A stretch of DNA of 64,000 bases, taken from the NCBI GenBank assembly GCA_945861885.1, contig CAMAVR010000001.1, positions 148,886 to 212,885 of the forward strand, given 5' to 3'. Of this stretch, positions 1 through 64,000 are shown one piece after another. Made by a program: the position numbers and the translations under genes. The notes below the pieces were generated by a model. The model was not told the origin of the DNA. It was given only the letters and a program-made list of their open reading frames with translations, and made no database searches. This stretch comes from Nannocystis exedens. GTDB taxonomy: Bacteria > Myxococcota_A > Polyangia > Polyangiales > Polyangiaceae. Each line of letters starts with the position of its first letter. Position 1 is the first letter of the stretch.

Positions 1-3000
1 TAAAGTACTCAAACACAAGATACTCAATATGCTCATCTACTGAATAGTTGCGCTCACCGAGCGCGATTCGAACAACTTCTTCGGAGTTTTTGCTGCGGAC
101 CGCTTCCGTCAAACGCTTGACCTGCTGCACGTAGGTCGCATCGACGAGGTAGCTTGCTAGCTTGTTCATCAACGCGTTAAAATGGGCGACATCGTTCGTA
201 CCCAACTGCGCATGAAATGGCAGGTGGCTTCGACGAAGAAGCATGTAAATTAGATCGTTAAATTCGATGCGCTTTGTCGCGTCGGCCAAGTGAGCGAGCT
301 GCTGCCCTCCCCCTCCAGCCAACATCGGGGCGTATTTCGTCCCGTCGGCAACGATTTCTTCGCGAAGTTGCGCAAGTTTTTCTTCGCGCGTTTTGATTGG
401 AGGAATAGCTTGAACGACCTGCGTCCAATCATTAACGACGTATGTTTTTCTATTTTTTAGCGACGCGGTGACAAAATCACGAATTTGCTTCGATAAAGCC
501 AATTCGGGCACTGCATCGCTCAAACGGTCGTTCGCCGCCTCCGCGCGCTTTATCGATATTTCGAGCGCGGCCAATTTAGCGAGTTCGACCGCTTTATCGT
601 CGGCACTCGTTGTCGACACCGTAAACAGGCTAGCAATTTGCTCTTCCGAAAAGAGAGGCGTCGAGAGCGAATCTGTAACCTGAATAGCTGGTGCTCCGGT
701 GAGAACGTCTTTGGATGGCGAAGGAATAGGCGGCGTGTGAGGTTTAACGAGTTTAACCGGGTCGCCTTGCCCAATTGGGGTGTCAATTACGTGGAAATTT
801 GGGTCGTACTCGTACTTTTTGCGCGAGCATCCTTGGCAACCGTCGGAGTCCGGTGCGCCATGCCGCGTAAGAAGCGCGTTTAGCGTCCGAGACGAATCAA
901 AATAGAGGTCCCAGAGCCCTTGATTGTCGTTCCCCGATGCCAACGCGACGTGGTAGCGCGAGACCGCGTCGTCAAGAGTGCGCGAAAACTCGGCCCAAGG
1001 CATAATGTGCGCGCCGGACCGTCGTTCGGCGTCAAGTTGAAGCATGCTTTCGTAAAAAGCGAGTCGTACCGGCGCCTTGTCGCTTTGTAGCTCTTGAGAC
1101 GATTCTTCACGCACATACGCATTTAGCCAAAGTCTGGCCTCGTTTCTAAACTGCTCCATTGAAAGATTCGACACGTCGGCATGCGGAACGGCAGAGAGCA
1201 ACCAGCTGCGAGCGGTCGCGATGTCGCAGTCGTCATCGAGCAGCGTTTGATACAGTTGGCCGGTGTTGCTCCCGTCGATAAGTAGCTTCAGCGCTTCGAA
1301 GTCACCGCCGCTCCAGCTCGTTCGCAAAGCGGCTCTCGCGAGCTTGGCCGGCGTTTCTGACGCAGGGCGAACACTCGGATTTACGATGTATGCTTGGTTC
1401 GCCTGCTCTAGCTTGATCGCAGCAATTCTGTTTGTGATTCGTTGCAGGGCGCGAATGGCACGATCCAACTCATCTTGAGCCGCCTCGCGAGCGCTGTCAT
1501 CTTGAGCCGCCGCGCTGCCGTTCAATTTTTCGATCTTTTCGGAAAGATATTTGAGAAGCGTTGTGGCAATTCTGAATTCGTCGTCCACTCCGAGCAAGTC
1601 GCGATTAAAGAGATCGACTTTCTGGAGATAGGCGAGGTACATCGCCGTCAACGGCGCGAGCGCTGCTTCGTCATTAAAAGCTAACTGATAATACATCGCG
1701 TCTTTAATGAGCCACGATGCGGCCAAGAGAGAGATGGCATCTGCCCGCGGATCGTTGTCGCTTGGTTTATACGCTCGGTCTAAAATATTTCGCGTTGCGA
1801 TCCATCGCAAAATAGTAACTTCGGATTCAGAAAGCGGACCAAGAACCGAAGAGTTCGATCGAATTTGCTCCGCGGCAGCGCGGTACTCGTGTTGCCAAAG
1901 TCGCCGTAACGCCAAGTAAAATCGCCCGGTGTCGCTTCGGGGCAAAACGCGATTTTCTAGTTTCTCATCGTCAACGTCATAGATCTCGATCGGCGCGGTG
2001 CGATGTTGAACCTGAAATTGCGCTGCAAAGCTGTGAAGCGCTTTTTTGCCCCGTTCCATTTTCAGGCGCTTCGATTTCTCCGCGGGCGATTCGTCTTCCG
2101 GCGGAACTATCACTTTAGTTGGTTCGTCGACAAACGGCTGAATGGGCACTAGCGCTTGCCGCGACGTTGATGAATCGGTTTTTGCTTCGCACAATAGGTA
2201 CGAGACCGGAAGGCCTAGAGCGGAGCTGTATTGCTCGATCGCTACGACGTGATCTTTGAGGAGCGGGCATCGAAGGCGGCCGTCGATGACATCAAATTTA
2301 AGTTTGAGTCGCGGCAGTTCGACTTCAACAACATCTTTCTTGTTGGTCGACCAGAGATAGACACTTTTCCAGTCTTCGATCTGCTCAAAGACTCGATAGG
2401 GCGAATCCTTCGCAACGTTAATCGCAAAATCGCCATTTTTTCGCTGAATGGAAACAACTTGTCTGCCGCGCATCGTGACGGTAAACGGCGAAGATTCAAT
2501 AACCGTGAGGCCATCATCGCTCCCGAGTCGTTGCCAATAATCGACTCCTGGTAGATACGCGGATGTATCTTTGAGTACCGTAAGCGCGTCATCTGGAAGA
2601 TATTGAAACCAGGCGCCTTTCGGCTCTTCGCGCTGAATCTGCCACGCTTCGTTCGCAAGCTTCGCGCGGGCGGAGAGGCCGTCTTTCCATGTCCAAGAAT
2701 ACGCTTGGTCGCTTGCCAGACGGGTCGCGTTCTCTGGCGCTTTTACGTCGCCGAAGACTTTTTGATAAACCAAGGGTGGGATTGGAAATCCAACGATAGG
2801 ATTTCCGGCGTCGACCACTTCGCCTCGGATGACGTCAATCGTGTAGTTGCCGCTTGAAAATACTCCCGGATAGTTTTCAATCCAAGTGCCGTCTGGCGTC
2901 CCGGGGAGAATGTCGGCTCTTATCTCGTTAAGCGCCGCGTCGTTGCCACGAAAGTAGGCTAACAAAGCAGTTGTGTTGGCCACCAATATATTTTGAACTG

Positions 3001-6000
3001 CTCTCTCGCCAAATGGGTCTTCGTAGGCCGCGTTGCGAATTGGGTGCAGTTGATGTTCGATATAGCTACGGAGCAGAAGCGCGATGCCGTCACTTCCTAC
3101 GGGCTGCGGGTCGTAAAGATATGTTTGAACTAGGTTGAGCCAGAGAAAGCTCTTTTCATCGAGGTCGGTTGCGGCTTTCGCGAGGCGCAATAGCTCCGCT
3201 CTAGTCCCCGTCAACTTCGCCAAGTCAGCGTCGCTGATTTTTGCGTTCAGTTTGGTCTTGGCGAATACGGCATAGTCATAAAAAATCTGCTTCATTCGAA
3301 GCGCGAAAGCGGCCCCTTGCATGTTGCTAATTTGGTAGAAATTATCGAACGATCGGTCGCAAAAAGATCCAAGTTCGCCGATAAGAATTGTCACGGCGGC
3401 TTCGTTGTGTTGAAGCTGATCGAGAAGCAGCGTCGGATCGAAAATCAACTTTTCAAACAAGCGCTGGTAAGCCGGCAAAAATAGCAAATTTGAATGGCGC
3501 GAAAAAAAGCTGAGCGTCTGAATAATTTGTTGATCGCGGATGCCGCTGATTCCCAAAATCCCACGCGCTCGTTCGCGACTCATTGTGTCGCTGAGCAGCC
3601 CGTTCAGCTTGTTAACAATAAGCGCGTTTGGCGCCTGACGGTCTCGAGTCGGCTTGCTATCGACCATCGCGGTGTAGAGCTTGTCGAGCTCCTGGCGATA
3701 TTTCGTCGCCTCGTCGTCGGTAAACGGCTTCGTTGCATTTTGCAAATGCGTGTACGGGCTTATGTAAAATCGCTGCGACGCATGCTTGAGCTTTTCGCCC
3801 TCTTTTTGATAAAAATGTTCGTCAATGGGAGGAATTTCGGCGCCAAATATTTCGTAGCTTAGTTCAACGAACTGCTCCTCGATAAATTCGTCTGCGGGGA
3901 GTCTGCGAAGTTCGCTGTCGCTAGCCTTCTCCGGATGTACGTATCGGCATGAGCACTCCCCGCCGGACAGACGGCCTATCCGGAAGAATCGTCTGGCGTC
4001 GGCCTCACGAATTCGAAACGCCGGGGTCTCATCGGTTGTCGTTACCGATGGATCCGAAACCCGAAAAGCAAACGACTTTCGTCTGCCGGCGACGAATTCG
4101 TGAGAATCGGCAGAGCCGAGTGTCCACGATGGCGTAATCGGTGCGGTAAGGAGAAGGTCGGTTATTCCGGAGAGGGTTCGAAGATCGTAAAAGGTTGGCG
4201 GAAGCGTATTTCGCGCCATCGCTTCAACCGCTTTTCGTTGGATGGCGTTTTCGCGACTTGCGCGAGACTTGGGCGGCAGCTGAACGACGACCGTGCATGC
4301 GAGCGGCCGATTGTCATTGTCGCTCGCAGGACACTCATACGTCGTCGTAGTCGGTGGGGTTACGGCATCAAAGTCGGCATTTTTTTCCAGCCATCGTTTT
4401 GCCCAAGCCAGGTCTTTCCAATTTATATTTTTTGACCACGACGTTGTTTGCTCCAGCGCCAGCGGCGAAACGTCGGTTGTCTTCCACAGGTGCCGCGACG
4501 CGCCCGAACCGCGGGAATAGTTGTATGCAGTATCGAGACCTACCGGGTAGTCTTCGTATCCAAAGAAAGATTTGGAGTTTGGTGCAAGGCGCTCATGTTC
4601 GTTTTGGTAGTAGCTTTTAAGCTCATGAAGCTTCCATTGCCAGCGCGGGTCTTCTATTTGAAATACTGATAGGTCGCCGAACAGAAAGTTGTCGATTCGT
4701 TGCTGAATCATGGAAGGGATGTCGAGCTGCGTTCGCAGATTGCTCGAATCGCCCACGGTCATCAATGTCAACGAAGTCAAAAATTGAATCGCCGTGATTC
4801 GTTCGTGGTTTTCGAAAACGGTTACACGTTTTAGAAGCGCCCACAAATAGAGCTCATCGATTTGCGCGAGCGCCGCCAAATCGGCCTGCTTCAACTGAGG
4901 CTGATGGAGATTCGCCTGCAAAGCGAGCTTCTCAACCGCATCGATTGCCGCGGGATAGTGGCCGCGCTCTACCGCGTCGAGCAGATCTTGTCGAAACGTG
5001 GCGAAATCAACTTCTGAAAAGTTCGAAACTTCGCTCGGAGCAATCGAACCGGTCGTGTCGGCAATTTGCGAAAGCGCGGGCAGCTGCGCGTCCGCGAAAA
5101 TGAGCGGAGCGTCAGCCCCCGGGTTGATGCTGGTGAATTGCGGTGCGCCGGCACTCGCAACCGCGTCAAGTTGGATTTGCGCCGCTGCAATGTCGTCATA
5201 AATTCGTCCGCCGATTCGGGCCGCCGCCGCCGCCGCACCTTTGTCGATAACGAAGTCGGATTGCGATTCGATCGCATCTCTAGCGAAAAATGTAAGCCCT
5301 TTTCGTAGTAAATTGACTCGACCAGGCTGCTCCAAATCGGCGGTGCTCGCGTAGTCGTTAATTGTTTTTGAGTTGATAAGAAATTCGAGTTCGGGCGCGA
5401 TAAATTCGGCGACTCGTCCCTTCCCTGCGACGATCTTCGTCAACACGCTTTCCATCACGAGCGGCGCGGTAAAGTAGACGCAAGTACCGGCATTTTGCGG
5501 GTCTGCAAAGAGCGCCGGATCGTATTCGATTGGGTCTTTTCGCCCTTCTAACATCGGCAGCGCCCGCTCGTAAAAATCGACTTCGGAGAGCGGTTTTAGA
5601 TAAATATCTTGAATTAGACTCAAGAACGCAAAGCTTGTAACGTTCGCGAACGGTATTTCAGTGACTTCCACGAACGGAAAATACTGCTGCTTATACCCGA
5701 GCAGCGAAGAGGCATGGTATTCGAGGCCGCCGCCTTCGTTGTAGACGCGGAATCCGTATGAATCGCCAGATTGTTTTGTGAACTGAAAGTTAACGGCATG
5801 TCCCTTCCAACCTCCGGGCATAAATAGCGACATGCCGTCTGGAAGCGCGAGCAGTTGCCGAATCAGTTCATCGCGAAATGCCGTGATTGAGTCGCTTTGA
5901 CCAAAGAGTACGTGAAGCCGCTCGGAATTGTCATAAGCGGCAATGAGTCCGTTCAGAACGTCTTGCCGGACATCTGGATGCGGCCTCGGATCTTTTGATA

Positions 6001-6637
6001 AAAAGTCGATTTTTGCGCCAAAGCACGGCTGGCTCTGCTCTTCATCGCTAATGTAGACATGGGCTTTCAGCTCATCGCGAATCACCGTCAGGGCATTTTT
6101 TCGATGGGCAAGCGTCTCCGCTTCGCCGCCATGCCCCTTCCCTCCCTCTTCTGCCGCGCCAAAAATATCGCCCTGAACTTGAAGAAACGTCGTGTCGCGA
6201 ATTTCGCTCGCCGTCGCCTCGTCGAATACCGGCCCTTTCGATGGGTTGGCCAATATTTGCTTTGTTCTGCAGTAAGAGAGAAGCTCTTGCAGCTGCTGGT
6301 AGTCGTCGACAACCTTTCGAAATTTCGTTTCGTCGACATCGCCTTTTTTATTTGAGAGTTCGGTAACCTCGGAGCGAAGGCGCTCTGGGATTTTGAACGT
6401 CGGGTCGTCCGCGTCCGAATCGCCCAGGCAATCGACGCTAACGTTCTCGAAATTCGATAACGAGCGAATCGCCTGCTTTTCGTAGTTTGGAAAACAAGCG
6501 TTGATGCGAGCTTGCTGCGATGGCTCTTTGCATCCGCTAGCGATCGCGACGACGGAGAGTGCCATCGATAGCAGTCGCAAGCGTACGACCGGATTTAACC
6601 GGAGCCGAAGCGGCCCCGAAAGCTCCCAAATCGCCAT
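1..6637 (-). CDS. Giant secreted lipoprotein, 3' end outside the window
   Basis: A single open minus-strand frame runs from the ATG at 6637 to the left edge without a stop: at least 2,212 codons, cut by the window rather than broken. A G-rich site (GGGGGGAT) lies about 7 nt upstream. The N-terminus has basic residues (RLRL, RLRLL), a hydrophobic run and the lipobox AIASGC, with the lipidated Cys at residue 36; this predicts an envelope lipoprotein. Around residues 265-320 are the patterns LPDGMSLFMPGGWKGHA and FRVYNEGGGLEYH, which look like a conserved globular core. The rest is mixed alpha-helical with many charged residues and no obvious repeats or membrane segments. I do not recognise the family. 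The 120-bp gap to the next gene holds no clear promoter. Real coding sequence: high confidence. Function: unknown. Confidence 0.88.
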   Translation of the reverse strand, partial: MAIWELSGPLRLRLNPVVRLRLLSMALSVVAIASGCKEPSQQARINACFPNYEKQAIRSLSNFENVSVDCLGDSDADDPTFKIPERLRSEVTELSNKKGDVDETKFRKVVDDYQQLQELLSYCRTKQILANPSKGPVFDEATASEIRDTTFLQVQGDIFGAAEEGGKGHGGEAETLAHRKNALTVIRDELKAHVYISDEEQSQPCFGAKIDFLSKDPRPHPDVRQDVLNGLIAAYDNSERLHVLFGQSDSITAFRDELIRQLLALPDGMSLFMPGGWKGHAVNFQFTKQSGDSYGFRVYNEGGGLEYHASSLLGYKQQYFPFVEVTEIPFANVTSFAFLSLIQDIYLKPLSEVDFYERALPMLEGRKDPIEYDPALFADPQNAGTCVYFTAPLVMESVLTKIVAGKGRVAEFIAPELEFLINSKTINDYASTADLEQPGRVNLLRKGLTFFARDAIESQSDFVIDKGAAAAAARIGGRIYDDIAAAQIQLDAVASAGAPQFTSINPGADAPLIFADAQLPALSQIADTTGSIAPSEVSNFSEVDFATFRQDLLDAVERGHYPAAIDAVEKLALQANLHQPQLKQADLAALAQIDELYLWALLKRVTVFENHERITAIQFLTSLTLMTVGDSSNLRTQLDIPSMIQQRIDNFLFGDLSVFQIEDPRWQWKLHELKSYYQNEHERLAPNSKSFFGYEDYPVGLDTAYNYSRGSGASRHLWKTTDVSPLALEQTTSWSKNINWKDLAWAKRWLEKNADFDAVTPPTTTTYECPASDNDNRPLACTVVVQLPPKSRASRENAIQRKAVEAMARNTLPPTFYDLRTLSGITDLLLTAPITPSWTLGSADSHEFVAGRRKSFAFRVSDPSVTTTDETPAFRIREADARRFFRIGRLSGGECSCRYVHPEKASDSELRRLPADEFIEEQFVELSYEIFGAEIPPIDEHFYQKEGEKLKHASQRFYISPYTHLQNATKPFTDDEATKYRQELDKLYTAMVDSKPTRDRQAPNALIVNKLNGLLSDTMSRERARGILGISGIRDQQIIQTLSFFSRHSNLLFLPAYQRLFEKLIFDPTLLLDQLQHNEAAVTILIGELGSFCDRSFDNFYQISNMQGAAFALRMKQIFYDYAVFAKTKLNAKISDADLAKLTGTRAELLRLAKAATDLDEKSFLWLNLVQTYLYDPQPVGSDGIALLLRSYIEHQLHPIRNAAYEDPFGERAVQNILVANTTALLAYFRGNDAALNEIRADILPGTPDGTWIENYPGVFSSGNYTIDVIRGEVVDAGNPIVGFPIPPLVYQKVFGDVKAPENATRLASDQAYSWTWKDGLSARAKLANEAWQIQREEPKGAWFQYLPDDALTVLKDTSAYLPGVDYWQRLGSDDGLTVIESSPFTVTMRGRQVVSIQRKNGDFAINVAKDSPYRVFEQIEDWKSVYLWSTNKKDVVEVELPRLKLKFDVIDGRLRCPLLKDHVVAIEQYSSALGLPVSYLLCEAKTDSSTSRQALVPIQPFVDEPTKVIVPPEDESPAEKSKRLKMERGKKALHSFAAQFQVQHRTAPIEIYDVDDEKLENRVLPRSDTGRFYLALRRLWQHEYRAAAEQIRSNSSVLGPLSESEVTILRWIATRNILDRAYKPSDNDPRADAISLLAASWLIKDAMYYQLAFNDEAALAPLTAMYLAYLQKVDLFNRDLLGVDDEFRIATTLLKYLSEKIEKLNGSAAAQDDSAREAAQDELDRAIRALQRITNRIAAIKLEQANQAYIVNPSVRPASETPAKLARAALRTSWSGGDFEALKLLIDGSNTGQLYQTLLDDDCDIATARSWLLSAVPHADVSNLSMEQFRNEARLWLNAYVREESSQELQSDKAPVRLAFYESMLQLDAERRSGAHIMPWAEFSRTLDDAVSRYHVALASGNDNQGLWDLYFDSSRTLNALLTRHGAPDSDGCQGCSRKKYEYDPNFHVIDTPIGQGDPVKLVKPHTPPIPSPSKDVLTGAPAIQVTDSLSTPLFSEEQIASLFTVSTTSADDKAVELAKLAALEISIKRAEAANDRLSDAVPELALSKQIRDFVTASLKNRKTYVVNDWTQVVQAIPPIKTREEKLAQLREEIVADGTKYAPMLAGGGGQQLAHLADATKRIEFNDLIYMLLRRSHLPFHAQLGTNDVAHFNALMNKLASYLVDATYVQQVKRLTEAVRSKNSEEVVRIALGERNYSVDEHIEYLVFEYF

Positions 6638-6757
6638 GACGCATCCCCCCGAAGCGCTGATTGATTGCGATAACGGTATCAGACAAACGGGGCGTCACGG
6701 CTCAGAGAGTGGTTATTGAACCGTATAACGTGGTGATGTTGCTGGGCGCGTCGAACG

Positions 6758-8806
6758 TTACGATCGCTCGAAAATACGCGGAGTATCGTTTCCAAACGTG
6801 CGCCCATGCCAAAAGCTCGACGTGATGTAGGCCCGCTGGAGCCATCGATCGGTCCCGTCATAACGCGGTGTAAATGCCGTTCTACCGCGCACAACTTTGT
6901 GGTTGTTGAACACGATGAGATCGCCCGGGCGGAGATAGACTTTTCGAAGCACGCTGGGCTCTTCGAGCGCGGCGCGGAGCTTTGCGAGCGCATCGTTGGA
7001 ACGCGCATCGGTGCCGCATGTGGTCTCGAGATTGAGGCGCAATTCGGGCGAATCGTCGGGGCCGCTGAGGAGCGGCGTCGCCGCCGAACTGTCGCCTCTC
7101 CGATGCGCACCCTTCCACGACTCGGGCGCGCCGATCACAAAGAGTGGCTCGCGGAGAACGCTGCGCACATCGTCTGTAAGCAGCGACAGCGCGACTTTGC
7201 CGGTAACAAACGTTGTCGCGGCAGCCGCTTCATGATCCGCGCGCAAACAGAATAGCGCGAGCATCGGTGGGCGAAGATCGGAAAAGGCGACTTCGGTGTG
7301 CACGAAAAACTCAGAGTCGCAGGTTTGATTCGATTGCGCCCCCTCGCGAGTTTGCACCGGCGCGATCGTGCTTATCAACGCGCCATCTTTCAAGGCGCGA
7401 AAGCCGTATGGACGCCCTAGTATTTGAGCGATTCCAAGAAGAATCGACTCGCTGACAAACGTGAATTTATCGAGCGGCTCACCGCCGTCGGATGGCGTTG
7501 CGGGGAGGCGCGGATCGACTGGCAAATTGCTCAGCAGAAGCACGCCGGGAGCGTCGGGACGATGAAACCGCTCGACCTGTTCCATCTGCGCGATCGAGAG
7601 CACATCGACCACGCGCTTGCACGCGTAAGCGACCGCTGTGTCGACGCGGTCGCCATAGGGCGACGGTGCATCGAGGAGCCCCCATCGAAGTGCTGCCGAC
7701 GACGCCGCATCGAGATCGATCGACACGACTTCGCTTTGAGCGCTTTCTTTTAGCGCGGCATCGTCGGTGCGCATGACCGGCATCAAAACAGAACCGCTGG
7801 TAGCCACGCTTACGACATCATGATTCGACGCGCGATAGATCCCCGGCCCAAAAAATTCATCGTTGAAGCAAAGCAGCGATCCAACAAAAACATGGTCGTT
7901 ATGCGCGGCGTCACCTGGAAGATGTTCTGCCAAAAAACCGACTTCGTGCGGTTCAAGATACGACGTCATAATCGCGCGTGTCGCCAGCACGCTCAGGATG
8001 CGCTTGTCGTGCGCGATAAAAATTGTTCGCAAATCGTTCAGGCAGAGCGAGCGCGCCATTGCCGAACGAACGTCGGGCGAAAGCGCCATGATTTCATCTT
8101 GGTGTAGTTCGAGAACAAGCTGTTCAATTGGGCCGCTCGCATCGCAGAGGAGCGAGTTGTCGATGCGCAATTCGCTCGGTGCGACGCGGCGCACTTCACG
8201 CCCGGCCGCGGCCATCGCGTCGCAAAAGAGATGAACATCGCCGCCGCGCTCGCGGCCGCGCACGACGCCAATCGGCAAATCTGGGGCAAATAGTTCAAGA
8301 AAAGCGAGCGGGATTCGTTCAAGTGACGATAGCCCCGCCACCCCTTTTGACGCCAAGTGCGGCAGCTGACCGGCGACAATATTGAGCGCGTGGCTAACGA
8401 AGTAGCCGTTCGTTGGGAAGCGCGCATTAATTTCGCGAACGCGCATCTTACCGTTTGCCGCGTGCAAAATATCGGGGCGAAACGTGCCGACGTCGTATTC
8501 AACAGGGCACTGTTCGAGCAGTTCGACAACATCGCGCGGAAGCGAGATGATTTCGGAAATGCGCGCGTCGTCAAAGTAGTTCCTGACAATCTGCGCAATC
8601 GCCTTGTGAAGCACGCGCGCGAGCTCACGTTGCTCCATGAGCCGCCGCCGCGTTACAACGACGGGGTCGGGGCTAAACGTATCGGTCGGCGCGAAATGGC
8701 TAAGATCGATGCCTACAAGCTTCGTAATAGCGCTGCGCAGTGACAGTTCGTTGTCCGTCATCGAATGACGGAGTCCAGGATTGGCGTTGCGGTCGATTGA
8801 AATCAC
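6758..8806 (-). CDS. ATP-grasp-like domain fused to an Fe(II)/2-oxoglutarate dioxygenase (TauD/AsnO type)
   Basis: 682 residues from a GTG at 8806 with GAGGA 6 nt upstream. The C-terminal half (about 420-682) is a clavaminate-synthase/AsnO-like oxygenase: HTEVAF gives the iron ligands H503 and E505, NNHKVVRG gives H636, and R658 in LQRAY is placed to bind 2-oxoglutarate. The N-terminal half (about 60-330) has RPDIL...MRVREINARFP and NDLRTIFIAHDKRIL, patterns of ATP-grasp ligases of the glutathionylspermidine-synthase kind, though I do not see a complete ATP-grasp lysine/glycine-loop set. Oxygenases of this family hydroxylate free or carrier-bound amino acids in peptide natural products. The protein may therefore ligate and hydroxylate an amino acid, or use the N-terminal part only for recognition. 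It stands alone between a hairpin terminator and the giant lipoprotein gene. Oxygenase domain: confident. Ligase-like domain: moderate. Confidence 0.8.
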   Translation of the reverse strand: MISIDRNANPGLRHSMTDNELSLRSAITKLVGIDLSHFAPTDTFSPDPVVVTRRRLMEQRELARVLHKAIAQIVRNYFDDARISEIISLPRDVVELLEQCPVEYDVGTFRPDILHAANGKMRVREINARFPTNGYFVSHALNIVAGQLPHLASKGVAGLSSLERIPLAFLELFAPDLPIGVVRGRERGGDVHLFCDAMAAAGREVRRVAPSELRIDNSLLCDASGPIEQLVLELHQDEIMALSPDVRSAMARSLCLNDLRTIFIAHDKRILSVLATRAIMTSYLEPHEVGFLAEHLPGDAAHNDHVFVGSLLCFNDEFFGPGIYRASNHDVVSVATSGSVLMPVMRTDDAALKESAQSEVVSIDLDAASSAALRWGLLDAPSPYGDRVDTAVAYACKRVVDVLSIAQMEQVERFHRPDAPGVLLLSNLPVDPRLPATPSDGGEPLDKFTFVSESILLGIAQILGRPYGFRALKDGALISTIAPVQTREGAQSNQTCDSEFFVHTEVAFSDLRPPMLALFCLRADHEAAAATTFVTGKVALSLLTDDVRSVLREPLFVIGAPESWKGAHRRGDSSAATPLLSGPDDSPELRLNLETTCGTDARSNDALAKLRAALEEPSVLRKVYLRPGDLIVFNNHKVVRGRTAFTPRYDGTDRWLQRAYITSSFWHGRTFGNDTPRIFERS

Positions 8807-8934
8807 ATCGTCCTCACAAAAAGTTAAGTCGCGATTTGTCAGGTCGCATTAAGTGAGGTGGCGCGAGAAATGCGACTGCGCAACTGTCAATCGAAAAAAA
8901 GCGAGCAGCGGTCGGCGGGCACCAACGCGGGTAT

Positions 8935-8995
8935 GGCGGGGGCTCGTCCCCCGCCGAGGCACCTCTCCGTAGGGCGGGGGCTCGTCCCCCGCCGA
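8935..8995. terminator. Tandem identical hairpins after the metalloprotease gene
   Basis: Two identical 23-bp copies (8935-8957 and 8973-8995) each fold into a GC-rich stem GGCGGGGG / CCCCCGCC with a CTCG/T loop. The second copy ends immediately before the stop codon of the minus-strand metalloprotease gene (8997). No T-run follows, so this may be an intrinsic-like or attenuating structure, or a REP-type repeat that blocks RNA decay. Confidence 0.6.
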
Positions 8996-8996
8996 G

Positions 8997-10847
8997 TCAA
9001 TATGCGAGGCGAGTAAGCCGCGTTTGGCTGAGCAGCGGCAGTCGCGCTCGTGGCCCCGATTGCCGAATTGCTCGCGCGCACTCGTCGATCGTAAGGCGGC
9101 GCGGGCCAAACGGTGATGAATCGGCCGCGTCTGAATCCATCAAAAGCGTAGGCGTGTCGATGCCGAAATCGTCGGGATGGCCCGGGTCGTTAAGCAGAAC
9201 GTGGCCGAGCTCGTGCGCGAGCGTTAGGCTACTCTTGCGGGCGCGAACGCCGGCGCGATCGAGCAGAACGATATTGTGGAGGCTCGACGAATCGCTCCCG
9301 ATAAACGACTCGCCAATTCTCGCACCACCGGCAAAAGATGGGAGCACGACAATTTCAACGGTGCGCGGGTCGCCGTCGTCGATCGATTTTAGGAGCGTCC
9401 GCTCTTCAATCGTCCCTGCCATCGAGTCCATGTCTTGAAAGTGCTGAAGACCGTCGCTCAAATCGACGTTACCGATTCGGGCAGACAGCGTAGGGTCGCT
9501 GCTTACTTCGTAGGCGCCGTTCGCGTCGGGTTCTAGGACGGCAAACGCGCCGTTGCGTGCGCGCACAAGGAGGTCGACGCTTCCTGCATATCCGGGGCTA
9601 ATTCGTGCATTTGGTGAGATCGTTGTGGCGAAGCCGGCGCGCTCGATGGCGCGAGCGACTTCGTATGCCACCAGGTCGACCGAACTTCCTGGGCGGGTGG
9701 TGGTCGTGATCGGATGGCCATTGACGCGAAATCGAATCGTGCCGCCCGATGCGGGAAAGCCAAGACCATCGCCAATAGCAAGAAGGTACGGCGGCGGTGG
9801 GTCGACGACGCGTACCTCGATTGCGCGCGGGTCGCCGAGGGCGATGCCGCATTCGTTCCAAATCGTTGCGGCGGTGATCAGTTCGGACCGAACAAGCGCG
9901 GCCGCTCCGAGATCGTTTCCCCCGATTGCGGGCGCACTGCCCGGGAGCGCACGAAAAACAAACGGGCGGATCGTTGCTTGATACAACCCGATCGGACCGA
10001 TCGCCGAATCGCGCGGCCCCATCACGCGAATCGCCTGCAACTTACGCCCTCCGGAGCGAACGACGATCGCGCCGCCAACTTCGCCGCGTATTGAACGCGC
10101 CGTGGCGACGGGGTGGGTTCGGTCGACATCATCGACAACAAATCGGATCGGCGCGGTCGCAAAACAGTCGACTGGCGCCGAGCTGCACGTGACGGGTCGG
10201 AACGGCAAATCGTTCAGCGTATCGATCGTCGCACCGGACGCGCTAACCGATTGAAGCGTGATGTTTGGATGAATCGATTCGAACATTTCAGTTCGTGGAA
10301 GCTCAATGAGCACGCGCAGCGCATCTGGGTCGTCGTACCGGGCATCGAACGACTCGGGCGGCAGCGACGGCGGTGTTCGATTGAGCGACGCGTGATGATT
10401 GGCAAAATCGACGTCGCGTCGATCGCCGTCGCGCATCGACGCGCCAAAGACTTCAACGCGAAAATCGATGGCGCCACCATTGATTGATAAAACACCCTGA
10501 AACACGCCAGAAGAGACACCTTGAAGCATCGCTCCGGGAGGGACGGTGACGGCGCCGTTTTCGGCAGCCCAGGCGACGGGCGAGCCGCGCACAATCAATC
10601 GTACATGCTCGCCTCCCGATACAACGCGAAGGAGTCCACCAACAATCGGCGGCGGAACCGGAGCGAGATCGATTCGGGCCGCCGGCGTTAAGTTCGTCTG
10701 GATTGAGTCGGCCTGGCCGTCGACATCGTCGTCGTCGCGATCGGCGATGACCATCATGGCCAAAGTTTTCGTGGCAACGGCGCTGTGGCCTAGCGTCGGC
10801 GCGAGAAGCGGCGCCAATGCCATCGCCACGCACAAGCGCCTACTCAA
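8997..10847 (-). CDS. Secreted zinc metalloprotease-like protein
   Basis: 616 residues from a TTG start that overlaps the upstream HEAT-repeat gene by 8 bp, so the two are probably translationally coupled. Residues 1-25 form a Sec signal peptide (basic start, hydrophobic ALAPLLAP, then HSAVA). Near residue 544 is HELGHVLLNDPGHPDD, the HExxH zinc site with a further His 12 residues after the first. It is followed by LLMDSD and LTIDECARAIR, a layout like that of metzincin-type proteases, although the third-ligand spacing is not the classical HExxHxxGxxH. The long N-terminal part (26-500) is beta-rich with no recognisable domain. It probably acts in the periplasm or outside the cell. Protease fold: likely. 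Substrate: unknown. Confidence 0.75.
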   Translation of the reverse strand: MSRRLCVAMALAPLLAPTLGHSAVATKTLAMMVIADRDDDDVDGQADSIQTNLTPAARIDLAPVPPPIVGGLLRVVSGGEHVRLIVRGSPVAWAAENGAVTVPPGAMLQGVSSGVFQGVLSINGGAIDFRVEVFGASMRDGDRRDVDFANHHASLNRTPPSLPPESFDARYDDPDALRVLIELPRTEMFESIHPNITLQSVSASGATIDTLNDLPFRPVTCSSAPVDCFATAPIRFVVDDVDRTHPVATARSIRGEVGGAIVVRSGGRKLQAIRVMGPRDSAIGPIGLYQATIRPFVFRALPGSAPAIGGNDLGAAALVRSELITAATIWNECGIALGDPRAIEVRVVDPPPPYLLAIGDGLGFPASGGTIRFRVNGHPITTTTRPGSSVDLVAYEVARAIERAGFATTISPNARISPGYAGSVDLLVRARNGAFAVLEPDANGAYEVSSDPTLSARIGNVDLSDGLQHFQDMDSMAGTIEERTLLKSIDDGDPRTVEIVVLPSFAGGARIGESFIGSDSSSLHNIVLLDRAGVRARKSSLTLAHELGHVLLNDPGHPDDFGIDTPTLLMDSDAADSSPFGPRRLTIDECARAIRQSGPRARLPLLSQTRLTRLAY

Positions 10848-12114
10848 TCCACCCCCGCTGAATTGCGCGAAACGGAAATTCGCTCAGCACTGAGTCGCGC
10901 GCCGCATGAATGCGCGCAGCCCACGTGACGTCGGCGAGATTGGTGGTCTCAAGAAGTTCGTCAGCCACGATGGTTGCGAGGTCGATGTTGCCTAGTTCGG
11001 CGATCGCGGCGGTCGCGAGGCCTCGCACGCCCGCGCGCTCCGGGTCGCGTGCGACGCGCGCGATCGCGTCGCGCAAATCGGCACGCCCATAATCGCGCGC
11101 GAGCACGAATGCCGCTCGGACTGCGACGTCGTCCGGCAGCGCATCGCTTTTCAAGAGCGATTCGAGCATCGGACGTACAGCAGGCGCGCGCGCGCTTGCG
11201 ATGCGAAAGAGAAACGTCATATCGCGATCGGCGCTCGGTCGATCGGAGAGTCGCGCGATCAATTCGACCGTTGGTCGTGCGAGCGGCGGCTCAACTGCTG
11301 GGCGCCCTTGCGTTTTTGCGCTCGTATCGGCAAGCGCCCATCCGACAAATGCCCACGCGGCGCGGGAACTTGATGTGCCCCCTTCGGCACTGGCAGACGC
11401 TTCTCGAAGCGCAGCCAAATCGCCTGATTTGGCGGCAATTTCACCGAGAACGAGCCATCGCCCAAGATGCCGCTCGGCGCTGCGCAAGAGCGCCAAGGCT
11501 GCCGCTGTGCCCGGTGCAATGACCGTTCTGCGTGTCAGCGGCACAAATAGCTCCGCGCAAAGCGCGATGCGGTGGCTCTCTTTGATCATTGGAGCGACCG
11601 ATGCGAGCAGCGCGCCGGTCGATTCGCCACGCACGACGCGAGCGACTTCGGCCGCAAATGCCACGTACACGTGACGCGACGACGCCGCGCGCGAAAGTGG
11701 GCTGCTCAGCGACGGATCGCTCATCAACGAAGCGGCGCTCAGCGCCGTGTACGCGAGCGGGCTTGCTGCAAGATCGTCGCGCAGAAGAATCGTGCTGAGC
11801 GTCGGGATGACGCGAGGATCGCCCGCTTCAGCGAGCGCACGAAGACCCGCACTCACAAGCGAATGCGACGCATCGCTCACCCCATGCTCGAGCGCGTGAG
11901 CCACAAACGCCGCGATAGAGCCGCGCAATTCGGCACTGAGCGGCGCAAGAGCGCGAAGCGCACCGGCGAGCCTGCGATCGCCGGGGAGGGCCTCTTGTGC
12001 GCGTTCAAGCTCGGCAAGGGCAAGACCGCGCGCTTTATCGCCCAGCAGTTCACAAGCGACGCCGCCGCGCCCTCGCGCGCCAGACCGCTTGCTATTAGCC
12101 TTCTCGATCTGCAT
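10840..12114 (-). CDS. HEAT-repeat protein
   Basis: 424 residues, Ala/Leu/Arg-rich, built of degenerate alpha-helical HEAT-like repeats, for example GLRALAEAGDPRVIPTLSTI, VRAAFVLARDYGRADLRDAI and GLATAAIAELGNIDLATIV. There is no clear signal peptide, so it is probably cytoplasmic. The stop overlaps the start of the metalloprotease gene by 8 bp, so both belong to one transcript. HEAT proteins are usually binding scaffolds; no enzymatic motif is seen and the partner is unknown. The ATG at 12114 is the first start in frame. Confidence 0.7.
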   Translation of the reverse strand: MQIEKANSKRSGARGRGGVACELLGDKARGLALAELERAQEALPGDRRLAGALRALAPLSAELRGSIAAFVAHALEHGVSDASHSLVSAGLRALAEAGDPRVIPTLSTILLRDDLAASPLAYTALSAASLMSDPSLSSPLSRAASSRHVYVAFAAEVARVVRGESTGALLASVAPMIKESHRIALCAELFVPLTRRTVIAPGTAAALALLRSAERHLGRWLVLGEIAAKSGDLAALREASASAEGGTSSSRAAWAFVGWALADTSAKTQGRPAVEPPLARPTVELIARLSDRPSADRDMTFLFRIASARAPAVRPMLESLLKSDALPDDVAVRAAFVLARDYGRADLRDAIARVARDPERAGVRGLATAAIAELGNIDLATIVADELLETTNLADVTWAARIHAARDSVLSEFPFRAIQRGWIE

Positions 12115-12185
12115 CTCGACGGCACCCCCTCCGTCGCCCAGAATATAGCAAGCCTAGAGTTTTTGATAGGGCGCGGTCGTCGGCA

Positions 12186-12202
12186 CCCGTAAACGTGCCC
12201 GG
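12186..12202. repeat. Single unit of the CCCGTAAACGTG repeat family
   Basis: CCCGTAAACGTGCCCGG lies in the 104-bp gap between ileS and the HEAT gene. It is the same core as the long inverted repeats at 29673-29776 and 39005-39111, but here only one arm remains. The rest of the gap shows nothing else of note. Confidence 0.6.
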
Positions 12203-12218
12203 CTGTTGATCTCGAGCT

Positions 12219-15905
<3,687 letters not shown>

Positions 15906-15947
15906 GCGGGGTCGCGGACTATAGCGCAAAACGCCCAGCAAGTCAGT

Positions 15948-15976
15948 CCGTACACGTGCCCGTGCCCGTGTACGGG
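15948..15976. terminator. Palindromic repeat between an acyl carrier protein gene and ileS
   Basis: CCGTACACG...CGTGTACGG forms a 9-bp stem around TGCCCGTGCC. It lies just downstream of the minus-strand ACP gene (stop at 15987) and upstream of ileS. The sequence is a diverged relative of the CCCGTAAACGTG family. It is suited to end ACP transcripts, although no T-run follows. Confidence 0.45.
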
Positions 15977-15986
15977 GCAGAGCAGA

Positions 15987-16247
15987 CTACGCTGATGCCA
16001 ATAGCTCTGTTTTCGCTTCTAGCTTCCGGCGCACTAAGTCGTACGAGCCTGCTAGCGTTGTCACTTCTTGGAGCTCTGTGTCTGCGATTTTGATCTGATA
16101 TTGCCGCTCAATCGCCGCGACAATTTCGACCCCCATCATTGAGTCAATTCCCAAGTCTTTGAAGTCCTTCGTATCCGGAACATCGTCAATCTCGGCGATT
16201 TCCGATATCAGATCTCGAAGCTCAGTTCTTAGAGCTGCATCCGACAT
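15987..16247 (-). CDS. Acyl carrier protein (second of a pair)
   Basis: 86 residues, with AAGGAG 8 nt before the ATG. The motif LGIDSMMGVE puts the phosphopantetheine-bearing Ser at residue 36, in the normal place of the ACP fold; the following MM differs from the common DSL. It lies 33 bp downstream of another ACP gene and in the same operon as a CFA-type methyltransferase. The pair faces two ketosynthase genes and an oxoamine synthase across a divergent promoter, so it is probably a dedicated carrier for that pathway and not the housekeeping fatty-acid ACP. Confidence 0.9.
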   Translation of the reverse strand: MSDAALRTELRDLISEIAEIDDVPDTKDFKDLGIDSMMGVEIVAAIERQYQIKIADTELQEVTTLAGSYDLVRRKLEAKTELLASA

Positions 16248-16280
16248 TTCCGTTGCTCCTTCCCCGGTATAGTTTTGTGA

Positions 16281-16529
16281 TTACGCTTCGACGCGCTGTG
16301 CGACTACGTCGATCAAGTCTTTGACGGTCTGGATTCCGGCTAGCTGCTCGTCAGGAATCTGGATCTTTAGCTCTTTTTCCATCGATCCGATGATTTCGAG
16401 CATCCCCAATGAATCGATGCCTAGCTCACTGATGACGGTTGCTTCGGAGACCTGCGCAAACTCTTTTTCAACTACTTCGCCGGCGGTCTTTCGAAAAATC
16501 TCGAGCAAATGCGCTTTTTGAGTCGTCAT
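16281..16529 (-). CDS. Acyl carrier protein (first of a pair)
   Basis: 82 residues. LGIDSLGMLE carries the phosphopantetheine Ser at residue 40, and helix II/III residues such as IPDEQLAGIQTVKDLI are typical. It is clearly diverged from its neighbour at 15987-16247, so the two are unlikely to be a recent duplication and may carry different intermediates, for example starter versus extender. It sits 78 bp downstream of the methyltransferase gene in the same direction. Confidence 0.9.
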   Translation of the reverse strand: MTTQKAHLLEIFRKTAGEVVEKEFAQVSEATVISELGIDSLGMLEIIGSMEKELKIQIPDEQLAGIQTVKDLIDVVAQRVEA

Positions 16530-16607
16530 AATCTAAATTTCTCCGTCAATTTCACGCTGCCAGCGTAGCGGCCGCACTTCAGTTTGGTTGGGGTCACAGG
16601 GTGACAT

Positions 16608-17471
16608 TTAATCGATTCGGCGCAACGAATACTGCGCCAGTGATTGGTAGTGCTTCTCAAAACTGTTCACGCAGGTGCTCAGGTAGCGGTCGTAATCTGA
16701 GAACACCGTGTCGCCCCAGTGGGCTCGAATTTCTTTTTCGTGATCGCGGAGGCGCATTAGCCAATTGGCGCACGTTTTTTGGTAATCGGTGCGGCGGGTT
16801 TTTAGCTCCACAATTTCCCAGTATGGGTTTACCGAAATAACAATATCTTCGAGCCGCGGAGTGATCCCGCCTGGGAAGATCGTGTAGGTCGAATGCCCAA
16901 TATCTTGAATCTCTTGTCGCGTTCGCGGGGCGCGATTTCGCAATATCGTTTGGAGCGAAAAGTAGGCTCCTGGGTTTGTCCACTCGTGGCAGAGGCGGAA
17001 GTAGTTGCGATAGAGCTCGATGTGTTTGCCGGCTCGCGCCTGCTCCGGGCTGGCGATGTGCTCCATCATGCAGATCGAAATTAGCGCATCGAACTTCTGC
17101 TCTGGTTTGTAGTCGACATAGCTGCATACGCTTGCCGTTACGCCAGGCATTTTTCGAGCCATAATCTCGGCGTGCTGTGCGCGCGACAGCGTGATTCCGT
17201 GCGCTTCTCGCACCCCTTTTTGCGTTGTCTGAAACTCGAGGTTTGCGCCCCACCCGCAGCCAATATCGAGCAGCCGCTTTTCGGGCGTTAGATGCGCGGA
17301 ATCGTGGTGCCACGCCAACTTGCGCAATTGCGCCTCTTCGAGAGATGTCGTGTGCCACGCACCGTCATCGAAGATTCCGCAGGTGTAGTTCATCCGCTCG
17401 TCGAGCCAGAGGCGGAAAAAATCGTTTGAAACGTCGTACGAAACTTCTACATCCGATTGAGTCGATCCCAT
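16608..17471 (-). CDS. SAM-dependent methyltransferase of the cyclopropane-fatty-acid synthase family
   Basis: 287 residues. YDVSNDFFRLWLDERMNYTCG and LDIGCGWGANLEF (SAM motif I) are hallmarks of the CFA / mycolic-acid cyclopropane synthase / methyltransferase family, which acts on lipid acyl chains or carrier-bound acyl groups. Further motifs are GITLSRAQ and ICMMEHI, the latter in the active-site region. It is shorter than E. coli Cfa (about 380), lacking that enzyme's N-terminal extension, and so resembles mycobacterial CmaA/MmaA enzymes. It heads the minus-strand ACP operon and is divergent from the ketosynthase operon. It may methylate a polyketide-like or acyl intermediate of this cluster; that is inference. 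Confidence 0.88.
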   Translation of the reverse strand: MGSTQSDVEVSYDVSNDFFRLWLDERMNYTCGIFDDGAWHTTSLEEAQLRKLAWHHDSAHLTPEKRLLDIGCGWGANLEFQTTQKGVREAHGITLSRAQHAEIMARKMPGVTASVCSYVDYKPEQKFDALISICMMEHIASPEQARAGKHIELYRNYFRLCHEWTNPGAYFSLQTILRNRAPRTRQEIQDIGHSTYTIFPGGITPRLEDIVISVNPYWEIVELKTRRTDYQKTCANWLMRLRDHEKEIRAHWGDTVFSDYDRYLSTCVNSFEKHYQSLAQYSLRRID

Positions 17472-17648
17472 ATTGTTGGGTCAATTACGGTACGATTGGT
17501 TCGAGCACAATCAGAACCGACATTTTCTAAGAACAAATTGCAAATTGGCGAGTGGCTTTTTCGCAACACGTGTATCGGTTTTCACACATATGTTTTTGAA
17601 TTCAATCCGTTGCCTATGAAGCAAATCGGTGGTTATTAAGGTCCCCCA
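17472..17648. promoter_or_regulatory. Divergent intergenic promoter region of the lipid/polyketide cluster
   Basis: 177 bp separate the methyltransferase (minus) from the ketosynthase (plus). The stretch is visibly more AT-rich than the flanking genes (runs such as TTTTTCGC, TATGTTTTTGAATTC), as expected for back-to-back promoters. I cannot fix a -35/-10 pair with good spacing on either strand. Confidence 0.5.
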
Positions 17649-18956
17649 TTGGAGCCCGCCTCATATTCAAATAGCCGGCCAAATAGCCGTCGTTGTCGGC
17701 GCGTTTTTGTTACCGGCGTTGGTGTGGTTAGTCCCATTGGGCTCGGCCGCACCGAGTTTTTCGAGGCGCTTGCCGCGGGGCGCTCGGGCGTCCGCCCGGT
17801 CGCGCTGTTTGATGCGAAGCAGCTTGGGCGCGAAAACGCTGCGGAAGTAAAAGGGTTTGTCGTTCGCGACCATCTCACGCGCGCTGAAGCGCACCGCATG
17901 GGGCGCTGTTCGGCCATGGCGCTCGCCGCCGCTCGAATGGCGATGCGCGATGCACACTTAGCCGAAGATGGTCTCTGTAGGCCACGCACGGCGGTGGTTC
18001 TCGGTACGACAATGGGCGAAGCCGATGTGGTTGAAGCGCTCAGTCGCGATTGGATCGTGCGCGGAGAAAGTTCCGTTCGGGCGTCGCTCGTTCCGAAAGT
18101 TGGTGCGAGTTTGCTTCCGATTCACGTCGCGCGCGCCTTCGGTGCCGAGGCTGCTGTGCTGACGTTGCCCGGTGCGTGCGCGGCGGGCAATTACGCAATC
18201 GGCGTTGCGGCCGACATGATTCGCTACGGTCGCGCCGACGTCGTTATTACGGGCGCCGCCGAGTTGATGCGCGAGCTGCAATACAGTGGGTTCGTGCGTC
18301 TCGCGGCGATGGCGCCGACGCGATGTCAGCCGTTCGATCTCAATCGTCAGGGGCTTATTCTTGGCGAAGGGGCCGGAGTGATGATTCTCGAGTCGGAAGA
18401 GCACGCGGCAAGGCGCGGCGCGAATCTTCAAGCCGAAGTGGGCGGCTGGGGGATCAGCTGCGACGCGTATCACATCACGCGGCCGCATCCTGATGCCGCT
18501 GGGAGTATCGCGGCGATGAGGCGCGCGATTGACGACTCGCTTCTTTCGCCAGACGACGTCGATTTTATCAATGCGCACGGCACCGGAACGCGCGCCAACG
18601 ATGCCGCCGAAGCGCGTGTCGTGCACGAAGTGTTTGGCGACCGACGCGTGCCAATTTCAAGCGTAAAAAGCATGCTGGGGCACTGCATGGGGGCCGCGAG
18701 CGCGCTCGAAGCTGTGTCGTGCATCATGACGATCGAGACGGGCATCTACCCGCCGACGATCAACTACGAAACGCCCGATCCCGAGTGCGACGTTAATGTT
18801 GTCGCAAATGTTGCGCAGCGTGGCCCTGCGAACGTGGTCGTGAATAATTCGCTCGCGTTCGGCGGCTACAACGCCGTGACATGTTTCGCGAAACCAGGCT
18901 TTCTCCCGCCGCCCGCTCTTCGCACTCGCCCCCCAAGCGCTCGAGGCGCATCGTGA
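17649..18956 (+). CDS. Beta-ketoacyl-ACP synthase, catalytically complete
   Basis: 435 residues from a TTG at 17649. The fold starts at RRVFVTGVGVVSPIG, and no ATG or GTG is available nearer. The thiolase-fold triad is intact: PGACAAGN (Cys near 177), NAHGTGTRAND (His near 310) and KSMLGHCMGA (Lys near 340, His near 345). It therefore should perform decarboxylative Claisen condensation of carrier-bound acyl and malonyl groups (FabF/KS-alpha type). Its stop overlaps the GTG start of the next ketosynthase-like gene (GTGA), as in KS-alpha/KS-beta pairs of type II polyketide systems. It is divergent from the ACP/methyltransferase operon. Confidence 0.92.
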   Translation: MEPASYSNSRPNSRRCRRVFVTGVGVVSPIGLGRTEFFEALAAGRSGVRPVALFDAKQLGRENAAEVKGFVVRDHLTRAEAHRMGRCSAMALAAARMAMRDAHLAEDGLCRPRTAVVLGTTMGEADVVEALSRDWIVRGESSVRASLVPKVGASLLPIHVARAFGAEAAVLTLPGACAAGNYAIGVAADMIRYGRADVVITGAAELMRELQYSGFVRLAAMAPTRCQPFDLNRQGLILGEGAGVMILESEEHAARRGANLQAEVGGWGISCDAYHITRPHPDAAGSIAAMRRAIDDSLLSPDDVDFINAHGTGTRANDAAEARVVHEVFGDRRVPISSVKSMLGHCMGAASALEAVSCIMTIETGIYPPTINYETPDPECDVNVVANVAQRGPANVVVNNSLAFGGYNAVTCFAKPGFLPPPALRTRPPSARGAS

Positions 18957-20119
18957 ATCGCTACGCAATCACCGGATTAGGCATTGTGTCGGCGCAAGCG
19001 ATCGGCGCCGACGGATGGCTCGACGCTGTGCGTGCCGGGCGCGCAATCGATCATCGCGAGCCGATCGAATCGTTCGATGCGGCGCGCTACCCAGGCGCGC
19101 GCGTTGCCGAAGTACGAAACTTTGATCCGGCGTCATTTCTAGGCGAAAAAGGGCTCCGTACGCTCGATCGTCTTACCAAAATGATTGTCGTGGCGACGCG
19201 ACAAGCGCTGGAGCATGCCGGTATTAAATCAGGCGGTCGCTTCATCTCGATGTCGCCAACCCGCGTAGGCTTCTGCTGTTCGAACGCGCATGGGAGCGTT
19301 GAAGCGATTGTCGAGACCGATCGCATCGCGCTACTCGAAGACCCGCGCTACATCAATCCGTCAAAGTTTCCGAATACCGTCGCCAACAGCGCTGCCGGTT
19401 ACGCGAGTATTTGGGAAGATTTGCGCGCGCTCAACGTTGCGGTATCGAATGGCAATTGCGGCGCGCTCGATACGCTCAGCTGCGCCGACATGTTTTTCCA
19501 AACCGATCGCGCCGATGCCATTTTAATCGGCGGCGCCGAAGTGATGCACGAAGCGCTCTACATGGCGTTCAGGCGCGCCGGCTTTTGTGGGCCGTCGTCG
19601 CGCACCGTGCTTGGCGAAGGGGCCGCCATTTTTTGTCTCGAACCAGAAGACATCGCGGCGGATCGCGGCGCAAAAATTATGGCGTATGTGACCGGCTACG
19701 GGACAGCGTTCGTCGCGCCAACACGCGCATCGCAAGTCGTCGCGCCATCAAAAGAAGCTATGACACGAGCCATTTTAAATGCGCTCGATGCCGCGGAGCT
19801 TCGCCCTTCCGATATCGATATGGTCGCATCGGGCGTTTGCGGTTTCGACCTCATGGATACGCCTGAGAAGGCAGCGATCGCCGACGTTTTTGGCGACAAC
19901 ATCGCGGTTTGTGCGCCAAAAGCGCTTGTCGGTGAAACGCTCGGCGCTTCGGGCGCGATGGCGATGGCGTCGGCGCTCGGGTGGATGCAAAGCGACCAAG
20001 CTGTCAACTTTGCCCCGACGCTCATATCCGGTCATTTTTTGAAGTCGCCGAGCGCAGTACTTGTTACAAGCATCGGCTTCTACGGCAACGCATCGGCCGT
20101 CGTGATGCAGCGTTCATGA
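18953..20119 (+). CDS. Degenerate ketosynthase (KS-beta / chain-length-factor-like partner)
   Basis: 388 residues using the GTG at 18953, which overlaps the previous stop (GTGA); the family start NRYAITGLGIVSAQAIG follows at once. It has the thiolase fold with a Cys in NGNCGALDTL (near 169), but the two catalytic His positions are lost. Where HGTGT is expected there is ASGVCGFDLMDTPEKA, and where KxxxGH is expected there is APKALVGETLGASG. Such a protein cannot run the usual His-assisted condensation and more likely pairs with the upstream KS as a heterodimer partner. Unlike classical chain-length factors, the nucleophile Cys has not become Gln. The oxoamine synthase gene follows 16 bp downstream. 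Confidence 0.85.
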   Translation: MNRYAITGLGIVSAQAIGADGWLDAVRAGRAIDHREPIESFDAARYPGARVAEVRNFDPASFLGEKGLRTLDRLTKMIVVATRQALEHAGIKSGGRFISMSPTRVGFCCSNAHGSVEAIVETDRIALLEDPRYINPSKFPNTVANSAAGYASIWEDLRALNVAVSNGNCGALDTLSCADMFFQTDRADAILIGGAEVMHEALYMAFRRAGFCGPSSRTVLGEGAAIFCLEPEDIAADRGAKIMAYVTGYGTAFVAPTRASQVVAPSKEAMTRAILNALDAAELRPSDIDMVASGVCGFDLMDTPEKAAIADVFGDNIAVCAPKALVGETLGASGAMAMASALGWMQSDQAVNFAPTLISGHFLKSPSAVLVTSIGFYGNASAVVMQRS

Positions 20120-20135
20120 TTGTAAGGAGAGCCCT

Positions 20136-21365
20136 TTGAGTTGGATTGATGAAAAAGCGCACGCCGAACTCGCGCGCGTTCGCGAGGCGAGAGAAAAGCA
20201 AGTTTACCCGTACTTTCGCCAGTTCGAAAAAGGTGGGCTTCACACGTCGATCGATGGCAGGAGCGTTATCAACTTCAGCTCCAACGACTACCTTGGGCTG
20301 ACAAACCATCCGCGCGTCAAAGAGGCGGCAAAGCTCGCGGTCGAGCGTTATGGGTGCGGCCTTAGCAGTTCGCGTGTGCAAGCGACAACGGTCGAACACG
20401 TGCAGCTCGAAGAGCGTTTGGCAAAGTGGTTCGGTTTTGAAAAGTGCTTACTGTTCACGACCGGCTATCAAGCGATGCTCGGTACGATCGTTTCGTTCGC
20501 CGACAAAGATACGACGCTCGTTCTCGATAGCTTTAGCCACGCGTGCATTCTCGACGGCACATTCTTGGCGGCCGGCATTCCAGGCCGTGGCCCCGAAATT
20601 CGATTTTTTAATCATAATTCGGCAAAGAGCCTCGAGCGCATTTTAAAAACGCGCGACCGCAAAAACGCGATGGTGATCGTTGAGGGGATTTATTCGCTCG
20701 ATGGTGACATGGCGCACCTGCGCGAATTTGTCGAAATTTGCGCTAAATATGATGCCGTTTTGGTTGTCGATGACGCCCACGGTACCGGCACGCTCGGCCA
20801 TCGCGGCACCGGCATCCTCGAGCATCTCGGGCTCGAAGGCCAGGTTCCGATCGTCGTGTCGACGCTGTCAAAAACGTTCGGCGGCATCGGCGGCATCCTT
20901 CTCGGGTCGACGGAAGTTGTGGAGCACGTGCAGCACACAGCGCGATCGTTTTTGTTCAGCGCATCGCTACCGGTGCCGGTTGTCGCCGCCGCATCAACGA
21001 TTTTGGACATGATGGAAGAAGACGGCCCCGCGATGGTGAAAGAGCTTCACCAAAAAGCCGATTACTTCCGCGGTGAGCTAGTGAAAGCCGGCTTCGACTT
21101 AGGCGCAAGCAATACGCACATCATGCCTGTCATGTGCCGCGAAGAGCGAAAGACAATGTTCATGCACGTAGCGCTCTTAGAGTGCGGCGTGCTGATGGTG
21201 CCGATCACCTACCCGGCCGTAAAGCAAGGCGAAGAGCGTCTGCGGGTAAACGTCACGAGAGGTCACACACAAGAAGACCTCGACACCGCAATCGAGCTCC
21301 TAAAAACGTACGGCGAGGCGTTTTTTGTGCTCTCGGGCGACGAGCTTGGTCCGATGGAAGACTAA
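20136..21365 (+). CDS. Alpha-oxoamine synthase (serine palmitoyltransferase / KAPA synthase family)
   Basis: 409 residues from a TTG at 20136 with AAGGAG 6 nt upstream. This is a PLP-dependent class II aminotransferase-fold enzyme: FSSNDYLGL, DSFSHACILDG, VEGIYSLDGD, VDDAHGTGTLG and the PLP-lysine motif TLSKTFGGIGG (Lys near 245). The family condenses an amino acid with an acyl-CoA or acyl-ACP, losing CO2 to give an alpha-aminoketone: BioF (Ala), SPT (Ser), Kbl (Gly), PigH (Ser). Located with two ACPs and a KS/KS-like pair, it most likely releases the carrier-bound chain as an amino-ketone. A BioF role cannot be excluded, since bioA lies 10 kb away, but the surrounding genes argue for a dedicated pathway. 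Confidence 0.88.
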   Translation: MSWIDEKAHAELARVREAREKQVYPYFRQFEKGGLHTSIDGRSVINFSSNDYLGLTNHPRVKEAAKLAVERYGCGLSSSRVQATTVEHVQLEERLAKWFGFEKCLLFTTGYQAMLGTIVSFADKDTTLVLDSFSHACILDGTFLAAGIPGRGPEIRFFNHNSAKSLERILKTRDRKNAMVIVEGIYSLDGDMAHLREFVEICAKYDAVLVVDDAHGTGTLGHRGTGILEHLGLEGQVPIVVSTLSKTFGGIGGILLGSTEVVEHVQHTARSFLFSASLPVPVVAAASTILDMMEEDGPAMVKELHQKADYFRGELVKAGFDLGASNTHIMPVMCREERKTMFMHVALLECGVLMVPITYPAVKQGEERLRVNVTRGHTQEDLDTAIELLKTYGEAFFVLSGDELGPMED

Positions 21366-21373
21366 CGTTCCAA

Positions 21374-22063
21374 TTAGTCGCAAGTGTTTGTTAAAAAGCG
21401 CCTGTTGACCGGGAGCGAGCGGCAGCTCCCCGATGCGTACGCCTCGATCGCATCGTACATCGACAGCGCGGCCTGGACGGGATCGCGGCTCGATAGCAGC
21501 GCTCGTATCGCCGCCACCCCTTGGGCGCCCGCTGCGGCGCACACGGCTGCATCTTCCGCCGTCACCCCGCCCAGGGCATAGACATCGACTGCCCCTTGCG
21601 CAATCCCCGCTGCGGTCTCAATGGCGCGCACGCCGCGAGCCTTTCCCTTTTCGGGTACGGCGAAAACGGGGCTTACAAGCACCGCGTGGGCCCCCTGGCG
21701 GCATGCTCGGCGCACGTCGTCGTCGCTATGCACGGCGACCGAAATCCACAATGAGTCGCCGTATTCGGCGCGTGCGCGTTCGATTGACGCTGCCGTGCCC
21801 GACCCGAGGTGTACGCCTTCTGCGCCTAATTCGGCGGCATTTGCGGCGTCGCCGTTCAAAATTAAGCCGACTCGTTTGCGCGCGGTTAACGCTCTAAGGC
21901 GCATTGCCCAGTCGCGCATTGCAAAAAATGGCCGTGTTTTATCGCGCAATTGCACCGCGAGCGCACCGTGCGGGAGCGCGCTTCCGACCTTCTCGATCAC
22001 ATCGAGAATCGTCGCCTCGTCGTACGCTGGATCGGTGATCAGAATGATCTTTGGTCGAATCAA
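21374..22063 (-). CDS. thiE: Thiamine-phosphate synthase
   Basis: 229 residues, TIM-barrel ThiE/TenI family. It joins HMP-pyrophosphate and thiazole phosphate to give thiamine phosphate. Visible motifs: VQLRDK, LILNGDAANA, GVHLGSG, HAVLVSPVF and VYALGGVTAEDA, the phosphate-binding end of the barrel. Its ATG overlaps the stop of the small gene upstream (ATGA), and thiG lies just before that, so the genes are co-transcribed. TenI-type aminase paralogues are similar, but the thiG neighbour and intact motifs favour ThiE. Confidence 0.88.
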   Translation of the reverse strand: MIRPKIILITDPAYDEATILDVIEKVGSALPHGALAVQLRDKTRPFFAMRDWAMRLRALTARKRVGLILNGDAANAAELGAEGVHLGSGTAASIERARAEYGDSLWISVAVHSDDDVRRACRQGAHAVLVSPVFAVPEKGKARGVRAIETAAGIAQGAVDVYALGGVTAEDAAVCAAAGAQGVAAIRALLSSRDPVQAALSMYDAIEAYASGSCRSLPVNRRFLTNTCD

Positions 22064-22326
22064 CGCCCGGCATCCCCCAGTTGCTGGAGCCGCTCCTTTG
22101 CTGCCGACGTTCGGCGATTCGAGGGGTAACGTTCGACTAGCATCTTCAGTGCTTCGCGTTCGCCTTGGCGGTCATGCTTGGCATTAAAACGCATGGCTAG
22201 CGACCATAGCGCTTCGCCGCCCGTCTCTTCGAGGCGGCGTGATGGCTCCGGCGGATGACGGCACTGCAGCGGAGCGCTTGCTAGCTCCGACACAAAGACC
22301 ATCACGGCGACCGAGCGATTTAGCAT
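22060..22326 (-). CDS. Small TPR-like hypothetical protein in the thiamine operon
   Basis: 88 residues between thiG (6-bp gap) and thiE (4-bp overlap). The start is hydrophobic (VAVMVFVSELASA) with a Cys at residue 22, weakly like a signal or lipobox. The second half, ALWSLAMRFNAKHDRQGEREALKMLVERYPSNRRTSAAKERL, is a tetratricopeptide-like helical hairpin. It is not a known thiamine gene, but the tight spacing supports real translation. Function not recognised. Confidence 0.55.
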   Translation of the reverse strand: MLNRSVAVMVFVSELASAPLQCRHPPEPSRRLEETGGEALWSLAMRFNAKHDRQGEREALKMLVERYPSNRRTSAAKERLQQLGDAGR

Positions 22327-22332
22327 TGGTTC

Positions 22333-23190
22333 TTACTCAATGAGCCCAGACGTTGGGCTCGACGCGTTCGCGTAGCGACACGCCGCCATCCGTCCCGCCC
22401 GATACGCCATTCGTCCTGCTTCTGCTGCTCTTCGCATCGCCCCGGCCATCATGACCGGCTCGCGCGCGTGCGCTATCGCTGTATTCACGAGCACCCCCGC
22501 ACACCCAATCTCCATCGCCACCGACACATCGCTCGCCGTCCCTACCCCTGCGTCTACAATTACAGGAACTTTGGCCGCTTCGACAATAATGCTCAGATTG
22601 TGGCGATTGCGAATCCCTAGCCCGCTGCCGATTGGCGCTGCAAGCGGCATGACGGCGACGCACCCGATATCCTCCAACTTGCGGCAGACGATTGGGTCGT
22701 CGATGCAATAGGGCATGACCAAAAACCCCTCTTTTACCAGGATTTTTGCCGCTTTTAGCGTCTCTTCGTTGTCTGGATAGAGCGTTTTTGGATCGCCTAT
22801 AACCTCTAGCTTCACGAACTCGGCCATGCCGATTTCACGCGCGAGACGCAGCGTTCGTATTGCATCATCAGCGGTGTAGCAGCCGGCGGTATTTGGTAAT
22901 AAAACCCAGCGCGAAGCCTCGTCTGTGCCGCTTGCGCCGCCAATGCGGGCGCGCCTCAGCAGGAGTTCTGCCAACGACCCTTCGCTTCGGTCGGCGACGT
23001 CGATTCGCCTTAGGGCGACGGTAACAATTTCGGCCCCGGCGGCGTCGATCGCCTGTTCGGTCTCCGAAACAGTCTTGTACTTTCCGGTACCTACGATCAG
23101 TCGGCTGCGAAACGAGCGCCCTCCCAAGATGAGCGGGTCGTCGAAGCACAAATTGCTATTTACCATCATATCAACCACCGACTGTGCCAT
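22333..23190 (-). CDS. thiG: Thiazole synthase
   Basis: 285 residues. It makes thiazole phosphate from DXP, dehydroglycine and ThiS-thiocarboxylate. Recognisable ThiG motifs are [47 protein letters not shown] (Schiff-base Lys), [27 protein letters not shown] and [11 protein letters not shown]. No thiS or thiazole-forming oxidase gene (thiO/thiH) is in the window, so these must lie elsewhere. An internal ATG at 23169 or 23166 is an equally good start, since the family begins near LILGGRSF. It is followed by the small gene and thiE. Confidence 0.96.
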
Positions 23191-23199
23191 ACGACGGGC

Positions 23200-23481
23200 C
23201 TAGCCGAACCCGGCGCGCCGTGCCGGTTCGCCTGTTATGCCGTCGATTAAAATCGCAAAAATATCGTCACGCGCAAAGCAGAATAGCTGCTTTTTTGATG
23301 TGCGGGCATAAACAAGATCGCTATTTGCCCGTATTGCCTCAACGCTGTTTACCGCAAACCCGGTGCCGGAGTGCGCCACATGCATATTGAGGGTTGTGCC
23401 GGCAGGAAGGGTGTACCACCCCTGCTTATCGGTTGATGCTCGCGACTCTTTCAAGATCGCATTCAAGTGCTCGCTTGTCAT
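23200..23481 (-). CDS. Small hypothetical protein upstream of thiG
   Basis: 93 residues, soluble, without recognised motif. Segments such as GWYTLPAGTTLNMHVAHSGTGFAVNSVEAIRAN and KKQLFCFARDDIFAILIDG read as a normal compact domain. It ends 9 bp before thiG in the same direction, so it probably opens the thiamine operon. No ribosome site is evident at the chosen ATG. No TPP riboswitch is visible in the 43 bp to the divergent ABC gene. Confidence 0.5.
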   Translation of the reverse strand: MTSEHLNAILKESRASTDKQGWYTLPAGTTLNMHVAHSGTGFAVNSVEAIRANSDLVYARTSKKQLFCFARDDIFAILIDGITGEPARRAGFG

Positions 23482-23524
23482 GTTGGAAGGGGTGTATCGC
23501 TTATGTTCGAGGATCGGAAGAGGA

Positions 23525-24319
23525 ATGAGAACGGGGAATCAGCAAGCTGTCGTAACGCTGCGTGATGTACGAAAGCGATACGGAGATCAAGAGATAATTC
23601 GCGGCGTCACTTTGACTGCAACCGCAGGCGAAACGACCGTAATTATCGGCGGTTCGGGCGCCGGGAAGACGACGCTTCTTCGCCTTATTGTCGGGCTCGA
23701 AAGGCCGACGTCGGGCGAAGTGCTCATCGACGGGGAGAATATTGGCACAATGGGTGAGCGTGCGCTCAACAAAGTGCGACAGAAGTTTGGGGTCGTCTTC
23801 CAGTACGCGGCGCTTCTCGACTCAAACACCGTCCTTGAAAATGTGGCGTTTCCGCTCGTCGAGCACACCAAAAAGTCGCCCGACGAAATTCGCGGCCTGG
23901 TACGCGACAAGCTCAAGATCCTTGGGCTCGATCCAGACATCGAGGCAAAGTTTCCGAGCGAGCTTTCGGGTGGGATGCGAAAGCGTGTCGGTCTCGCACG
24001 CGCGCTGATGCTCGAGCCGAAAATTCTTGTCTACGATGAGCCGACAAGCGGGCTCGATCCAATCACCAGTCGGCTGGTCGACGAGCTCATCGACGAGATG
24101 CGCGTGCGTTTCAAAGTTACCAGTATCGTGATTTCACACGATATCGCGAGCTGCTTCCGCATCGCGCATCAGGCAATATTGTTGATGCGCGGCGAAGTGC
24201 TCGGCTGCGGAACACCGGACGACCTCGCCAACAGTTCAAACGAAGAGACGCGACGATTCGTCGAAGCATCGCAAACACGGCTCGACAACGTTCAGCGCGC
24301 GAGTCGGCCGGGGCGATGA
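23525..24319 (+). CDS. ABC transporter ATPase, MlaF/Mkl type
   Basis: About 264 residues from the ATG at 23525 (GGAAGAGG directly upstream). Longer in-frame starts would overlap the opposite-strand gene and lack homology. Walker A GGSGAGKTT (near 42), LSGGMRKRV signature (near 147) and Walker B ILVYDEPTSGLDP (near 167). The GGMRKRV form of the signature is typical of ATPases that power MCE/Mla phospholipid transport between membranes. The permease and MCE-domain partners (MlaE, MlaD) are not adjacent, so here it is an orphan ATPase gene, convergent with the deacetylase. Confidence 0.88.
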   Translation: MRTGNQQAVVTLRDVRKRYGDQEIIRGVTLTATAGETTVIIGGSGAGKTTLLRLIVGLERPTSGEVLIDGENIGTMGERALNKVRQKFGVVFQYAALLDSNTVLENVAFPLVEHTKKSPDEIRGLVRDKLKILGLDPDIEAKFPSELSGGMRKRVGLARALMLEPKILVYDEPTSGLDPITSRLVDELIDEMRVRFKVTSIVISHDIASCFRIAHQAILLMRGEVLGCGTPDDLANSSNEETRRFVEASQTRLDNVQRASRPGR

Positions 24320-24323
24320 GCGA

Positions 24324-25235
24324 TCAGCCAAAAGCGCGCGCCGCTTCTGCAAGCGTTACGAACGAGTACCCTGCGTGACGGATTGTTGTGATCGCCGCTT
24401 CGAGTGCGGCGATTTTTTTTGATTTCGCGATGTGCACGTCGGGTTGATAATCGTTTAGGACGCTTAGTCCGTCGGCTACATCGAGCAAGTCGATGCCGTG
24501 CAGCTCTAGATTGATAAGCGGCTCGCCGATGCACATCGACGCGAGCAAGCGGGCGCCTATCGTGCCGCCCACAACGACGCTTGTGCCGATCAGCGGTAGC
24601 CGCAAGCCTCGCGTGACTTGAATCGGCAGCTCGACAATGCCGTCACCGCGCTTCCAATACGGTGTGCCGACGCGATACGGGCGTGTCGGAGCCGTGAGTA
24701 CGCGCGCTGTGTCTGGAACCGAATGGCTTTTGCGCCCACGCTTTGAAATAAGGGCAATCGCAGCCCTTTTTGCCGCCCAATACGCGGGACACGGAAATAC
24801 CGAGCTGTCGTATTCGACGCCAAGGTCGTTCAAAATTGTGAAAAGTTCGTCGGTAACGGTGTAGCCCGGGGCGCGAAACCCGACCGGTGGGGCGCCGATT
24901 GCATCGCGAATCGCGGCAATTCCGCCAGCAATTTCGTCTGCAATCACCGATGGTGGTTGCAGCGTTAGATCGTAGCGATGGTGGAGTGAGTGATTTGCAA
25001 TCTCGTGGCCAACGCCTGCTGCCGCACGCAACGTTGCGGCCGAGCGTTCGCGCGCCAGATCAGCGCCAACGGCAAAAAACGTGAGCGGAATCTCGAGATG
25101 GCTGGCCAACGTGACGAGGCGGCCAATAGCGATGTCGTAAACCAAAAAGGCTTCCGACTTTGGCATCGGAAGCCCATGGATCGCAAAATAATGTGGAATC
25201 TCATCGAGATCGACGCTGACAGCACAGAGTCGCAT
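24324..25235 (-). CDS. Polysaccharide deacetylase (NodB/CE4 family)
   Basis: 303 residues with no signal peptide. NodB motifs are in order: SVDLDEI (catalytic Asp region), HEIANHSLHH (two metal His) and RAPGYTV (motif 3), then a distal LELHGIDLLD (His). It should remove N-acetyl or similar groups from a sugar, probably a cytoplasmic lipid-linked or small substrate given the lack of export signal. It follows tsf by 26 bp in the same direction and may share the rpsB-tsf transcript. Confidence 0.85.
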   Translation of the reverse strand: MRLCAVSVDLDEIPHYFAIHGLPMPKSEAFLVYDIAIGRLVTLASHLEIPLTFFAVGADLARERSAATLRAAAGVGHEIANHSLHHRYDLTLQPPSVIADEIAGGIAAIRDAIGAPPVGFRAPGYTVTDELFTILNDLGVEYDSSVFPCPAYWAAKRAAIALISKRGRKSHSVPDTARVLTAPTRPYRVGTPYWKRGDGIVELPIQVTRGLRLPLIGTSVVVGGTIGARLLASMCIGEPLINLELHGIDLLDVADGLSVLNDYQPDVHIAKSKKIAALEAAITTIRHAGYSFVTLAEAARAFG

Positions 25236-25261
25236 GCAGAGCCCCCCCCCTTTGATTTCGA

Positions 25262-26188
25262 TCAGATCATTTTTGCAACTTCATCAGCGAGATTATCGCT
25301 CTTCTTTTCGATCCCGTCACCGAGGCCGAAGCGGACGAAGCTGTGGACTTTTATGTCGCCACCGAGCTTTTGCGAGAGCTGACTGCGAAGCTGCTCGACC
25401 GTCATCCCCGCTTCGATCACGCTATCTTGGCCGAGGAGCGTGACTTCGGATAGCCACTTCGCGACTTTGCCTTCAGTGATTTTCGGCCATGAAGCCTCCG
25501 GCTTCCCCTCTTCTTTGAGCTGGGCCGTGAAAATCTCTTTCTGCTTCTCGATCGCCGCCGGTGTTATCTCCGACTTGTTTACGACGAGCGGGTTCATCGC
25601 TGCAATTTGCATTGCGGTGTTGTCGATGAATGTGCGGAACTCGGCGTTCTTCGCCAATTCGGCCGAGGGCGTTTCGGCGTCGACGATGACGGCGAGTTTG
25701 CCGCCCATGTGAATGTAGGCATGAACGTAGCCGCCCGGCTTATTCGACTCGACGATCGCCCAGCGGCGAATGACGACGTTTTCGCCTGTTTTTGCGACGA
25801 CTTCTTGGCGCACGTTATCGACCGTGCGGTCGGTGCCCGGGTACTTCAATGCGCCGAGGTCAGCGCCTTCTGGCGCTGTCATCGCGACGTCGCAAACTTT
25901 GGTGACAAAGTTTTTGAACTCGTCGCCGCGTGCGACGAAGTCTGTCTGGCAGTTGATTTCGGCGATGATTCCACGCTTTGAATCGGGCGAAATCACAGTG
26001 CGGACTTCGCCTTCTGCGGCGATGCGCCCGGCTCGCGATGCGGCTTTGACAATCCCCTTTTTGAGGATGATCTCGATCGCTTTGTCCAAATCGCCGCCCG
26101 CTTCGACGAGCGCATTTTTGCAATCGCCCATACCCGCTTGGGTACGCTCGCGAAGCTCTTTGACCATTCCTACTGTGATTTCGGCCAT
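25262..26188 (-). CDS. tsf: Translation elongation factor Ts
   Basis: 308 residues from the ATG at 26188, chosen because TGAGGAT precedes it and the family starts MAEIT. It catalyses GDP release from EF-Tu. The N-terminal UBA-like domain (VKELRERTQAGMGDCKNAL) is followed by the core with EINCQTDFVARGDEF, the EF-Tu-contacting TDFV motif. It lies directly after rpsB, the standard order. Confidence 0.97.
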   Translation of the reverse strand: MAEITVGMVKELRERTQAGMGDCKNALVEAGGDLDKAIEIILKKGIVKAASRAGRIAAEGEVRTVISPDSKRGIIAEINCQTDFVARGDEFKNFVTKVCDVAMTAPEGADLGALKYPGTDRTVDNVRQEVVAKTGENVVIRRWAIVESNKPGGYVHAYIHMGGKLAVIVDAETPSAELAKNAEFRTFIDNTAMQIAAMNPLVVNKSEITPAAIEKQKEIFTAQLKEEGKPEASWPKITEGKVAKWLSEVTLLGQDSVIEAGMTVEQLRSQLSQKLGGDIKVHSFVRFGLGDGIEKKSDNLADEVAKMI

Positions 26189-26245
26189 GACTATCCTCAA
26201 AAAATCGGTTCTAGTTGATTCGCGTGGGGGGTGGCGTGCGGCGCG

Positions 26246-27127
26246 TTACGACGCCGAGCCAGCCCCTTCGCCGCCGCGACCACGACCGCCACGCCCTTCG
26301 CCGCCGCGACCTTCGCCACGACCGCGCTGCTGATACACATCAGCTTGTGGGCCACGTGGGGAATCTTCGCGCGGAGTGAACTCTTTGCGGCGCTGCGCCC
26401 CTTCGATCACCGCGTCTGCGATGCGGCTCGTGACGAGCTTGATTGAACGGATGGCGTCGTCGTTGCCCGGGATGACGTAGTCGATCAAATCCGGGTTGCA
26501 GTTGGTGTCGGTGATTGCCACGATCGGGATGCCTAGCTTGCGCGCTTCGGCGACTGCGATTGTTTCCATCGCCGGGTCGATGATGAAGACTGCGCTTGGG
26601 AGCCCGTTCATCGTTTTGAGGCCGCCGACGTACTTTTCAAAGCGTTCGCGCTCTTTTTCGAGGCGCGAAATCTCTTTTTTCGAGAGCGCCTGATACGTGC
26701 CGTCTTCGCGCATACGCTCTAGTTGGCGAAGGCGCTCGAGGCCTTGCTTGATCGTGCGGAAGTTGGTGAGCGTGCCGCCGAGCCATCGGTTGATGACGTA
26801 GTGCGAGCCTGAGCGAATTGCCTCTTCCTGGACAATCTCCTGCGCCTGGCGCTTCGTGCCGATAAATAGCACGTGGCCGCCGCGCGCGACTGTCTCTTGG
26901 ATGAAGTTGAATGCGCGAGTAAAAAGACGCGCTGTCTGGTCGAGGTCGATAATATGAATGCCGTTGCGTGAGCCGTAGATGTACTGGCGCATCTTCGGGT
27001 TCCACCGCTTGGTCTGGTGACCGAAGTGGACGCCTGCATCGAGCAGCGACTTCAACGGAAGCGAGAAGCCTCCTGCGATTTTCGGGAGGGCAACATCGAC
27101 CGTTTCAACTTGAGACATTTCAGACAT
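26246..27127 (-). CDS. rpsB: 30S ribosomal protein S2, with an Arg/Gly-rich tail
   Basis: 293 residues. The S2 signatures are [19 protein letters not shown] and [25 protein letters not shown]. The last ~36 residues form an Arg/Gly/Glu-rich low-complexity tail ([19 protein letters not shown]), longer than the usual S2 end and probably disordered and RNA-binding. The ATG at 27127 and one 9 nt later are both possible starts. First gene of rpsB-tsf. Confidence 0.97.
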
Positions 27128-27320
27128 TTTGAGCGCGTTTCCTTTCGGTTATCGTCCACTTTCCGTCTGTTGCCAGCGTTGCCCTTTTGCGCCTCTTCCG
27201 AAGAAGCGGCAGCTCGAGCAGCGCACCGGGCCGCAGTTTTGCGCGGGAAAGTGTGCTAAATTGGCCGGTGCGAAGCGCCGACCCCCCGTAGTCTTCAACC
27301 GGCAAAAGCCGCCGAAGGGG
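27128..27320 (-). promoter_or_regulatory. Long 5' leader of rpsB
   Basis: About 190 nt lie between the promoter-like site and the rpsB start with no supported gene. The leader transcript has GC-rich inverted stretches, such as CCCCCCTTCGGCGGC and a GGGGTCGGCGC...GCACCGGCC pairing. rpsB leaders that bind S2 for autoregulation are known in several bacterial groups; that this one does so is inference. Confidence 0.4.
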
Positions 27321-27327
27321 GGCTCGG

Positions 27328-27356
27328 TTTATGAGGCCAAGAGCCGCTTTCGTCAA
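27328..27356 (-). promoter_or_regulatory. Candidate promoter of rpsB-tsf
   Basis: Reading leftwards: TTGACG (27356-27351), a 17-bp spacer, then CATAAA (27333-27328). The -35 box is near consensus and the spacing ideal for a housekeeping sigma factor. It would give a leader of about 190 nt. Confidence 0.55.
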
Positions 27357-27391
27357 GCTTTTTCGAGGGCGGATGACCCGTGAGCGCCCCT

Positions 27392-27483
27392 GGATCCTTC
27401 GCGTCGCTCAGGATGACAGATTGCGGCATTTGGAAATCACTTCCACAAGACCCCTGTGTCATCCTGAGCGACGCGAAGGATCC
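27392..27483. repeat. Perfect 27-bp inverted repeat after nfo
   Basis: Arms at 27392-27418 and 27457-27483 are exact reverse complements (each with GGATCCTTCGCG at its outer end), around a 38-nt loop. The structure ends 6 bp from the nfo stop codon and can serve as its terminator. A one-arm relative lies at 50165-50195. Repeats with this TCATCCTGAGCG...GAAGGATC core are common interspersed elements in several bacterial phyla. Confidence 0.75.
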
Positions 27484-27489
27484 TGTTGC

Positions 27490-28416
27490 TTACGCTTTTT
27501 TTCGCGTCGTGCGTTTTGGCGCTTCTAGGGTGAATTGGGGTTCTGGTGGCAGTGGGTCTGCTGGGGCTTTTGCGCCTACCAGGTTGTTCAGCAAGATCAC
27601 TTCGTCGCGGAATGGCGCGTCGCCTTCTCTTGGTTCTGTTTCGAGCACCCCTGGGATTTTTGCGAACCTTGGGTCGTTGATTAGGCGCCAGAAGACGGCC
27701 ATCCCCAAGTTCCCCTCGCCTATGTGCTCGTGGCGGTCGACTCTTGAGCCCAATAACTTTTTTGAGTCGTTTAGATGAAACGCACATAGGCGCGTTAGGC
27801 CCACTTCACGGTCGAACTCTTCGAAGGTTTTTGCGTAGCCGTCGGCGGTTGAGATGTCGTAGCCGGCGGCGAATGCGTGCTGCGTGTCGAAGCAGACGCC
27901 CATGCGATCGCTCGCTGCCGTTTGCCGGAAAATTGCGCCGATTTGGCCAAACCGATGGCCGACGCATGTCCCCTGCCCGGCCGTGTTCTCGATTAAAATT
28001 CGGGCGCTTGCCCCTTCGGTTCGTGCGTGCACTTCGTCGAGCGATTCGGCGACTCGCGCGATGCCGGCTTCATCGCCCAGGCCTAAGTGCGCCCCCGGAT
28101 GAAGGACGACGTATGCGACGCCTAGCTCGCTCGCGCGTACAATTTCGCCGACGAGCGCCTCTTTTGATCGCGCGAGGATGTCGGGTTTGTCGGCCGCTAA
28201 GTTGATGAGATAGCTGGTGTGCGCCATGACCGGCATATTTGCCGAGTCGGCGTGGGCTTCTCTGAATGCCGCGAGTTTTTCTGGCGTGACATCTGGCTCG
28301 CGCCATGTGTTTGAGTTTTTCGTAAAAATCTGGATGGCTCTGCATCCGTCGATTTTTGCGCGCTCAAATGCGAGCGCGAGGCCGCCTGCTACCGATTCAT
28401 GTGCGCCGATAATCAC
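27490..28416 (-). CDS. nfo: Endonuclease IV (AP endonuclease)
   Basis: 308 residues. It cleaves DNA 5' of abasic sites in base-excision repair, with three metal ions in a TIM barrel. Family motifs: IGAHESVAGG at the start, VLHPGAHLG, ILIENTAGQG, VCFDTQHAFAAGYD, HLNDSKKLLGSRVDRHEHIGEG and LETEPREGD. A short basic tail (KRTTRKKA) follows. Its ATG overlaps the stop of the ferredoxin-like gene by 4 bp. Confidence 0.96.
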   Translation of the reverse strand: MIIGAHESVAGGLALAFERAKIDGCRAIQIFTKNSNTWREPDVTPEKLAAFREAHADSANMPVMAHTSYLINLAADKPDILARSKEALVGEIVRASELGVAYVVLHPGAHLGLGDEAGIARVAESLDEVHARTEGASARILIENTAGQGTCVGHRFGQIGAIFRQTAASDRMGVCFDTQHAFAAGYDISTADGYAKTFEEFDREVGLTRLCAFHLNDSKKLLGSRVDRHEHIGEGNLGMAVFWRLINDPRFAKIPGVLETEPREGDAPFRDEVILLNNLVGAKAPADPLPPEPQFTLEAPKRTTRKKA

Positions 28417-28730
28417 GTCGGCTTTTGTAGCACCCGTCGCTCTACAATGCCCCCTTCAATCGCCGCGACTGCGATCTCTTCGGCATCTTCTTCGGCGACG
28501 TGGCCGTATGCGACGTTGTCTGGCTCTTGAAGCACGATCGGGCCGAGCTCACACATATCCAAACAGCTGCTGCTGCATGCTCGCACTTCGAGTGTGGCGC
28601 CTCGCTTTCGAATTTCATCTTTTATCTGGGCGAGCAGGCGTTCGGCTCCTCGTTCGGCGCATGAGCCTTTGGGATGACCGTCGGCGCGACGATTGGTGCA
28701 GACAAACAAATAGCGATTGCGATAAGGCAT
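28413..28730 (-). CDS. Thioredoxin-like [2Fe-2S] ferredoxin
   Basis: 105 residues. Four Cys in the order FVCTNRR, KGSCAERG, RACSSSC and LDMCELGP match the thioredoxin-fold 2Fe-2S ferredoxins (Aquifex-type / NuoE-like). SCLDMCELGPIVLQEPDNVAYGHV is close to the family consensus around the last cluster ligands; five Cys are present in all. It is probably a small soluble electron carrier. It overlaps nfo by 4 bp, so the two are co-transcribed. Confidence 0.85.
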   Translation of the reverse strand: MPYRNRYLFVCTNRRADGHPKGSCAERGAERLLAQIKDEIRKRGATLEVRACSSSCLDMCELGPIVLQEPDNVAYGHVAEEDAEEIAVAAIEGGIVERRVLQKPT

Positions 28731-28768
28731 GCGTCGTCAAAGTATATGGAATGTAAGGAGCGTCACCA

Positions 28769-29650
28769 ATGGATCACGCATTTATGCGATTTTTACCGCT
28801 CATTTTAGCCTTTTCAGCCGCTTGCGCTTCCAAGCAGTCGCCTGCCCCCTCCTGTCACACACCCGTTATGGTTATCGAGCCTGCTGTGTTGTCGGAGCCG
28901 CCTCCAGATCCGCCCGCGACGCCACCACCACCGGCAAAGCCAGCGCCTGCGGTTGTTCTCGTGCAAGGCGCTGCGAGCCCCGACCCAGCGCTGCCGTATC
29001 CAATCACGAAGATTGTCGCGCCGACAAAAGACGAAGTCATTTCAGCAGCAAACGCCGCGAACTTTGAAGTGAAACTTGATGTAAAAAATTGGCCGACCGC
29101 GCCTGGCAGTTCGCATGTGCACCTGATTCTCGACAACCATCCGTACAAGCCGCTCTACGATTGGACGGCGCTGACGAAGTTGTCTGAACTGACAGACGGG
29201 CAGCCGCTTTCCGAAGGCGAGCACATTCTCGTCGCGTTTCCAGGACGCGCGAATCATGAGTCGGTGAAGACAAAAAACGCGCTCGCGATTGTTGAATTTT
29301 CTGTCGGAAAAAAAGGGAGCGATCGCGACGACGTTCGCAAGCCGCGCCTCATCTACAGCAGGCCGAAAGGCATCTACAAAGGCGAGATGGCGAACCACGT
29401 GCTGATCGATTTTCAGTTGTTGAATGCGGCGCTCGCGCCGAAAAAAGATCACGTGAAGATCGAAGTTGCGGGGCCAGGGATCAGCCAGCCGCTAACAGCG
29501 ACGGCAGAGCAGTTCGGTGCGCCATACTATTTGGATAACTTGCAGAGTGGCGACTACACGGTGACGCTAACGCTGTTAGGGCCAGACGGGCAGCAAGTCC
29601 CCGGCGACTGGAACAAAACAAGGCGAGTTATTCAGATCGTAAGAGATTAG
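28769..29650 (+). CDS. Lipoprotein-like secreted protein with Pro-rich linker
   Basis: 293 residues from an ATG with AAGGAG 9 nt upstream. MRFLPLILAFSAAC suggests a lipoprotein signal with Cys at residue 19. A Pro/Ala-rich linker follows (30-75), then beta-rich domains resembling Ig-like or carbohydrate-binding folds: SSHVHLILDNHPYKPLYDW and LLGPDGQQVPGDW. It should be anchored in the envelope. No catalytic motif is visible and I do not recognise the family. Confidence 0.7.
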   Translation: MDHAFMRFLPLILAFSAACASKQSPAPSCHTPVMVIEPAVLSEPPPDPPATPPPPAKPAPAVVLVQGAASPDPALPYPITKIVAPTKDEVISAANAANFEVKLDVKNWPTAPGSSHVHLILDNHPYKPLYDWTALTKLSELTDGQPLSEGEHILVAFPGRANHESVKTKNALAIVEFSVGKKGSDRDDVRKPRLIYSRPKGIYKGEMANHVLIDFQLLNAALAPKKDHVKIEVAGPGISQPLTATAEQFGAPYYLDNLQSGDYTVTLTLLGPDGQQVPGDWNKTRRVIQIVRD

Positions 29651-29672
29651 GCGGGTCGTCATCTCTGCTCTG

Positions 29673-29776
29673 CCCGTAAACGTGCCCGTGCCCGTAAACG
29701 TGCCCGGCTTTTTCTGCCTGTCTGCGGACCGGAAGAAAATACCGGGCACGTTTACGGGCACGGGCACGTTTACGGG
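29673..29776. repeat. Perfect 35-bp inverted repeat of the CCCGTAAACGTG family
   Basis: Arms 29673-29707 and 29742-29776 are exact reverse complements around a 34-nt loop that begins CTTTTTCT and ends GAAAATA. Each arm is CCCGTAAACGTG twice, separated by CCCGTG and ended by CCCGG. It lies between a lipoprotein gene and a histidine kinase gene, both on the plus strand, and may terminate the first. A second copy lies at 39005-39111. Confidence 0.85.
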
Positions 29777-29821
29777 TTCTGGGGCTAGAAATGCCCTGCT
29801 GCTTACGACTATGCGAGAGGC

Positions 29822-31354
29822 GTGAACCCTTTTGGCACTGTGGCGGTTACGCTCGCCATCTATATATTTTTCGGCCTTTACGCGCTGTTTTTGTATGTGA
29901 AGCGGCGCGAAGATCATGAGTATGGCGTCTTTGCGCTCCTTTGCCTTGCTCTTGTCGCGCATGGCGTCGGTCGCTTTTTTGCGTTTCGTGCGGAGTCGGT
30001 TGGGAATGTTGAGGCGGCTTGTCGGCTTGAGCTCTTTGGTCTGAGCACAGCGTTTGCTCTTACGCTGCATCTCGCGCTTGTTTTTTCGCAGAGTGGTGGG
30101 TTTCGTCGGTGGTTAGTCATTCTGTATGCGGCGGCCGGTGGGTTTGAGATTTTGAATGCGCGCGGGCTCCTTCACTCGTCCGCGCTGCGGCTACTTCCGT
30201 CGCAAAGCACCGATTGGAATTTGGCGAATGCGCCGAGCGAGATCGGGATTGTTCGATTTTTTGCCTGCGCCGCGGCGACGGCGGTAGCTCTCTTTCTGTT
30301 TGCTCGCGCGTATGTGCGGGGGAAGCGCGAGGCGCTTGGCATCGTGATCGGCGCGACGATTTTGCTGGCGACAACGATCAACGATGCGATTGCCGCGGTC
30401 GCGTTTGTTGCGGTGCCGGAGCTTCTCGAGTTTGGGTTTGTCGCGTTTTCGCTAGGCGTGTCAACGACGGTTGGTGTCCGCTATTCGACGCAAGCTGGCG
30501 AGCTTGAGCGAAAAACCGTGGAGCTTCGCGCGAAGACGCGTGAGCTTCGCGTTTCATATGACGAGCTTCAAATTGCGCACGAAGAGCTTGTGCGAAAAGA
30601 GCAGCTGGCGGTGGTCGGTGAGCTCGCTGCGGTGATTGCACACGAAGTGCGAAACCCGCTCGCCGTGATTTCAAACGCTGTCGCGGGGCTTCGTAAGTCG
30701 AGTATTCGCCCCGACGATCGCGAAACGCTGTTGTCGATTCTTGAAGAAGAGACTTTGCGATTGAATCGGCTCGTGACCGATCTGCTTCGGTACGCGCGCC
30801 CAGTGAATTTGCAATACGCGCTGATCATGGTGCACGATATTCTCGAGAAATCGGCCACTATTTTGCGCAAAGACCACCCGGCGGTCGCTGTCAATTTTGA
30901 TTTCACGACGAGCGAGCCGATTTGGGGCGATAGCAATTCGCTTCGACAAGTGTTCGACAACTTGATCGCCAATGCGCTTCAAGCGATGGGCGGGTTCGGT
31001 ACATTGACACTTCGCGTCCGCGCTTGGAGCGACGCCGATTCGGAAAAAGAGATCGGCCCTGCGCCGACTGAAGAGCACGTTCGGCTCGAGCAAAACTGCG
31101 GGGTTGCGATCGACGTGATCGATACCGGCGAGGGGATGGACACAAGTGTGCGAGCCCGCGCGCGCGACCCATTTTTTACGACGCGCCCGAGCGGTACCGG
31201 CTTAGGGCTGGCGATCGTCGATCGGATTGTAGAAGCGCACGGCGGGCGTCTTGTGATCGAGAGTGGTCCCGGGAGCGGGACGCATGTCAGCGTTGTTTTG
31301 CCGCGTGGGTCTGCCCAGGGTCCGAAAAAAGAGCGTTGGAGGGCTGAGTCGTGA
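29822..31354 (+). CDS. Membrane sensor histidine kinase
   Basis: 510 residues from a GTG. Residues 1-225 hold about seven hydrophobic segments (7TM-type sensor). A short coiled coil (ELERKTVELRAKTREL...) then leads to the HisKA domain, with the phospho-accepting H274 in VIAHEVRNPLAVISNA. The ATPase domain has DNLIANALQAM (N box), DTGEGMD (G1), DPFFTTRPSGTGLGLAIV (F/G2) and a final GSGTHVSVVLP. The stop overlaps the bioA start (GTGA). No response regulator is adjacent; the NtrC-type regulator at 46509 is a possible but unproven partner. Confidence 0.92.
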   Translation: MNPFGTVAVTLAIYIFFGLYALFLYVKRREDHEYGVFALLCLALVAHGVGRFFAFRAESVGNVEAACRLELFGLSTAFALTLHLALVFSQSGGFRRWLVILYAAAGGFEILNARGLLHSSALRLLPSQSTDWNLANAPSEIGIVRFFACAAATAVALFLFARAYVRGKREALGIVIGATILLATTINDAIAAVAFVAVPELLEFGFVAFSLGVSTTVGVRYSTQAGELERKTVELRAKTRELRVSYDELQIAHEELVRKEQLAVVGELAAVIAHEVRNPLAVISNAVAGLRKSSIRPDDRETLLSILEEETLRLNRLVTDLLRYARPVNLQYALIMVHDILEKSATILRKDHPAVAVNFDFTTSEPIWGDSNSLRQVFDNLIANALQAMGGFGTLTLRVRAWSDADSEKEIGPAPTEEHVRLEQNCGVAIDVIDTGEGMDTSVRARARDPFFTTRPSGTGLGLAIVDRIVEAHGGRLVIESGPGSGTHVSVVLPRGSAQGPKKERWRAES

Positions 31355-32703
31355 GGGCGACCGGGGCTGCCGAGATGCGCGCGCAGACGGTCGCGCTCGA
31401 CAAGCGGCATGTGTGGCATCCGTACACGCCGATGCAGCAGTACATCGCGAATGTCGATCCGCTTGTGATTACGCGAGCCAAAGGGGTCTATCTCGAAGAT
31501 GCAAACGGGCGCCGTTACATCGACGGAAACAGCTCGTGGTGGGTCGCGGCACTTGGTCACGGGCATCCGCGCCTTCTGCGGGCGCTTGCAAATCAGGCCG
31601 AAATGCTCGCCCATTGCGCGCTTGGGGGGATTACGCATGAACCTGCCGCAAAGCTTGCCGAAGAGCTCGTGGCGGTGGCGCCGCGTGGGCTTAATCACGT
31701 GTTCTATTCGGACAACGGGTCGACAGCGATCGAAGTCGCGGTGCGGATGGCCGGGCAGATGTGGCAGCAGGTCGGACAGCCACGAAAAAAGCGTTTCGTC
31801 GCGCTCGAGGGGGCGTTTCACGGCGATACGCTGGGCGCGGCGTGCCTTGGGGGGATCGATGTGTTTCGCGGGGGGATGGGCGGCGTCACGTTCGATTTGG
31901 TGCGACTGCCTGTTGTGGGTAGCGGTCAGGGGGACGGCGCTTACGCCGCGGGGTATGAGGCGATTGTTGATTTGATTTCGCGCTGTTCAGACGAAATTGC
32001 TGCGGTAGTAGTTGAACCGATTGTGCAAGGGGCGGCGGGGATGCGAATCGTCCCCCCCGAGTATTTGAAACAAGTTTCAAATGCATGCGCGCAGCATGAT
32101 GTTCTGCTGATCGCGGACGAAGTGTTCAGCGGCTACGGGCGAACGGGGGCCATGTGGGGGTGCGAGCACGCTGGCGTTGTCCCCGACATCATGTGCATCG
32201 GGAAGGCGTTCGCGTCGATCATCCCGATGGCGGCGACATTGGCGAGCGATCGCGTTTTTGAGGCATTTTTAGGCGATAAATCGCGAGCGCTGTATTACGG
32301 GCATACGTTTTCGGGCAATCCGATCGGCGCGGCATTGGCGCGCGAAGTGTTAGCAATCTATCGCGACGAAAAAGTCTTAGAGCAAGTTGCGCGAAACGCG
32401 CCGGTTATCGCGCGAGCATTTGAGCGAATAAGCGCGATCAGAGGCGTTACGCGAGTGCGGTCGATCGGGATGATCGGAGCCGCCGATTTGGAAGCGCCGG
32501 TATCGAGCGACGAAAGTGGCGCGCGCGGTGGGTATTTCGGAGAGATTGGCTGGCGAGTGTACGAAGAGGGGCTCAAGCGCGGCGCGTATTTGCGGCCGCT
32601 CGGGAGCACCGTATACGTCGCGCCTCCGCTAGTGATCTCGGAACGCGAGCTGACAGAGTTGATGACGATCTTCGAAGAGAGTGTGCGCGCGGCACTGAAG
32701 TGA
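31351..32703 (+). CDS. bioA: Adenosylmethionine-8-amino-7-oxononanoate aminotransferase
   Basis: 450 residues, class III PLP aminotransferase. It makes 7,8-diaminopelargonate from KAPA in biotin synthesis. Family signatures: DKRHVWHPYTPM near the start, NGSTAIEVAVRMAGQMW, VVVEPIVQGAAGM, LIADEVFSGYGRTG and the PLP-Lys K285 in CIGKAFAS. The start overlaps the histidine-kinase stop by GTGA, an odd partner for a biotin gene. Other bio genes are not next to it. Confidence 0.93.
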   Translation: MRATGAAEMRAQTVALDKRHVWHPYTPMQQYIANVDPLVITRAKGVYLEDANGRRYIDGNSSWWVAALGHGHPRLLRALANQAEMLAHCALGGITHEPAAKLAEELVAVAPRGLNHVFYSDNGSTAIEVAVRMAGQMWQQVGQPRKKRFVALEGAFHGDTLGAACLGGIDVFRGGMGGVTFDLVRLPVVGSGQGDGAYAAGYEAIVDLISRCSDEIAAVVVEPIVQGAAGMRIVPPEYLKQVSNACAQHDVLLIADEVFSGYGRTGAMWGCEHAGVVPDIMCIGKAFASIIPMAATLASDRVFEAFLGDKSRALYYGHTFSGNPIGAALAREVLAIYRDEKVLEQVARNAPVIARAFERISAIRGVTRVRSIGMIGAADLEAPVSSDESGARGGYFGEIGWRVYEEGLKRGAYLRPLGSTVYVAPPLVISERELTELMTIFEESVRAALK

Positions 32704-32733
32704 CGGCCGTTGTGCCGCTGCGGCGCCGAAGAG

Positions 32734-33939
32734 TCACACGCAATCCCAACGGGTTACGCTGACGTTCTCGCCTTTATCTACAGCCCCCTCGCCTGCTTCG
32801 ATTTTTGCGAGGCCGTCGCTTGAGGCTAGGCTCGTTGTCGTTGCGGAGAGCTGGTTTTCTGCAGGAATTGCCCACAATTCGCCATCTTTTTCTTCTAGGC
32901 GAACTCGGATGAACTCTGCGCGGGCAGACTTCTTATAGGCGGCGCTTAGCCTCGCGCGTACTGCCATTGCGGTGGGCTTTCTGTCCCCTTGCATGGCGCG
33001 GAGAAGCGGCATGCCGAACAGCGCGAATGTCACTAGCGCGCTCGCTGGATTTCCTGGGAGGCCTAGGAGATGCGCGGCTCTTCGCGTTCCGTAGGCTATC
33101 GGTTTTCCTGGCTTCATTTTTACGCGCCAGAAGTCGAGCTCTATTCCAAGTCGTTCTAGTGCTGGTCGGACCAAGTCGTGGTCGCCAACGCTGACCCCGC
33201 CTACTGTGAGTGTAAGGTCGCAGCGGCTCATGGCAGCGTCGATCGCTTGCTCGATAGCGTCTGCGCGATCGGGGACGATTGCAACGTGTTCTATATCGGC
33301 GGCTTGCGATGCCATAGCGGCAAGAGCGGCGCTGATTGCCTCGGGAATTTGCGCGCTATTTGCGCCGATGTCGCCAGCTTCGCGCAGTTCGTCGCCAGTG
33401 CAGACAATTGCAACGCGTGGGCGCCGCGATACCACTACTCTGCCGCGGTCAGCCGCAGCGATCGCGCAGAGCGTGGCTGGTGTTATGCGCGTACCAATCT
33501 GCACGGCAATCGCCCCCTCGCGCATATCGTTGCCGCGAGGCCGAACACACGCGCGTGCAAGAGGGCGCTTATTGATCACGATCGCGCCCCCTCTTTCATC
33601 TAAACCGACATCCTCTTGCGGGATCACGGCATCAGCGCGCGCCGGCATTGGCGCTCCGGTAAAAATTCTACAAGCGCTCATCGGCGCAAGCGCAGCTGCC
33701 TCGCGCCCCGCGCGGCTCTCGGCCGACACTGCCACTCGCCATGGCCCTGCACCTTGCAAATCGCTTGCCGCGACGGCGTAACCGTCCATTGTGCTGGCAT
33801 CGAACGATGGCACATCAAATCGCGCGGTGACCGATTCACGCAGAACGCGCCCGGCGGCGTGCTGAAGCGGCACCGATTCGGCATCGAGCGGCGTTACCGC
33901 GTCCAACAGGAGGGTTCGCGCTTGTTCATAAGTGAGCAT
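32734..33939 (-). CDS. moeA: Molybdopterin molybdenumtransferase
   Basis: 401 residues with the ATG at 33939, where family homology begins (MLTYEQARTLLLDAV); a GTG at 33981 would add 14 residues. MoeA inserts molybdate into adenylated molybdopterin. Motifs: FDVPSFDASTMDGYAV, IFTGAPMPARADAVIPQE, VRPRGNDMREG, IVCTGDEL, TVGGVSVGDHD, VKMKPGKPIAYG and LLGLPGNPASALVTF. The gene is solitary here, with no other moa or mog genes, and is divergent from the TonB receptor gene. Confidence 0.95.
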   Translation of the reverse strand: MLTYEQARTLLLDAVTPLDAESVPLQHAAGRVLRESVTARFDVPSFDASTMDGYAVAASDLQGAGPWRVAVSAESRAGREAAALAPMSACRIFTGAPMPARADAVIPQEDVGLDERGGAIVINKRPLARACVRPRGNDMREGAIAVQIGTRITPATLCAIAAADRGRVVVSRRPRVAIVCTGDELREAGDIGANSAQIPEAISAALAAMASQAADIEHVAIVPDRADAIEQAIDAAMSRCDLTLTVGGVSVGDHDLVRPALERLGIELDFWRVKMKPGKPIAYGTRRAAHLLGLPGNPASALVTFALFGMPLLRAMQGDRKPTAMAVRARLSAAYKKSARAEFIRVRLEEKDGELWAIPAENQLSATTTSLASSDGLAKIEAGEGAVDKGENVSVTRWDCV

Positions 33940-34011
33940 ATCCTCCGTGGCTGCTTTTTTTTCGACCAATTTAGTCCCCACAAATGCGTCTCTTGAGTAA
34001 CATCGCGCGAA

Positions 34012-36396
34012 ATGATTCGCCGCAGCACTATATCGCCTGCTCGGCTCGCCGGCTTGTTCGCTTTCGCGTTTCTGTCGCCAGCCTCTGCCGCTGCCACAGA
34101 TGAAGTTGATGCGGGCGCCGCTCAGCCGGAGGCACCGCGTGACGATGCGGGCACTCCCGCAGACGCGGTTATTCCGCCTCGCTTGGTGGTTGATTCGCCC
34201 GCTACTTACCCTTCGGATGCTTCTGATGCGGAGCGCGCGGTCGAATCCGTTGTTGTTCTAGTTTTGCAACTCGACGATCGCGGCGCCGTTACGCGCGCCG
34301 AAGTTCGACAGAGCGCCGGTGCGCCCTTTGATGCCGCGGCACTACAAGCTGCGCCCAAGCTTGTTTTTGCACCGGCAACGCGAGGCGGCGTTCCTATCGC
34401 TGTTAAAATAGGGTTTCGCTACACGTTCGATGCCCCAAAACCGCCGGCGCAACTAGAAACTGTTTCACCCCCGCCGGTCGCCGCATCATCATCCGAGACG
34501 ATCGAAGAAGTCACCGTTCGCGGCTCTCGCCCATCGCGCGAAGCGACGCGCGTCACAGTTTCGCGCGACGAGATCGATCACATTCCAGGCACCGGGGGCG
34601 ACGCGCTCCGTTCGATCCAAAATCTCCCCGGTGTGGCGCGGCCACCGCCATACAGCGGTCTGCTTATCGTTCGCGGCTCGGCTCCAGAAGATACAAATAT
34701 TTTTCTCGATGGGACGTCGATCCCTCTCGCCTTTCACCTGGGCGGCCTATCATCGATCGTGCCGTCCGAGCTGCTCGAACGAATCGACTACTACCCCGGG
34801 AATTTTAGCGTCGTGTACGGCCGTGGGACGGGCGGTATGATCGACATAGCGATTCGAAAACCGAAGAGCGATAAGCTTCACGGCCTCGCCCAAGTTGATT
34901 TTATCGACGCCCGCGTCCTTGCCGAAGGGCCGATTGCGAAAACAGGGTGGAACTTCGCCATCGGTGCGCGTCGGTCGTGGATCGACGCGTGGCTCGGACC
35001 GGTGTTGAAAGCGGCCGGCGTGGGGGTGTCAACGGCTCCGCGTTATTATGATTATCAAGCGATTCTGCAGCACGATTTTTCGTCGAAGTCGTCGTTTCAG
35101 CTGACGCTTATCGGCTCGAACGATGGGCTCGAGATCTTAAATTCGTATCCTGATGCAGCGAGGCCGATTTTTAGCGGCACCGTTAATTTTGATACAAACT
35201 TTTTCGTCGCGCAGGCGCGATATGAAACGCGTTTCACTCCGGCGATGTCGCTAAAAACGATGCTTTCGTACAAGCACACCGATATCGATTTTGGCCTCGG
35301 CGTGAACTATTTGCGGATTATTACCAACCCGGTAGCGCTTCGCACCGAGTTGACGCAACGGATCTCGCCGCATGTAACTCAACATACCGGTATCGATTTC
35401 GGCTACGGGCCGTACAGCGTTCGCGTTCGCTTTCCGCAGTTTCGTGCGCCAGGTGAGCCGGCCGGTGCGCCGAACCAAGTGCCGCTCGAAACGCGAAACA
35501 GCGGCGCGTTTTTGCAGCCTGCTGTCTACAGCGAGTGGGAGCTGACGCTGTGGCGTGGTTCGCGCATCGTTCCCGGGCTGCGCGTCGACTACAACAGTCA
35601 GACCGGCACGTGGGATACATCGCCGCGTATTATTGTTCGACAAGATCTGACATCGTCGCCATATCGAACGACAATTAAAGGGTCCACCGGGCTATTTTTT
35701 CAGCCACCGCAACCACCACAGACCGACGCGGTTTTTGGGCAGAGCGGCCTAAAATCGATCCGATCGGTCAGCAGTAGCATCGGCCTCGAGCAAGAACTTT
35801 CGTCGCAAATCGATGCATCGATCGACTTTTATTACAAGGCTCTCGACCGGCTCATAACGCCAAAGGCCGGCAATTCGGGTGAAGGGCGCGTATTTGGCGC
35901 CGAAATGCTTGTTCGGTACAAGCCCGACGCGCGCTTTTTTGGTTGGCTTTCGTACAGCCTTTCGCGCAGCGAGCGGCGCGATTTCCCTGACAAGCCGCTG
36001 CATCTTTTTCAGTACGATCAGACGCACATTCTCACGGTGCTCGGCAGCTACAAAGTTGCTCCGGGGTGGCAAGTTGGCGCGCGATTTCGCCTTGTTTCCG
36101 GCGCGCTTTATACGCCTAATACGTACGGGCCATACGACGCTACATCTGGGAGCGAGCTATCGGTCGCGGCATATCCGCCTTTCGGCTCGCGCATGCCGGC
36201 GTTTCATCAGCTCGATGTGCGCGCTGACCGCACGTGGGAGTTTAAATCGTGGAAGCTTCGCCTCTACCTCGACATTCAGAATGTTTATTACGCGAAAAAT
36301 CCTGAGGGGCTCTCCTACAATTTCAATTCGACGAAGTCGTCGTATGTCACCGGGCTCCCAATTTTGCCGAGCCTTGGCCTTCGCGGAGAGTTTTAG
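34012..36396 (+). CDS. TonB-dependent receptor with an N-terminal TonB_C-like domain
   Basis: 794 residues. A signal peptide (1-27, ending SAAA) is followed by an acidic/Ala linker. Residues ~75-140 resemble the TonB C-terminal fold (VVVLVLQLDDRGAVTRAEVRQSAGAPFDAAAL). Then come a spacer, the TonB-box-like EEVTVRG, the plug (RDEIDHIPGTGGDALRSIQNLPGV, LLIVRGSAPEDTNIFLDGT) and a 22-strand-type beta-barrel to the C-terminus (SLGLRGEF). It would import a bulky nutrient through the outer membrane. The lipoprotein gene 2 bp downstream probably encodes its surface partner. Ligand unknown. Confidence 0.9.
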   Translation: MIRRSTISPARLAGLFAFAFLSPASAAATDEVDAGAAQPEAPRDDAGTPADAVIPPRLVVDSPATYPSDASDAERAVESVVVLVLQLDDRGAVTRAEVRQSAGAPFDAAALQAAPKLVFAPATRGGVPIAVKIGFRYTFDAPKPPAQLETVSPPPVAASSSETIEEVTVRGSRPSREATRVTVSRDEIDHIPGTGGDALRSIQNLPGVARPPPYSGLLIVRGSAPEDTNIFLDGTSIPLAFHLGGLSSIVPSELLERIDYYPGNFSVVYGRGTGGMIDIAIRKPKSDKLHGLAQVDFIDARVLAEGPIAKTGWNFAIGARRSWIDAWLGPVLKAAGVGVSTAPRYYDYQAILQHDFSSKSSFQLTLIGSNDGLEILNSYPDAARPIFSGTVNFDTNFFVAQARYETRFTPAMSLKTMLSYKHTDIDFGLGVNYLRIITNPVALRTELTQRISPHVTQHTGIDFGYGPYSVRVRFPQFRAPGEPAGAPNQVPLETRNSGAFLQPAVYSEWELTLWRGSRIVPGLRVDYNSQTGTWDTSPRIIVRQDLTSSPYRTTIKGSTGLFFQPPQPPQTDAVFGQSGLKSIRSVSSSIGLEQELSSQIDASIDFYYKALDRLITPKAGNSGEGRVFGAEMLVRYKPDARFFGWLSYSLSRSERRDFPDKPLHLFQYDQTHILTVLGSYKVAPGWQVGARFRLVSGALYTPNTYGPYDATSGSELSVAAYPPFGSRMPAFHQLDVRADRTWEFKSWKLRLYLDIQNVYYAKNPEGLSYNFNSTKSSYVTGLPILPSLGLRGEF

Positions 36397-36398
36397 CG

Positions 36399-37373
36399 AT
36401 GAACCGACGTGAGTCCTCAGCGCGTGGGTTTGTACTTGCGGCGCTCGTGATGCTCGGGGTGCTCGGGTGCGATCAACCCGACTTTACGCCTCGCAACCAG
36501 ATCGAGAGCGTGCGGATTTTGGCGAGCCGCGCCAACAAGCCGTACGCGCAACCCGGCGACGCGATCACCATCGACGTTCTTGCGGTTGACGGTCGCCCCG
36601 CGGTGCCGGCGCCGACCGCGCCGATGAAAGTCTACTGGCTCCCGGCCCCTTGCATCAACCCGCCCGCTGATGCGTATTATGCTTGTTTTCCAGCGTTTGC
36701 GAGCACATTTGTCGCCAATGCCGATGCGACGCCGAAGCTTATCGCGGGCGATCAATTTTCGTTTCAAATGCCGCTCGACGCAATATCGGGGCACGCGGTC
36801 GTTCCTGGCCTTCCGAATTATGGCATCGCGATCGCGTTTAGTATCGCTTGCGCGGGGCATGTCGAATACGCGCCGCCGCCGCCCGGTGGTGCGCTCAATC
36901 AAATTCCATTTGGCTGCTTCGACGAAGCGCGCAATCGCCTTGGGCCGGACGATTTCGTTTTTGCGTTTTCGACCGTCTACGCGTTCGCCGATCGAGCGAC
37001 TTCGAATCCGGCGATCGCGTCGCTGTCGTTCGACAACCAACCGGTCGATCTTGCTCGAGGCATATCGGTCGCGCAGTGCACCGAAGAAGATTTAGACGAC
37101 TGCACGAAGACCGACATCGAAGCGAATGTCGCCATCGGCAGCGCAGAGACTTTTGGAGCCGACCACGAGAGCGCTTGGGTCGATTATTATACGACGGTCG
37201 GCAAGGTTAGATACAATCGAGTCGTTGTTTTTGACGTTAAGCGCGGTGCGATCGGAAGCACGGCGAATGAGTTCTATTCGCCGCTATCGAAAGGCGACGG
37301 GCGGCTGTTTGCTGTGGTGCATGACAGTCGGTCGGGTGTGAATTGGATTGAAGTGCCGATTCAGACTCGGTGA
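36399..37373 (+). CDS. Lipoprotein partner of the TonB-dependent receptor
   Basis: 324 residues. The lipobox VLGC (Cys at 24) follows a clean hydrophobic stretch. The mature part begins with an Ig-like stretch (IESVRILASRANKPYAQPGDAITIDVLAVDG) and contains several Cys pairs (PCINPP...YYACFP, IACAGH...FGCFDE), so it is likely disulfide-bonded outside the cytoplasm. It starts 2 bp after the receptor stop, so co-expression is expected. No enzyme motif is seen. Its 3' end overlaps the opposite-strand PH gene by 13 bp. Confidence 0.8.
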   Translation: MNRRESSARGFVLAALVMLGVLGCDQPDFTPRNQIESVRILASRANKPYAQPGDAITIDVLAVDGRPAVPAPTAPMKVYWLPAPCINPPADAYYACFPAFASTFVANADATPKLIAGDQFSFQMPLDAISGHAVVPGLPNYGIAIAFSIACAGHVEYAPPPPGGALNQIPFGCFDEARNRLGPDDFVFAFSTVYAFADRATSNPAIASLSFDNQPVDLARGISVAQCTEEDLDDCTKTDIEANVAIGSAETFGADHESAWVDYYTTVGKVRYNRVVVFDVKRGAIGSTANEFYSPLSKGDGRLFAVVHDSRSGVNWIEVPIQTR

Positions 37374-38443
37374 GGGGGCGGCGAGTCTGAGAGAATTGCG
37401 CTTACAACTGATGGGTCGTCTATCGCGAGCAGCGCTGGGCTTAGTTCTGAGTCGCCCCCTGCTACGATGGCGCCGCTTGCGATTAGGGCGCGGGCGTTTG
37501 GCCTATCGATGATGAGGAATAGATCGTGGAGGCGCCCTGAAGTTGTCTGAACGACGTAAGAAATTTTTGCGCGATCTAGCAATAATTCGCTATTTCCTCG
37601 CTGAATAATGACTCTTTTGTCGGTCACGGTGTAGCGCGTGCCGCGCGCCGCTCTTACCGGTGCGAAGAACGCCGCGTAGACAAACGCTAGCGCGACGCCT
37701 GACGCCAAAAAGATCGACATGGCGACGGCAAGAATGAAAATCGCGGCTAGTCCCACCGAAAGCGACTGCGCTTCGATCACGCGGCTTGTCAGCGGGATGA
37801 ATCGAAGCCACATCCGCACAGCGGTGGCGACCATCACTACGGATCCGAAGGCGAGCGTGATTCGCTTGATATTCCATGTCGCTGCGTGCGATTTCGCGGT
37901 CCATAGAACACGTTCTCCCGACTCTTCATTTTGCGACTCGGGGTCAATGCTCGCGGGGGATGCTTCGCCACGAATCAGTTGCCATAAACGGTCTGGTGCG
38001 TCGATGCCGCTCAATCGAATCGTCAGCGTTTGCCCGAGTGAGCCGGTCGGAATAGTGCGTACAAGGACGAGGTCGCCGCGCTTCTTGGATGCGTCATCCC
38101 AGTGAATTCGCGCGTAGCTGATCGCTTCGCGCGAGATCGATCGCGAAAAGCCACCCCGCCGCCAAATGACATGATTTTCGGTGACGCAGTATTCGACGCC
38201 AGCTCTCCAGATAAGCGGCACTTTCCAGCAAAGAAGCGCCATCGAGGCCATCCACGCGGACGACACGAGAAGATTCGTCGGCGACGCGCCCGAAACGCGC
38301 GACACGAGTACCGCGAATGATAGCGCCACGAGCGAGCCGACAATGCCGACGAGCGTGCCAGCGCGACACAGTAGCGGCAGGTGACTCGACACTGGGGCGC
38401 CGCGCCATACAATCGGTTCAAAAAATAGAGCGTCGCGTTCCAT
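37361..38443 (-). CDS. Membrane protein with bacterial PH-like domains
   Basis: 360 residues with four to five hydrophobic segments: two near 27-80 and two near 195-260. Two PH-like (bPH2/YdbS) segments follow the membrane pairs: YCVTENHVIWRRGGFSRSISREAISYARI and YTVTDKRVIIQRGNSELLLDRAKISYV, the typical 'ytvTdkRvii..G' signature. Membrane-associated; role unknown. The ribosome site GGGAG lies in the 3' arm of a hairpin directly upstream, which could limit translation. Confidence 0.82.
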   Translation of the reverse strand: MERDALFFEPIVWRGAPVSSHLPLLCRAGTLVGIVGSLVALSFAVLVSRVSGASPTNLLVSSAWMASMALLCWKVPLIWRAGVEYCVTENHVIWRRGGFSRSISREAISYARIHWDDASKKRGDLVLVRTIPTGSLGQTLTIRLSGIDAPDRLWQLIRGEASPASIDPESQNEESGERVLWTAKSHAATWNIKRITLAFGSVVMVATAVRMWLRFIPLTSRVIEAQSLSVGLAAIFILAVAMSIFLASGVALAFVYAAFFAPVRAARGTRYTVTDKRVIIQRGNSELLLDRAKISYVVQTTSGRLHDLFLIIDRPNARALIASGAIVAGGDSELSPALLAIDDPSVVSAILSDSPPPHRV

Positions 38444-38448
38444 CGAGA

Positions 38449-38487
38449 TCTCCCGTCATGGGAGAGCGAATCTCCCGTTATGGGAGA
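38449..38487 (-). promoter_or_regulatory. Two tandem hairpins over the ribosome site of the PH-domain gene
   Basis: TCTCCC-GTCAT-GGGAGA (38449-38465) and TCTCCC-GTTAT-GGGAGA (38471-38487) are near-identical 6-bp stems in tandem. On the minus-strand transcript the last GGGAGA lies about 6-7 nt before the ATG at 38443 and would be its Shine-Dalgarno, paired within the stem. They also follow the dCMP deaminase stop (38508), so they may double as its 3' end structure. Confidence 0.5.
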
Positions 38488-38507
38488 GCGGCCGATGGCG
38501 TTAACTC

Positions 38508-38948
38508 TTAAGCCTTTGTGCGATCGGATGCATCGACCAGCTCGATCCCGATGCGGGCGGATGTCTCGAAAATGCGGGCGTCGCGGTAAAACTCACCAAA
38601 AACGATGCGCATGATCCCCGCATTGGCGATAAGCTTAAAACAGCTCCAGCAGGGCGACGCAGTGACATAAATCGCCGCCCCATCGACCCGGGCGCCGTTG
38701 CGAGCGGCCTGAACAATCGCGTTCGCCTCGGCATGCACTGTGCGCACACAGTGTCCTTCATCCATCATGTGGCCATCTTCATCGCAGTGCGGGAGACCGC
38801 GAATCGACCCGTTGTAGCCGGTCGCTAAAATGCACTTGTCGCGAACAACCACCGCGCCGACAAACTTGCGATCGCAAGTGGAGCGTGTCGCCACCTCGCG
38901 AGCAATGTTCATAAAGTACTCGTCCCAGCTCACGCGCTCACGAATCAT
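38508..38948 (-). CDS. dCMP deaminase / ComEB-type deoxycytidylate deaminase
   Basis: 146 residues. The zinc-dependent deaminase motifs are TVHAEANAI (zinc His and catalytic Glu) and SPCWSCFKLIANAGI (two zinc Cys). An extra Cys/His-containing segment (PHCDEDGHMMDEGHCVR) is characteristic of dCMP deaminases. It converts dCMP to dUMP, feeding dTMP synthesis; dut at 48 kb supplies the same pool. Confidence 0.92.
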   Translation of the reverse strand: MIRERVSWDEYFMNIAREVATRSTCDRKFVGAVVVRDKCILATGYNGSIRGLPHCDEDGHMMDEGHCVRTVHAEANAIVQAARNGARVDGAAIYVTASPCWSCFKLIANAGIMRIVFGEFYRDARIFETSARIGIELVDASDRTKA

Positions 38949-39004
38949 CGATCGGCAACCTATCAGAAGCGAGCGTTAGGGTGTGATTTCGAAATCTGAT
39001 CTGC

Positions 39005-39111
39005 CACGTAAACGTGCCCGTGCCCGTACTCGTGCCCGGCTTTTGCTTTTTCTAAGCGAGTCGCCCGCAAAAACTACCGGGCACGTTTACGGGCACGGGC
39101 ACGTTTACGGG
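39005..39111. repeat. Second copy of the 35-bp inverted repeat
   Basis: The right arm (39077-39111) is identical to that of the copy at 29742-29776. The left arm (39005-39039) differs from a perfect complement at three positions, with TACTCG replacing TAAACG among them. The 37-nt loop again starts with CTTTT and ends in AAAAACTA. It sits in the 188-bp gap between two minus-strand genes. Confidence 0.85.
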
Positions 39112-39136
39112 TCAGAGAAGAAATTGAGTGCGCGCC

Positions 39137-40438
39137 CTAATTCGCTTGAGGAACGCGAGGGTAAATGGACATCCCCACGAACACCCCCCCATTTGTCAGC
39201 GCGTATGCTCGATCGCCGTAGGCTGCTGGTGTTTGCGAAAAGCCTGTCCCTACATGAAACCCGTCTATCGTTTTTCCGCTATCGACTGCGATCAAAAACA
39301 TGCCGTATCGCGAGGTGCCTACCAAAATCGCCCCGGCTATTTGCACTGGCGCCGTGATTCCCCCGTCTGGGACTGGATTTCGCCATAGTATCGCGCCGTT
39401 TGTCGGATCGATTGCGTGCAGCCCCGTTGACGCGCTTGACGCGAAGAGGATGTGTTGCGCCGGAACTGTTGGCCCGCCAGCGTAGCGCCCGAACGACGAT
39501 GGCTGGTGCGCCGGCTGGCTCCACATCATCAGGTCGGTCACCCCCGTTGCTTTTTCGTTTGACCAGACTCTTCCGCCTTTGTTGGCGTCGACCGCCACCA
39601 CACCGCCCGCATAGCTCGCGACAAACAACACCGATGTTGGCCCACTTGGAAGCTCGACCGTTGCTACGACTGGCGTGGTATCGACATCGAGGTATTTTGG
39701 CCCCGTACTCGAGGATATCCCTTCGGCTTCGGCCGATAGGTCGATAGGCGACCACTTTTCGGAGCCGTCAGCCACATTGTAAGCCTCGACGTGCCCGTCT
39801 GAGTAGGCCATGTAGACGACGTCCGACGCGACGCATGGCCCTGCGTATCCTGCGATCTCCATCCCCAAGGCGGGGGCTCGATGCGTTGCCCATACCGTCT
39901 TTCCCGTCCGACGGTTTAGCGCGAACAGCTGGTCGCCTGCGTTTGCTACTACGAGCGTATCGCCCGATAAAACGGCTTTGCGCGCGATTTCGGCGCCGCT
40001 ATCAAACCGCCAGAGGAGGCCGCCATCGCCCGCGCGCACTGCGTACAGTGCGCCGTCGTTTGACCCAAAATAGACGACATCGAGCTCTTTGTCGTATGTC
40101 GGCTCGGACTGCACCATCCCCAGCGTTTCGAATCGCCAGATTGAGCTGCCGTCGGTTGCTCGTAGGGCATAAAGCCCGTGGTCTGACGACCCCACAAATA
40201 CGCGCGAATGAACCGGATCGATCTCCGCTCGTCCACGCTCGTATGCTTCACCCACGGTTCGTGATGAGGCGGTGAGCTCACGTCGAAAAAGGACGTGTAT
40301 CGCCCCGTTTCGAAAATGAAGCCACAACGGGACATCAGCGGCGACGCGGTCGCTCATACGATCGGTCGCGCACGACGCTAAAAGCGCGAGCAGAAGACCG
40401 ACAAGAAAAAACCGGGCATGGCCGCTTCGTATAGTCAC
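39137..40438 (-). CDS. Lipoprotein PQQ-type beta-propeller, BamB-like
   Basis: 433 residues from a GTG with AGGAG 9 nt upstream. The signal ends LLASC (Cys at 23). The mature protein is a string of PQQ/BamB propeller blades: VFVGSSDHGLYALRATDGSSIWRF, VYFGSNDGALYAVRAGDGGLLWRF, LVVANAGDQLFALNRRTGKTVW. Such lipoproteins act as scaffolds; BamB is a subunit of the outer-membrane protein assembly machine. The YfgM-like gene directly upstream reproduces the yfgM-bamB order of gammaproteobacteria, which supports a BamB role. Confidence 0.85.
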   Translation of the reverse strand: MTIRSGHARFFLVGLLLALLASCATDRMSDRVAADVPLWLHFRNGAIHVLFRRELTASSRTVGEAYERGRAEIDPVHSRVFVGSSDHGLYALRATDGSSIWRFETLGMVQSEPTYDKELDVVYFGSNDGALYAVRAGDGGLLWRFDSGAEIARKAVLSGDTLVVANAGDQLFALNRRTGKTVWATHRAPALGMEIAGYAGPCVASDVVYMAYSDGHVEAYNVADGSEKWSPIDLSAEAEGISSSTGPKYLDVDTTPVVATVELPSGPTSVLFVASYAGGVVAVDANKGGRVWSNEKATGVTDLMMWSQPAHQPSSFGRYAGGPTVPAQHILFASSASTGLHAIDPTNGAILWRNPVPDGGITAPVQIAGAILVGTSRYGMFLIAVDSGKTIDGFHVGTGFSQTPAAYGDRAYALTNGGVFVGMSIYPRVPQAN

Positions 40439-40463
40439 GAGATGGATGCTCCTAGCAGCGCGA

Positions 40464-41684
40464 CTACTTTTTGTCAGCGCCGTTTCGCTTTAGACGCTCG
40501 ATCAGCTCTTGAATTTGCGGATCGTTCATCTGATCGCTACTGAGGCCCGAGAGTGCGCTCTTTGCTGGGAGCGCTGACGGATCGAGCGCTCGCAGACGGC
40601 TCTCCGCAAGCCGTTCGAGATACGGATACGCTTTGCTGTGCCCCGACTGCGACACATCGTCGTAGACGGTTTTAAACAGCGTTTTCGCTTTCTCGACTTC
40701 ACCTGTTGACGCAAAGAGGCGCGCCTGATCGTACATCCCCAACTGTTTGAAGCCTCGGATGTCGGTCGCTTCCAGCTCTTCGAATGCTTTGAGCGCTTCG
40801 TCGAGCGCGCCTACGATTCCGGCAGCCGCTCTCGCTTCGTGGGCTAGCCCTACCCCTTCGATCGAGCGCCCTTTTACCTGCTTATCGGCTTTACCGAGCG
40901 CTGAGTTTCGCACCTCTGAATACGCGGCCAACGCGCCGTCGTTGTCGCCCTTGTCGAGCAAAATCCCCGCTTCTTGTAGCCGCGCTAAAATTGCCGCGCC
41001 TGTCCCCGGGTACTTCGCTATCACGTCGCGTAGCTTGGTTAGTGAGGCGTCACGCTTTGCTTCGATTGTTGGGAACACCGGCATCGTATCTGGCGGCGAA
41101 TTTGATTCGCTCTTTGCTGGCTCGCCGACTCGCCCGAGCTGATCGTTCATCGCGGCGACAAGCTCGTTTGACGCTTTTGTTTCGCGTCGCGCGGTGTAAA
41201 GCTCGTAGGCGCCGGCGGCTGCTCCGACGACCAACAGGGAAGCGAGACCGATGCCGACGGCGCGCGAATTTTTTTGCAACCACTCGGATGCTGATAGCGA
41301 CCGTGGACCTGAGAGATGGCGCCGCTCTTTGTGGGTTAGTTGCGGTGATGCATCGCGCTCGAGCTCGCGATCGGCGGCGCGTGCTCCCTTCGCCGTGCCC
41401 ACGCGTTCGAGCCTCTTTGATGCAGCCTCGGCGAGTGCCGACTTTTTTCCGGCGGCGCCTATGCCTTGCGCTTGGCGGCGGGCGGCGAGCTTTTCTTCTT
41501 CGAGACGGGAGAGCCGATCTGCTGCGCTTTCGCCGCTGATGAAGGCATCGTCGACTTTGTGCATTAAGTCGGTTTGCGTCATCCCCGCCGGCCTGCTTGG
41601 ATCTGTCGGCTCGGACGGCAATGTCTCGTTGGTCTCCTCCGAATCAGACGATTCGGGCGATTTCGATTCGGTATCGTCAGACAC
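40464..41684 (-). CDS. YfgM-like single-pass membrane protein with TPR region
   Basis: 406 residues from a GTG with AGGAG 8 nt upstream. Residues 1-130 are acidic then charged and probably cytoplasmic. One membrane helix follows (near 147-168, VGIGLASLLVVGAAAGAYELY), then a periplasmic TPR-like solenoid (ILARLQEAGILLDKGDNDGALAAYSEV, YDQARLFASTGEVEKAKTLFKTVYDDV). This matches YfgM/TPR_21 proteins that assist envelope protein folding, although the N-terminal part is much longer than usual. It precedes the BamB-like gene by 25 bp. Confidence 0.75.
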   Translation of the reverse strand: MSDDTESKSPESSDSEETNETLPSEPTDPSRPAGMTQTDLMHKVDDAFISGESAADRLSRLEEEKLAARRQAQGIGAAGKKSALAEAASKRLERVGTAKGARAADRELERDASPQLTHKERRHLSGPRSLSASEWLQKNSRAVGIGLASLLVVGAAAGAYELYTARRETKASNELVAAMNDQLGRVGEPAKSESNSPPDTMPVFPTIEAKRDASLTKLRDVIAKYPGTGAAILARLQEAGILLDKGDNDGALAAYSEVRNSALGKADKQVKGRSIEGVGLAHEARAAAGIVGALDEALKAFEELEATDIRGFKQLGMYDQARLFASTGEVEKAKTLFKTVYDDVSQSGHSKAYPYLERLAESRLRALDPSALPAKSALSGLSSDQMNDPQIQELIERLKRNGADKK

Positions 41685-41759
41685 TTTGGCTGCTCCTTAG
41701 CTGGCAGGTTCGGCGGCCGAGCCTAGCGCAAACGGGACAAAACACCCGCGTTTTTTCCT

Positions 41760-44306
41760 CTATTTTGGTTCGGAAAGGAGCTTTATTGCCCGCTCTAAAT
41801 GCGGCCGAACGTTGACGTAGCGCTCATTTTGAAGCGCTTCGACAAGCGCGGGGCGCGCCCGACCGTCGCCTATTGCACCGAGCGCGTCGGCGATGAAGGC
41901 TCGGAGCCGCACATCGCCGAGTGACGCTATTAGCGCCGGAACCGCCGCTTTGGCCCGCACGCGACCTAGCGCTTGAAGCAGATCGCGCGCCGTTTCAAAT
42001 TCGATCTGATCGCCACCTTCAACCCACCACGTCACGAGTGTGTCAGCTCCGCGCGCATCACCTTGTTCGGCGAGAGCGAGCGCTATCGAACGTCGTAATT
42101 CTTCACTCTTTGAAGCTAAAAGAGAACCGACCTCGACCGGCTCGCCCATTCGAACAAGGGCGGCCGCCAAGTAGCCTCGCACTTCTTCGTTTTCGTCGTG
42201 AAAAAGCGCGCGGCGCACTTGCGACGCTGTGCTTCGAGCGTGCAGTCGAAACATCGCGAGGGCCGTTTTTTTTCGAATGTCGATATTCGCGTCGTCAAGA
42301 AGCGCTGCTGCTTCGATCGCCGCGTCGGCATCGCCCATGAGCGCGCGCCGAAGCGCCGATGGCAAATCGGCTCCCGACGACGACTCGTACTTTCCGTGAT
42401 CGCGAGCGACGCGAATCGATTGCAACTTCATCGCGGCGACAAGATCGCGATTTTCAGCCGATAAATCATGCCTTTCGAGCGGATCGCTTTTCGCGTTGTA
42501 GAGCGCGCACACATCGGCTTTCCGTGCGCAGACGAGCCGAAACTCACCTTCTGCGAGCAGCGTGTAATCATCAGTTTCGGCGAACGCGAGACCTGGCTCT
42601 GTGCCGTTGTTTGAAGCGCCAGACAACGACGCGCCTAGATCGCGCCCGCGAATTCGCGGAGGCCGCGGGATCCCGAGCGCGGAAAGCGTTGTCGGAAGCA
42701 GATCGATCGTCTGTGCAACGCTTGCGACACGCTGATGCGCGACGCCATGACCTGCGACAATGAGCGGAACGCGCACCTGCTCTTCGTAGACCGTCGACCC
42801 GTGGTATCGACCGCCGTGCTCGCCAAATTCTTCGCCGTGATCGGCCGTAACAATCACGATCGCACCGGGACGCCGCGCTTCAACGAGCGCCACGATCGCA
42901 CCGACGGCGCTATCGACCGCCGCGATTTCGCTATCGTAACGATCGATGTCCGTCGCCCTCCCCCGCTCGCCAAAAGGATGCTCGTGGTGCATCTCGTACG
43001 GCTCGTGCGGCTCAAAAAAATGAACCCACATAAAGAGCGGCTTATCGTTCGCCGCGCCTGACAAGTACGACGAAATTTGCGCGAGCCTGAGCTTCGTGTC
43101 GGCAAACTCGACTTTCACATATTCAAAGTCGAGCGCGCGTTCATGAAATGGCCGAAATCGCGCTTTATCGATAAAAAACACGGCAGGCGGGTAAAATCCG
43201 GCGGTTTGATAGCCATAGCGACGAAGCCACGATGCCCACGTTTCAGAATCGTCGCCAATGCCGAGTGACAGCAGTGGGCGCATGTACTTGCCGGTCATCA
43301 GCGATGTGATCGAGTACGATGTGTGCGGGGTCGGGCAGTACGCCGCTTCAAACAGCGTGCCCCGTTCGGCGAGGCGATCGATGTGTGGCGTGGTATTGCG
43401 GGCGTAGCCGTACGCTGAAACATGGTCGGCACGCAGCGCATCGATCGTGACAAGGACGATGTCGCGCCCCGCCCAATCAAGCGTTCTGGCGAGCTCTCCT
43501 GGCGAACCGTGTATTTCGTCTGACGCTTCGACCGGCGCTGCCGTAAATCGACCCAGCAGCGTGACTGCGCGACCAAGAAGCGGCGCATGTTCGACGAGAA
43601 CAAATCGTAGATTGTCGGAGTTTTTTAGACGACTCATGCCGCCAATTCCGAACGTGACCGCGAACACGGCGAACGCCGCTCCACAGTTGGTGACAACGCG
43701 CGACCGAGTCGAACCAGAAACTGCAAGCGCCGCGGCAAGAAGTGTCAGCACCAGGAGCGCCGTGTGAAATGCCGGATAGAGGCGCGGCAACACAAATACG
43801 TCGGCCGTCCAGAACAGGCAGAGCAGCGCAATCCCGACCGTTCGATGTAGCCGCCGACGGACGACGAACGCTGTGACCGGCGGAAGAAAAAAGTGAACCG
43901 CCACGCCGACAACACATGAAAAAGCACCGATAAAACTAGCGCGAATTGGCCACGACGCGAAGTGGCGCCCGGCCGTTATCCCGTAAGCGAGCGTGGCCGC
44001 CGAGAAAATTGCCACGGCATCCAACAGCGGCCGTGCGCGTCGAGATGCAGAGGCATTTTGAACGAGTCGCCCGATCGCAATCGCGGCCGGCGTGAATGGG
44101 AGCAGAAGTAGAATTGAGAACGGTACGGCGGCAAAAAGAAGAGCTTTGATCTCCCAAGGGCCGGTAAAATAACGATGAAACCCCGCAATGATGACGAGCG
44201 CTTCGACGAGCGCGAACGCGCTCCAAGCGAGTGTCACCGCGGCGAGCACTCGCAACCAGACGAACAAAGAGATGCTTGGAACTTCCGGTCGGCTACCGGA
44301 ACACAA
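41760..44306 (-). CDS. Membrane sulfatase-fold enzyme with C-terminal HEAT repeats
   Basis: 848 residues from a TTG overlapping the greA stop by 14 bp. Residues 10-240 contain six or seven membrane helices. Residues ~285-600 are an alkaline-phosphatase/sulfatase fold: [18 protein letters not shown] (metal Asp), [16 protein letters not shown] with Thr-329 in the nucleophile place, and [14 protein letters not shown] (metal Asp/His). A Thr nucleophile is a trait of LtaS/EptA-type phosphotransferases, not of formylglycine sulfatases, which need Cys or Ser in CxPSR. Residues ~640-848 are HEAT repeats ([60 protein letters not shown]). It is probably an envelope hydrolase or phosphotransferase of unknown substrate. 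Confidence 0.82.
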
Positions 44307-44766
44307 GATTCAGAATCTCGTACATGCGACTTCCGCCCGGCATCCGCACGGTCACTTCGTCGCCGACTTCTTTTCCGAGGAGCGATCTCGCGAGTGGGCT
44401 GGTGATGCTGATTTTCGATTGAGCGATGTCGGCTTCGTCGACTCCGACGATTTGATACTCGATCTCTTCGTTGGTCTGCGCGTTTGAAAGGCGCACCGTT
44501 GCCCCAAAGGCGACACGATTGCCGGTCACTTTCACCGGATCGATCACTTCGGCGAGCGCCAATTTCGCTTCGATATCTTTGATGCGCCCCTCGATAAACG
44601 ACTGCTTATCGCGTGCGGCGTGGTACTCGGCGTTCTCTTTGAGATCGCCGTGTTCGCGCGCCGTTGCAATCGCCTGAATGACGGCTGGGCGCTCGACCGA
44701 CTTCAAAAGTTGCAGCTCTTCGCGCAGCCGCAAAAAACCATCTGGCGTTACTGGATATTTTTCCAT
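44293..44766 (-). CDS. greA: Transcription elongation factor GreA
   Basis: 157 residues, the standard GreA length. The N-terminal coiled coil bears the acidic tip [16 protein letters not shown], which reaches into the RNA polymerase secondary channel and stimulates cleavage of backtracked RNA. The C-terminal FKBP-like domain includes [16 protein letters not shown]. The stop overlaps the TTG start of the membrane sulfatase-like gene. Confidence 0.97.
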
Positions 44767-44877
44767 CTCAACCTCGACTTAGCACGTCGAACCGCTCCTC
44801 GACAGTCGAGCCTCCCTAGAAGCCGTTAACGCGCGGCAGCGGCTGAAAACCAGTAAGCGCTAGACATCGTCGCTAAC

Positions 44878-45492
44878 CTAGTGTTCTTCGAGATCTTCGC
44901 TAAGGTGGCGTTGTTCGAGCTCTTCCATGTCGCGCCAAATCGCACTAGCTCGAGCGTCTGAAAAGACGTGCTTTAATAGCTCGACGGGCTCTGTGACTTG
45001 TGAAGTCCCCTGGAGCATCAAACTGGCTGCACCAAATTCGAGTGACGTATATGTAAAACCGGGTCGCTTTGGGTCGGGGAGTGGAATTTTGGCGAGACTT
45101 GCCCCGACAGTGTAAGCGGTAACCGCGTGATCGTGAGCTTCTTCTAGCGCTCTATTGGCAGGTTCGGCTGCCTGAGCAAATGCTTCGGCTGGCCACTCCT
45201 CCCACTGGTGGTGATCGTCAGCGCCTTGAGGGTGGGCGATCGGTAAAACAGCCGGCCCAGCGTTCATCGCGCCGTAGTTTACGACGATACCAGCGGCGAC
45301 GGGCATTGCGTCGACTGCCGTATCGGCTCCTCCTCCGCAACAAGGGAAGAGGCGCCGCCATCGCCACGGATTGGTCGGCGCGGGTTCGAGTACGTCGTCA
45401 AATTCGTCGCTAACTTCGTGGTCGGCGCCACTGCAGCCGACTGCCGAAAATACGAGAAAAAAAGCGGCAACGTGGAGAAAAGAACGGCGCAT
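44878..45492 (-). CDS. Lipoprotein of unknown function
   Basis: 204 residues. The ATG at 45492 was chosen because CAGGAGG lies 8 nt upstream and a clean lipoprotein signal follows (FLHVAAFFLVFSAVGC, Cys at 20). Mature part: acidic linker, a CCGGG patch, His/Glu-rich middle (DDHHQWEEW) and an Ala-rich helical region. No family recognised. It is divergent from bamD. Confidence 0.72.
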   Translation of the reverse strand: MRRSFLHVAAFFLVFSAVGCSGADHEVSDEFDDVLEPAPTNPWRWRRLFPCCGGGADTAVDAMPVAAGIVVNYGAMNAGPAVLPIAHPQGADDHHQWEEWPAEAFAQAAEPANRALEEAHDHAVTAYTVGASLAKIPLPDPKRPGFTYTSLEFGAASLMLQGTSQVTEPVELLKHVFSDARASAIWRDMEELEQRHLSEDLEEH

Positions 45493-45678
45493 TGTTACAA
45501 CCTCCTGACCCTCCGAATCTCCGGGGGCCCACAAGTGTGAAGTCGCAGGCCAAATCGTCAACCAAAACGCCTTTTTTGCGCTTAGGAGGGTGACGCCCCC
45601 GTTTCAAAGAGGCCGTTTCGGGCTACAACGTGCTTCAGCAACTCGCGCCCTGCGCCTCGCGTCGTCGTCTGAAGATCA

Positions 45679-46512
45679 ATGACAAACATAGCCTTTTATT
45701 CCCGTTTTATTCTGCTCGCTGGGGTCGTGTCGGTGGCGTCCGTTGGCTGCAGCCAACAAGCGCCGCGCACACCGGCCACCTACGCAGCCAGCGCGAAGAA
45801 AGCGTACGACGCGGCCAACGTCGAATTTGAAGCGCACAATTGGGCCGAATCGCAAGCGCTCTTTCGCGAAGTGAAGCGCAAGTACAGCTACTCACGCTTT
45901 GCGCAATTGGCCGAGCTACGCATCGCCGACGCCAATTTCGAGCAGGGGAAGTTTGCCGACGCGCTACGCGAGTACAAGCAGTTTGTGCACGACCACCGCG
46001 CCGACGAGAAGAATGTGCTCTACGCGCGGTCACGAATGGCCGAGGCGCAGTCCAACGAGATTATCGATTCCGTGCTGATGCCGGCGGGCGAAGAGCGCGA
46101 TCAGGCGCCGGTCCTCGATGCATACAAAGAGCTGCGCGGTTTTCTTCACGACTACCCAGACGTTGAAGAGTCGAAGCATGTGCGTGAATTGCTGTCGGGA
46201 GTTGTTGGGCGTCTAGTTCGCCACGAGCTTTACGTCGCGCGGTTTTATCTCGCGCGCGCCAAGTTCGATGCGACAGTCAGCCGAATTAACTTCGCGCTTC
46301 GAAACTACATCGACGATTCCGTCGATCGCAGCGAAGCCGATAGCGCAACACTCGAGCCAGAAGCGCTGCTTTTGCTCGGCGAAACGTATTTAAAAATGCA
46401 TCGCAACGATGATGCAATGGCGGCATTCAATCGCCTGATTGAGCGTCACCCAAGTAGCGGACAAAGCGTTCAGGCGAAAAATTATATCGCATTGATTCCG
46501 AGGGGTTCGTGA
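45679..46512 (+). CDS. bamD: BamD-type outer-membrane assembly lipoprotein
   Basis: 277 residues. Signal and lipobox SVGC (Cys at 24), then TPR repeats in the BamD/YfiO arrangement: YDAANVEFEAHNWAESQALFREVKRKYSYSRFAQLAELRIADANFEQGKFADALREYKQFV, then RFYLARAKFDATVSRINFAL and LLLGETYLKMHRNDDAMAAFNRLIERHP. BamD is the essential lipoprotein partner of BamA. The stop overlaps the GTG start of the sigma-54 regulator gene. Confidence 0.85.
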   Translation: MTNIAFYSRFILLAGVVSVASVGCSQQAPRTPATYAASAKKAYDAANVEFEAHNWAESQALFREVKRKYSYSRFAQLAELRIADANFEQGKFADALREYKQFVHDHRADEKNVLYARSRMAEAQSNEIIDSVLMPAGEERDQAPVLDAYKELRGFLHDYPDVEESKHVRELLSGVVGRLVRHELYVARFYLARAKFDATVSRINFALRNYIDDSVDRSEADSATLEPEALLLLGETYLKMHRNDDAMAAFNRLIERHPSSGQSVQAKNYIALIPRGS

Positions 46513-48008
46513 GCGAGACAGGCGGTAGAGGGGCACTTCACGGGCAGGCAGCCGGCTCGCACAGTGGCGATGAGTCGGGGGCGCCGGGCGCAAAAACTGT
46601 GCTTGTCGTCGACGACGAAAAAAACATTCGTCGGACGATGCAGCTCGTGCTCGAAGGTGAAGGTTACAACGTGCTGAGCGCCGAGAACGCCGAAGATGCG
46701 TTGCGGATTTTGGCAAACCCAAACGCGCCAGTCGATTTGGCAATTTTTGACGTAAAATTGCCCAAAATGAGCGGCCTCGAGGCGCTTGAGCGAATTCGCA
46801 AAGACGAGGCGATCCGCGATACACCGATTGTGGTGATCAGCGGGCACGCGACGGTGAACGACGCGGTGCTCGCGATCAAACTCGGCGCGAGCGATTTCTT
46901 TGAAAAGCCGCTAACACGCGAACGCATTTTGGTCAGCGTCCGTAATGTGCTCGAAGCTGCAAAGACGCGGCGGGCGCTGCAAGAAGCGTCGCTCCAGCAG
47001 TCGCAAAAATACGAGATGATCGGGCGCAGCCCGGCGATTCAAAAGCTTTTTCACGAGATGGAAAAAGTCGCGCCGACAAAAGCAGGCGTGCTAATTACGG
47101 GCGAGAGCGGGACGGGAAAAGAGCTTATTTCACGGGCGATCCATCGTCTGAGCCCCCGCTCCGAAGGGCCGTTTGTGCGAGTAAACTGCGCGGCGATTCC
47201 GCGCGAGCTGATCGAGAGCGAGCTGTTCGGTCACGAGCGAGGTGCGTTCACCGGCGCGCAGACGAAGAAGCGCGGCTTTTTCGAGCAAGCGCACGGCGGC
47301 ACGCTTTTCCTCGACGAAATTGGCGATATGGATCTCATCGCGCAAGCCAAAGTGCTCCGCGCGCTGCAGTCGGGAGAAGTGTCGCGCGTCGGCAGTGAGC
47401 ACATCATGCACGTCGACGTGCGCGTACTCGCAGCAACAAACAAAGATTTGTCGCGCGAAGTCGAGCGGGGGAATTTTAGGGAGGATCTGTTTTTCCGCCT
47501 CAACGTCTTCCCGATTCGAAGCCCAGCGCTACGCGAGCGCGAGCAAGATATCGCTCTGCTCGCAGAAGCATTTATCGCCGCGTTTTCCCGCGAAAACGGG
47601 ATGAAGTTGAAGCCGATCGATCGCGACGTGATTCGAGCGCTAGAGAGCCGCAAGTGGCCAGGCAATGTGCGCGAGTTGAAAAACGTCGTGGAGCGAATGG
47701 CGATTTTATCAGGCGATCGAGTCACAATCGCCGATTTGCCAGAAGACCCACACGACAGCCCATTCGGCGACGACACACCCGACGAAGCGCCAGTCGAAGC
47801 GCACGACGACGACGCGCACCATTCAACAGGGGGCGCCGGAAAAGCGCAAACGCTGCGCGAATACCGCGACCTAGCAGAGCGGCGCTACATCGTAGAAACG
47901 CTCCGGCAAACGGGCTGGAACATCTCGCGCACCGCCGTCATTCTCGGGGTCGAACGAACAAACCTCCACAGAAAGATTCGCGGCTACGGAATCGTCCGCG
48001 ACGAATAG
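46509..48008 (+). CDS. NtrC-family sigma-54-dependent response regulator
   Basis: 499 residues from a GTG overlapping the bamD stop. Receiver domain (30-145): acidic pair VDDEKN, phospho-acceptor D81 in FDVKLPKM, then the conserved Lys in FEKPL. AAA+ domain (165-395): Walker A GESGTGKE, the sigma-54-contacting GAFTGA at 245-250, Walker B GGTLFLDEIGDMD. A C-terminal FIS-type helix-turn-helix ends the protein (RRYIVETLRQTGWNISRTAVILGVERTNLHRKI). It activates sigma-54 promoters when phosphorylated. No kinase is adjacent. Confidence 0.96.
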   Translation: MSETGGRGALHGQAAGSHSGDESGAPGAKTVLVVDDEKNIRRTMQLVLEGEGYNVLSAENAEDALRILANPNAPVDLAIFDVKLPKMSGLEALERIRKDEAIRDTPIVVISGHATVNDAVLAIKLGASDFFEKPLTRERILVSVRNVLEAAKTRRALQEASLQQSQKYEMIGRSPAIQKLFHEMEKVAPTKAGVLITGESGTGKELISRAIHRLSPRSEGPFVRVNCAAIPRELIESELFGHERGAFTGAQTKKRGFFEQAHGGTLFLDEIGDMDLIAQAKVLRALQSGEVSRVGSEHIMHVDVRVLAATNKDLSREVERGNFREDLFFRLNVFPIRSPALREREQDIALLAEAFIAAFSRENGMKLKPIDRDVIRALESRKWPGNVRELKNVVERMAILSGDRVTIADLPEDPHDSPFGDDTPDEAPVEAHDDDAHHSTGGAGKAQTLREYRDLAERRYIVETLRQTGWNISRTAVILGVERTNLHRKIRGYGIVRDE

Positions 48009-48010
48009 CG

Positions 48011-48472
48011 CTATTTTCCCGTTGAGCCGTAGCCCCCTGCCCCTCTTTCGGTATCGACCAGGCGCTCGACTAGGCGCCATTGAGCGTACGCGACTGGCGC
48101 GAAGACTAGCTGGGCGATGCGGTCCCCTGGAGCTATTTCGGCTGGTTTATCGCTTAGGTTCACTAGAAGAACCTTGATTTCACCTCGATAATCGGAATCA
48201 ATCGTCCCCGGGGTGTTGAGGACTGTTAGGCCTGTTTTTGAGGCTAAACCTGACCTTGGGCGCACTTGCGCTTCAAATTTCTCGGGGATTGCCACTCTGA
48301 TCCCGGTTGGCACTTGTACGCGCCCGAGCGGCGGAATCGTTAGCGGCTTTTCTAGTGCGGCGTGGAGGTCCATCCCCGAGGCGCCTCTTGAATGGTATTT
48401 TGGCAGCTCGGTCTCGATTTCGCCTGCCCGCATGATCTCGATATGCAAATCTGGAATCATCATCTTCACCAT
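48011..48472 (-). CDS. dut: dUTP pyrophosphatase
   Basis: 153 residues, trimeric all-beta dUTPase. Five motifs in order: [47 protein letters not shown] and [11 protein letters not shown]. It hydrolyses dUTP to dUMP, keeping uracil out of DNA. It is convergent with the regulator gene (2-bp gap) and divergent from guaA. Met4 or Met5 are alternative starts. Confidence 0.97.
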
Positions 48473-48528
48473 ACACGATACCGCAGATGCTCGAGCCGAA
48501 TCATCAGCGGTATGCTACGCCGTCAGCT

Positions 48529-50082
48529 ATGACGCCGACGCGTGAGCTCGTTCTCATCCTCGATTTTGGCTCCCAATACACCCAGCTTATTGCTCGACGC
48601 GTTCGTGAGCAGCGGGTTTATTGCGAAATTCACCCGTGCACCCTTTCATTTGAGTCGCTAAAGGCGCTAGGCGCTCAAGCGATTATCCTCTCCGGGGGGC
48701 CGTCGAGCGTTTACGACGAAGGAGCGCCGACCATCGATCCCCGCGTGTTTGAGCTGGGCGTTCCGGTGCTGGGTATTTGTTACGGGCTGCAGCTCATCGC
48801 GCATCTGCTCGGCGGCGTTGTCGAGCCGGCGACCGAGCGCGAGTATGGCGCGGCGAGGCTGACGATCGATCGTTCGGAAGGGGTGCTTCGTCGCTTTCAC
48901 GAAGGCGAATCGGTCGATGTGTGGATGTCGCACGGCGACCGAATTGCGGCGCTTCCCGACGGCTTTTCTGTCCTCGGGCGATCTGACAACACGCTTTTCT
49001 GCGCCGTTGGCGACGCGAAAAGGCATATCTACGGCGTACAGTTTCACCCCGAAGTGGTGCACACGCCGCGCGGTTCCGATTTGCTCGCGTCGTTCTTGTT
49101 CGACGTCACGCATCTTACCCCGAGTTGGACGGCGACATCGTTCACCGAGGATGCGATTGCCGAAGTTAAGCGTCGCGTCGGCCCGAACGAACATGCCATT
49201 TGCGGGCTGTCGGGCGGTGTTGATTCGTCCGTGGCAGCGGTGCTTTGCCATCGCGCGCTAGGCGATCGGCTCACGTGCATCTTCGTTGACAACGGCCTGT
49301 TGCGCGCCGGCGAAGTGGAGCAAGTGTCATCGACATTTCGCGAGAATTTTCACGTCAATTTAATCGTTGTAGATGCGCGCAAACTATTTTTGACAGCCCT
49401 GGCCGGAGTGACCGATCCGGAACAGAAGCGAAAGACGATCGGGCGGCTCTTTATTGAAGTGTTCGAAGAGCAGGCGAAGAAAATTCAGAACGCGAGCTAT
49501 CTCGTGCAGGGGACGCTCTATCCCGATGTAATCGAGAGCACGTCGTTCAAAGGGCCGAGCGCCGTGATCAAGAGCCATCACAACGTAGGCGGCCTCCCCG
49601 AGCGGATGAAGCTCAAGCTGATCGAGCCACTGCGCGAACTTTTTAAAGATGAAGTTCGAAGCGCAGGCGAAGCGCTCGGGATTGCGCGCGAGCTTGTCGG
49701 GCGTCATCCGTTCCCTGGCCCGGGTCTAGCCATTCGATGCGTCGGTGAAGTGACTGAGCCGAGGCTGGCAACGCTGCGCGCGGCCGATGCGATCGCAATG
49801 GAAGAGTTGCGCGAGGCGGGGCTCTACGATTCAATTTGGCAGGCATTTTGCGCTCTTTTGCCGGTAAAAACGGTTGGAGTGATGGGCGACGCGCGAACAT
49901 ACGAAGAAGTCTGCGCGCTAAGGTGCGTCACGTCAGTCGACGGGATGACGGCCGATTGGTCGCAGCTCCCGTATGAAGTGATGGGCCGTATTTCGACGCG
50001 AATCATGAACGAAGTGCGCGGGATCAACCGCGTCGTCTACGACATTTCATCGAAGCCGCCGGCAACGATCGAGTGGGAGTAG
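48529..50082 (+). CDS. guaA: GMP synthase (glutamine-hydrolysing)
   Basis: 517 residues from the ATG at 48529, where family homology begins ([22 protein letters not shown]); an in-frame ATG 42 nt earlier is less likely. It converts XMP to GMP. Class I glutaminase domain: catalytic Cys in GICYGLQ and His/Glu in [12 protein letters not shown] pyrophosphatase domain: PP-loop [11 protein letters not shown]-terminal dimerisation domain: [37 protein letters not shown], the invariant end. Confidence 0.98.
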
Positions 50083-50164
50083 CGAATAACGTTCACAACG
50101 CGAAAACGATTCAATCAAAATGATTGAAACTCGGTAACAGCTGTCCAAGCACAATCAAGCATCG

Positions 50165-50195
50165 CCCCTGTCATCCTGAACGAAGTGAAGGATCC
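50165..50195. repeat. Single arm of the GGATCC-ended interspersed repeat
   Basis: TCATCCTGAACGAAGTGAAG followed by GATCC is a diverged relative of the right arm at 27457-27483. No complementary arm follows; the next stretch (CGGCGGCTGCCGCGCC) forms a short separate stem. It lies in the gap between guaA and the Pro-rich lipoprotein gene. Confidence 0.6.
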
Positions 50196-50284
50196 GGCGG
50201 CTGCCGCGCCTCGGCACGGATATCGCAGTCGCCGGGGTGTCGCGCCATCGAACTCGGCGCGGCGCCACTAGTAAGGAGGCGCTT

Positions 50285-51649
50285 ATGATTTCAATAACGT
50301 TGTTGAATCGTCTGTTCGTACGCGGCGCAGCGCTATCGCTCACCGCAGCTCTCGGTTGCAGCGCAACCGACACAACGACATCCGAGCAAAGTGAAATAAA
50401 TAAAACCGGCGCGCGTCTATCGGTCGGGTTTCTAGCCGACACTGATGTGACGGCCTTCCGTATTACAATAAAATCGGCCGAGACCGCATGCAACGAGGCA
50501 GTTCCTCAGCAGAACGGAGCGCCGACGATCCAGCCGACCGCGATACCGGGAGGGCCGACTCTAAATCCCAACGACGCGCCAGCGATTGTCGCGCCAGTGT
50601 TCGAAACGATCGTCGTCACCAAGGAGATCGAATCGTTGAGTCTCCCGGGCGAGCTGCTGACAGAAAGCAAAAATATCAGCGGAAAGCACGCGTTTGTTGA
50701 CCACTTCACTGTCCTCCGCGCCGGCTGTTACGATCTTAAAGCGGAGCCAATGGCGAAGGATGTGTTGTCGGCATCATGCACCGTCGCGTCGCTGAGCAAC
50801 GTGACGATCCAAGCGGGGCAAGTAAAAGAAATACGTCTGGAGAGCCAATGCGCGGGTGAAGAGACCGGTGCGCTCGACACAAGCGTGACGTCGAATCGTC
50901 CACCAACCATCACGGCAATCACATTTTCTCCGTCAAAGTTTGTGCAGCAGTGCCAAACGACCCAACTCTGCGTCGAAGTGTCCGACCCAGATGGTGACGC
51001 GGTGCGACTCAATGTCCTTCAGACAAAAGGCGGGCAGCTGTTTTCAGCGCCGCCAAAAGAAGTTGTTTTGCCGCGATCGCGAGGCGTCAACGGGGAGAGC
51101 CGCAATCGCACGTGCTTTGATTTGGTTGCGAGCGACATCAACGACTACGCATTCACATTGACAGCGTACGACCTGACCGCTCGCGGAAATACGATTGAAC
51201 GCGCAGCGATGGGTGACAACCCAGCCGTGACATCGCACACAACGCTGCAAGGAGTGCCGCTGTTTGTAGGGTGGCAGGCCGAAGCGCAATGTTTCGACGG
51301 GACCACGCTGCGCACCGAGCCGAAAATCAAGGCAGTGGCGCGCGTGATCGCTTGCACGCCGATGCAGGCGAGCACGTACTTCTGCGGTCAAAAAGCCGCG
51401 GGCGCAGGTTATGACCTCGCGGTAACTTGTCCGAACGGCCAGTTCGAACCGGCGGCGGTGTTTCCGCAGTGCTCAGACGCAAGGCCGGCAGTTCTGCCAA
51501 CCGCCGTGACGCCTGCTTCACCGGCCGCAGTGCCGGCTAATCCGAAAACGGAAGTGATTCCTGTTCCGCCAGCAGATGTCGTGCCGGCTCCACAAGCAGA
51601 AGTGCCGCCAATTCCGCAAACGGAAGCGACGCCACGGGTCGTCGAGTAA
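50285..51649 (+). CDS. Lipoprotein with Ig-like region and Pro-rich tail
   Basis: 454 residues; the ATG at 50285 has AAGGAGG 7 nt upstream. Lipobox AALGC (Cys at 25). The middle contains many Cys (about 13) and a cadherin-like or Ig-like segment (PPTITAITFSPSKFVQQCQTTQLCVEVSDPDGDAVRLNVLQ), and so is likely disulfide-rich and outside the cytoplasm. The last ~50 residues repeat Pro/Ala units such as VIPVPPADVVPAPQAEVPP, perhaps crossing the peptidoglycan. No enzyme motif; family not recognised. Confidence 0.75.
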   Translation: MISITLLNRLFVRGAALSLTAALGCSATDTTTSEQSEINKTGARLSVGFLADTDVTAFRITIKSAETACNEAVPQQNGAPTIQPTAIPGGPTLNPNDAPAIVAPVFETIVVTKEIESLSLPGELLTESKNISGKHAFVDHFTVLRAGCYDLKAEPMAKDVLSASCTVASLSNVTIQAGQVKEIRLESQCAGEETGALDTSVTSNRPPTITAITFSPSKFVQQCQTTQLCVEVSDPDGDAVRLNVLQTKGGQLFSAPPKEVVLPRSRGVNGESRNRTCFDLVASDINDYAFTLTAYDLTARGNTIERAAMGDNPAVTSHTTLQGVPLFVGWQAEAQCFDGTTLRTEPKIKAVARVIACTPMQASTYFCGQKAAGAGYDLAVTCPNGQFEPAAVFPQCSDARPAVLPTAVTPASPAAVPANPKTEVIPVPPADVVPAPQAEVPPIPQTEATPRVVE

Positions 51650-51704
51650 CTGCAATTAGTCAATCGCTGCAATTCAAAGCGGATCGCAGCGCGTGATAGC
51701 TTCG

Positions 51705-51724
51705 GGCGGGGGAATTCCCCCGCC
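51705..51724. terminator. Bidirectional terminator between convergent genes
   Basis: The perfect 20-bp palindrome GGCGGGGGAATTCCCCCGCC stands between the plus-strand lipoprotein gene (stop 51649) and the minus-strand nucleotidase gene (stop 51738). The position fits a shared terminator, though no T-run is present. It resembles the hairpins at 8935-8995. Confidence 0.6.
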
Positions 51725-51737
51725 GTCGCCATCGTCT

Positions 51738-53654
51738 CTATTTAGCGCAGGCGTTGCCCGAAATTCGGTTGGCCGCGCCGAGGGTGAGCAGCTCTTTTTC
51801 GCTGCTGTTGGCCGTTAAATAGCTAACAAATGCATCAATGTCGCTAACTCCAACGAGAGCATCGGCGCCGTTGATAAAAGTCGAAAAGCCGTCGCCGCCG
51901 CCGGCCAAAAATTCATTCATCGTCACTCGATATTGCGCGTCGCGATCAATCGGCGTGCCGTTCAATTTTACCGATGTCGGGTCGATAGCGCCTGTCTGTG
52001 TGTCACGCGACCAGGTGTAGGCGTATTCAAATCCGCTCGAGACTTGCAGAATTCTTGGGATCGGCGTGTCAAACTGCTGTTTGAGCCCGTCGAGAATTTG
52101 CGCGCCTGTCAGCGTCACCGTGATGAGGTCGTTGCTGAAGGGCTGCGCTGCAAATGCATCGGCGTACGTCAACGTAAAGTCGGCTTTCGTCGGCCCTTTT
52201 GCGAGCAGGTCGGCGCGCATTCCGCCCGGGTTTGTGAATGCAATCACCGCGCCGCCTGTCGCTTCGGAGCGTGTGGCAGCGAGATGCGCGTCGGCGAGCA
52301 GATCGCCAAGATGGCTCTCGCACGACGGCCGCCCGCCCCCTTTTCGATCGGCTTTGATGTCTTGGGCGATATAGCCGACAACTTTGTTGGCCGTGACCGC
52401 CGAGAGCGATTCATAAGTTGCGACAATGCTTTGAACTTCAACATCGGGGGTGACATCGCGCGTGACAATGACGTTGCGCGCCTGCTTGCTTGTGACGCTC
52501 TTTGTTGAGGGGTCGATCGTAAGATCGATTTTGGTTATGAGCCTGCCGTGGGCCGACGCACTCGTTACAAGCCGACCGTCGATGACACAATTGTATGCCT
52601 GATGGGTATGTGCGCTAACAACGACATCAACCGCGCGGTCCATCCCTGGCGCTCCAGTGGCCGGATTTCCGGCTAAAAGTGGCAACAAATCACCTTTAAG
52701 CGAATCGCATGTGTCGTACGTCCCCGTCGGGGCTTGATGCGCACCTTGATGAAGGAGAACAACGATGGCGCCGACGCCCTGTGCTTTGAGTTCAGGAATT
52801 AGCGCGTTTACCGTCTGCGTTTCGTCGGCGAACGTTAGCTCTCGAACGAGGGCAGACGAAATCACGCTTGGCGTGTCGCGAAGTGTCAGGCCGATGAAGG
52901 CCACTTTCGCGCCATCAAACGTTTTGATCGCGTACGGTGGGAAAAGCGTCATTCGCGCGTGGGTGTTCACGTTTGCCGCGAGGTACTGATACTTTGCGCC
53001 GACGAAACTCCGCGTTTTATCGGCGACGCTTGGTGTGTACCCCGATTGAATGAGTTTGAGCTTCGCGACGCCGCGCTCAAAATCGTGGTTGCCGACCGCT
53101 TCGATGTCGAGGCCCATGGCGTTCATGACGAGAGTTGTTGGCTCGTCGTCGAACGTGTTCGATACAAAGGGGCTTGCGCCTGTTAGGTCGCCAGCCGAAA
53201 CGACAACTGTGTTTGGATTTGTGGCGCGCATCTGTTTGATGTGCGTTGCCAGAAACGCGGCGCCACCGGCCGGTATCAGCGATTGGCCGGCGATGGTTGA
53301 CGGGATAACGCCTGCGTCGGCCCCTCCGATGGCACTTGGGTCGTCGCTTGGCGCGGCAATAAGGCCGTTCGTCCCGGTCGGCGGCTCGATATTGCCGTGA
53401 AAATCATTAATCGCGAGGAGTTGAATGCGAACCGGCCCCGGAGCGGGGTCAAGCGGCATCCCGGCGTGGTTTTCGTCTTTCGATGAGACGGCCGGCTTGT
53501 TTTGCAAGGAATCGGACGCCGCTTCGTCAATTGCGTCTCCGGCCGCCCGGTCGCGCGGCGCGATCGGCGATGTGGTGGTTCCGCACCCGATTAGCAAGGC
53601 ACTCGAGAATAAAGTTGTCGAAATAGCTAATTTATAAGCATTATGGGAAGTCAT
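51738..53654 (-). CDS. Lipoprotein 5'-nucleotidase / UDP-sugar hydrolase family enzyme
   Basis: 638 residues from the ATG at 53654 (GGAG 4 nt upstream). Signal ends LLIGC (lipid Cys at ~24). The metallophosphatase domain has the dinuclear-metal motifs INDFHGNIEP, SAGDLTG, GNHDFERG and VVVSAHTHQAY. The C-terminal 5'-nucleotidase domain has TNPGGMRADL and NEFLAGGGDGFSTF (nucleoside binding). UshA-type enzymes split UDP-sugars, NAD and nucleoside monophosphates in the periplasm. Here the enzyme is predicted to be lipid-anchored. It lies 336 bp downstream of the NAMPT gene on the same strand. Confidence 0.92.
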   Translation of the reverse strand: MTSHNAYKLAISTTLFSSALLIGCGTTTSPIAPRDRAAGDAIDEAASDSLQNKPAVSSKDENHAGMPLDPAPGPVRIQLLAINDFHGNIEPPTGTNGLIAAPSDDPSAIGGADAGVIPSTIAGQSLIPAGGAAFLATHIKQMRATNPNTVVVSAGDLTGASPFVSNTFDDEPTTLVMNAMGLDIEAVGNHDFERGVAKLKLIQSGYTPSVADKTRSFVGAKYQYLAANVNTHARMTLFPPYAIKTFDGAKVAFIGLTLRDTPSVISSALVRELTFADETQTVNALIPELKAQGVGAIVVLLHQGAHQAPTGTYDTCDSLKGDLLPLLAGNPATGAPGMDRAVDVVVSAHTHQAYNCVIDGRLVTSASAHGRLITKIDLTIDPSTKSVTSKQARNVIVTRDVTPDVEVQSIVATYESLSAVTANKVVGYIAQDIKADRKGGGRPSCESHLGDLLADAHLAATRSEATGGAVIAFTNPGGMRADLLAKGPTKADFTLTYADAFAAQPFSNDLITVTLTGAQILDGLKQQFDTPIPRILQVSSGFEYAYTWSRDTQTGAIDPTSVKLNGTPIDRDAQYRVTMNEFLAGGGDGFSTFINGADALVGVSDIDAFVSYLTANSSEKELLTLGAANRISGNACAK

Positions 53655-53990
53655 GGCGCTCCGTACCACCGTGGAATGTCGCGGCGCAAGGCTCCCTCCA
53701 AAATCGCCTCGCCGGGCGCTGTGGCGCTCCAGGAGTGCTTTTTTTGTCGACGCAGATGCGGTTGTAGGCTAGAAAAGCCGCTTCAGTTGATCAGTTGCCG
53801 ACCGTTTCGGTTGAAGGACGAAGATGTCAAATCGCGCATTGTGGAGCATGAGAAAACGTCACGAGTGGTTGGCCAAGCCGGCTAAATCAAAGCGAATTAG
53901 GCGTTCAACGCGCATTCGCTGCGGCTTGCAAGATGCGATCGACCGTAAGGCCGGCGATAAGCCGCAGGAATAACGCAAGACCAGCGCTCC
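53655..53990. other. Intergenic stretch between the NAMPT and nucleotidase genes
   Basis: 336 bp without a confident gene. It must hold the nucleotidase promoter if the two genes are not co-transcribed. A small plus-strand reading frame with a good ribosome site (53824-53973) is listed separately. No strong hairpin is seen. Confidence 0.5.
53824..53973 (+). CDS. Possible 49-residue basic small protein
   Basis: An ATG at 53824 with GAAGGA 5 nt upstream opens a 49-codon frame (MSNRALWSMRKRHEWLAKPA...) ending at a TAA. The product is strongly basic (about 14 Lys/Arg), like small nucleic-acid-binding proteins, but such composition also arises by chance in GC-rich antisense DNA. It lies opposite to both flanking genes. 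Offered as a candidate only. Confidence 0.3.
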   Translation: MSNRALWSMRKRHEWLAKPAKSKRIRRSTRIRCGLQDAIDRKAGDKPQE

Positions 53991-55661
53991 CTACTTCGCC
54001 CAGCCTACGGCTCGGGCGATGGTTGCTCTTACCTCTTCAAACGTTTGCTCTCTCGTGAGCTTGCCGTTCTCGTAGACAACTTCGAGTTGCGAGTGGGCAT
54101 CCGGTGTTAGCGCGAACTGTGCGCTCGTGCCGCCTTTTGGCGAGAGCTCGATGGTTGCGTACTTGCCGTCGATCATCACTAGATCTTGAATCGCTTGTTT
54201 CGAGCGTTTGCCCGGATCGGTCACTGGATTTTTGAAGACCGGTACGAACTTCCCATCGGTGATAACCGCCGAAGTTTTGTAAGCGGTTTTGAACGTGTCG
54301 CGATTCAGTTTTTGAAGGAGGGCGCCGCCCGATCCGAAAGCTAAATTGTCGACCGAAAAGCCGGCGTTTGTAATCGCTTCTAACATTAATGGAAGACCTT
54401 CAAGGTCGACGCTATCCCCTTGAATCATCCGAACATTGTGATTGATCACGAGATAGCCTTTTTGGTTTTTTGTCGCGCCGAATTTGTCGGCAAGACTACG
54501 AAGCAGTGCCGGCAAGAGCACGACCGGGTCGCCCGAGTCGGGGCGTATGACGATTGTCGCACCTCGGCCTCCAGCGGCGATCACTTCATCGCGCAGCGTG
54601 CCGCCCCACAGATTCGCCACGGCGTTCTCGATGTCGTAGGAATCTGAAACAATTGCGACGATATCGCCTTTGTTTTGCGTAAATTGCTTCAACATATTTC
54701 GGTACGCGTTCGTTTCGTTTGCCTGCCCCCAACTCGTAATCGTCGAGTGTTCTGCCGCGGGAATTGAGAACCCTGGCATCTTATCGGCGGCATAGTACTT
54801 TCGCGCGAAGACTAACCCTTCGATCGTGTCTGTCCCCATTGAGTTGAGGAGATGCGCGGCGGCGCCTAAGCCAGCCGCTTCAGCCGATGTGACGCCTCGT
54901 CCGCCGAAGTCGTGCAGCATAAATGGGAATTTGCCAAAATCGTCGCACGTTAGCGCCATGTAGTGACGAACGATCTGCAATTGAAAATTCGAAAGCGACG
55001 CCACGGCGCTTGGGTACCAAACGCGAAGGAGCATCGTTTCAAACCACGACGGGATCCAAAAAAGATCTGGGTCTGTCGATTCAGCCGTAATCAGGACGTT
55101 CTTTACCGGCACGACCGACCCTTCACGCACGGCTCTAATGCGCATCGGAATGCGGCCCTCGTGTTTGGTTACAACCTTCATCCAACCTTCGCGGTTAAAC
55201 AGGCCCGGTTTTAGATGTGCGCCGAATAATTCTTCCGCCTCGTCGACCATCTCTTTGGTGATCGAAACGGTTAGGTATTCTTTGATAATGTATTGTAAAC
55301 CAAAGAATATCGCCCGCTCGAAGTCGATCGTGGGAAATTGGCCTTTGAGCCGTTCAAACTTCGCTTTATCAAAGCCGGGGAGCGCGACGCCGCGATTCTC
55401 TAGATATCCAAACGTCCATGTCGTGGCCGGCGGGTACTGCAAATAGTGAGAAACTTTGTAAGAATCAGTGATGAGAAGTGGGTTATGGCGAGCCGTTGAC
55501 AGCTTTGCCGGGGCTTCTTTTTCGCCGGACGCTTTTGCTAGCAACGATTTATTTGCGCCAGGATCCCGCACTGTTGCGCCGACCTCCGAGTCGCTGCAGC
55601 CTAGTCCGGCGAAGCCGGCGACCAAAACAAATAGTAGCGAATTACCGCGCGAACTTATCAT
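53991..55661 (-). CDS. Nicotinamide phosphoribosyltransferase with a lipoprotein-type signal
   Basis: 556 residues with the ATG at 55661 (AAGG 9 nt upstream). Residues 1-22 (basic start, FVLVAGFAGLGC) look like a lipoprotein signal with Cys at 22, then a ~40-residue flexible linker. The enzyme starts at LLITDSYKVSHYLQYPP. The NAMPT family is recognised by HDFGGRGVTSAEAAGLGAAA, SIPAAEHSTITSWG (catalytic His H305), IVSDSYDIENAV, VIRPDSGDP (R373, D375), IQGDSVD, AFGSGGALLQKLNRDT and VTDPGKRSK. NAMPT makes NMN from nicotinamide and PRPP, normally in the cytoplasm. Translation from a later TTG would give a cytoplasmic form and cannot be excluded. The gene precedes the lipoprotein nucleotidase. Confidence 0.9.
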   Translation of the reverse strand: MISSRGNSLLFVLVAGFAGLGCSDSEVGATVRDPGANKSLLAKASGEKEAPAKLSTARHNPLLITDSYKVSHYLQYPPATTWTFGYLENRGVALPGFDKAKFERLKGQFPTIDFERAIFFGLQYIIKEYLTVSITKEMVDEAEELFGAHLKPGLFNREGWMKVVTKHEGRIPMRIRAVREGSVVPVKNVLITAESTDPDLFWIPSWFETMLLRVWYPSAVASLSNFQLQIVRHYMALTCDDFGKFPFMLHDFGGRGVTSAEAAGLGAAAHLLNSMGTDTIEGLVFARKYYAADKMPGFSIPAAEHSTITSWGQANETNAYRNMLKQFTQNKGDIVAIVSDSYDIENAVANLWGGTLRDEVIAAGGRGATIVIRPDSGDPVVLLPALLRSLADKFGATKNQKGYLVINHNVRMIQGDSVDLEGLPLMLEAITNAGFSVDNLAFGSGGALLQKLNRDTFKTAYKTSAVITDGKFVPVFKNPVTDPGKRSKQAIQDLVMIDGKYATIELSPKGGTSAQFALTPDAHSQLEVVYENGKLTREQTFEEVRATIARAVGWAK

Positions 55662-55945
55662 CGTAAATGCCTTTGCAAATCGCCGGTTGGTTGGCGAAAT
55701 TTGGTGTTCAGGGCGCCAAGTTGTCATAGCCGTGAAGGCGCGCAAGCACTTGTTCATATTAGTGAAAATGCCACTTGCCATAACGCATCACGACAGCGCG
55801 CCGCGTAGTTAAACCGATGCGCTTGTGGTGCACCGCGGACGCGACCGATCGGACGAAGCGGGCCCCGTAGCCGGGCATGACCAAGAGGGCGCGGCCGTCA
55901 GTTTTTTTACGGGGGGGTGTCAAGAATAGCGTCTATCGGCACGCG

Positions 55946-56161
55946 TCATGTTATGTTCGGGATCGTAATGCCGTGCTCGGAGATATCGCAGCGTAGGCAG
56001 GCGGTCTCCCGGATTGGTCCGGTGCGGGAGCACTCGTGCAAGCGCGGTCGAAACGCGTGTTCGTTTTCGAGGAGCGAACACCCCAGACAGAAACACTCGC
56101 CGCGGCAGACGCTGTCTGTTCGCCACGAGTGCCGGCACGCCCGGAGGAGGAGAATCGTCAT
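55946..56161 (-). CDS. Possible Cys-rich small protein (zinc-binding-like)
   Basis: 71 codons with nine Cys and several His: RACRHSW, VCRGECFCLGC, LHECSRTG, ACLRCDISEHG. The paired C-x-C/C-x2-C spacing resembles a zinc ribbon or metal-binding miniprotein. Against it: no ribosome site precedes the ATG, and a strong plus-strand ribosome site covers the same spot. Low-confidence candidate. Confidence 0.3.
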   Translation of the reverse strand: MTILLLRACRHSWRTDSVCRGECFCLGCSLLENEHAFRPRLHECSRTGPIRETACLRCDISEHGITIPNIT

Positions 56162-56204
56162 GCACAGTACCAGCAGCTCTCAATCGGTAGGGGGCGCGGC
56201 GTAA
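56160..56204 (+). CDS. 14-residue mini-ORF with very strong ribosome site
   Basis: GGAGGAGGAGA (56143-56153) lies 6 nt before an ATG that opens MHSTSSSQSVGGAA and stops at 56204. A rho-independent terminator follows 37 nt later. This arrangement suits a short-peptide mRNA, a dual-function sRNA or a secreted small peptide; no downstream gene follows on this strand, so it is not an attenuator leader. An in-frame upstream GTG (55917) would extend it, but that part is Arg-rich and unconvincing. Confidence 0.35.
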   Translation: MHSTSSSQSVGGAA

Positions 56205-56241
56205 GCCTGCGTTCGGCCCCTATCCATTGAGGGCACGTGCG

Positions 56242-56278
56242 ATGGCCCGGGTGCGACGACTCCGCCCGGGCCATTTTT
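56242..56278 (+). terminator. Rho-independent terminator
   Basis: A perfect 10-bp stem ATGGCCCGGG / CCCGGGCCAT (56242-56251 and 56265-56274) with a 13-nt loop is followed by TTTT, reading on the plus strand. It is the best intrinsic terminator in the window, yet no conventional plus-strand gene precedes it. Confidence 0.8.
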
Positions 56279-56312
56279 ATCTAAAAGAGCAGATCGCGGC
56301 GGTGATAGTTGC

Positions 56313-57572
56313 TTACTGTCGGCGGAGATACTCTTCGATTTTTACTTTTACCGGTTCGCCGAGATTGCTCGATAGTAGGCCGCGCAAAATTGGTTCTGCT
56401 AGCCGTCCGATCTTTTTATCGTAATCGAACCTTGTTGCGGCGGCGGCGGCGGTTTGCAAGTCGCCGATGAGCGCTTGCTCCTGCTGCGCGGTTGTTATCT
56501 CTACTCGTCCCACCATTGTGCGCACAATTTGATCGGGCGCGGGGGCGATTGATAGCGGAAGAACTTTATCGGCCCACGCGCGCGGCCACACGTAAAGAAC
56601 GCGTACTCCTGGCGTTAAAAAGTAGTGGCTTTCCCACGTGTTGGTCATTGCCAGCGCTTCGTCGTCGTAGAGGCCTGATTGGGCGAGAGCTTGGGTTAGC
56701 GCCGATTTGGCTTCCGCCAAATACTCGAGCTTATCGTGCCCATTTAACGCGATTGATGGCTTGGCTATGTCGATTGAATGATTTGAACCCACGCCTTTGA
56801 GTGGGAGAAAGTAGCCACGGTTGCCGTCAAATTCCATCAAGAAAACGTTGGCAATCGGTTCGTCGGATTTGTTCTGAATTGTGACTTTATTATCAATATT
56901 TGAAGTCACGTAAAACGGAACGGTGAATTGACCGAGACCTCTATAAAAAACGAACTTTTCGTTTTGGTCTTTAAACGAAATTGTATTCGCGTTAACCTGG
57001 CGCGAAGGGAGCCAAATGCTCGCCGCCATTGGCGTCGGCAGAGCTAGATCGCTCCCGTAGTCGTTCACAGTGACGTCCCACGTCATCTTCCCGCCTGCGA
57101 CGCGATCGACATGATCGATTGCTGGTGAAAAAGCTGTCGCCTCGGGGAACCACTGCGAAATAATCCCGCTCGGAAAATCGACGGTGACGCTCGCCTGTTT
57201 TTTCGCGTCTGAATAAAAGTAGATAACGGGCGTCTCCATCTTTTGATCGACGCCCAACGGGGACCCCGATTTAGGCATGAAATCGCTGCATTTTGGCGAA
57301 CCGTGAACGTCCCCTCCACTTCCAGTCAACTTGCATCGCCCCTGAACGAAGCCGGGGAGCGCCTCTTCTTCGCGATACATACCGTGCTGAGTGCGGCCGT
57401 TGCTACCTTGATACGAGGTGAACGTACCCCACTCATGGACGATAAACTTTTCGCCAAGTTGAGCGGGGCGCTCTCCAGCGAAAGCTGTCGATGAGAGTAG
57501 CAAAAAAGCAAACGGTGACGCTGCCTTAGCTGCGCGCAAACGGATCAGAATTGTTCGATTAAGCGATTTCAT
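56313..57572 (-). CDS. Secreted protein of the HEWGTFTS family, function unknown
   Basis: 419 residues from the ATG at 57572 (GCGGAG 7 nt upstream). A signal peptide (1-32, ending STAFAG) precedes FIVHEWGTFTSYQGSNG, a stretch I associate with uncharacterised secreted proteins of planctomycetes and deltaproteobacteria. The rest is beta-rich (MTWDVTVNDYGSDLALPTPMAASIWLPSRQVNAN) with a helical C-terminal end. The His/Glu in HEWGT could be active-site residues, but no known catalytic pattern is complete. Divergent from the large secreted protein at 57803. Confidence 0.75.
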   Translation of the reverse strand: MKSLNRTILIRLRAAKAASPFAFLLLSSTAFAGERPAQLGEKFIVHEWGTFTSYQGSNGRTQHGMYREEEALPGFVQGRCKLTGSGGDVHGSPKCSDFMPKSGSPLGVDQKMETPVIYFYSDAKKQASVTVDFPSGIISQWFPEATAFSPAIDHVDRVAGGKMTWDVTVNDYGSDLALPTPMAASIWLPSRQVNANTISFKDQNEKFVFYRGLGQFTVPFYVTSNIDNKVTIQNKSDEPIANVFLMEFDGNRGYFLPLKGVGSNHSIDIAKPSIALNGHDKLEYLAEAKSALTQALAQSGLYDDEALAMTNTWESHYFLTPGVRVLYVWPRAWADKVLPLSIAPAPDQIVRTMVGRVEITTAQQEQALIGDLQTAAAAATRFDYDKKIGRLAEPILRGLLSSNLGEPVKVKIEEYLRRQ

Positions 57573-57802
57573 TTTCGTTCTCCGCTCAAGAGCAGAGACC
57601 GGCGGCCGCCAAATCGCAAGCGGCCCGGTTGTCACGCAAACAGCGCACAGCTCACGAGCGATGTGAGTCGCGCGCTTACGGCGTCAGACGCTCATTCGTG
57701 ACGTAAGGGCATGGGCCGCCCTACGCGACAACTAACCGGTCACAATGATCGCTCGCGATCCGCATTGCGGCCGCTTTGGCGTCAGTCACACTAGCGTCGC
57801 CA

Positions 57803-60703
57803 ATGAGCTCCCGATTTTCGCGTTTTTTTTCTGCCGCGCTCGCTATTACGTCTGTCCTCCTCTTGTCGTCGAATGCGCACGCTGTTCTGCGTTCTCGCCA
57901 AACTCGCAATATTGATTTTACTCAGGTGCGAGGCGCGGCGCTTAATCCTATTGACGGCCTCCCTTGGAAGATCGGCAAAACAACTGAGAACTATTACGAT
58001 TTGCTCGGCCCCGACGACGACTTCGGAGCGATTGCGCGAATACTATTTTATCGCGGCGGCGAGTTTGCACCGTCTAAAAAATGGCCAGGAGCGGCGCTTT
58101 CGCCATACGTAATCGGCCGATGGCTTGCGGCTCTTACGGTCCATGCGGACGGAGTTGTTCGCGATGATGGACAGACGCCGATCGCGGCGCTGGTGGACCT
58201 GCTGGCGCATCCGCAGCCGCACATAAACAACCGCAAACGAAAGGCGCTAAACCAGAACGCTTGGGCGGCGCCAAACCAGCAAAAACTTGCCGAGCTTGTA
58301 GTGCGCCGTGCCGACGATAGTCGTACGTATCGACTTTTTATCGCGCTTTTGTGGGAAAAAGCGACGTCGAGAGAGCACATCCTCGATTACTACCGGGGCC
58401 TTCTCGACGAATTCGGAGGCAGGTGGTCGACGTACTTGAGGCCGGAGCTTCAAGCAGTTATCGCCGATCCGGCTGCGTGGTTGGCGCTTGAGTACGATGA
58501 AGCGTTCGTTTTACCGCCGGCCGGCGCGATGGAGCCTTACGACGACTTCCTTCATTCGTTTTTTGATGTCCCCGACCCTGCCCCACCGCTCGAAACGACC
58601 GGCACGTCGACGCCGAGCCAAACGGGGCTTGGCTTTTCGGATTGCGCCGAAACAGCGTGGCGCGATGCGCTCATGATGATTTCCGATCGCGCGGGCGAAC
58701 TGCCCGTTGGGCACGATTACGACACAGAGATACTGCGAAGACTTGGCGCCGATGATCGGATCGTTGTGTTTTTTGGTGAGGCGCCTCCGCGTGGCTATCC
58801 GACGCGCGCGCTTCAGCGGACACCAGAGGCGCGCAACGCGTGGATCGACATTGCGTCGAACCTCCCCGAGCCGGTGCAATACGCGCTGGTGGATGGCGCG
58901 TTTCGTTACAATATGCGCGGCGGCGGCGACAATATGCTCGCGGCGTTCAAAGCGATGTTTCCGCGCGCCATGCCGCCTGTCCAGACGTGGAACGACTTTG
59001 TAATGCGTGTCAATGCGGCTAGTCACGGACTGAGAGACGGTGTCGTTAAGCTTGAGGCGCCTCCCTCTTCGGAAAAAGCGGTTTCCGCGTTTAGCGTTGG
59101 GCGATGGCATTTTGAGTGGCACTTTGGGAGCGGTCACTCGCATATTGCTCTGCTTTCAAAGTTGCAGCAGCAGCCGATACCGCTCGATTTGGTGTTCGCC
59201 GTCGCCGCGTCACCCGATAATTTTCAGCGTTCGAACACGATTCGTGCGCGCACGATCGATCTCGCCCCGTTTCGTGCTGTTACTAAAAAGAGTGTGACGG
59301 CTGCGCCAGCCGCATTGGCGCCGTACATTTTGCTGCAAAACGAAGACGCGACAGTCGATTACTTGACGCACCTCCCCGACGATGCGTCGCTTGTGTTGCG
59401 CGTCGGTCTTATGAATCGCCTGACGCAACACGATGCACAAAAACGCGTGTTCGCAAACTTGGTAACGCGCGCTCCGTGGTTGAACCACGCTGTCAACACC
59501 AACGAAGCGCTCATCCCGACCAAAGCGCAGGCGTTAGCAGCAATTGAGGCAAAACGTTGGGACCAAGCTCGCCGCGTCGCGAGGCGGAGCGGGCTCGTTC
59601 ATGATGCGGTATCGGGTTACTTTTTCGGTGTCACGACTTCGCAAAAGAACGCTGCAACGCTCCAGATGAGCTTCGATCGCAAACGCGCTCTCGTTTCGTC
59701 GCCGGCGGGAGATGGCCATCCAGATCAAGCGATCGTTTTCGAAATGGATGGCTTGCCAGAACGCACTGAGTGGACGGCTGCCGGTCTCGGCAAAATGTCG
59801 TTCTGCGGAAGTGAACTTCTTGTCGCGCAGTCGGTTCGAGAGCTGAAGCTCATCGACGTCACCACCGGCGCATTCGTGCGTGATCTAATTCCTTCGGGTG
59901 ATGCAATCATCGTGCAGATAGAATGCACCGACGATGGCAGATACGCGTTGGCGAGAATTCTGGAAGGTGGCGAAACTCGCGCTGTTCTTCTGGACGTCGC
60001 GTCGGGGAGGAGGCTTCAGTCGTTTCCTGCGTACCGCGGAGCGAAAGTTGGGCCTGGGGGTAGGCTTATCGCGACGATCGATCGAGACGTTTGGTTTACG
60101 TTCGCTGGCGACGGCGCTCAGACGAGCGATGGTCTACGATTTGGAGCACTCGCTTCAAGCGCATGGAGCCACTACTCAGGCAATACGCTCGCTTTTAGCG
60201 AAATGGGCGATCGACTGTTCGTCGGCGGCGTCAGTCTTAAGGGCGCGGTATTTGATACGAAAACGGGCGCAGCTTATCGGCCCGATGACCATTTGCGAAT
60301 GGCGCCGGATTGGAGGTCGAATGTGCTGCTTCGGTTCACCGCCCTCGGCGCGGGCCGCTATGCGATCGCTCTACGCGACGGCATGCGAGCGCTTGTTGAT
60401 GTGGAGACCGGTGTCACTCGCGTCCTTCTGGGGCCCGAAGCACTTGTTGGCGAGGGGGCCGCGATCAGCGACGATGGTCGCAGATTGGTGACGAGAGGTC
60501 TGAGGGGAAACGGTGCGAAAATTTGGGATGTCGAAGCGGGGCGTATTTTGTATGAGCTCCCCGACACCGGACGATTTGAAGCGGTTTTCGACGATACCGG
60601 GAGACGCCTCGTCACGGTATCTGAGGATCAGATTACGCGCGTATGGGAGGTCGACCGGCTTCCGCCCCCCGCGGTTCCGGCGATGCTGGCGCCGATGCAG
60701 TAG
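57803..60703 (+). CDS. Large secreted protein with C-terminal WD/beta-propeller-like region
   Basis: 966 residues; the ATG at 57803 begins a good signal peptide (1-28, ending SNAHA). The N-terminal part (30-480) contains SDCAETAWRDALMMI, with a Cys/Glu motif, and VGRWHFEWHFGSGHSHIAL, with His pairs; together these resemble an uncharacterised possibly hydrolytic domain. The C-terminal ~330 residues have propeller-like repeats (ISDDGRRLVTRGLRGNGAKIWDVEAGRILYEL, FDDTGRRLVTVSEDQITRVWEVD) in WD40/PD40 style. It should act outside the cytoplasm. The Cys/Glu/His set might be a papain-like centre, which is a guess. Confidence 0.75.
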   Translation: MSSRFSRFFSAALAITSVLLLSSNAHAVLRSRQTRNIDFTQVRGAALNPIDGLPWKIGKTTENYYDLLGPDDDFGAIARILFYRGGEFAPSKKWPGAALSPYVIGRWLAALTVHADGVVRDDGQTPIAALVDLLAHPQPHINNRKRKALNQNAWAAPNQQKLAELVVRRADDSRTYRLFIALLWEKATSREHILDYYRGLLDEFGGRWSTYLRPELQAVIADPAAWLALEYDEAFVLPPAGAMEPYDDFLHSFFDVPDPAPPLETTGTSTPSQTGLGFSDCAETAWRDALMMISDRAGELPVGHDYDTEILRRLGADDRIVVFFGEAPPRGYPTRALQRTPEARNAWIDIASNLPEPVQYALVDGAFRYNMRGGGDNMLAAFKAMFPRAMPPVQTWNDFVMRVNAASHGLRDGVVKLEAPPSSEKAVSAFSVGRWHFEWHFGSGHSHIALLSKLQQQPIPLDLVFAVAASPDNFQRSNTIRARTIDLAPFRAVTKKSVTAAPAALAPYILLQNEDATVDYLTHLPDDASLVLRVGLMNRLTQHDAQKRVFANLVTRAPWLNHAVNTNEALIPTKAQALAAIEAKRWDQARRVARRSGLVHDAVSGYFFGVTTSQKNAATLQMSFDRKRALVSSPAGDGHPDQAIVFEMDGLPERTEWTAAGLGKMSFCGSELLVAQSVRELKLIDVTTGAFVRDLIPSGDAIIVQIECTDDGRYALARILEGGETRAVLLDVASGRRLQSFPAYRGAKVGPGGRLIATIDRDVWFTFAGDGAQTSDGLRFGALASSAWSHYSGNTLAFSEMGDRLFVGGVSLKGAVFDTKTGAAYRPDDHLRMAPDWRSNVLLRFTALGAGRYAIALRDGMRALVDVETGVTRVLLGPEALVGEGAAISDDGRRLVTRGLRGNGAKIWDVEAGRILYELPDTGRFEAVFDDTGRRLVTVSEDQITRVWEVDRLPPPAVPAMLAPMQ

Positions 60704-60787
60704 AGGCCGCGGGGCTTTGGAGGGGGGGCCAATGGCATTTCAGGGGCGCATTGCTTGGCAGAAATGCTTTGAATTACCGGGAAAGTG

Positions 60788-60816
60788 TTGACAGAGGGGC
60801 CGATGTAGGCTAACTC
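60788..60816 (+). promoter_or_regulatory. Promoter of tRNA-Gly
   Basis: A perfect TTGACA (60788-60793) is followed after 17 bp by TAACTC (60811-60816) and a GC-rich discriminator, as usual for stable-RNA promoters. The start point would lie ~8 nt before the mature tRNA. Confidence 0.6.
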
Positions 60817-60830
60817 CCGCGAGCAGATTT

Positions 60831-60903
60831 GCGGGACTAACTCAGTTGGTAGAGTGCCAGCTTCCCAAGCTGGATGTCGCCGGTTCGAACCCGGTGTCCC
60901 GCT
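60831..60903 (+). tRNA. tRNA-Gly (anticodon CCC)
   Basis: The cloverleaf is complete: acceptor GCGGGAC/GTCCCGC with T discriminator, D arm ACTC...GAGT with AGTTGGTA loop, anticodon stem CCAGC/GCTGG with loop TTCCCAA (anticodon CCC, reading GGG), five-base variable loop, and T arm with loop TTCGAAC. The 3' CCA is not encoded. Confidence 0.95.
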
Positions 60904-61548
60904 CAAAACACCGCGTCTTTCGCGCGATACCTTCGCGTTAACGACCTTTCGGGCGCGCAAGGTACGCGGAGTACATCGCGCGCCCGAAAGGCCGTTAGCG
61001 CTTGGTCTCGCGCGAAATACGCTGGTGTTTTTGCCATTTTTTTCATTTTTTTCAATGTTTTTCATTTTTCGCGCTTTGCGCTCTTCGCTTGGACTCCTTT
61101 TTCACTATTTGAGTTTTTGCGCTTTGCGCCCTAGTTTTTTGCGTTTCGTTTGTCAGGTGGATCGGGTCACGAGGTCATTGACTTGCGCTAGCCGTTGAAC
61201 GTCTGACGAAGACCGGACGGCGACCTTTGCCAACGGCATATTCAGGACGCACTGCGTTCTGAACCCGCCAACAAGCGACGGGAACAAAAGATCCGAACTA
61301 GCTCCGCGACGCGAAAAAAAAGAGGCTCGGTCTTAATCACCAGCGCGATACTCGGCGGTAAAGTCATTATTCCCATCTATCGGATATCGGCAGTCCCGCA
61401 CAGGCCATCGATTAAGCAAGAATGCGTACTCGTGTCCTCTTGGATGCAAGACCTCCAAATCTTGTTTTGATAATTCCAGCAAAAAAAGACGTTACGCTAC
61501 CGCCTGCTATGTCGGTGAATGGTCACACGTTTGCTTGCTCCACTGCCA
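60904..61548. other. Non-coding stretch after tRNA-Gly
   Basis: 645 bp without a supported gene. It contains a long hairpin: arms 60939-60958 and 60978-60997, 20 bp with one mismatch, stem core CCTTTCGGGCGCGC. A T-rich tract then follows (61026-61070, repeats of TTTTTTTCAT). The remainder is unremarkable. The hairpin could end the tRNA transcript. Confidence 0.55.
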
Positions 61549-62406
61549 TCAGCTGCCCGTCTTCTCGCCGTTCCAAACTCGTTGCAAGTAATCGTTGATG
61601 GCGCCGATAAGATCGTCAATCGTACTTGGAACACGTCGGAGCTTCATTTTACGAATGTAGTGTCCCCAATGCGTCTGCAGGCGCAGTCGCGTCGGCGCGT
61701 CAAAGTCGATCTGCCGAGCAATCGCCGTGCCGCGTTTGGCAAACGTCGTCAAGATCGCACCGCGCAACCGATCGTCGGTGAGCAGCTGCGACTCAATTAG
61801 TTTCAGCAAATCGTAGTAATCCTTCATTCGCGTATTTGCGCCGGCTCGATTGATGGCGATCTGCAATTTTTCAGCGAAGATCGTTTCGGCGGAATACGCC
61901 ATCACCTCGAAATCGTTCCCCACGAGCGGAGCTCCGCGATACCGGATGCGCTCAAGTACAGTCGGCGTCGGCTCTACGATGTCGCCAATCGCGAGATCGA
62001 GGCGCAGAGCACCTCGTGCTCCGCACAGCGCAAAATCAGTTTTGATGCGCACTCCGGGATAATCCATCTCAGGATGATTGAGCGGCTCACCAACCGCCGG
62101 TCCCCATTCGATTCCGTCGTCGCTCGACAAGCTCAGAATTTCGTCGATCGTTTTGGCAGCGTCGTGCACCTCGCACGATGTGTGGCGCACTGAAAAATCG
62201 GCATCGCGCGTCTGCCGCTCGGAGTCGATCAGATATGCGAGAAGCGAACCGCCTTTGAATATAAAGCGATCAGCGTGCCGTGACCGGCTCAAACGCTCGA
62301 GGAATTGTTCGATGCCGTATCGATGAATCAGATCTTGAAACGAAAGTTTTTCGTCTTTGGCAATATTATAAAGCCGCGTTCGCAGGCTGTGAGCGCTTGT
62401 TGCCAT
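61549..62406 (-). CDS. AbiEii/AbiGii-family nucleotidyltransferase toxin
   Basis: 285 residues. The nucleotidyltransferase core is visible: FKGGSLLAYLIDSERQTRDADFSV (GS...DxD metal site), then AETIFAEKLQIAI and RMKDYYDLLKL, conserved in the AbiEii/MenT class. These toxins add nucleotides to tRNA acceptor ends and act in phage abortive infection; the antitoxin gene ends 3 bp upstream. A type IV toxin-antitoxin (AbiE) pair. Confidence 0.92.
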   Translation of the reverse strand: MATSAHSLRTRLYNIAKDEKLSFQDLIHRYGIEQFLERLSRSRHADRFIFKGGSLLAYLIDSERQTRDADFSVRHTSCEVHDAAKTIDEILSLSSDDGIEWGPAVGEPLNHPEMDYPGVRIKTDFALCGARGALRLDLAIGDIVEPTPTVLERIRYRGAPLVGNDFEVMAYSAETIFAEKLQIAINRAGANTRMKDYYDLLKLIESQLLTDDRLRGAILTTFAKRGTAIARQIDFDAPTRLRLQTHWGHYIRKMKLRRVPSTIDDLIGAINDYLQRVWNGEKTGS

Positions 62407-62409
62407 AAT

Positions 62410-63000
62410 TTATTCATCCGAAAGAAGAAGTGCGACGATATCGTCGATAGGCTTCCGAAGCTGCCGGCCATAAGCGGTGAGCTTTTTAAGATCGCGATGC
62501 GGTTGCTTCAGGTATCCGCGAAGCGCCTTGTGCGCCACGTCGACAGGAAGCAGCTTGAACGCATCAATGACACTCTTTTCGCGATCGTAAATGCGCACAT
62601 GACGCTTACCTACGCGATGGCTCTCGATGCCGGCGGCATAGGCTTCGGCTCGAAAGCAAGTGACGTGATAATCGCTGCTCTTGATGCACTCGCCGTAAGG
62701 AAATGCGAGCCAGGGGCTTCGCTCATATTCGTCGCTCAGATCGTAGAACAAGAGAGCCGATACGCCGCAAATGACGGCACCGGGGTACAGCGTGCACGCG
62801 GGAGCGTAACGCCGGAGTGGGTCGGACAGCCAATCGAGATTGGTCGCGTAAATGCTTCGCGCAGGGCGCAGCAGTTCACCGGACTTGACGAGCCGACTGA
62901 GCATCATCTTGTTGACACCAAGTGCGGTCGCTTCATCAAGTGTGACGAAATCGACTCGCTTCAGAGCGTTAAACAGGCGCTGTTGGAGGGAGATTGGCAT
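62410..63000 (-). CDS. AbiEi-family antitoxin (transcriptional regulator)
   Basis: 196 residues. The N-terminal winged-helix segment (RLFNALKRVDFVTLDEATALGVNKMMLSRLVKSGELLRPARSIYA) is the AbiEi DNA-binding domain. The C-terminal antitoxin domain includes SVIDAFKLLPVDVAHKALRGYL. It represses its own operon and neutralises the AbiEii partner encoded 3 bp downstream. No ribosome site is obvious at the ATG. Upstream, CTGTCA/ACTGTCAG direct repeats and a CCAT...ATGG pair (63013-63045) are possible operator elements. Confidence 0.92.
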   Translation of the reverse strand: MPISLQQRLFNALKRVDFVTLDEATALGVNKMMLSRLVKSGELLRPARSIYATNLDWLSDPLRRYAPACTLYPGAVICGVSALLFYDLSDEYERSPWLAFPYGECIKSSDYHVTCFRAEAYAAGIESHRVGKRHVRIYDREKSVIDAFKLLPVDVAHKALRGYLKQPHRDLKKLTAYGRQLRKPIDDIVALLLSDE

Positions 63001-63168
63001 GTGTTACTAGATTCTGTCACCATTAATACTGTCAGACTATGGTAACATTTACAAGTCGACACTGCGAAACACTAATCAGCCGCTTACCCGTCGACGATCG
63101 CGTCACACGCGATCGCAACCGCTCGAGAACTCTCGGCACATCATGCGTTCAACGACTCATCAAACGCG

Positions 63169-63426
63169 ATGGTCGGTTTTCCGAGCGGCTTCGTCCATTT
63201 CAATACCGCCACTCACGCCTCTAGGCTTCTTCTTGATGAGAAACAGTACATCGTATCCTCTTTTGACACATTATCCGACGGCCAAGGCGTGAAGTTCACC
63301 GGTCAACGAATCTCGGATGGAGCGTACGGTGTTGGAACATTAGGCATCGATGCTCTGCTTACCTTCGAGGTGACACCACCGAACGAACGAACCGACCAGC
63401 TGGTGGTCTTTCCGACGGGAAAATAA
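63169..63426 (+). CDS. Small or truncated hypothetical protein
   Basis: 85 codons. The second half (SRLLLDEKQYIVSSFDTLSDG...GIDALLTFEVTPPNERTDQLVVFPTGK) has the residue mix of a real beta-rich protein end, whereas the first 20 codons do not. It is probably the 3' remnant of a larger gene cut by insertion or deletion next to the IS630 fossil. No ribosome site or signal peptide. Low confidence. Confidence 0.3.
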   Translation: MVGFPSGFVHFNTATHASRLLLDEKQYIVSSFDTLSDGQGVKFTGQRISDGAYGVGTLGIDALLTFEVTPPNERTDQLVVFPTGK

Positions 63427-63480
63427 TTGTCGTCAAGGCGTGAGTCTCCCGATCGCGTAAACAGTCGGGGGTGGATTCAA

Positions 63481-63857
63481 AAATACAACGGTACAAGCTC
63501 GTCGTTCCGTAGCATCGCGACGGCCAACGCGATGTCGCGCAGACGCCGCGCGTGCATCCCTGGCTGCTACGCCACCAGCGTTTCAAATTGCACTTCACCC
63601 CCGCTCACAGATCATGGCTAAATCAAGCGGAACGTTGGTTCGGTGCTCTTACCGATCGACAGCTTCGCCGCGGAAGTCATCGTTCGAAGTTCGAGCTGCG
63701 ACATGCAATTGAGTCCTTTGTGAGCAACACAAACCAAAATCCAAAACCGTTTGTCTGGGTCAAAACCGCCGACGACATTCTCGCCTCGATCGCACGTTTC
63801 GCCCAACGCACAATCGAGGTTCACAACTCACAAGGAACTTCTGTTCCAGGGCACTAG
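63481..63857 (+). pseudogene. IS630-family transposase remnant
   Basis: The last ~100 codons (63552-63857) are an intact IS630 transposase C-terminus: RFKLHFTPAHRSWLNQAERWF, with the third catalytic Glu, then PFVWVKTADDILASIARF. Upstream, NGTSSSFRSIATANA in another frame matches the middle of the same protein, and a TAG interrupts the C-terminal frame. So the gene has lost its N-terminal half and has an internal deletion plus a frameshift. Inactive. Confidence 0.82.
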
Positions 63858-63935
63858 CACTACCTCGCCACTTTTTTCATCTTGCACGTCACTTCAATAT
63901 TTAAATTTGTCGCAAGATGGATTTGAACGGGGCTT

Positions 63936-64000
63936 GTGAAACCAAATACAGGGTGGGAACAGCAGCTTGATGGTTGGCTTGCACCGTTCGTGCAGGCCTT
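63936..64000 (+). CDS. Start of an IS701-like transposase gene, cut by the window edge
   Basis: A GTG at 63936 opens a frame reading KPNTGWEQQLDGWLAPFVQA to the end. The WE..L..WL.PF pattern is that of the N-terminus of IS701-type (IS4-superfamily) transposases. An 8-bp inverted pair CATCTTGC/GCAAGATG (63880-63919) lies upstream and may belong to the element end or promoter. Only 21 codons are visible. Confidence 0.5.
   Translation, partial: MKPNTGWEQQLDGWLAPFVQA

Follow-up and report, generated by a model that had tools for sequence, protein, structure and literature searches.

PigJ consists of a ketosynthase (KS) and a KS-like domain, and PigH of two acyl carrier protein (ACP) domains and an alpha-oxoamine synthase (AOS). 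PigJ/PigH and RedL are multidomain proteins of pigment clusters. The substrates of RedL are a fatty acid and glycine, according to two papers covering RedL and PigJ/PigH chemistry (PMC12654105, PMC11188435). In PfSgaAB, polyketide chemistry feeds an AOS with serine palmitoyltransferase (SPT) activity, as described in PMC12134224. Another precedent is an SPT supplied by its own ACP and acyl-ACP synthetase; the same paper counts yghO (aca) and an epimerase gene among the dihydroceramide genes (PMC9386255).

Here we describe a locus in 64,000 nucleotides of Nannocystis exedens DNA (the window) that encodes two ACPs, a methyltransferase, a KS, a KS-like partner (KS'), and a PLP-dependent AOS. Its distribution across genomes suggests that this locus is probably a sphingolipid (ceramide) entry module, replacing SPT in a large Polyangiales lineage. 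None of the matches listed from the open-licence literature, as represented by titles and the beginnings of abstracts, describes this gene set.

A divergent locus with a type II ketosynthase pair

The original prediction named six genes within 5.4 kb, and all six lie where it placed them, around one divergent gap (Table 1). (Genes were taken from translated reading frames, codon-model gene calls being poor for the window.) The divergent geometry of the proposed single promoter stands; the promoter itself drew no support from a sigma-70 pattern scan of the gap, which found no site.

Table 1. Features of the locus, with window positions and the match or other basis for each.
Feature	Position	Strand	Basis
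ACP2, acyl carrier protein, proposed AOS donor carrier	15987..16247	-	PF00550 2.1e-14
ACP1, acyl carrier protein, proposed carrier of loaded acyl chain	16281..16529	-	PF00550 6.5e-11
CFA/CMAS-type methyltransferase, accessory, not core	16608..17471	-	PF02353 5.1e-52
Divergent intergenic gap	17472..17648	.	sequence
Ketosynthase KS, FabF-like, Cys-His-His intact	17649..18956	+	PF00109/PF02801
KS', chain-length-factor-like partner without two catalytic His	18953..20119	+	PF00109 2.9e-14
PLP alpha-oxoamine synthase AOS, proposed SPT replacement	20136..21365	+	PF00155 2.3e-52

Pfam models match each product: ketoacyl-synt N and C on KS (1.3e-36 and 6.9e-35) and, more weakly, on KS' (2.9e-14 and 4.1e-13); Aminotran_1_2 on AOS (2.3e-52); PP-binding on both ACPs; and CMAS on the methyltransferase. 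Both ACP translations also contain the D-S motif for phosphopantetheine attachment. The AOS start is TTG 20136, with AAGGAG six bases upstream.

The KS' start is most likely GTG 18953, rather than the listed ATG 18881. This codon shares bases with the KS stop codon in the sequence GTGA and has GAGG six bases upstream of it, an arrangement in which the proposed translational coupling of KS' to KS holds from the corrected start. The KS has catalytic residues Cys177, His310, and His345 (numbered from its TTG start), and this Cys-His-His triad is kept in 68/68 KS proteins longer than 330 residues from the fetched loci. Among 75 KS' proteins, by contrast, the first His is always replaced, Glu (74 proteins) or Asp (one) takes the place of the second, and 58 retain the Cys. 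These counts confirm the expected intact KS and degenerate KS'. A catalytic KS, a partner without the triad, and coupled genes together point to a type II KS-chain-length-factor pair. The closest solved relatives are two chains of PDB entry 9s5h, chain B for KS (E 1.1e-114) and chain C for KS' (E 6.3e-37), whose presence in one entry suggests a heterodimer. Against the fabF model the KS scores 396 bits, under the cut-off of 493.75.

A conserved core, and a methyltransferase outside it

The core ACP2-ACP1-(FAAL)<>KS-KS'-AOS, in which FAAL is a fatty acyl-AMP ligase, recurs across the Polyangiales. Among the holders of the locus are MAGs named Labilithrix and Sandaracinus and two single-contig assemblies (G020 and G048). 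KS' alone reaches E<=1e-60 in 84 of 174 Polyangiales genomes and 47 of 82 genera, and this neighbourhood recurs too; the gene arrangement is far beyond chance. Conservation in relatives had been proposed as a check, and it was found for the gene set with the methyltransferase excepted. Each part is a gene of its own in the window, as the original prediction had it, and likewise in the maps of relatives' loci; neither a fused KS-KS'/ACP-ACP-AOS nor a single multidomain architecture was seen in either.

Locus counts refer to 70 loci, 49 of them with enough upstream DNA; the window itself is outside both sets. (One hit table kept the best of overlapping matches, and some KS' are labelled KS there.) Among those 49 loci, ACP2 is present in 45 and ACP1 in 36. 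The AOS is absent within 5.5 kb in 11 of the 49 loci having enough downstream DNA.

The methyltransferase had been given a part in the shared pathway. No homologue was found in any of the 49 relatives' loci with enough upstream DNA, and its relatives sit in other operons; it was accordingly dropped from the core. Its slot in relatives often holds the FAAL (28 of the 49 loci). The FAAL is missing from the other 21 and from the window, and so was not visible in the original analysis; the window organism's genome has three FAAL-related matches, all away from the locus. Comparison with E. coli AasR gave matches of 34% and 37% for two FAALs from Polyangiales, in both cases along almost the whole protein.

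The CMAS model covers the methyltransferase full length (177 bits, residues 5-280), and the protein falls below NCBIfam cut-offs for CFA enzymes. At E<=1e-20 it has matches in 29 of 58 other genomes, or 30 of 59 when the genome of the window is included. In 19 fetched loci of such relatives, a FAAL adjoins the methyltransferase (MT) gene in seven; the other 12 are elsewhere. Six of the seven (L146, L147, L151, L152, L155, and L157) are FAAL-MT-ACP-KS operons, four of them with a desaturase gene before the KS. The seventh, L145, reads FAAL-MT-ACP-PKS(KS-AT-ACP-KR-DH-AOS)-PPTase, and contains both the closest methyltransferase relative (69%) and a fused PKS-AOS of the general PfSgaAB kind. In L160, one of the other 12, an ACP follows the methyltransferase relative. 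All seven genomes with FAAL-type methyltransferase loci hold the SPT-like AOS considered below.

An oxoamine synthase on the SPT side of its family

The AOS reaches no NCBIfam equivalog cut-off. Its best model, by 4 bits, is bioF (335 bits; cut-off 426.45). Scores against the SPT models are 331 bits (cut-off 640, CFB), 290 (500, beta), and 222 (670, alpha); those against glycine C-acetyltransferase are 304 (460) and 267 (493); and that against ALAS is 224 (338.55). The tree separates the AOS, together with SPT, from BioF, Kbl, and ALAS (99/96), several rows being long, and places it outside the group with Sphingobacterium multivorum SPT, four of the five SPT rows having been labelled from context or similarity. 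A phylogeny had been called for as a check; in this one the enzyme is not inside the BioF or Kbl clade.

An ordinary BioF, Kbl, or ALAS, serving biotin, threonine, or haem beside unrelated fatty-acid genes, would account for bioF being the top model. That reading is highly improbable: the score is under the bioF cut-off; the tree sets the BioF, Kbl, and ALAS rows apart from this AOS; and the conserved locus, with its gene families partly named, showed no bio, tdh, or hem gene that recurs. Moreover, a search of the window's genome at E<=1e-5 gave just two AOS, that of the cluster and a BioF-like one (366 bits), which lies on a separate contig (C24) next to a BioD-type gene (PF13500), so the cluster AOS is not needed for a biotin role. 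Both the tree and this second enzyme uphold the view that the AOS is neither BioF nor Kbl.

Six active-site residues (Asn52, His138, Asp210, His213, Ser243, and Lys244 in S. multivorum SPT numbering) are kept in 13/13 cluster AOS; the alignment left out L002, which has a frame error. (Most of the six are common to the whole AOS family.) The amino-acid-side loop (79-86) reads GLSSSRVQATT, or GLGSSR in two rows, and is unlike that of the SPT, BioF, Kbl, and ALAS rows, so the amino acid used may not be serine.

Alternation with an SPT candidate

Among 174 Polyangiales genomes, 96 hold the cluster AOS, 62 hold a long SPT-like AOS, none holds both, and 16 hold neither. The thresholds were at least 620 bits for the former and E<=1e-110 for the latter, applied per genome to the best 10 and the best 8 first-look candidates, respectively; the match list for the cluster AOS covers scores down to about 315 bits. 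(G024, G136, and G076, which contain AOS fragments, were placed among the 16 with neither.) KS' occurs in 81/96 cluster-AOS genomes and in 0/62 SPT-type genomes, and also in G136, G076, and G052. The alternation follows lineages, so a Fisher p value cannot count as independent support.

Three lines of comparison mark the alternating enzyme as an SPT candidate: its best NCBIfam model is SPT, with 449 and 469 bits where bioF gives 339 and 347, although these SPT scores also lie below the cut-offs; in the tree it forms a group (100/98) with S. multivorum SPT and four rows of SPT-like enzymes; and its gene is followed by those for a 375-residue protein and then CerR.

One genus, g41, departs from the common pattern: none of its 14 genomes with the cluster AOS has a KS' match at E<=1e-60. 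The three that were read have ACP2 next to the AOS, and only these two genes were found together. This lineage lost KS' and kept the AOS, indicating that the AOS does not always need KS'.

Ceramide genes in the same genomes

The order SPT-like AOS, 375-residue protein, CerR was read in two genomes (L193 and L196), and was found by coordinates on one contig in G009, G016, G023, G112, G115, and G147. The 375-residue protein is 39% identical to E. coli BL21 YghO over its full length (E 1e-93), a similarity that makes it a homologue of this ceramide acyltransferase (bCerS). A PDB profile search with this bCerS candidate gave three matches, at E >0.6, taken as chance. CerR matches epimerases of sphingolipid operons from Pseudomonas (34%, E 1e-51) and E. 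coli (33%, E 8e-48).

YghO homologues at E<=1e-40 are present in 162/174 genomes: 89/96 with the cluster AOS, 61/62 of the SPT type, and 12/16 with neither AOS. CerR at E<=1e-25 occurs in 42/96, 30/62, and 7/16, respectively. The window's genome has a bCerS-CerR pair with neither SPT nor AOS nearby, and in g41 11/14 cluster-AOS genomes have the bCerS homologue. In G045 (L203), the AOS and bCerS genes are divergent and about 260 bases apart; the contig ends 17 bases past the AOS, and KS/KS' are on another contig. (A weak CerR-like match near the AOS of L202, at 29% and 84 bits, was not used as evidence.)

The alternation, the co-occurrence with bCerS, and the bCerS-CerR pair without SPT in the window's genome together favour a carrier-bound, ketosynthase-coupled replacement for SPT. 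Two other products have to be weighed. The first is a secondary metabolite, made by a discrete type II counterpart of RedL (or of PigJ plus PigH): one non-reductive malonyl extension and AOS release with glycine or serine, followed by spontaneous closure to a 4-keto-2-alkylpyrroline or 3-hydroxypyrrole. Its ingredients are at hand, namely an activated fatty acid, two ACPs, a ketosynthase, and an oxoamine synthase, with no reductase constantly in the locus; moreover, the PigJ model matches the KS over part of its length (5.8e-25). Once the leading idea, this scheme was demoted by the distribution tests. It is unlikely for an enzyme that shares 158/174 genomes with an SPT-like counterpart, never both together, that accompanies a bCerS homologue in 89/96 cases, that has no tailoring gene constantly linked to its locus, and that is found with ACP2 alone in the three g41 genomes.

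The second is some other aminoketone lipid (for instance a base that is 1-deoxy, amino-acid-specific, or sulfonolipid-like), with bCerS not a partner and a separate, unrecognised SPT making the sphingolipids. The unusual loop fits such a role, as do the 7/96 holders in which a bCerS homologue was not detected and the further AOS genes of some holders (among the matches listed, up to seven per genome). Yet the window's genome has just the BioF-like enzyme besides the cluster AOS, the overlap with the SPT-like AOS is zero, and the AOS adjoins a bCerS homologue in G045; we consider this reading quite unlikely.

Proposed pathway

For the favoured SPT replacement, we infer step order, ACP roles, KS/KS' elongation, amino acid, and end product from what is observed: the genes, their catalytic residues, their conservation, the alternation with the SPT-like AOS, and the co-occurrence with bCerS homologues. 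In the fuller form seen in relatives, the FAAL would load a fatty acid onto ACP1. The catalytic KS, with KS' as a non-catalytic, chain-length-factor-like partner, would add at least one malonyl unit, and the acyl chain would move to ACP2. Decarboxylative condensation with an amino acid (serine, or glycine/alanine) by the AOS would then yield a 2-amino-3-ketone. Finally, bCerS/YghO would N-acylate the long-chain base and CerR would reduce it, both being encoded elsewhere. In the window organism, the CFA-type methyltransferase at the locus may methylate or cyclopropanate the chain.

The original prediction of an alpha-aminoketone thus seems largely right in its sphingoid-like form, for which genome-wide distribution gives stronger grounds than the parts list did. 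The alkaloid or secondary-metabolite option is unsupported, given the alternation of the AOS with an SPT-like enzyme and its presence, in most cases, alongside a bCerS homologue.

Because the locus has a ketosynthase pair and no ketoreductase, the AOS may use a 3-ketoacyl-ACP. This raises the tentative, rather unlikely possibility of a hybrid between polyketide and sphingolipid, in which the resulting 3,5-dioxo base would be trapped by bCerS as a ceramide before pyrroline formation. Such a hybrid would be a new class of membrane sphingolipid across a whole myxobacterial lineage.

If the replacement is real, a large bacterial lineage has exchanged the committed step of its sphingolipid synthesis for a machine of carrier proteins coupled to a ketosynthase, and this machine is a discrete counterpart to the chemistry of RedL and SgaAB. 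Screens for known SPTs alone could miss these sphingolipid makers, and unusual membrane lipids are predicted in cultured myxobacteria.

Comparison with known systems

One close system is the AasR-AcpR-SPT entry to sphingolipids, of the rhodobacterial type (Caulobacter crescentus and E. coli BL21), in which a dedicated acyl-ACP synthetase and a dedicated ACP feed a PLP-dependent AOS, with an N-acyltransferase and an epimerase-type reductase as partners (PMC9386255). The locus differs in adding the KS/KS' pair and a second ACP, in an AOS of separate lineage, and in that the window genome's bCerS and CerR are encoded away from it. The SPT-like loci L193 and L196 are likewise from Polyangiales and have homologous bCerS and CerR partners, but no ACP, FAAL, KS, or KS' match lies within them, and their type of SPT carries an N-terminal extension of roughly 100-150 residues.

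The proposed polyketide-fed AOS resembles PfSgaAB; PfSgaAB uses an iterative type I PKS, in contrast to the separate type II proteins, without a ketoreductase, of the window locus (PMC12134224). With PigJ plus PigH and RedL the locus shares KS chemistry, carrier proteins, and an AOS. Unlike them, it is built of single proteins, is conserved throughout a lineage, and resides in genomes that encode ceramide genes.

The gene set and its conservation

The original prediction placed six genes around one divergent promoter: ACP2, ACP1 and a CFA-type methyltransferase on one side; an intact ketosynthase (KS), a degenerate partner (KS') and a PLP-dependent α-oxoamine synthase (AOS) on the other. Gene listing and matches to domain and family models bear out all six as described. 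The window (G000:C1:148886-212885) belongs to an assembly of 3.42 Mb, with stated completeness of 100% and contamination of 0.09%. The KS' gene most likely starts at GTG 18953, overlapping the KS stop as GTGA. Cys-His-His is kept in all 68 KS proteins. Both His residues are gone from all 75 KS' proteins, with Glu at the second position in 74; Cys is retained in 58.

Used as a query, the window KS' matches 55 of 58 other related genomes (E<=1e-20; 56 of 59 including its own). Those at the weak end, about 1e-20 to 1e-32, are taken as ordinary FabF-like proteins. With a KS' profile at E<=1e-60, matches appear in 84 of 174 genomes from the order. Where relatives of the locus carry names, they are MAGs with labels such as Labilithrix, Polyangiaceae, Sandaracinaceae and Myxococcales, from which the order is taken to be Polyangiales. 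A scan of named genomes returned 79 loci, six of them labelled otherwise (four Omnitrophota, one Thermomonospora, one cyanobacterium); no AOS match turned up in those six. Distant KS' relatives (31-33%), accompanied by more KS genes, occur in three Omnitrophota loci (L120, L121, L127) and one Thermomonospora locus (L122); ACP matches lie nearby in the Omnitrophota loci, and no AOS match in any of the four.

Among 70 cluster-type KS loci, 49 have sufficient upstream DNA, and a different set of 49 sufficient downstream DNA. Upstream lie ACP2 (45), ACP1 (36), a fatty acyl-AMP ligase (FAAL; 28), a desaturase (3) and in no case a methyltransferase; downstream lie an adjoining KS' (44) and an AOS within 5.5 kb (38). 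The ligase, a gene of about 600 codons between ACP1 and KS, has PF00501 in all three proteins scanned, and its best NCBIfam model is "fatty acyl-AMP ligase" (496 bits, below the cut-off of 600). The three FAAL-like matches of the window's genome (E<=1e-15) lie away from the window locus, on contigs C76 (43%), C9 (38%) and C49 (partial, 32%). An isoleucyl-tRNA-synthetase-like gene flanks the unit in 18 loci and a thiE-like gene occupies the opposite flank in 16; their counterparts in the window are a PF00133 gene and a PF02581 gene, with thiG farther out. A YbgC-type thioesterase gene adjoins an ACP in 15 loci (one scanned by domain models).

Identity and distribution of the oxoamine synthase

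The window AOS reaches the cut-off of no equivalog model. The genome encodes one other AOS (E<=1e-5), for which the best model is bioF (366 bits, below cut-off); after it comes a gene with PF13500, the domain of BioD. A 36-row tree separates BioF, Kbl and ALAS rows from the SPT (serine palmitoyltransferase) rows plus the cluster AOS (99/96). Among the SPT rows, that of S. multivorum alone bears this name in its database entry; the other SPT labels derive from an adjacent ACP or similarity. The cluster AOS (100/100) and a second class from Polyangiales (100/99) form sister groups, and a long SPT-like AOS groups with the SPTs (100/98). The tree has long branches, and its one warning of two such branches meeting involves rows outside the cluster. 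Active-site residues given for SPT in an excerpt of PMC10196870 are conserved in the cluster AOS. The amino-acid-side loop differs from that of SPT, so serine as the substrate is a guess from the pathway.

Distribution was surveyed in 174 Polyangiales genomes, each at least 80% complete. Cluster-type AOS (profile score at least 620 bits, above a gap broken by three partial pieces) occurs in 96; a query with the long SPT-like AOS matches 62 (E<=1e-110). No genome has both; 16 have neither, absences here depending on MAG completeness and on the number of first-look candidates scored. The 84 genomes with KS' comprise 81 with cluster AOS, three others and none with the SPT-like AOS. This alternation follows lineages, so its Fisher value overstates it. 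Of 189 genomes sampled evenly across Myxococcota, 24 hold cluster AOS (E<=1e-115), every one from the window's order.

Candidate ceramide genes

In two SPT-type genomes (L193, L196) the SPT gene is followed by genes for a 375-residue protein, without a Pfam match in either, and an epimerase-like protein; coordinates give the same row in G009, G016, G023, G112, G115 and G147. The epimerase-like protein matches epimerases from sphingolipid operons in Pseudomonas (34%) and E. coli (33%), and the window's genome encodes a version of the 375-residue protein that is 39% identical to E. coli BL21 YghO over full length (E 1e-93). Dihydroceramide requires yghO/CC_1154, an acyl-CoA N-acyltransferase gene, and an epimerase gene (PMC9386255, in excerpt); the names bCerS and CerR are used in PMC11087976 (in excerpt). 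By locus number, yghO/CC_1154 and that epimerase gene are probably bCerS and CerR. A YghO homologue is encoded by 89 of 96 cluster-AOS genomes, 61 of 62 SPT-type genomes and 12 of 16 others.

The bCerS-CerR pair is present in the window's genome (G000:C51), G117 and G011, in stretches where no AOS was found. In G045 (L203), about 260 bases separate the AOS from a bCerS homologue; the contig stops 17 bases past the AOS, and KS/KS' are on a different contig. In one genus (g41), KS' is missing (E<=1e-60) from all 14 AOS-holding genomes. ACP2 adjoins the AOS in all three loci read there (L199, L200, L202), with no match to KS, KS', ACP1 or FAAL within 17-18 kb. Sorangium is reportedly a sphingolipid maker. 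One SPT subgroup unites a Sorangium SPT with those of Bacteroidetes and further myxobacteria (PMC9386255, in excerpt).

The locus is read, from sequence comparisons within one lineage, as probably a ketosynthase-coupled sphingolipid entry module replacing SPT. A discrete RedL-type system would likewise place a ketosynthase step right before AOS release, as in RedL and PigJ/PigH (two papers, in excerpt); set beside the alternation and the bCerS homologues in most cluster-AOS genomes, it is an unlikely explanation.

Other operons

Loci with other AOS genes
Locus	Source	Coordinates	Feature
L145	G006:C267	5249-15244	FAAL, CFA-type methyltransferase, ACP, 2012-aa KS-AT-ACP-KR-DH-AOS, phosphopantetheinyl transferase, in a row
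L184	Pseudomonas plasmid pPNP1	1-11179	Acyl-AMP ligase, epimerase, ACP, oxoamine synthase, ABC transporter
L182	Streptomyces plasmid	1-13056	AOS with KS, KSIII, MaoC dehydratase, AMP ligase, ACP
L193		6751-8265	SPT-like AOS, N-terminal extension
L167		7908-9551	SPT-like AOS, N-terminal extension
L169		8613-10253	SPT-like AOS, N-terminal extension
L170		4709-12596	Sister AOS class
L172		7956-14700	Sister AOS class

The N-terminal extensions span roughly 100-150 residues. The sister AOS is 46-49% identical to that of the window and adjoins an ACP and several genes resembling short-chain dehydrogenases (one scanned); L170 adds a KS and a FabA-like gene. This looks like a further, more reductive AOS cluster.

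The closest relative of the window methyltransferase is that of L145 (69%), whose 2012-residue protein, from a Polyangiales genome, fuses a PKS to an oxoamine synthase, broadly in the manner of SgaAB. Six other loci (L146, L147, L151, L152, L155, L157) carry an operon of FAAL, methyltransferase, ACP, a di-iron desaturase (in four) and a single KS. All six genomes hold an SPT-like AOS, which the operon may feed as the window unit would feed its own. The plasmid set of L184 resembles the E. coli B sphingolipid genes and is flanked by two IS5 transposase genes with an identical protein accession. The L182 cluster adjoins genes annotated trpA and ectoine synthase.

Proposed mechanism and precedents

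In the simplest reading of these sequences, FAAL would load ACP1, KS/KS' would extend the chain, ACP2 would hand it to AOS, and bCerS and CerR would complete the product. The new keto group may or may not be reduced by host fatty-acid enzymes before AOS acts; the relatives' gene maps contain no reductase constantly linked to the locus. The methyltransferase could modify the chain on ACP1, a guess from its position. This route combines three precedents: in Caulobacter and E. coli B, SPTs that favour acyl chains carried by a dedicated ACP, for which there is also a dedicated loading synthetase (PMC9386255, in excerpt); the Pseudomonas PKS-AOS pair with SPT activity (PMC12134224, in excerpt); and the ketosynthase-AOS order of RedL and PigJ/PigH.
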